Source: Eggerthellales bacterium UBA948 (lineage in GTDB: Bacteria > Actinomycetota > Coriobacteriia > Coriobacteriales > UBA8131). Taken from it: a stretch of 18,928 nt of DNA. The notes below the pieces were generated by a model, which worked only from the letters and a program-made list of their open reading frames with translations, did no database searches and had not been told where the DNA came from. Shown here piece by piece: positions 1 through 18,928 of this stretch; the stretch's first letter is position 1, and the number at the start of each line of letters is the position of its first letter. The stretch lies in contig DBCW01000034.1 of assembly GCA_002293265.1 (NCBI GenBank), positions 793-19,720 of the forward strand, in the 5' to 3' direction. The position numbers were made by a program, and so were the translations under genes.

Positions 1-77
1 GCTTCCCATCTCCTTCAATACCAAATTTACACTTTGTCCGAACAGCTTACCCAACAATAATGCATGAAAAGGATGCT

Positions 78-106
78 TTATTGCATACATACAAAAAAAC
101 TATAAA
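78..106 (+). promoter_or_regulatory. Candidate sigma-70-like promoter upstream of the sigma/anti-sigma pair
   Basis: TTATTG at 78-83 and TATAAA at 101-106 are separated by 17 bases, about 100 bases upstream of the ECF sigma start at 214. The -10 is good and the -35 is weak. The first 213 bases hold no gene of useful length. On the minus strand AAGGAG at 10-15 would suit a divergent gene starting just outside the window, but that gene is not visible. Confidence 0.35.
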
Positions 107-166
107 GTAGAATATCAACTGACCGGTAAGAATAAAAGAGGGGTTCAAAAAAACCACAATAAAACT

Positions 167-189
167 GCAATAAAAAGGCTTTTATTTGC
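167..189 (+). repeat. Near-palindrome just upstream of the sigma gene RBS
   Basis: GCAATAAAAAG at 167-177 is followed by an almost exact inverted copy, CTTTTATTTGC at 179-189, with one mismatch and almost no loop. It ends 14 bases before the Shine-Dalgarno AGGAG at 203-207. It could be an operator or a 5' leader structure. Nothing in the sequence says which. Confidence 0.3.
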
Positions 190-213
190 ATTAGTGCATT
201 GTAGGAGAAAAAG

Positions 214-792
214 ATGCAATTACCCGCTTTAGCCTCTGAGGCGCAAATAAAGCCGGAAGTGTTCTACGAGACCTGCATTAGAAACATTGCGAATGGGGAT
301 AAGAACGCACTCGGCGTGCTTTACGAGAACACAAAGACAGCAGTCTATGGGTTTGCTTTGTCGATCGTAAGAAACTCACAAGATGCCGAGGATGTGCTGC
401 AAGATACGTTTGTAAGCATATATACAGCCGCCCATAGCTATAAGAGTTTGGGAAAGCCGATGGCATGGATACTTACAATAGCAAGAAACTCGGCATTGAT
501 GAAGCTGAGAAGAAAAAAGCACATTGCAGACATTTCTGACATTGAGTGGAATGCAATTGCGGATGACCCGGCACATGTATCCAGCGAAGAGAGACTCGTA
601 TTGGCGACAGCACTCAGAGCTATAACTCCCGAGGAAGGACAGATCGTCATGCTGCACGCTGTGGCAGGATTTAAACATCGAGAGATAGCGGAGCTTTTAT
701 CACTTTCATTATCAACAGTTTTATCCAAATATAATCGAGCCTTAAAGAAACTAAAGAAAGTACTGGAGGTGAACAATGTCCATGCGCAGTGA
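214..792 (+). CDS. ECF-type RNA polymerase sigma factor (sigma-70 family)
   Basis: This 192-residue protein is a group 4 (ECF) sigma factor that would redirect RNA polymerase to a small regulon. Region 2 spans about residues 25-100 and includes the core-binding segment with DAEDVLQDTFVSIY and a basic RRKKH tail. Region 4 spans about 130-180, with the helix-turn-helix around HREIAELLSLSLSTVLSKYNRALKKLK. The length is normal for ECF factors. The start is supported by AGGAG at 203-207, six bases before the ATG. The gene overlaps the next one by 17 bases, implying translational coupling and near-stoichiometric production with its inhibitor. It is shorter than Bacillus SigI although its partner is RsgI-like, so it resembles the clostridial pairs of an ECF sigma with an RsgI-type anti-sigma. 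The signal and regulon are unknown. Confidence 0.92.
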   Translation: MQLPALASEAQIKPEVFYETCIRNIANGDKNALGVLYENTKTAVYGFALSIVRNSQDAEDVLQDTFVSIYTAAHSYKSLGKPMAWILTIARNSALMKLRRKKHIADISDIEWNAIADDPAHVSSEERLVLATALRAITPEEGQIVMLHAVAGFKHREIAELLSLSLSTVLSKYNRALKKLKKVLEVNNVHAQ

Positions 793-2032
793 AGAAGTGG
801 AAGCAAAGCTAAAAGATGCTGTAGAGAAAACCACGCCGGATGTCTTTGAGAAAATACTCGAAAGATGCGATGGACACCAGGGAGTAGTTTATGCAGTGCC
901 GCAAAATATGGCAGAACAAGCAAGGCCAAGAAAGCGAAAAAGACGCATCGCTCATGTAGCTGCATCATTGGCAGCAGCTTTGGTGCTTGCACTAGGCGGA
1001 GTATTTGCTTACAACACCTTAAGTAATAACAGCGTTGACATGTTGGTGATGCTGGACGTGAACCCAAGCATTGAGATCAAGTTGAATAAGAATGCGAGAG
1101 TGATCGAGGCAAATGCAAGAAATCAAGAGGGGATACAAATACTCGATAATATGGATCTAAAAGGCACGCATATTGATGTTGCGGTTAATGCTTTGGTAGG
1201 CTCAATGCTTAAATATGGATATATTAAGGAAAGCACTAACTCCATATTGCTTTCAGTTGAAGGTATGGACACAGACAAGACTGCCACTTTGCAAAAGAAC
1301 CTCATGGATTCTATTGGGCTGCAGATAACATCAGCTAACGGAGCGGTTATAAGTCAAAACCTGACTGCCGATGCTGCACTACAAAAACTGGCTGACGATC
1401 ACAATGTTTCTTATGGAAAAGCTGCCTTGGTACAAAAGATCATAGATCAAAATAGCCATCTCGCTTTCGCAGATCTGGCAAAGCTATCAATAAATGAACT
1501 CAATTTATTGTTTGCTTCAAAACACATTGAGGCTGCCGGAGTTGAGCAGCAGGGAAGCGCAAGCGATGCGAATTATATTGGTGAAGAAAAAGCACTTCAA
1601 AAGGTGTTGGCTCACGCCGGTATAGAGCAGACTAATATCCAGTATCTGACCATGGAGCTGGACTTTGAAGACGGACTTATCGTCTACGACATAGAGTTCA
1701 CATATAATTTTGTGGAGTATGAATATGAGGTTAACGCTGTTGACGGCAACATAATCGGTTCAAGCCAAGAAAAAGCTGACAGTACAACTGCACAAGATGG
1801 AACCGGTAGCCAATCTGCTCAAGCAAGCGAAAGATTCATAAGCGAAGCCAAGGCAATAGAGATAGTCGAGGCGCACTCAGGAATCAGAACATACGAGCAC
1901 TTAACAATAGAGTTAGACAAAGACGACGGCACATACATATACGAAGTAGAGTTCCATGTTGGCGATAAAGAATACGACTACGAGGTAGACGCTGTAACCG
2001 GAGCAGTAATCTCGGCAGAAATAGGCGACTGA
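776..2032 (+). CDS. RsgI-like transmembrane anti-sigma factor with two C-terminal PepSY domains
   Basis: This 418-residue protein has the layout of a membrane anti-sigma factor. Residues 1-57 form a cytoplasmic sigma-binding part ending in a basic RPRKRKRR stretch. A single transmembrane helix spans about 59-79. An RsgI-type middle domain starts with DVNPSIEI at 94-101, includes the conserved LDNMDLKG region near 123-130, and continues to about 245. Two repeated PepSY domains follow at about 268-328 and 354-414, joined by a Ser/Gln/Ala-rich linker. In RsgI proteins the Asn-Pro bond in this motif (here N96-P97) is known to self-cleave, leaving a non-covalent complex that permits signal-dependent regulated proteolysis. 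The PepSY pair would be the extracytoplasmic sensor. The ATG at 776 has GGAGG at 765-769; another in-frame ATG lies at 782. No carbohydrate-binding module is seen, unlike cellulosome RsgI proteins. Confidence 0.88.
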   Translation: MSMRSEEVEAKLKDAVEKTTPDVFEKILERCDGHQGVVYAVPQNMAEQARPRKRKRRIAHVAASLAAALVLALGGVFAYNTLSNNSVDMLVMLDVNPSIEIKLNKNARVIEANARNQEGIQILDNMDLKGTHIDVAVNALVGSMLKYGYIKESTNSILLSVEGMDTDKTATLQKNLMDSIGLQITSANGAVISQNLTADAALQKLADDHNVSYGKAALVQKIIDQNSHLAFADLAKLSINELNLLFASKHIEAAGVEQQGSASDANYIGEEKALQKVLAHAGIEQTNIQYLTMELDFEDGLIVYDIEFTYNFVEYEYEVNAVDGNIIGSSQEKADSTTAQDGTGSQSAQASERFISEAKAIEIVEAHSGIRTYEHLTIELDKDDGTYIYEVEFHVGDKEYDYEVDAVTGAVISAEIGD

Positions 2033-2041
2033 TCGAGTCGC
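2025..2041. terminator. Small stem-loop at the convergent gene junction
   Basis: GCGACT at 2025-2030 and AGTCGC at 2036-2041 form a perfect 6-bp stem with a 5-base loop. The stem overlaps the anti-sigma stop codon and sits in the 15-base gap before the end of the convergent regulator gene. There is no T-run on either side, so it is at best a weak terminator or an anti-collision structure. Confidence 0.3.
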
Positions 2042-2047
2042 TACATG

Positions 2048-3547
2048 TTACATATTTTGAATGATGTCCAAAATGTCAGTGCGCCGATGTACTTCAAGTT
2101 TTTCTAAAATGTTATGTGTGTGTACTTTGACTGTATTGGGTGAGAGGTGCAATTTTTCAGCTATCCATTCTGTAGAAAAGCTCTGCGCAATCAAGGTGAG
2201 TATCTCCACTTCGCGCGCGGTGAGATCGTGTCGTTCGCCTAAGTCGGCGCTGCGATTTGCCAGGGCTTCAAAGTAGGCAGCTTGGCAACTTGTAAAGTCT
2301 CCATCCCACTGCGCCGCAGCTGCTTCACTGGCAACGCTTGCGGCACCTACAGCTTTTTTGTCATTTTTGCTAATCTGAAAGGAAAAACCTCCATGCCTGC
2401 TGCTGAGTGCAGTAAAAATGGTTAGGCCAATAATCAATACCCAAATAGCATATGGCTCCTCAGCTAAGGACTCCGGTACATACAAAACATAGATATGTCC
2501 GGCAACGGTACCCAAACAGCAGCTTGCGGCACCAATGCCAAAGACGAAGGATACGAGATGAAAGACCGGTGTTTCAAAGCGGTGACCAATCTCGCACACC
2601 ATGATTGCGCAAAGCACCATCATCAGCATGAAGCTTACTGCTACCAACACTTCTCCAAAGAAATACTGCACCGTGAGCATCAATAGGCCTGCAATGAAGA
2701 TGGGTTGCAATGCCCAATAAAGATGCGATAGTACGAGGCGTTTGCGAGAAATTAATAATGAGACGAATAAAAGCAAGCCGGCAACTGCAAATCCAATAGA
2801 GCGCATGATGTTTTCTTGTAAGGCACTCTCTACAAAACCTGAGCTTACGAGGGCAAAAATGAATCCATAAATAGAAAATGTTGCTGCGGCACCCATTATG
2901 AGCCTAAACAGTCCCGAGCTACTGCGCATGGCACTTAGCGAAAAACGAGGGGGAGCTTTGTCCTTTTTGTAGCGCCTTTGCATCGTAAAGAAGTTTTGAT
3001 CCATATTCTCCAAAAACCAATAACTTAAAGATAGCGCAGCTGTAGAGATTACCGGCATTGATGCGGCTACGATTACAAAGGCCAAAAATGGTAGTAGCGA
3101 AGCTATGGCGATCAGTGCTGCAGCTACAAAAATGCCTGAGACGAGCTGATAAATATAGCGGGGTGCCTTTAGCAAGCTAAAGAGCTCCATCCATATTATC
3201 GTTAGCCATCCGTATTCTAGTCCCACGCAGATTGCACCTAATACCGCCAGAGGTGAGCCGGCAACAGCGATCTGGTCGTTATATGCAATCAAGAACATGC
3301 CGACAAACGCAAGCGGCATGAATGGTGGCTGAAAGCGTTTATTAACCGGGAATATGCGTTTGGAAAAAAGTAGGACAAACCCAAAGGCAGCAATAACTGC
3401 GGCTAGCATTGCAAATCTGCCTGCAAAGGAGAGGTTTGCTGTTGCGCAAAGAGCCAGCATCTTGAGTGCCAAAAAGAACCACGCATAAAAACATCCTAGT
3501 CCAAGTGCAATTGCAATATCAGCAAAACGTTGATACCTCTTATGCAT
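2048..3547 (-). CDS. Membrane-bound LuxR-family transcriptional regulator (about 11-12 TM helices plus HTH)
   Basis: Residues 1 to about 380 are almost entirely hydrophobic helices, roughly 11-12 membrane spans. A short hydrophilic linker follows, and residues 442-499 form a LuxR/GerE helix-turn-helix that begins LTAREVEILTLIAQ and contains LSPNTVKVHTHNILEKL. There is no receiver domain. This is the architecture of the large LuxR family of Eggerthella and relatives, in which a membrane sensor carries the DNA-binding domain and usually controls a neighbouring enzyme operon. Here it is divergent from the acyl-CoA dehydrogenase/Fix operon, the obvious target. I chose the ATG at 3547, which has GTGGAG three bases upstream, a short spacing. 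In-frame GTG (3556) and TTG (3559) are alternatives. Direct sensing of a substrate by the membrane part is inference. Confidence 0.88.
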   Translation of the reverse strand: MHKRYQRFADIAIALGLGCFYAWFFLALKMLALCATANLSFAGRFAMLAAVIAAFGFVLLFSKRIFPVNKRFQPPFMPLAFVGMFLIAYNDQIAVAGSPLAVLGAICVGLEYGWLTIIWMELFSLLKAPRYIYQLVSGIFVAAALIAIASLLPFLAFVIVAASMPVISTAALSLSYWFLENMDQNFFTMQRRYKKDKAPPRFSLSAMRSSSGLFRLIMGAAATFSIYGFIFALVSSGFVESALQENIMRSIGFAVAGLLLFVSLLISRKRLVLSHLYWALQPIFIAGLLMLTVQYFFGEVLVAVSFMLMMVLCAIMVCEIGHRFETPVFHLVSFVFGIGAASCCLGTVAGHIYVLYVPESLAEEPYAIWVLIIGLTIFTALSSRHGGFSFQISKNDKKAVGAASVASEAAAAQWDGDFTSCQAAYFEALANRSADLGERHDLTAREVEILTLIAQSFSTEWIAEKLHLSPNTVKVHTHNILEKLEVHRRTDILDIIQNM

Positions 3548-3685
3548 AGACTCCACCAATCCATAGAAGATGAACTTTGCTTGCTCATAACCACTTTGTT
3601 TTGGGTCGCAAAAGCAGACAAAGCAACTTAGCGATCAGCCCCCACCTTCATGATGGCAATAGATGTAGTTTTGAATCTAATTAAA

Positions 3686-3719
3686 AAAGTTTAGCCACTT
3701 TATTTTACTTGTAAACTTT
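3686..3719. repeat. Spaced inverted repeat AAAGTTTA-N18-TAAACTTT, candidate operator
   Basis: The arms at 3686-3693 and 3712-3719 are perfect 8-bp inverted copies separated by 18 bases. The GTTTA core recurs in a second inverted repeat at 3799-3824, so both could be half-sites for one regulator. AT-rich sequence makes chance repeats more likely. Confidence 0.4.
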
Positions 3720-3787
3720 GAGCAGAAATTATAGTACCGACTCAAAAATAAAGCTAGTCTAAAAACATAAAAGGAGCATAACTGCTG

Positions 3788-3847
3788 GTGACAGTAGAGT
3801 TTAGAAAAGAAAAGCTGTCTAAACCAAATGGATTAACAGCAATTTGA
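3788..3847 (+). CDS. Possible 19-codon leader peptide ORF
   Basis: A GTG at 3788 opens a 19-codon frame ending in TGA at 3845-3847, and AAGGAG lies at 3771-3776. The 11-base spacing is long and the start codon is not ATG. The encoded peptide is basic and lacks runs of one amino acid that would suggest classical attenuation. It overlaps the inverted repeat at 3799-3824. It may be a leader, or only a chance frame downstream of an RBS-like sequence. Confidence 0.15.
   Translation: MTVEFRKEKLSKPNGLTAI
3799..3824. repeat. Inverted repeat GTTTAGA-N12-TCTAAAC, candidate operator or leader hairpin
   Basis: Perfect 7-bp arms lie at 3799-3805 and 3818-3824 with a 12-base A-rich loop. The core matches the repeat at 3686-3719. 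It lies about 45 bases upstream of the candidate -35 at 3867, where activators of the LuxR type commonly bind. Confidence 0.4.
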
Positions 3848-3866
3848 ATTTTATCTCACAGGTTCA

Positions 3867-3894
3867 TTGACCCTCAAAAATATGAGCATATTCT
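3867..3894 (+). promoter_or_regulatory. Candidate promoter for the Fix operon
   Basis: TTGACC at 3867-3872 and TATTCT at 3889-3894 are separated by 16 bases, giving an mRNA start near 3901 and a leader of about 60 bases before the ATG at 3964. The spacing is one base under optimal and the -10 has two mismatches, fitting an activator-dependent promoter. Confidence 0.4.
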
Positions 3895-3963
3895 GGTTGG
3901 CGGCATAAACGGTACTAACAACATGAACGTGCATCGATAGCAAACCCAACGAAAGGAGAATGC

Positions 3964-5115
3964 ATGAGCCACTTTTTAAACGAGGATCAGCAGTTGATCG
4001 TAAATTCAGTGCGTGAATTCTGTCAGTCCCCAACCGTACAAAAGATGATTCAAGAGGAAAAAGCTGTTGGTGGGTTTCCGCATCAGAGTTGGAAAGCAGC
4101 AGCCGAACAAGGCTATATAGCCGCATACCTTCCGGAAGAATATGGTGGTATGGGCTACGATCATGTTACTTATTATTCAATATTTGAAGAGCTGTGCAAA
4201 AACAGCTATCCCTGCACCGGTCCGATATCAGGACACATTCTTGGTATTAAAGCCATCGAAGCTTGGGGCACGGATGAGCAGAAAAAAATGTTCCTTCCTC
4301 AACTTGGTAGTGGCGAAAAGATCTGCTGTGGTGCAGCAACCGATCCTGCGGGTGGTACGAATTTCTCCGAGTGGGGACTTACTGAGGAAGAAACCGAAGA
4401 CGGATGGATCCTCAACGGCACCAAGGTTATAACAACTAATGCCCACAACGCCGACTACAAAGTAGTGTTTGGTCGTCCGCAAAACGGAGCCAAATGGTAT
4501 GACCACTTTTACGTTATCCCTAAAGATGCAAAAGGCTTAGAGACCGGCGAGCAAGAGATGAAGCTTGTGCCGGATGGTTCTGACTGGGGCACAATGGTTC
4601 TAAAAGACGTTCATGTACCCAAGATATGCCGTTTTGAACGCGGTGACAAAGATGCCCTATGGCTTGGAACCTCTTATATGATGGTCGCTCTGCAAAGTCT
4701 GGTACTTGGCGAGGCCGGATTTATGTACGCATTTGGCTTTGCTACTCAGCGCTCACGCAGAGGTGGCAAGCTAATCGATCTGCAGACAGTAGCTCACAAG
4801 ATCGCCGACATGGCAATTCGCAACGAAGCCGGTCGCGGTCTGATCTATACTGCCGCGCGCATGTGGGACGAAGGTCGCAAAGAAGAGTGTAGCCGTCTTG
4901 CGTCTATGGCAAAAGCATTTATCTGTGAAGCCGCAAATAAGAATCTACACGACGCTACAATCATCCACGGTGGTATCGGCAATACTATGCCGGCAACAGT
5001 AGGCGTGCTCTGGGCTGCTTCACTTCAACTTGAGCTGGCCGAGTTCCCTTGCGACATGCATCGTGACTTTGTTATTGAATCTTACGGTGTCGATCTTGAT
5101 TGGAAGACCCGATGA
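3964..5115 (+). CDS. Acyl-CoA dehydrogenase family flavoprotein
   Basis: This 383-residue protein has the normal length and order of an acyl-CoA dehydrogenase, which forms or reduces the alpha-beta double bond of an acyl-CoA using FAD and an electron-transfer flavoprotein. The N-terminal helical part carries PEEYGGMG at 57-64. The middle beta domain has the FAD/substrate loop CGAATDPAGGTNF at 122-134 and DGWILNGTK. The C-terminal helical domain has TQRSRRGG, DLQTVAHKIADM and IIHGGIG. The usual C-terminal YEGTSQIQR motif is replaced by AEFPCDMHR. Counting back from the conserved Arg places E360 where the catalytic Glu of short- and medium-chain enzymes sits, so a base may be kept in an unusual setting. 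No CoA ligase, CoA transferase or hydratase is adjacent, so the substrate is open. It overlaps the fixA gene by four bases and is probably its direct electron partner. Confidence 0.9.
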   Translation: MSHFLNEDQQLIVNSVREFCQSPTVQKMIQEEKAVGGFPHQSWKAAAEQGYIAAYLPEEYGGMGYDHVTYYSIFEELCKNSYPCTGPISGHILGIKAIEAWGTDEQKKMFLPQLGSGEKICCGAATDPAGGTNFSEWGLTEEETEDGWILNGTKVITTNAHNADYKVVFGRPQNGAKWYDHFYVIPKDAKGLETGEQEMKLVPDGSDWGTMVLKDVHVPKICRFERGDKDALWLGTSYMMVALQSLVLGEAGFMYAFGFATQRSRRGGKLIDLQTVAHKIADMAIRNEAGRGLIYTAARMWDEGRKEECSRLASMAKAFICEAANKNLHDATIIHGGIGNTMPATVGVLWAASLQLELAEFPCDMHRDFVIESYGVDLDWKTR

Positions 5116-5942
5116 GTGACACTGCAATGCAGCGCTATGTTGTCTGCTATAAGTGGGTGCTCGACGAAGCTGATATTAGAGTCTTGGATGATCTTAAGGT
5201 AGACATGACCCGAGCAAAAGGCAAAGTAAGTGACTTTGACCGCAGCGCCATTGAAGCAGCCATGCGAGCCGCAGAAGCTCAAGGAGCAGGCGAGTCTCAA
5301 GACAAAGCCCTTGAGGTACATGCGCTTACCTTTGGAGATGCTGAGGTGACCCGCTCGCTTAAAGATGCGCTTTCGCGCGGCCCTGCTGAAGGTTGGACAA
5401 TTGCCGGTGAAGCTGCAAAGACGGCTGACGGACGAGTGAGCGCTCAAGCGCTGGCAGCCGGAATAAAAGCTATCCCCAATGTTAGCTGCGTATTTGCCGC
5501 TGAAGGTGCAAGTGATACTTATGCTAGGCAGATTCCATCACGCATTGCTGCAATACTAGACTGGCCGTTGATATCTTCTGTCCTCACTTTAAAAATTGAA
5601 GGTGACGAACTTATCGCAACACGTAAGCTCGAAGACTGTTTACAAAATGTTCGCGTAACGCTTCCGGCTGTGGTGTCGGTGTTACCGGAAGACTATGAGC
5701 CACGCACACCCGGTTTAAAAGCTGTTATGGCAGCCGGTCGTAAGCCTACCCATGAGCTTGGATCAGCCGAGCTGGGATTTGATCCTAACGATGTTGCGTC
5801 ACCGATGCTTTCACCAAAGCGTTTAAACGTGAGCCAGATTGGTTACGCCGCAGCTCGCAAAAACATTATCCATAAAGGTTTGTCTGCTGATGAAGCGGCA
5901 CAGTCCGTTGCATCAGCACTCAGAAAGGAGGGCGTTGTCTAA
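5112..5942 (+). CDS. fixA: Electron transfer flavoprotein beta subunit (EtfB/FixA)
   Basis: This 276-residue protein has the EtfB fold. It starts with YVVCYKWVLDEADIRV, has a DFDRSAIEAAMRAAE segment where EtfB has its conserved Asp/Asn-Pro-Asp-Glu region, and ends with RKLEDCLQNVRVTLPAVVSV, EPRTPGLKAVMAAGRKP, a close match to the family. It pairs with the next gene product to form a flavin- and nucleotide-binding heterodimer. The ATG at 5112 overlaps the acyl-CoA dehydrogenase stop as ATGA, so translation is coupled; an upstream in-frame TTG at 5100 has no better RBS. The last codon overlaps the fixB ATG by one base. With fixC and fixX downstream it is better called FixA than a general housekeeping EtfB. 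Whether it binds the extra FAD needed for bifurcation cannot be decided by eye. Confidence 0.88.
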   Translation: MSDTAMQRYVVCYKWVLDEADIRVLDDLKVDMTRAKGKVSDFDRSAIEAAMRAAEAQGAGESQDKALEVHALTFGDAEVTRSLKDALSRGPAEGWTIAGEAAKTADGRVSAQALAAGIKAIPNVSCVFAAEGASDTYARQIPSRIAAILDWPLISSVLTLKIEGDELIATRKLEDCLQNVRVTLPAVVSVLPEDYEPRTPGLKAVMAAGRKPTHELGSAELGFDPNDVASPMLSPKRLNVSQIGYAAARKNIIHKGLSADEAAQSVASALRKEGVV

Positions 5943-6862
5943 TGGATACCGCTTATGTTTATAGCGAGAAACCTGTTTTGGCGGCACAGTTAGTAGGTTT
6001 GGCAAAGAGCTTTGAAGTGAAAGAGGTTTTAGCTATTGCTTTTGATGACGAATCATCTGCAGCACTATCAAATTGCGGAGCCGATGGCATAATTGAGCTT
6101 TCCGGAGATAGCGCAATGCCCGAAAACAACGCTCGTTCGCTCGCTTCGTGGTTGTCAGACGCTTTTGCTGTTGATCCCGGGCTACTAATAGTAGGTGCTA
6201 CTTCGATCGGACGTGATCTTTCAGCACGCGTAGCCGGATACTTAGACTGCGGCTTTTCCGGCGATATAATTTCTGCTGAACTTGCCGAAGACGATGCAAT
6301 AAGTACTACTCGCTCAGAGTACGGTGGCGCTGTAGTGCTTGCCGAAACACTTCCTTTGCCTGCGGTAATAACAGTGCCTGCGGGGCGCTTTGACGCCGCA
6401 TCAGGTGCCGCATCGATTATCGACAAAGGAACACTTGAGCCGGATACAAGAATTGAAGTTACCGGCACCACTCCGATCGTTAAAGAGGGCATAGACTTAA
6501 GTCGAGCCAAGGCTATTGTCGGAGTAGGCATGGGCTTTTCGGCTCGTGAAGATATTGCTTTGGCCGAGGATCTGGCAGCAGTGATAGATGCCGGTATCGG
6601 CTGCACCCGTGGTATTGCTGAGGAGCGCCACTGGTTGAGCACCGAGCAATATCTGGGATTGTCCGGGCTAACTGTTGCTCCGGATCTCTACGTTGCCGTA
6701 GGCATGTCCGGACAAGTTCAGCACTTAGCCGGTGTGCGCGACAGTAAAGTTATCGTTGCAATCAACAAAAACGAGGAAGCACCAATATTTAAAGCTGCGG
6801 ACTACGGCATTGTTGGTGACCTCTATGAAGTACTCCCCGCACTGACCGCAGCTCTTAAGTAA
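5942..6862 (+). CDS. fixB: Electron transfer flavoprotein alpha subunit (EtfA/FixB)
   Basis: This 306-residue EtfA has an N-terminal alpha/beta domain (about 1-180) containing LLIVGATSIGRDLSARVAGYL. Its C-terminal FAD-binding domain (about 187-300) has the hallmark strings GLSGLTVAPDLYVAVGMSG at 239-257, VQHLAG, AINKNEEAPIF at 273-283 and ADYGIVGDL at 286-294. It would carry electrons between the acyl-CoA dehydrogenase and FixC. AAAGGAGG at 5924-5931 precedes the ATG by ten bases and the start overlaps the fixA stop as TAATG. The gap to the alcohol dehydrogenase gene is short, so the run continues as one transcript. Confidence 0.92.
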   Translation: MDTAYVYSEKPVLAAQLVGLAKSFEVKEVLAIAFDDESSAALSNCGADGIIELSGDSAMPENNARSLASWLSDAFAVDPGLLIVGATSIGRDLSARVAGYLDCGFSGDIISAELAEDDAISTTRSEYGGAVVLAETLPLPAVITVPAGRFDAASGAASIIDKGTLEPDTRIEVTGTTPIVKEGIDLSRAKAIVGVGMGFSAREDIALAEDLAAVIDAGIGCTRGIAEERHWLSTEQYLGLSGLTVAPDLYVAVGMSGQVQHLAGVRDSKVIVAINKNEEAPIFKAADYGIVGDLYEVLPALTAALK

Positions 6863-6916
6863 GAAACCTATAGCAATTATTAAAAACGCCAAACAGGCGA
6901 GAGAATGGAGAATGAA

Positions 6917-7981
6917 ATGGAACAAAAGACCATGAAAGCCCTTGTATATCATGAGCCGGGCAAGATCAGCTTAGATGAGGTAGATGTACCTGTAATCAAA
7001 CAGCCAAAAGACGTTATCGGCAAAGTGACCATCAACGCCATCTGCACCAGCGATGTGCACGTAATGCACGGTTATTTGCCTATGGCAACACCACCTCTGA
7101 TTCTTGGACATGAGTTTTGTGTAGAAGCTATTGAAGCCGGTTCGGAGGCTAAGGACATTCAAGGCAACGATATCGTTATCGGCAAGCACTACTGCGTTCT
7201 TCCGGCAAGCTTTTGTGGCGAGTGCGATTTTTGCAAGGCCGGAAACATTGCCGGTTGTGTAAACGGTGGTACTTATGGCGTTATGCAAAATGGTTGTCAA
7301 GCTGAATATGTACGCATTCCTGATTCGCATAGCGGTATGCTCCCCATACCTGAAGGCATGACCGACAAGCAGATCGTGCTTTTAGGTGACATGTTGGCTA
7401 CTGCATGGTTTGGCATTGAAAACGCCAATGTTGAAGAGGGTCAGACAATAGCCGTTGTAGGACTTGGTCCTGTGGGAATGTGTGCCTGCGAGCTGCTCAC
7501 AAATTACTTTGGCTGTAAAGTTGTTGGTCTTACACGCAGTCAAGAGAAGTTGGATCTTGCTCTGAAACAAGGTGTTATTGTTGCCGGTATTAGTCCTGCA
7601 ACTGATGACGTTGCTGCTCGTGTAGCTGAACTAACCGAAGGCAAAGGATTCTCAGCCGTTATTGAGACTCCGGGCAATCAATCCTCCATGGATCTGGCTT
7701 GCTCAGTTGTTGGATATCAGGGCATAGTTTCAACTATCGCCATATTTGGCAGTGCCATCACCATCCCTATGAATGCGCTTTGCTACAAAAACGCCACTAT
7801 AAAGATGGGCGTACAACAGCTTCATGGTATTGCCGAGATGCTTGAAGCCATCATGACCGGCAAGATCAGTACCGAGTGGATGCTTACCCATTCCAGCTCG
7901 CTTGATGAGATCGTTAAAGGTTATGAGGTCTTTGGCGGCAGCGACACGCCGGATTGCATTAAGTGGGTCATCGAGGCCTAA
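6917..7981 (+). CDS. Zinc-dependent medium-chain alcohol dehydrogenase
   Basis: This 354-residue medium-chain dehydrogenase/reductase would oxidise an alcohol or reduce a ketone or aldehyde with NAD(P)(H). Catalytic zinc ligands are visible as C43 in ICTSDVHVMHG, the GHE motif at 64-66, and probably D158 in LLGDMLATAW. A structural zinc site is formed by C100, C103, C106 and C114. The Rossmann glycine motif is VVGLGPVG near 180-187. The CTSD-H and GDML features recall secondary alcohol dehydrogenases such as the clostridial isopropanol enzyme, but that group lacks the four-cysteine structural zinc site kept here. The ATG at 6917 is preferred because GGAG lies at 6908-6911; an in-frame ATG at 6905 would add four residues. 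It is followed by the decarboxylase-family gene, which could supply a ketone substrate (inference). Confidence 0.88.
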   Translation: MEQKTMKALVYHEPGKISLDEVDVPVIKQPKDVIGKVTINAICTSDVHVMHGYLPMATPPLILGHEFCVEAIEAGSEAKDIQGNDIVIGKHYCVLPASFCGECDFCKAGNIAGCVNGGTYGVMQNGCQAEYVRIPDSHSGMLPIPEGMTDKQIVLLGDMLATAWFGIENANVEEGQTIAVVGLGPVGMCACELLTNYFGCKVVGLTRSQEKLDLALKQGVIVAGISPATDDVAARVAELTEGKGFSAVIETPGNQSSMDLACSVVGYQGIVSTIAIFGSAITIPMNALCYKNATIKMGVQQLHGIAEMLEAIMTGKISTEWMLTHSSSLDEIVKGYEVFGGSDTPDCIKWVIEA

Positions 7982-7997
7982 AGGTGCAAGCGCTTTA

Positions 7998-8035
7998 GAG
8001 ATACCTGCTCTACCCGGTGCCTACCTGGGCATCTC
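7998..8035 (+). repeat. Weak stem-loop downstream of the alcohol dehydrogenase gene
   Basis: GAGAT at 7998-8002 pairs with ATCTC at 8031-8035, and CCCGG at 8013-8017 can pair with CTGGG at 8025-8029 with one G-U pair inside. It lies just upstream of the stronger hairpin at 8046-8083. It has no T-run. Confidence 0.3.
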
Positions 8036-8045
8036 CACAAAATAA

Positions 8046-8083
8046 AGCCAATCGGGCAGCTTGCTTATCACTGCCCGATGGCT
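8046..8083 (+). other. Strong intra-operon hairpin between alcohol dehydrogenase and decarboxylase genes
   Basis: AGCC (8046-8049) and ATCGGGCAG (8051-8059) pair with CTGCCCGAT (8071-8079) and GGCT (8080-8083), a 13-bp GC-rich stem interrupted only by a bulged A at 8050, with an 11-base loop. No T-run follows on the plus strand, so it is unlikely to be a simple intrinsic terminator. It may mark an mRNA processing or stabilising site that sets different levels for genes before and after it. The decarboxylase RBS follows at 8109-8113. Confidence 0.65.
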
Positions 8084-8119
8084 AATACATAACTAATCAA
8101 ATTTGAATAGGAGTTCATC

Positions 8120-8965
8120 ATGAGTAACTGTAGTTTTTTAAAGACACCAGAAGAGATGGCATGGGTTCAAGACGGAACCAAAAATATTCCGTGGATGAAT
8201 AATTGTGAAGGTCTTTACGCTGCTTGGGAGACCGATATGGAGACTTTGGCCAAATTGATTCCGGCTCCGCTAACACCGGTCATCCCATATGTCATTGCTT
8301 ATGTTGTTGAAGCTCGCAATCCCACTTTTTGCAATGCTTACAAAGAAGCTTGCGTTATGACTGTCGTTACCGATGGCGAAAAGATGGGCAATTACACCTT
8401 TGGCCTTTTGCTCACCGACAGCGATAACCCTGTACTTACAGGTCGTGAGGAATTGGGTATTCCCAAAAAGAACGCCGACCTTATCGACATTCGTCGTCTT
8501 GGTGACAAAGCCTACGCCACCGTAGATCGCATGGGTATTCGGGTTTTTGATCTGGAAGTTGAACTGGGTGATTACAATAACGAGGCCGGTGCTGCTGTAC
8601 TGGGCGGCAAGCCACTTGGTGAGGACACCGAGGGTATCTCGTTCTTCTATAAGTTTGATGTTAATCAAAATGCCAACTGTGACGTAGTCTTTAGCGATCT
8701 TCGTATGCTTGATGTGCGCATGGTCAGCAATCTTCACACTTGGGAGGCCGGTGCTGCCAGTATTGAACTTGGCCCATCGATCAATGACCCATGGGCAGAG
8801 CTTGTTGTTAAGCAACCTATCGGTGCTGCATGGACAATCTTTGACTTAGGCATTCTGGGCGCACAAAAGGTAACTCCGCTAGATATGGTGGATAAGGTAA
8901 TTCCGCACCTTATCGCCGGTCGTTACGATGCGTCCTTTGTTGGTAATCCTAATCAGATCCTTTAA
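8120..8965 (+). CDS. Acetoacetate decarboxylase family enzyme
   Basis: This 281-residue protein has the acetoacetate decarboxylase fold. The active-site signature GREELGIPKK at 108-117 contains the Lys pair: by comparison with the clostridial enzyme, K116 would form the Schiff base and K117 would depress its pKa. The acidic residue of YKEACV at 74-79 (E76) matches the conserved active-site Glu. Keeping all three argues for real decarboxylase or aldolase-type chemistry on a 3-oxo acid. The family also includes enzymes with other Schiff-base reactions, so acetoacetate itself is not established. AGGAG at 8109-8113 lies six bases before the ATG. No signal peptide is seen. Hairpins lie on both sides of the gene in the transcript. 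The preceding dehydrogenase could reduce its ketone product. Confidence 0.85.
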   Translation: MSNCSFLKTPEEMAWVQDGTKNIPWMNNCEGLYAAWETDMETLAKLIPAPLTPVIPYVIAYVVEARNPTFCNAYKEACVMTVVTDGEKMGNYTFGLLLTDSDNPVLTGREELGIPKKNADLIDIRRLGDKAYATVDRMGIRVFDLEVELGDYNNEAGAAVLGGKPLGEDTEGISFFYKFDVNQNANCDVVFSDLRMLDVRMVSNLHTWEAGAASIELGPSINDPWAELVVKQPIGAAWTIFDLGILGAQKVTPLDMVDKVIPHLIAGRYDASFVGNPNQIL

Positions 8966-8979
8966 TCAATCAGAATTCT

Positions 8980-9013
8980 TGGCGTTGGCGCTCTGTTTTG
9001 GGTGCCAACGTCA
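8980..9013 (+). other. Strong intra-operon hairpin between decarboxylase and fixC genes
   Basis: Bases 8980-8991 pair with 9002-9013 as a 12-bp stem with two G-U pairs; its core is CGTTGGC against GCCAACG, and the loop is ten bases. Only a broken AT stretch follows, not a T-run. Together with the hairpin at 8046-8083 it brackets the decarboxylase gene, suggesting the message is cut or stabilised around it. Confidence 0.6.
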
Positions 9014-9065
9014 TTATTTGGATAAAGTGTGACTTCTCTAGTCGTCTTAATTGCGAGGTGTAATC

Positions 9066-10352
9066 ATGTCTGACTTTCAAGTAATAGTGGTCGGCTCGGG
9101 CTGCGCAGGTAGTGTCGCAGCATATGAGCTTGCCAAAGCGGGTAAGAGCGTGCTTGTCATCGAACGAGGTGCAAGTGCCGGTGCCAAGAACATGACCGGT
9201 GGCAGGATATACGTCCACTCTTTGCGCGAGGTCTTCCAAGACATGGTTGAGCACGCGCCGCTGGAGCGCAGGATAACTCACGAGCGCATCTCGATGCTCA
9301 CTAACGATGCTGCATTTACCATGGACTTTAGCTCGAGGTCCATGCTTGAAGCCGGGCAAGATTCTTACTCGGTACTGCGCGGAAACCTTGATGTGTGGCT
9401 GGCTGATCAGGCCGAGCAAGCCGGAGCAGAATACATTTACGGCATCGCAGTGGAAAGCTTGGTCAAGCAAGATGGAAAAGTCTGTGGAGTAAGGGCAGGA
9501 GAAGATGAGATCACAGCCGATGTGGTCATCTTAGCCGATGGTGTGAACTCTCTTTTAACTGAGCAGGCAGTTGGTTTTGCCAGACCTTCTCCGTCACACA
9601 TGGCGGTAGGTATCAAGCAAGTCATCGAGTTGCCTGGTAGCGAAATTAGCTCGCGCATGCTCTGCGCCGAAGGCGATGGAGCAGCTTGGCTTTTTGCCGG
9701 CGATGCTACAAAAGGCCTTCCCGGCGGTGGTTTTATCTACACCAATCGAGATTCCGTCTCGCTTGGTCTTGTAGCAACTATTTCGGCTATGAGGGACGGC
9801 AAAGAGACCATCTGCGGACTTTTGGAAAGTTTTAAAGCCCATCCGGCAGTAGCTCCGCTGATAGCTGGTGGTAAGGTTGTGGAGCATTCCGGGCACATGG
9901 TACCGGAAGGTGGTTATCGCATGATGCCGGAGCTTATCGGCAATGGCGTGATGTTAGCCGGAGAGTGTGCAATGATGTGCGTTAACCTTGGCTACATGGT
10001 GCGCGGCATGGACTACGCAGTGGCAGCAGGCATGCACGCAGGGCGCTGCGCCGCTAAAGCCATTGATGCCGAAAATACCGATAAGGCCGGTTTGGAGAGT
10101 TATGTACAAGCTCTCGAAAACAGTTTTGTACTCAAAGACCTACGTCAGTTTCAGCTGTTTCCGGAGTTCATGGAAAGCAATCACCGCATCTACAATGAGT
10201 ATCCGGAACTGATTCGTGATGCCATGCAGGCGATGTTTATAGTCGATGGCACCCCAATGCCGCGACTTAAAAACAGCATGTTGCCCCTACTTCGCAAAGT
10301 GGGATTGATGGCATTACTCAAAGATGCCCGAAAGGGGATGAAAGCATTATGA
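9066..10352 (+). CDS. fixC: FixC-type flavoprotein (electron transfer flavoprotein-quinone oxidoreductase family)
   Basis: This 428-residue protein begins with a dinucleotide-binding motif, VIVVGSGCAGSVAA (glycines at 10, 12, 15), with the acidic end of the second strand in VIERG at 31-35. It carries the FixC hallmark KNMTGGRIYVHSL at 41-53, close to the NVTGG-GHSL of known FixC proteins. The C-terminal FAD contact region reads GVMLAGECAMMCVN followed by LGYMVRGMDYAVAAGMHAG. It would take electrons from FixAB and pass them to quinone with FixX. The ATG at 9066 has GAGGTG at 9055-9060; a TTG at 9051 is in frame but overlaps that RBS. The fixX gene overlaps its stop by four bases. A hairpin lies just upstream of the RBS. 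Confidence 0.92.
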   Translation: MSDFQVIVVGSGCAGSVAAYELAKAGKSVLVIERGASAGAKNMTGGRIYVHSLREVFQDMVEHAPLERRITHERISMLTNDAAFTMDFSSRSMLEAGQDSYSVLRGNLDVWLADQAEQAGAEYIYGIAVESLVKQDGKVCGVRAGEDEITADVVILADGVNSLLTEQAVGFARPSPSHMAVGIKQVIELPGSEISSRMLCAEGDGAAWLFAGDATKGLPGGGFIYTNRDSVSLGLVATISAMRDGKETICGLLESFKAHPAVAPLIAGGKVVEHSGHMVPEGGYRMMPELIGNGVMLAGECAMMCVNLGYMVRGMDYAVAAGMHAGRCAAKAIDAENTDKAGLESYVQALENSFVLKDLRQFQLFPEFMESNHRIYNEYPELIRDAMQAMFIVDGTPMPRLKNSMLPLLRKVGLMALLKDARKGMKAL

Positions 10353-10657
10353 GCGCAAGCACAGAAAACTACGTTAACTACGTAAACATGGATGCCTATT
10401 TGGGACTAAACCGTTTTGAAGTGGATGAAGGTAATCCACACATAGAGCTTGTTGATGACATAGATATACTTGAGTTCGAAAAGTTGATGCGTGTATGCCC
10501 GGCCGCCCTTTATCGACTGGACGAAAATAGTTCCCCAAGCTTCGACTACGCCGGTTGCCTGGAATGTGGCACCTGCAGAATAGCCTGTGGTGACACGATC
10601 ATTAAAAAGTGGAAAAACCCGGAACCCATCATGGGCATCCAATACCGCTATGGGTAA
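10349..10657 (+). CDS. fixX: FixX-type ferredoxin-like protein
   Basis: This 102-residue iron-sulfur protein is the usual partner of FixC. C50 lies in the CPAALY motif, and C70, C73, C76 and C80 lie in DYAGCLECGTCRIAC, the diagnostic FixX string. The C-terminal GIQYRYG also matches the family, where the protein ends in a similar Tyr-Arg-Tyr/Phe-Gly tail. Its length is close to that of known FixX proteins. It would hold an Fe-S cluster that relays electrons within the FixCX complex. The ATG overlaps the fixC stop as ATGA, so the pair is translationally coupled. It is the last gene of the operon; no clear intrinsic terminator follows. Confidence 0.92.
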   Translation: MSASTENYVNYVNMDAYLGLNRFEVDEGNPHIELVDDIDILEFEKLMRVCPAALYRLDENSSPSFDYAGCLECGTCRIACGDTIIKKWKNPEPIMGIQYRYG

Positions 10658-10853
10658 GAGAGATTCTTCAGGGAAACACCAAATCTAGACAGCAACCGTC
10701 AATCTGGAAGCAAGTTGTTTTTCGCGAATAGCTTTTCTCACTTGAAGAACAACGTAACATACCGCATGTGTCTGGCGACTTGTTCCTATTACGCTCTGAC
10801 AATTAAGCCAGGTGCTTCCTTACTTCTTGCAGTGACCCAGATGCTGGTCAGAC
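10658..10853. other. Gap downstream of fixX without a recognisable gene
   Basis: These 196 bases hold no convincing coding frame and no good terminator hairpin. A five-T run at 10718-10722 follows only a weak 4-bp pairing. An 8-bp palindrome TTCGCGAA lies at 10721-10728. It leads directly into the MITE-like element starting at 10854. Confidence 0.5.
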
Positions 10854-11006
10854 TGTCCGAAAACTATGTATCTAACCCAGATTGTCATTCCCGCGCAGGC
10901 GGGAATCCATAACAAACGGCAAATGTTATATTGAGTAAATAGATTCCCGCCTACGCGGGAATGACAGAGGGATATGTGGGAATGACAGAGGGAGACTTTT
11001 CGGACA
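10854..11006. mobile_element. MITE-like element: terminal inverted repeats enclosing nested REP-type palindromes
   Basis: The outer ends are exact 10-bp inverted repeats, TGTCCGAAAA at 10854-10863 and its reverse complement at 10997-11006. Inside, a 24-bp sequence at 10884-10907 is repeated inverted at 10942-10965 with one mismatch. Each 24-bp arm is itself a palindrome built on ATTCCCGC and GCGGGAAT. Such GTCATTCCCGCG units are widespread REP-like extragenic repeats in bacteria. No transposase is encoded in the 153 bp, and I see no clear target-site duplication. It is either a non-autonomous element or a REP doublet (BIME-like) bounded by chance repeats; the inner palindromes are certain, the element boundaries less so. 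Confidence 0.65.
10957..10993. repeat. Tandem 16-bp direct repeat inside the palindromic element
   Basis: GGGAATGACAGAGGGA occurs at 10957-10972 and exactly again at 10978-10993, a period of 21 bases. The second copy looks like a partial duplication of the right palindrome arm, so that arm has grown or slipped relative to the left one. Confidence 0.75.
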
Positions 11007-11011
11007 CCGTG

Positions 11012-11032
11012 TGGAGCGGCAGACGGGACTCG
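11012..11032 (-). repeat. Duplicate of the tRNA-Gly 3' end
   Basis: These 21 bases are identical to 11191-11211, the 3' end of the tRNA-Gly gene including the encoded CCA, acceptor strand and part of the T arm. The copies are in the same orientation, 179 bases apart, and the match stops sharply at both ends. It is not a functional tRNA. It may be a remnant att-like duplication or the edge of a tRNA-derived repeat. Confidence 0.8.
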
Positions 11033-11145
11033 CCAATCCGTCGTCGCTTCGCTCCTAGTCTTGGAGACCTCGTTCACTTCGTTCACTCGGACCTCAACTG
11101 TCCACCGGACAGTTGAGCCCTCACGGGTACATCGTCCCGTCTGCC
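11018..11145. repeat. Structured inverted-repeat element partly derived from tRNA-Gly
   Basis: GGCAGACGGGAC at 11018-11029 and its exact reverse complement at 11134-11145 close a 128-bp unit. Inside is a perfect 11-bp hairpin, CTCAACTGTCC at 11093-11103 and GGACAGTTGAG at 11107-11117, and a near-tandem pair CGTTCACTT/CGTTCACTC at 11071-11088. The left arm belongs to the duplicated tRNA 3' end. If transcribed as read-through from tRNA-Gly on the minus strand it would fold into a long-stem RNA. No protein is supported. It could be a tRNA-derived mobile repeat or a structured RNA. Confidence 0.5.
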
Positions 11146-11190
11146 TTAAATGCAGATATCCCAGATAGCTAGCAGTAGTTTTCGATGATC

Positions 11191-11266
11191 TGGAGCGGCA
11201 GACGGGACTCGAACCCGCAACAATCAGCTTGGAAGGCTGATGCTCTACCAATTGAACTACTGCCGC
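11191..11266 (-). tRNA. tRNA-Gly (anticodon UCC)
   Basis: The minus strand folds as a full cloverleaf. The acceptor stem is GCGGCAG with CTGCCGC, the D stem GTTC/GAGC, the anticodon stem TCAGC/GCTGA with loop CTTCCAA (anticodon TCC at 11231-11233), a 5-base variable loop, and the T stem GCGGG/CCCGT with loop TTCGAGT. The discriminator base is T and CCA is encoded (11191-11193). The promoter is at 11287-11315. Its 3' end is duplicated downstream at 11012-11032. Confidence 0.97.
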
Positions 11267-11286
11267 GTCAAAAATGAACCTAAAGA

Positions 11287-11315
11287 ACATTACTTGAAAA
11301 CCGTTTGGATTTCAA
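11287..11315 (-). promoter_or_regulatory. Promoter for tRNA-Gly
   Basis: On the minus strand TTGAAA (11315-11310) and TAATGT (11292-11287) are separated by exactly 17 bases. The predicted start near 11280 gives a 5' leader of about 14 bases before the tRNA. The same bases form part of an inverted repeat CTTGAAA/TTTCAAG at 11293-11316. Confidence 0.6.
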
Positions 11316-11546
11316 GCATCGAAATGCTTATTCCATCATCTTTTCTTATGTGTATAGAACAGATAAACAAAATGAATCATCAAAAATACATAATCATCTA
11401 CATCATTTTGATTATAGTGTACACAAAATTTGGGTGCTAATGTCTTTTTATCTGCAATGCGATAAAACCACCAAAAGCGCAAAAGCATAAACGGTGATTT
11501 TGTCTGAAGATACTACTAAATGTGTGAATTACAGATAGGAGGATGA
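11316..11546. promoter_or_regulatory. Upstream region of the molybdoenzyme operon
   Basis: This AT-rich region holds no supported gene. Visible are an AAGCAT-CGAA-ATGCTT hairpin at 11314-11329, an exact 8-bp palindrome GTGTACAC near 11417-11424, and the Shine-Dalgarno GGAGG at 11538-11542 for the start at 11547. No strong sigma-70 promoter pair is obvious, consistent with dependence on an activator, which is inference. Confidence 0.4.
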
Positions 11547-13997
11547 ATGCAAGCGGAAAAGACAAAGAGGGGGATGTCGCGTCGTAGTTTTATTGCGGCT
11601 ATGGCAGTTGCCGGCGGAGCCGCACTTGCGGGTAATGTTGCCTGTTCACCACAGGCTGAGACACCTGCGCAGAGCACTACCGCCCAAGCCCCTGAGGAGC
11701 AGATCTATCAAGGTCTGTGTCGCGGTAACTGCGGTGGCGGTTGTTACATGAACGTTCATGTAAGAGAGGGAAAGATTGTAAAGACCTCGGTCAAGGACGC
11801 ACCCGAAAATCCACTGGAGAAGCGACTTTGCCAACGTGGTCTCACCCATGCCCAGCGAGTATATGCGCCTGAGCGCTTAAAGTACCCGATGCGTCGAGTT
11901 GAGGGAACAGAGCGCGGAGCCGGGGAGTGGGAGCAGATATCTTGGGAAGAAGCGATTAAATACGTCGGCGACAAATGGAAGAGTTATGTTGACGAGTTTG
12001 GTGGCTCCAGTATTGGTGTGCCGCTTGGAGGCGGCGTCTACACCAACGATCAATTCTATACCACACGTTTTCAAAGCGTTCTTGGTATGACCAAGCTCAG
12101 TGGTCAATATGACCAAAACGGCCTGGTCATGGGAACTCTAACAGTAACTCGCGGCCCAATGTTGCACGGTAATGGTCCGCTTGATCTCCTAAACGCAAAG
12201 AACATTCTCGTTTGGGGTTGTAACGCTACAGTAAGTGAGCAGCCAAGATGGCCAATTATTCAAGCTGCCATGGAAAAAGGTGCCAATGTCATCGTCATTG
12301 ACCCAATCTATCAAGGCGTAGCTCAAAGAGCTAATGAGTGGATTCCCATCCGTGCCGCATCTGACGGCGCAATGGCTTTGGCGATGATGAACGTTATCGT
12401 CAGCGAAGGACTCACCGACCCTGAATACTTGAAGAAAGGCACTGTCGCACCATTTTTGGTAAAGGAAAGCGATGGCAAATACTTACGCATGAGCGACCTG
12501 GGAGTTGAGCCCACAGAAGGCCCACCGGATCGAACCGGAAAGCCTACGGTCATTGACCCAATTGTGGCTCGTAGTGCTGATGGTACCAATGACGACAAAG
12601 ACAAAATTGCCGACCCGGTGCTCGAGGGGAGCTTTGAGGTCAACGGCATTGCCGTTAAAACAGCTTACCAAAAACTGCTCGACCGAATTGCGGAATACAC
12701 ACCAGAGGGTGTAGCAGAGATGTGTGACGTTCCGGCAGAGAAAATCAAAGAACTTGCTCGCACTTTTGCTGATGGCCCAAGCGTACTCTACCTCCAGTTT
12801 GGTACAGATCACTGGACAAATGGAGCCGAAACCTTCCACTCCATCATCACCCTTGGCATGATTACGGGCAACATGTCTAAATCGGGTGCGGGAATCCAAG
12901 GTGGTATGGGTGGCAGCGCAATCGGTTCTTACGGCGTAAACCTAGCCGGTGGCATGTCCGGTGAAGGATTTAAATACGGTATCACAGCTTCTTGGGAAAA
13001 CTTGCCTGACATCATCAAGAACAAAGCTAACGGTGCAGTGCCCATCAATCTTAAGAGTATCCTTATTGAATACAACAATCCACTCTCCAATGCGCCGGGC
13101 AGAGCAGAGATCATGGATTCGCTGAAAGAAATCGAGCTCATTGTCTGTATGGACTCCGTAATGACAGAGTCAGCCCAATACAGCGATGTCATCTTGCCAA
13201 CCACCCATTGGTTTGAGATGAATACTTTCACTGCTATGCAAGTACCTTGGTATCGTGTAAATGAAAAGGCCGTCGAGCCGGCATTCGAGGCTAAGTGCGA
13301 TATAGAAGTCATCAAAATGATCGCCGATCATATGGGCTATGGAGACAAAATGATGACTGAGGATGAATGGTACGAGCTCCTGCTTACAAACGATGTCGCT
13401 AAAGGACTTGGAGTTACTTGGGAGTCACTCAAGAAAGACAAGATGGTTCGCATCATGCCGGATGATTACATCTTCTATCCCGACTACAAGTATCCTTCGG
13501 CAACAGGACGAGCAGAGTTCTACTTTGAAACTCTTCAGCCAAACGACAATTATGGGCAGCAGTTAGATCATGCAACCTGGTCACTTCCGCATTGGCAGCC
13601 ACCGGTTGAGGCCTGGTATGAAAATGAGATATTTAAGAAGTATCCGCTAAACCTCATGTCGCATAGAGACAGGTTTAAGACCCACACCATCTTTGCGCTC
13701 TGCCCATGGTTAGAAGAGCTTAGACCGGAGCCAATACTTTATATGAACCCACAGGATGCCGCCGCTCGCGGAATTGAGAACGAAGACTATGCGCGAGCTT
13801 GGAATGACCGTGGCTCCGTAGTTATGAAAGTGCACCTTAGCAGTGGCAATAGACCGGGAGTGGTTACCACTCAACACACCTGGTACAAGCAAAGCTACAA
13901 AGAAGGACACTATTCAGACCTGACATCTCGCGCTATGGGTAAGTTTATTGCTGCAGGATGTTTCTATGACACACTTTGCGAAGTTGAGAAGGTATAG
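11547..13997 (+). CDS. Tat-exported molybdopterin oxidoreductase, DMSO reductase family catalytic subunit
   Basis: This 816-residue protein has a twin-arginine signal (SRRSFI at 11-16, then a hydrophobic stretch, Cys at 33 as a possible imperfect lipobox). A [4Fe-4S] site at C58, C62, C66 and C95 follows, then the bis-molybdopterin guanine dinucleotide domains, with NILVWGCNATVSEQP near 219-233, VIVIDPIYQGVAQRANEWIPIRAASDGAMALAM near 248-280, and SATGRAEFY in the C-terminal half. It acts outside the membrane or at its face, reducing or hydroxylating/dehydroxylating an unknown substrate. Residues 186-197, where DMSO reductase relatives usually place a Ser or Cys metal ligand, contain neither, with D189 the nearest candidate. 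GGAGG at 11538-11542 precedes the ATG. Downstream are its electron-transfer, chaperone and membrane partners. The group includes reductases for sulfoxides and N-oxides and the Eggerthella catechol dehydroxylases; substrate cannot be assigned. Confidence 0.9.
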   Translation: MQAEKTKRGMSRRSFIAAMAVAGGAALAGNVACSPQAETPAQSTTAQAPEEQIYQGLCRGNCGGGCYMNVHVREGKIVKTSVKDAPENPLEKRLCQRGLTHAQRVYAPERLKYPMRRVEGTERGAGEWEQISWEEAIKYVGDKWKSYVDEFGGSSIGVPLGGGVYTNDQFYTTRFQSVLGMTKLSGQYDQNGLVMGTLTVTRGPMLHGNGPLDLLNAKNILVWGCNATVSEQPRWPIIQAAMEKGANVIVIDPIYQGVAQRANEWIPIRAASDGAMALAMMNVIVSEGLTDPEYLKKGTVAPFLVKESDGKYLRMSDLGVEPTEGPPDRTGKPTVIDPIVARSADGTNDDKDKIADPVLEGSFEVNGIAVKTAYQKLLDRIAEYTPEGVAEMCDVPAEKIKELARTFADGPSVLYLQFGTDHWTNGAETFHSIITLGMITGNMSKSGAGIQGGMGGSAIGSYGVNLAGGMSGEGFKYGITASWENLPDIIKNKANGAVPINLKSILIEYNNPLSNAPGRAEIMDSLKEIELIVCMDSVMTESAQYSDVILPTTHWFEMNTFTAMQVPWYRVNEKAVEPAFEAKCDIEVIKMIADHMGYGDKMMTEDEWYELLLTNDVAKGLGVTWESLKKDKMVRIMPDDYIFYPDYKYPSATGRAEFYFETLQPNDNYGQQLDHATWSLPHWQPPVEAWYENEIFKKYPLNLMSHRDRFKTHTIFALCPWLEELRPEPILYMNPQDAAARGIENEDYARAWNDRGSVVMKVHLSSGNRPGVVTTQHTWYKQSYKEGHYSDLTSRAMGKFIAAGCFYDTLCEVEKV

Positions 13998-14009
13998 GGA
14001 GGAGTCGAC

Positions 14010-14627
14010 ATGCGTTATGTAATGGCAATCAATACAACCAAATGCATCGGCTGCCACAGCTGTAGTGTAGCCTGCAAATCAAATAACAACCTCCCGAACA
14101 CCAAATGGTATAACCGGGTAGAAACAGATGGAGCCGAGGGCATGGATACGGTGCGAGGCACCTATCCAAACGACTTATATATGAGCTTTATGCCCATCGC
14201 TTGTCAGCATTGTGACAATCCGGCTTGCAAGAGTGTGTGTCCTGTTGAGGCAATCAGTCAGCGTGAAGACGGCATCATCACTCAAGACAATGAAGTCTGC
14301 ATTGGCTGTCAGCTTTGCCTGCAAGCCTGCCCCTACAATGCTCGTGTATTTAACGAAAGTCAGCTAGAGTACGTGGTTGACTTCCCGTTGGGTGATTGGG
14401 ACGCTCCTGCACACACGCCGCTAACCGCTGAGAAGTGCACGTTTTGCACACACAGAATTGACCGCGGTGACATGCCGGCTTGTATGGAGTTTTGTCCGGC
14501 CAGCGCACGTGTTTGGGGCGATATCGACGATCCAAACAGTGAAGTAAGCAAGTACGTCGCAGGAAAATCAACGTATAAGCATTTAGAGTCTGAGGGAACT
14601 CAACCCTCGACAATATACGTAAAGTAG
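14010..14627 (+). CDS. Four-cluster 4Fe-4S ferredoxin subunit (DmsB/NrfC-like)
   Basis: This 205-residue protein is the electron-transfer subunit of the molybdoenzyme. Sixteen cysteines form four cluster motifs: C12, C15, C18, C22; C65, C68, C73, C77; C97, C100, C103, C107; and C143, C146, C158, C162. Clusters swap ligands across the usual paired arrangement of this family, and all positions are intact, including the Cys-Pro ends. There is no signal peptide; it would be carried out by the Tat signal of the catalytic subunit. GGAGGAG at 13998-14004 lies five bases before the ATG, and the gap to the catalytic gene is 12 bases. A very strong hairpin follows its stop. Confidence 0.94.
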   Translation: MRYVMAINTTKCIGCHSCSVACKSNNNLPNTKWYNRVETDGAEGMDTVRGTYPNDLYMSFMPIACQHCDNPACKSVCPVEAISQREDGIITQDNEVCIGCQLCLQACPYNARVFNESQLEYVVDFPLGDWDAPAHTPLTAEKCTFCTHRIDRGDMPACMEFCPASARVWGDIDDPNSEVSKYVAGKSTYKHLESEGTQPSTIYVK

Positions 14628-14641
14628 CATTTACATGACCG

Positions 14642-14681
14642 TTTCAGGCTCTTGAAGTGCACAAGCTTCAAGAGCCTGAAA
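14642..14681 (+). other. Perfect 16-bp hairpin between ferredoxin and chaperone genes
   Basis: TTTCAGGCTCTTGAAG at 14642-14657 pairs perfectly with 14666-14681 around an 8-base loop. The transcript downstream is A-rich with no T-run, so termination in the classical way is doubtful. The position, after the two structural subunits and before the chaperone and membrane genes, fits a stability or attenuation element that makes more catalytic and ferredoxin subunit than chaperone. Confidence 0.75.
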
Positions 14682-14715
14682 GCACAAATAGGCAAAAAGT
14701 CCTTTGGAGTAAAGC

Positions 14716-15438
14716 ATGACTTATGATACTTCCCCAGATCGCATGAACGCTATTGCTGATTTCTATCAACTAATGGCGATAATGTTTCGCCTGCCGCACG
14801 ACACGATGGTCGAAGGCTTAGTTAATGGAGATGTAGTGTCCGGGATCAAAGAGATGTCTGATGAAATAGGCTTTACAAACCAACAGTTATCTCGTATTGA
14901 AAAGGAACTATCGGTGATCGAGGGGCAAGCTAAGGAAGGTAAAATAACGCTTACCTTACTTCGCCAAGCTTATACAAAAGCCTTCACCCACCCCAAAAAG
15001 CCGTTGATCTTTCCATATGAGAGTCAATTCTTGTTTTGGGAGGCAAATCCCGATTCAAGTTACGACTTAGCACCACGGCTTTTTGTCAGTGATGCCGCGC
15101 TTGACACCGAGCGATGCTACAAAAAAGCCGGCCTTAAGCGATCAGAAGACAAAAATTTTCCCGGCGATTACTTACCTACAGAACTGGAATTCCTCGGACT
15201 TCTTTACGACCATATGGCGAAGATATCCGCGTCTTCTACAAAAACTGAAGGAGATGCCAGCGTCGTATGGCAGCTGATTAGGGAGTTTGATTATTATCAT
15301 CTAAAAAAATGGGGAGTCGATTTCTTCAAAAAGTGCATTGCACTTGACTTTAACCCAACGTATACAAGCCTAGCGATAATAGCGGCGATCTTTATCGAAG
15401 AGATGTTGTCACAAACAGACGGCTGGTCACCTGCGTAA
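14716..15438 (+). CDS. TorD/DmsD-family molybdoenzyme maturation chaperone
   Basis: This 240-residue, largely helical protein has the family signature PTELEFLGLLYDHM at 154-167, preceded by a PYES segment at 100-103 and the linker region typical of TorD-like proteins. Such chaperones bind the Tat signal and apoenzyme of a molybdoenzyme, hold back export until the cofactor is inserted, and act in the cytoplasm. The length is slightly above the usual 190-210. TTTGGAG ends six bases before the ATG at 14716. The partner is evidently the catalytic subunit encoded upstream. Its position after a strong hairpin suggests lower expression than the structural subunits. Confidence 0.88.
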   Translation: MTYDTSPDRMNAIADFYQLMAIMFRLPHDTMVEGLVNGDVVSGIKEMSDEIGFTNQQLSRIEKELSVIEGQAKEGKITLTLLRQAYTKAFTHPKKPLIFPYESQFLFWEANPDSSYDLAPRLFVSDAALDTERCYKKAGLKRSEDKNFPGDYLPTELEFLGLLYDHMAKISASSTKTEGDASVVWQLIREFDYYHLKKWGVDFFKKCIALDFNPTYTSLAIIAAIFIEEMLSQTDGWSPA

Positions 15439-15473
15439 AATCGGCACTTCCAAAAAATAGAGATTGGTACATC

Positions 15474-16184
15474 ATGAGCTTTATCATTTCACATATCGTC
15501 GTCATTGCCCTTAGCGTAGTTTTGCGCAAACCTATCAAACGGTTTCCAATTTTATTTTATGCCTTGGCTGCTCTGATCAGCTTCGCCGGCATCTACTTCA
15601 CTTTGCAGCCAAACCCAAGCGAGATCGTACGTGTTTTGGTCTTTGCTGTTCAGAAAGGTCATGTTGGGCTTTCCTTGTTTGCTCTGGTGATGTTTGTTGG
15701 AGTTTTTGACAAAGGCTCTTCGGTTAGGCGGATATTTAACCCCATACGCGCTGAGCTTTCTATAATGGGATGCATTCTTATCATGGCTCATCTGGTGCCA
15801 TACCTCAGCAATTATTTGAGTATGGCTGCAAATCTCTTGTCTCTCAGGGTCAATATCTTGGTTGCGCTTTGTTTAGCCATGGTGATGCTGGTGCTACTCA
15901 TTTTGCTCACGGTAACATCGTTTAATGTATTAAAAGCCAAAATGAGCGCCGGCACTTGGAAGAAGGTGCAAGTTTTAGCTTATCCGTTCTTTACCTTGGC
16001 TTATTTCCATCTGCTGGGATACTTGATTGTGCCGGTCATGGGTGGTTCCGGTACTGCTTTAGTAAATCTCACTATATACACAATTCTTTTTGTCGCTTAT
16101 GCTGCATTGCGCGTGCGCAAGGCAATGGCGGATAAAAAAGCCGATGAGCAAGCAAGTGAGGGCATCAAATCAGCACTTCCTTAA
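15474..16184 (+). CDS. MsrQ/ferric-reductase-like haem membrane protein
   Basis: This 236-residue protein has about six to seven membrane helices (roughly 1-17, 26-44, 61-79, 97-117, 127-150, 166-185, 194-213). It carries histidines inside or at the edge of helices, H63 in KGHVGL, H106 in MAHLVPY and H179 in AYFHLLGYL, and the motif PIRAELSIMG at 90-99. This pattern matches the ferric-reductase-like transmembrane family (YedZ/MsrQ), which binds haem b and passes quinol electrons across the membrane. It would serve as the membrane anchor or electron donor of the molybdoenzyme in place of a DmsC or NrfD type subunit. The RBS is weak. The assignment rests on motifs seen by eye and the operon context. 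Confidence 0.7.
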   Translation: MSFIISHIVVIALSVVLRKPIKRFPILFYALAALISFAGIYFTLQPNPSEIVRVLVFAVQKGHVGLSLFALVMFVGVFDKGSSVRRIFNPIRAELSIMGCILIMAHLVPYLSNYLSMAANLLSLRVNILVALCLAMVMLVLLILLTVTSFNVLKAKMSAGTWKKVQVLAYPFFTLAYFHLLGYLIVPVMGGSGTALVNLTIYTILFVAYAALRVRKAMADKKADEQASEGIKSALP

Positions 16185-16188
16185 AGCG

Positions 16189-16210
16189 TGTGTCAAATGT
16201 AGTTTGCACA
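16189..16210. terminator. Imperfect hairpin between convergent operon end and regulator gene
   Basis: TGTG (16189-16192) and CAAA (16194-16197) pair with TTTG (16203-16206) and CACA (16207-16210), with one bulged T and a 5-base loop. It sits in the 43-base gap between convergent genes. No T-run follows, so any bidirectional terminator role is uncertain. Confidence 0.35.
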
Positions 16211-16227
16211 TAGCAATATACTGCATA

Positions 16228-18843
16228 TTACATGACATTTAATACCAGTTGTGTGCGGGAATGTACGCCGTACTTTTCATAGATATTTGCCACATGCCTG
16301 CGAACTGTAGCCTTTGATATTCCCAAACGTTGCGCGATCTCTTCAGGTTTGTATCCCGAAACTATCTGATAAAGGATCTCGTTTTCGCGTGGCGTTAGCA
16401 CTACGTCGTGTTTTGCATTTGCCATAGAGGTATTGATGCTTGATGCCTGGGACATCTTTACATAAAGGCTAGCTGTAAAGCTGTCTCTGGAAAGCAGAGA
16501 CTGCATGCGGCCTAGTATCGGTAGGTAGTAGGCGTAATCGTTTAGGAAAGGCTGAATGATCGCTTCGGGTTTGGCATATTCAATCGCCTTACCAAGAGCG
16601 ACTTCAGAGGCATTTTCATCTCCGCATTGCGCATAGTAAAGTGTAAGTAGCAGTTGTGCATGGATATGATCAAGACGCCTGTCCTTATTGATGGCTTGCG
16701 TAGCATCCAGCAATTCCGGGAAAAACTGCTTATCACCCTTGAGCAAGTTGTAAACAAAACGGAGCCGGCTCCAAGCAAAAGTCTGATCATCTGTCCTAAA
16801 GCTCTTTTTTAGAAAAGCCTCAAAATCAAAAAGCCCCGCTTCGTCAAGCTGCAACAACATGTCAAGGGGAAGCGGAACCATCAGTAAACCATATGGCGAA
16901 AGATTGCTCGATAACGAAAGCAGGCTTGCCGCGTCATCCAGCGCGTTTTTCAGGTAGGCAAATATTGCTTTATACACCAAGGAGAGCGTATGAAAGTAGG
17001 GCAGGCTGCGCTCTTGCGTAAAGGAGTCAAAACGCTCGCGATAAAGAACTGCTTCTTTAATATTGCCTCGGTAATATGCAGATGCCATCATGGCAAAGTA
17101 GTAATTGACTCTAGCTGCCCTACCGGGATGCTGAGCTTTTTTAGGTACGGCATTCTCCTTTTTCGCATAGTCCAAAGCCTTGGTAAAGTTTCCCAGATAA
17201 CCCTCGCAAAGGCAGAGAATCGAATAGTTGTTAACAACAAACATTTCGTGCGTGTGGATATAAGTTTTTGGCAACATCTCCAAAACCATATCTCTAAACC
17301 GCAACCAGTCAGGATTTTCTGAAAGCGAAATCTCGTGTTGACGCACCAGGTGAGTCATATAGAAATCCAGATCATCCAACCGTGGCAACACAATACCTAA
17401 TGCGACCTTGGCTTCTTCATACCTACCTTGAACATTACAAACCTGAAGGCGAAAAACCATCGCTTCAGAATAAAACGGCAGCGCGGGATCCGTATAATAG
17501 GCAAGTGCCACACTGTCGCAAAACGAGGCAAACTCCACGTCACCGTAGATGACCGCGCTAAATGAGAGAATGCTGCAAGCTTTTGGAGATTTTTGCAGTG
17601 TGTCTAATGGCACCATCTTGCCCCACTGATACAGCATGTAGGTATTGTCCTCAAGCCCCATACTCTCCCAGTGCATCTCGACCAACTTTATTATGAAGCT
17701 CCAATCCTGATTACGTCTGGCGTATTGCACAGAAAGATTGAGTTTGCCATTTTGAGCCAGCCATTCTCCGGCTTTTCTAAACACCTCTTTGCTCGTCATG
17801 TGCGAGTACGAGTGAAATCTGCGCATAAGTGCCATGGCTACTAATGGATGAAACTCAAACCACGATTCTGTCTCACCTCTACGTATGGGAAATGCGAGCA
17901 GTCTTCCTTCGACTAGCGTACTCATTACTCGATTGATATCGCGTCTGCAAAGTCCTGTTACCGCCTCAGCAAGCGAAGCGCAAAATGGTTGGATTTGAGA
18001 GGCTATAAGTGCGAAATCAACCACATCGTCGGCAAGTTGCCCAACAATCTCCTCGTCGACGTACCTTTCTGCCATGTCGTTGAACGATGCTGATGTCACA
18101 AAGCTACTCTTATCTTCAAGGCAAGACTCAGCAGCGCTCACTGCAAGAGTTACAAATGCCGGCCAGCCTTTTGTTGCAGTCCAGATTTGATCGGACGTTA
18201 ATTCAAAGGATTCCAGTCCTCGTTTGCGCAAGTATTCGCCAATCTCATCTTTATTAAAGGCGAGAATAGTCTCATCAATGATCTCCAGCTGCTCAGTGAG
18301 GTGGTATTTTGCAAATCTAGCTTTAGACAAAGACCTGGTAACAATAAGAAAGCGGAAGTTTTTTGGTGACTGTGCAACAAGGTAGGCGATAAGCTCTTGG
18401 GCGTAACCACCTTCCGGTAAAGCGTGAAAGTTGTCCAGCACCAACATTATGTTCTTGTCAAATTGAGTAATATCGTAAAGCAGCTCATCGCAAAGTTGTA
18501 TTGCTGCTTCTAACGTATCACACTCGTTTTTATCGGAGACCAAATGTGCTAATTGTTCATTTTGCGCAAATGAAAGTAGGAGATATCTCGTAAGGCGCAT
18601 GATTTGATTATCCATCTCGTCAAGCGAGAGCCATACGGTGAGAAAGTGTGATTGGCGAGAAGTCCAAGTATACGCCAGGCTGGTCTTTCCGTATCCGCAA
18701 GGAGCTACCATAAGCATAACTGCGGCGGTAGTCTTGAGTCGAGACAAGACTCGCGCTGCTTCTGTCCTCCAAACCAGCGAAGTAAATTTCTTGGGAGGAG
18801 ATACCTTAACTAAGGAAAATTTTTTTGGAGCCTTAGCCTGCAT
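16228..18843 (-). CDS. MalT-like (LAL-type) LuxR-family ATP-dependent transcriptional regulator
   Basis: This 871-residue protein is a STAND-type regulator. An N-terminal NTPase has Walker A APCGYGKTS at 47-55 and Walker B IMLVLDNFH near 132-140, with the GWP motif of the winged-helix region (TKGWPAFVTLA) further on. A long helical repeat region resembling the TPR sensor of MalT follows. A LuxR helix-turn-helix closes the protein at about 814-871, including LTPRENEILYQIVSGY and ISKATVRRHVANIYEKYGVHS. In this class an inducer and ATP drive oligomerisation and promoter activation. It is convergent with the molybdoenzyme operon, the likely target (inference). The ATG at 18843 has GGGTGA five bases upstream; an in-frame TTG at 18858 is possible but weaker. 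Confidence 0.92.
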   Translation of the reverse strand: MQAKAPKKFSLVKVSPPKKFTSLVWRTEAARVLSRLKTTAAVMLMVAPCGYGKTSLAYTWTSRQSHFLTVWLSLDEMDNQIMRLTRYLLLSFAQNEQLAHLVSDKNECDTLEAAIQLCDELLYDITQFDKNIMLVLDNFHALPEGGYAQELIAYLVAQSPKNFRFLIVTRSLSKARFAKYHLTEQLEIIDETILAFNKDEIGEYLRKRGLESFELTSDQIWTATKGWPAFVTLAVSAAESCLEDKSSFVTSASFNDMAERYVDEEIVGQLADDVVDFALIASQIQPFCASLAEAVTGLCRRDINRVMSTLVEGRLLAFPIRRGETESWFEFHPLVAMALMRRFHSYSHMTSKEVFRKAGEWLAQNGKLNLSVQYARRNQDWSFIIKLVEMHWESMGLEDNTYMLYQWGKMVPLDTLQKSPKACSILSFSAVIYGDVEFASFCDSVALAYYTDPALPFYSEAMVFRLQVCNVQGRYEEAKVALGIVLPRLDDLDFYMTHLVRQHEISLSENPDWLRFRDMVLEMLPKTYIHTHEMFVVNNYSILCLCEGYLGNFTKALDYAKKENAVPKKAQHPGRAARVNYYFAMMASAYYRGNIKEAVLYRERFDSFTQERSLPYFHTLSLVYKAIFAYLKNALDDAASLLSLSSNLSPYGLLMVPLPLDMLLQLDEAGLFDFEAFLKKSFRTDDQTFAWSRLRFVYNLLKGDKQFFPELLDATQAINKDRRLDHIHAQLLLTLYYAQCGDENASEVALGKAIEYAKPEAIIQPFLNDYAYYLPILGRMQSLLSRDSFTASLYVKMSQASSINTSMANAKHDVVLTPRENEILYQIVSGYKPEEIAQRLGISKATVRRHVANIYEKYGVHSRTQLVLNVM

Positions 18844-18928
18844 GATTTTCACCCACAAACATTGTTGTTAACTGGTTACATCAAATGATAGGGCATGCAG
18901 GTCAACTGTGTTATAGTGGTACGGCTAT
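18844..18928. promoter_or_regulatory. Upstream region of the MalT-like regulator, right window edge
   Basis: On the minus strand TATAAC at 18915-18910 could be a -10 whose -35 lies beyond the window. On the plus strand TATAGT at 18912-18917 overlaps it and could serve a divergent gene starting beyond the edge. A GCATGC palindrome lies between the two. No -35 partner is convincing. Confidence 0.25.

Follow-up and report, generated by a model that had tools for sequence, protein, structure and literature searches.

The seven co-directional genes on the forward strand at 3964–10657 of the window (the whole 18,928-nucleotide stretch analyzed, positions 793–19720 of a 19,720-base contig of Eggerthellales bacterium UBA948) may encode an inducible pathway by which an unsaturated alcohol or ketone is saturated independently of CoA, much as in the CLA-DH/CLA-DC/CLA-ER system of Lactiplantibacillus. 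We favor this reading tentatively, at somewhat less than even confidence. It draws on the presence of an acyl-CoA-dehydrogenase-family flavoenzyme (ACAD) at all nine loci compared that carry an acetoacetate-decarboxylase-family (ADC) gene and of a dehydrogenase at seven of the eight that could be assessed, on the replaced residues of both the ADC and ACAD proteins, on the failure to detect a thiolase, and on the precedent of CLA-DC, an ADC-family protein that serves as a double-bond isomerase. The preliminary description did not recognize the combination as a known pathway; we found no description of it in the open-licence literature.

Gene Organization

Pfam and NCBIfam matches support the family assignment of the genes. 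The first gene encodes a type I ACAD (3964–5115; Pfam ACAD N, M and C domains) and overlaps by four bases fixA (ETF beta-like; 5112–5942, ATG start at 5112), which in turn overlaps fixB (ETF alpha-like; 5942–6862) by one base. After a gap of 42 bases follows a zinc alcohol dehydrogenase (ADH; 6905–7981; Pfam ADH_N and ADH_zinc_N) of the secondary-alcohol/threonine dehydrogenase type, and after another 138 bases the ADC gene (8120–8965), for whose product we propose a role as a Schiff-base ketone isomerase or dehydratase. A gap of 100 bases separates it from fixC (9066–10352), a flavoprotein of the YdiS/FixC group (NF007450, 474.7 bits, cut-off 466), which overlaps by four bases the gene for the ferredoxin-like, five-cysteine FixX (10349–10657; NF011993, 101.9 bits, under its cut-off of 166). 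Reading frames and domain matches confirm the gene order, the 4-, 1- and 4-base overlaps read from the sequence and the complete FixABCX set, all given in the preliminary description. The operon-like character seen in the run holds for its co-directional order, but not necessarily for its transcription: the gap ahead of fixC contains a hairpin of 14 pairs (8980–9013, forward strand) and a weak U tail, and the segment 8966–9050 folds to −31.9 kcal/mol (z −6.24; none of 200 shuffles was equally stable). Because this strong hairpin, a candidate attenuator, weak terminator or processing site, splits ADC from fixCX, a single transcript across all seven genes is not assured.

None of the window proteins scanned with Pfam and NCBIfam matched a CoA ligase, a CoA transferase, a hydratase or a thiolase family, in agreement with the earlier account; the frames at 214–792 and 16228–18858, outside the domain scan, were assigned by eye (sigma factor, LuxR regulator). 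As the assembly is 83% complete and the window is nearly the whole contig, CoA enzymes may lie elsewhere in the genome.

The ADC-Family Protein

Structure prediction confirms the ADC fold. The Schiff-base lysine pair (Lys115-Lys116) and Glu76 are each kept in all 32 sequences of alignment A2, which excludes P0012, P0029, P0030, the fused protein L017 and P0001, a duplicate of the window protein. Arg29 and Glu61, located by alignment with 3bh2, we take to be active-site residues of acetoacetate decarboxylase. Both are replaced in 32 of 32, Arg29 by Cys (29), Glu (2) or Ser (1) and Glu61 always by Tyr. Two ADCs outside this count, those of genomes G703 (C43) and G704, carry Met and Tyr at these positions. 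G704 encodes a second, ADC-like protein with Thr and Ser there and without Glu76. The protein shares the fold and the lysine pair with acetoacetate decarboxylase (Clostridium and Chromobacterium type; EC 4.1.1.4), from which it differs at Arg29 and Glu61 throughout the aligned clade, and while it resembles that enzyme it probably does not act as one. No thiolase scored above cut-off in any of eight genomes, the window's included, compared with 13 of 14 control genomes.

These results bear on the scheme first proposed for the locus, in which ACAD and FixABCX oxidize or reduce an acyl-CoA, and a 3-oxo acid decarboxylated by the ADC protein gives a ketone from which the ADH makes a secondary alcohol. 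The fold and lysine pair of the ADC protein fit it, as does the resemblance of the ADH to, among others, isopropanol-type secondary alcohol dehydrogenases (its nearest solved structures by sequence are 5yln and 4cpd, then isopropanol dehydrogenases among others); in two related genomes, G702 and G009, the dehydrogenase belongs to the 3-hydroxyacyl-CoA dehydrogenase family, which typically yields 3-oxo compounds. However, the loss of Arg29 and Glu61 speaks against the decarboxylation, no CoA-activating gene was recognized among the window proteins scanned, thiolase was above cut-off in none of the eight genomes, and the ACAD is without CoA contacts (see below), so that we consider the scheme quite unlikely. 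An acetone-isopropanol pathway, suggested by the same resemblance of the ADH, is lowered by the absent thiolase and the ADC active site.

The folds nearest to the ADC protein include Swit_4259 and a Streptomyces aldolase-dehydratase that forms a dienone, both presumably with non-decarboxylase activity, going by their entry titles. They lend a slim chance to the idea that the ADC protein is an aldolase-dehydratase, making or breaking a C–C bond to yield an enone which ACAD then reduces. The predicted fold itself does not tell a decarboxylase from an isomerase. Another family of the order has an ADC domain fused to a BaiCD/FadH-like ene-reductase, seen in one of the eight long frames scanned, which provides a second link of ADC to C=C redox chemistry. 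The fusion thus also pairs ADC, within this order, with a flavoenzyme of a C=C reducing type, but its reductase is of the old-yellow-enzyme type, within one polypeptide, and matches the BaiCD model at 428.5 of 825 bits, under the cut-off.

The ACAD Flavoenzyme

The window ACAD has the three-domain architecture of its family, and the catalytic Glu at the SCAD-type position is kept in six of the nine module ACADs, this one included, with Gly in the other three. We know of no ACAD-family reductase of free enones. D269 of human SCAD contacts the pantetheine arm of CoA (PMC13027082). At this position, whose numbering was checked against the 2vig alignment, none of the nine has Asp, Glu or Asn, and none has the neighboring Arg, whereas all 14 controls have an acidic or Asn residue as well as the Arg. 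The controls are E. coli CaiA and YdiO, which carry Asp/Glu and Arg at the tested positions, and the 12 usable of 26 loci L025–L050, after six were dropped as misread in strand or frame and eight by the length filter. Database proteins (120 listed of 574 matches, the window's own among them) divide similarly: the D269-type residue and Arg occur in 0 of 61 close relatives, while among distant ones 50 of 54 have the former and 51 of 54 the latter. These residues suggest that the module ACAD probably does not act as an ordinary acyl-CoA dehydrogenase, contrary to the acyl-CoA oxidation or reduction first assigned to it, although the replacements, judged at the sequence level, could alternatively mean an altered CoA or carrier-bound substrate.

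FixABCX and Electron Flow

Window FixA and FixB are 49–52% and 50–54% identical, respectively, to those of four other Fix loci, and FixX is 37% identical to that of G009 (tblastn). An ACAD-family enzyme also stands beside FixABCX in E. coli, as caiA with fixABCX and as ydiO with ydiQRST; the latter, a further set of this kind, renders incomplete the earlier remark that FixABCX is known from nitrogen fixation and carnitine metabolism. Identities to the E. coli proteins are 31–32% for FixA, 36% for FixB, 48–50% for FixC (50% to FixC, 48% to YdiS) and 46–55% for FixX (55% to YdiT). Unlike the window, the E. coli sets have CoA ligase/transferase genes, and neither an ADC nor a zinc ADH is annotated nearby.

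This resemblance to sets that adjoin CoA ligase/transferase genes raises the alternative of a carnitine-like CoA pathway, with ACAD and FixABCX reducing an unusual enoyl-CoA, the ligase or transferase encoded elsewhere, and ADC and the dehydrogenase on a side branch. The 2-hydroxyacyl-CoA dehydratase-type genes that lie in the same run as the module in G009 would agree with it. It is nevertheless unlikely, given the replaced pantetheine-contact residues in nine of nine module ACADs and that we noticed neither a CoA ligase nor a CoA transferase at the nine loci, of which the window and G009 were systematically annotated.

Bifurcating group 2 EtfABCX proteins are marked by three motifs close to the bifurcating FAD, RXGV, GXXSPTXV and RPXFGG (PMC10734219), and by two [4Fe-4S] clusters (PMC10734219, PMC6085437). 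With GXXSPTXV and RPXFGG placed on the subunits by our alignments, FixA keeps SP alone of the former, FixB keeps the Arg of the latter in an otherwise different RSEYGG, and the five cysteines of FixX are enough for one cluster, not two. The ferredoxin coupling of the preliminary description is not indicated by these residues, even if the Arg retained in FixB leaves room for bifurcation.

The flavoenzyme might also run in the oxidative direction, putting a double bond beside the ketone while FixABCX delivers electrons to menaquinone and perhaps on to the adjoining molybdoenzyme. FixC belongs to the YdiS type, for which the E. coli annotation is putative ETF-quinone oxidoreductase, the window ACAD keeps the catalytic Glu position, and a molybdopterin oxidoreductase set (Pfam/NCBIfam matches) lies at 11547–16184. 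Yet the set has no homologue in the stretches examined at the other ADC loci, and FixCX occurs at two of five Fix loci (two others end at contig ends), which makes this direction improbable.

Conservation in Relatives

The comparison comprised nine ADC loci in eight genomes, the window included. ACAD is nearby at all nine and FixAB at five, so the set, which recurs among relatives of gut bacteria, is conserved in part, through the ADC-ACAD link and at some loci fixAB; the zinc ADH is found in the window alone. With no homologue in the stretches examined at the other eight loci (E 1e-6 or E 1e-8), it was rejected as a conserved member of the module. Usually an SDR or a 3-hydroxyacyl-CoA-dehydrogenase-family enzyme takes its place, and since the dehydrogenases at seven of eight assessable loci come from three unrelated families, the step is conserved and the protein is not. 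Those of G702 and G009 exceed the NF006143 cut-off and match carnitine dehydrogenase models weakly, and carnitine dehydrogenation with decarboxylation was rejected. The CoA-named family of these two enzymes, together with the dehydratase-type genes of G009, weakens the enone-saturation reading, as do the lack of a dehydrogenase in the stretch examined around the G210 locus, the G704 ACAD on the strand opposite to ADC, the single occurrence of the zinc ADH combination and the 83% completeness of the window genome.

One of 33 genomes in the window's family (its own) and 29 of 396 in the phylum have ADC, the latter mostly as weak and partial matches. A scan of genome contigs found no relative with a single protein as query and two with an alignment, and a tblastn search of plasmids yielded 20 records, none reaching 60% identity, with no Lactobacillus among the matches listed. 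Within the order, 86 of 297 genomes have an ACAD match of some kind. A wide ACAD search of the phylum (193 of 396 genomes) added no module members, as none of the matches listed besides the window exceeds 35% identity.

Regulation

A LuxR-type regulator with a GerE domain is encoded divergently from the module (2048–3559, reverse strand), and homologues (25–28% identity) occur at the four other Fix-containing ADC loci. A 12-TM LuxR family is described in Eggerthella lenta, with 83 membrane LuxR proteins in one strain (PMC9734109). The window protein has the traits of these Coriobacteriia regulators, a C-terminal LuxR HTH and about 12 membrane segments predicted by a simple hydropathy scan (criterion 10–12 N-terminal helices). 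As in E. lenta, a divergent membrane-spanning LuxR gene stands beside redox enzymes, inducible in that organism, although the examples tested there control catechol dehydroxylases (PMC9734109). Because such genes are abundant, their presence at the module is weak evidence.

Proposed Mechanism

The scheme that follows is inferred throughout, in its reactions with their sequence and direction as well as in its electron flow and regulation. A dehydrogenase that depends on NAD(P) (the zinc ADH, or the SDR or 3-hydroxyacyl-CoA-dehydrogenase-family enzyme of relatives) would interconvert hydroxyl and ketone. The ADC-family protein, its active-site lysine forming a Schiff base with the ketone, would either shift a double bond into conjugation or eliminate water to give the enone, whose C=C the ACAD-family flavoenzyme would reduce with electrons from FixAB and FixCX. 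The substrate, which may be an oxo-lipid, a steroid, a plant ketone or another compound, would induce the genes through the 12-TM LuxR regulator.

The outline is that of the CLA-HY/CLA-DH/CLA-DC/CLA-ER system of Lactiplantibacillus plantarum, which likewise has an alcohol-ketone dehydrogenase, an ADC-family protein and a C=C reducing flavoenzyme; there CLA-DC, between CLA-DH and the enone reductase CLA-ER, isomerizes a 10-oxo fatty acid so that one of its double bonds becomes conjugated (PMC11719350, PMC13365329). The likeness is one of functional outline. The four-enzyme set including the hydratase is not matched, since the window dehydrogenase is a zinc ADH and the flavoenzyme an ACAD with Fix proteins in place of CLA-ER, both from other families. 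Oleate hydratase (PF06100), the first enzyme of the CLA route, is above cut-off in one of ten genomes (G009, and not the window's own G000) and in one of 14 controls. This lowers a fatty-acid route identical to that of Lactiplantibacillus and, along with the want of a known free-enone reductase in the ACAD family, weakens the enone-saturation reading.

Implications

The bolder form of this reading, on the doubtful side in our judgment, is that an ACAD branch gave up CoA and became a FixABCX-driven free-enone reductase, paired with a double-bond isomerase of decarboxylase fold, by which Coriobacteriia would use a dietary or host ketone as electron acceptor. If the enone-saturation reading is right, it would explain the role of an 'acetoacetate decarboxylase' in bacteria without a detected thiolase, extend the acyl-CoA dehydrogenase family by a branch that works without CoA and assign FixABCX another place in metabolism. 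Slackia and its relatives would be predicted to hydrogenate an unsaturated ketone or alcohol, and reporter screening with the linked regulator could lead to the substrate.

Organization of the module

Reading frames and domain matches bear out the preliminary description of seven genes on the plus strand at 3964–10657: an acyl-CoA-dehydrogenase family protein (ACAD), FixA, FixB, a zinc alcohol dehydrogenase (ADH), an acetoacetate-decarboxylase family protein (ADC), FixC and FixX. All seven are real, lie on the same strand and had been correctly bounded, the overlaps of 4, 1 and 4 bases are present, and FixA starts at the ATG at 5112. The window takes up 793–19720 of a 19,720-base contig, in an assembly of 2.9 Mb that is 83% complete. 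Upstream of and divergent from the module is a LuxR-type regulator (2048–3559) in which about 12 hydrophobic segments can be recognised. A separate gene set follows downstream and comprises a molybdopterin oxidoreductase and its iron-sulphur subunit, a TorD-like chaperone and a ferric-reductase-like membrane protein (11547–16184). This set, an unassigned respiratory reductase, adjoins a large frame that, by eye and hydropathy scan, looks like a LuxR regulator lacking membrane helices (together 11547–18858). An apparent sigma factor, judged by eye, is followed by an RsgI-like anti-sigma factor with PepSY domains (214–2032).

A 14-pair hairpin is located between the ADC and fixC genes (8980–9013), in a stretch with a folding z-score of −6.24 (8966–9050). 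Its U tail is weak, so that it could serve as an attenuator, a weak terminator or a processing site. Candidate terminators were no more frequent overall than expected (8 sites vs 8.8), and this hairpin is therefore notable for its strength only. Between fixX and the tRNA-Gly gene (11191–11266, minus strand), a palindrome occurs in two facing copies, attcccgcgcaggcgggaat and attcccgcctacgcgggaat (10880–10970), a pair resembling dispersed extragenic repeats. The 3' end of the tRNA gene is duplicated as a 21-base direct repeat (11012–11032 and 11191–11211, 179 bases apart), a possible trace of integration at the tRNA gene.

Conservation and distribution

Nine stand-alone ADC loci from eight genomes were compared: the window, G009 (a Coriobacteriia MAG), G163 (Slackia equolifaciens), G210, G660, G702, G703 (two loci) and G704. 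In eight of the nine, no more than about 3 kb separates the ACAD and ADC genes, which are on opposite strands in G704; in G009 the two are about 8 kb apart within one co-directional run. FixAB is found at five of the nine loci and FixCX at two of these five; the stretches of G702 and of one G703 locus are too short to show whether FixCX follows, and in G210 FixCX is absent locally and FixC homologues occur elsewhere in the genome. A dehydrogenase is present at seven of the eight assessable loci, the exception being G210, and its family varies: zinc ADH in the window, 3-hydroxyacyl-CoA-dehydrogenase family in G702 and (twice) in G009, and SDR in G163, G660, G703 and G704, in the last two by tblastn only. 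A homologue of the LuxR regulator occurs at all five Fix loci, the window counted, divergent from the ACAD gene at four and at the far end of the run in G009. In two metagenomic ADC/ACAD pairs, the longest contigs of the partners are equal (11,152 and 18,805 bases), which suggests the same linkage. The co-occurrence of all seven genes that the preliminary description had proposed to look for in relatives holds in part. The linkage is real: ACAD, ADC and a dehydrogenase of one family or another form the conserved core, a subset of loci that includes the window adds FixAB and LuxR, and the zinc ADH was seen in the window only.

The G009 run (L013 7746–19989, L051 682–1842) also encodes two subunits of the 2-hydroxyacyl-CoA dehydratase type, an activator of the BcrA/BadF type, a ParA/ArsA-type ATPase that begins with a His-rich stretch, and a small CdhC-domain protein. 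In L094 and L095 (G703 and G704), the ACAD, SDR and ADC genes have a further, divergent gene of the ADC family nearby, together with one for a small membrane protein.

The ADC clade of the window looks rare. When 5.8 billion clustered proteins were searched with a profile, scoring being limited to the 7997 candidates with the most shared words, the result was 30 rows, of which 28 reached at least 342 bits. Within the order, 12 of 297 genomes have a match. Separate searches by family gave 6 of 138 genomes in the Slackia family and, in the window's family, 1 of 33, the window's own. Of the 12 in the order, the ADC stands alone in four, the window's included, and in the remaining eight, all of one other family, it lies inside an open frame of 955–1108 residues. 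The one long frame scanned (L016 5034–7892) joins a BaiCD/FadH-like flavoenzyme to the ADC domain; it scores 428.5 bits against the BaiCD model, under the cut-off of 825.

Active site of the ACAD

Type I module ACADs (window, G210, G702, G703 twice, G704) keep Glu at the SCAD-type catalytic position, and type II (G009, G163, G660) have Gly there. By eye, type II have Glu at what we take to be the catalytic site of isovaleryl-CoA dehydrogenase. Human SCAD is described with D269 holding the pantetheine arm and with S161 and A163 close to the acyl chain (extracts of PMC13027082). The 2vig alignment places these residues in LDMGR and GSDA. The D269 position is Gly, Ala or Thr in all nine module ACADs vs Asp, Glu or Asn in all 14 controls (E. 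coli CaiA and YdiO plus control loci, 14 of 26 loci having been left out before counting). The Arg three residues further on occurs in 0/9 vs 14/14, and Ser at S161 in 0/9 vs 13/14. Among the 120 relatives of the window ACAD listed of 574 database matches, the 61 closest all lack Asp, Glu and Asn at D269 as well as the Arg, and five of them keep Ser at S161; an intermediate five have one Asn at D269 and no Arg; and of the other 54, 50 carry an acid or Asn at D269 and 51 the Arg. Both types of module ACAD are thus without these features. Judged by sequence, the simplest reading would be that this branch has lost the normal mode of binding CoA thioesters. Such altered binding fits the absence of CoA-activating genes from the window, and the branch possibly has a new, CoA-free role.

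Fix proteins and regulation

FixABCX resemble two E. coli sets, the one linked to carnitine and the ydi one, with identities of 31–32% for FixA, 36% for FixB, 48–50% for FixC and 46–55% for FixX. Motifs described for bifurcating group 2 Etf include RPXFGG and GXXSPTXV (extracts of PMC10734219); the window proteins keep these partially, with the Arg of the former and only SP of the latter. The five cysteines of the window FixX would suffice for one cluster, and FixX has been described with two clusters (extracts of PMC6085437). Judged from sequence, electron bifurcation to ferredoxin by this set would be possible but is not indicated.

LuxR proteins with 12 TM segments are described as activating catechol dehydroxylases on sensing the substrates of these enzymes (extracts of PMC9734109). 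By analogy, the regulator type suggests that the inducer of the module may be externally supplied. The presence of such a protein is weak evidence, because one strain has 83 membrane LuxR proteins (same extracts).

Proposed chemistry

In the fatty-acid saturation system of Lactiplantibacillus, an oxo fatty acid is formed by CLA-DH, its double bond is brought into conjugation by CLA-DC, a protein of the ADC family, and the enone is then reduced by CLA-ER (extracts of PMC11719350, PMC13365329, PMC9241672). The three recurrent steps of the module match these in kind, with no membership of that system claimed, and a search of the window's assembly for oleate hydratase found none. Another connection between an ADC domain and C=C redox chemistry is the fused BaiCD-like/ADC protein. 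Because of these two likenesses, a scheme may be proposed in which the ADH would interconvert a hydroxyl and a keto group, the ADC lysine would be the site at which the ketone is isomerised or dehydrated to an enone, and the ACAD, charged via FixABCX, would reduce that enone. We infer the direction, substrate and electron donor of this putative pathway. Two features of relatives speak against the scheme: the dehydrogenases of G702 and G009 are of a CoA-type family, and genes for 2-hydroxyacyl-CoA dehydratase are part of the G009 run. In full-text searches of open-licence papers, we found no description of the gene set ADC, ACAD and FixABCX, or of an ADC gene cluster with a reductase in Eggerthella; among the papers listed by looser searches, no title or opening of an abstract describes the set. 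The module of the preliminary description is real and partly conserved; the chemistry proposed there, acyl-CoA oxidation or reduction with 3-oxo acid decarboxylation and ketone reduction, is probably not the right one. The module would more probably carry out ketone isomerisation and enone saturation, chemistry of a known kind.
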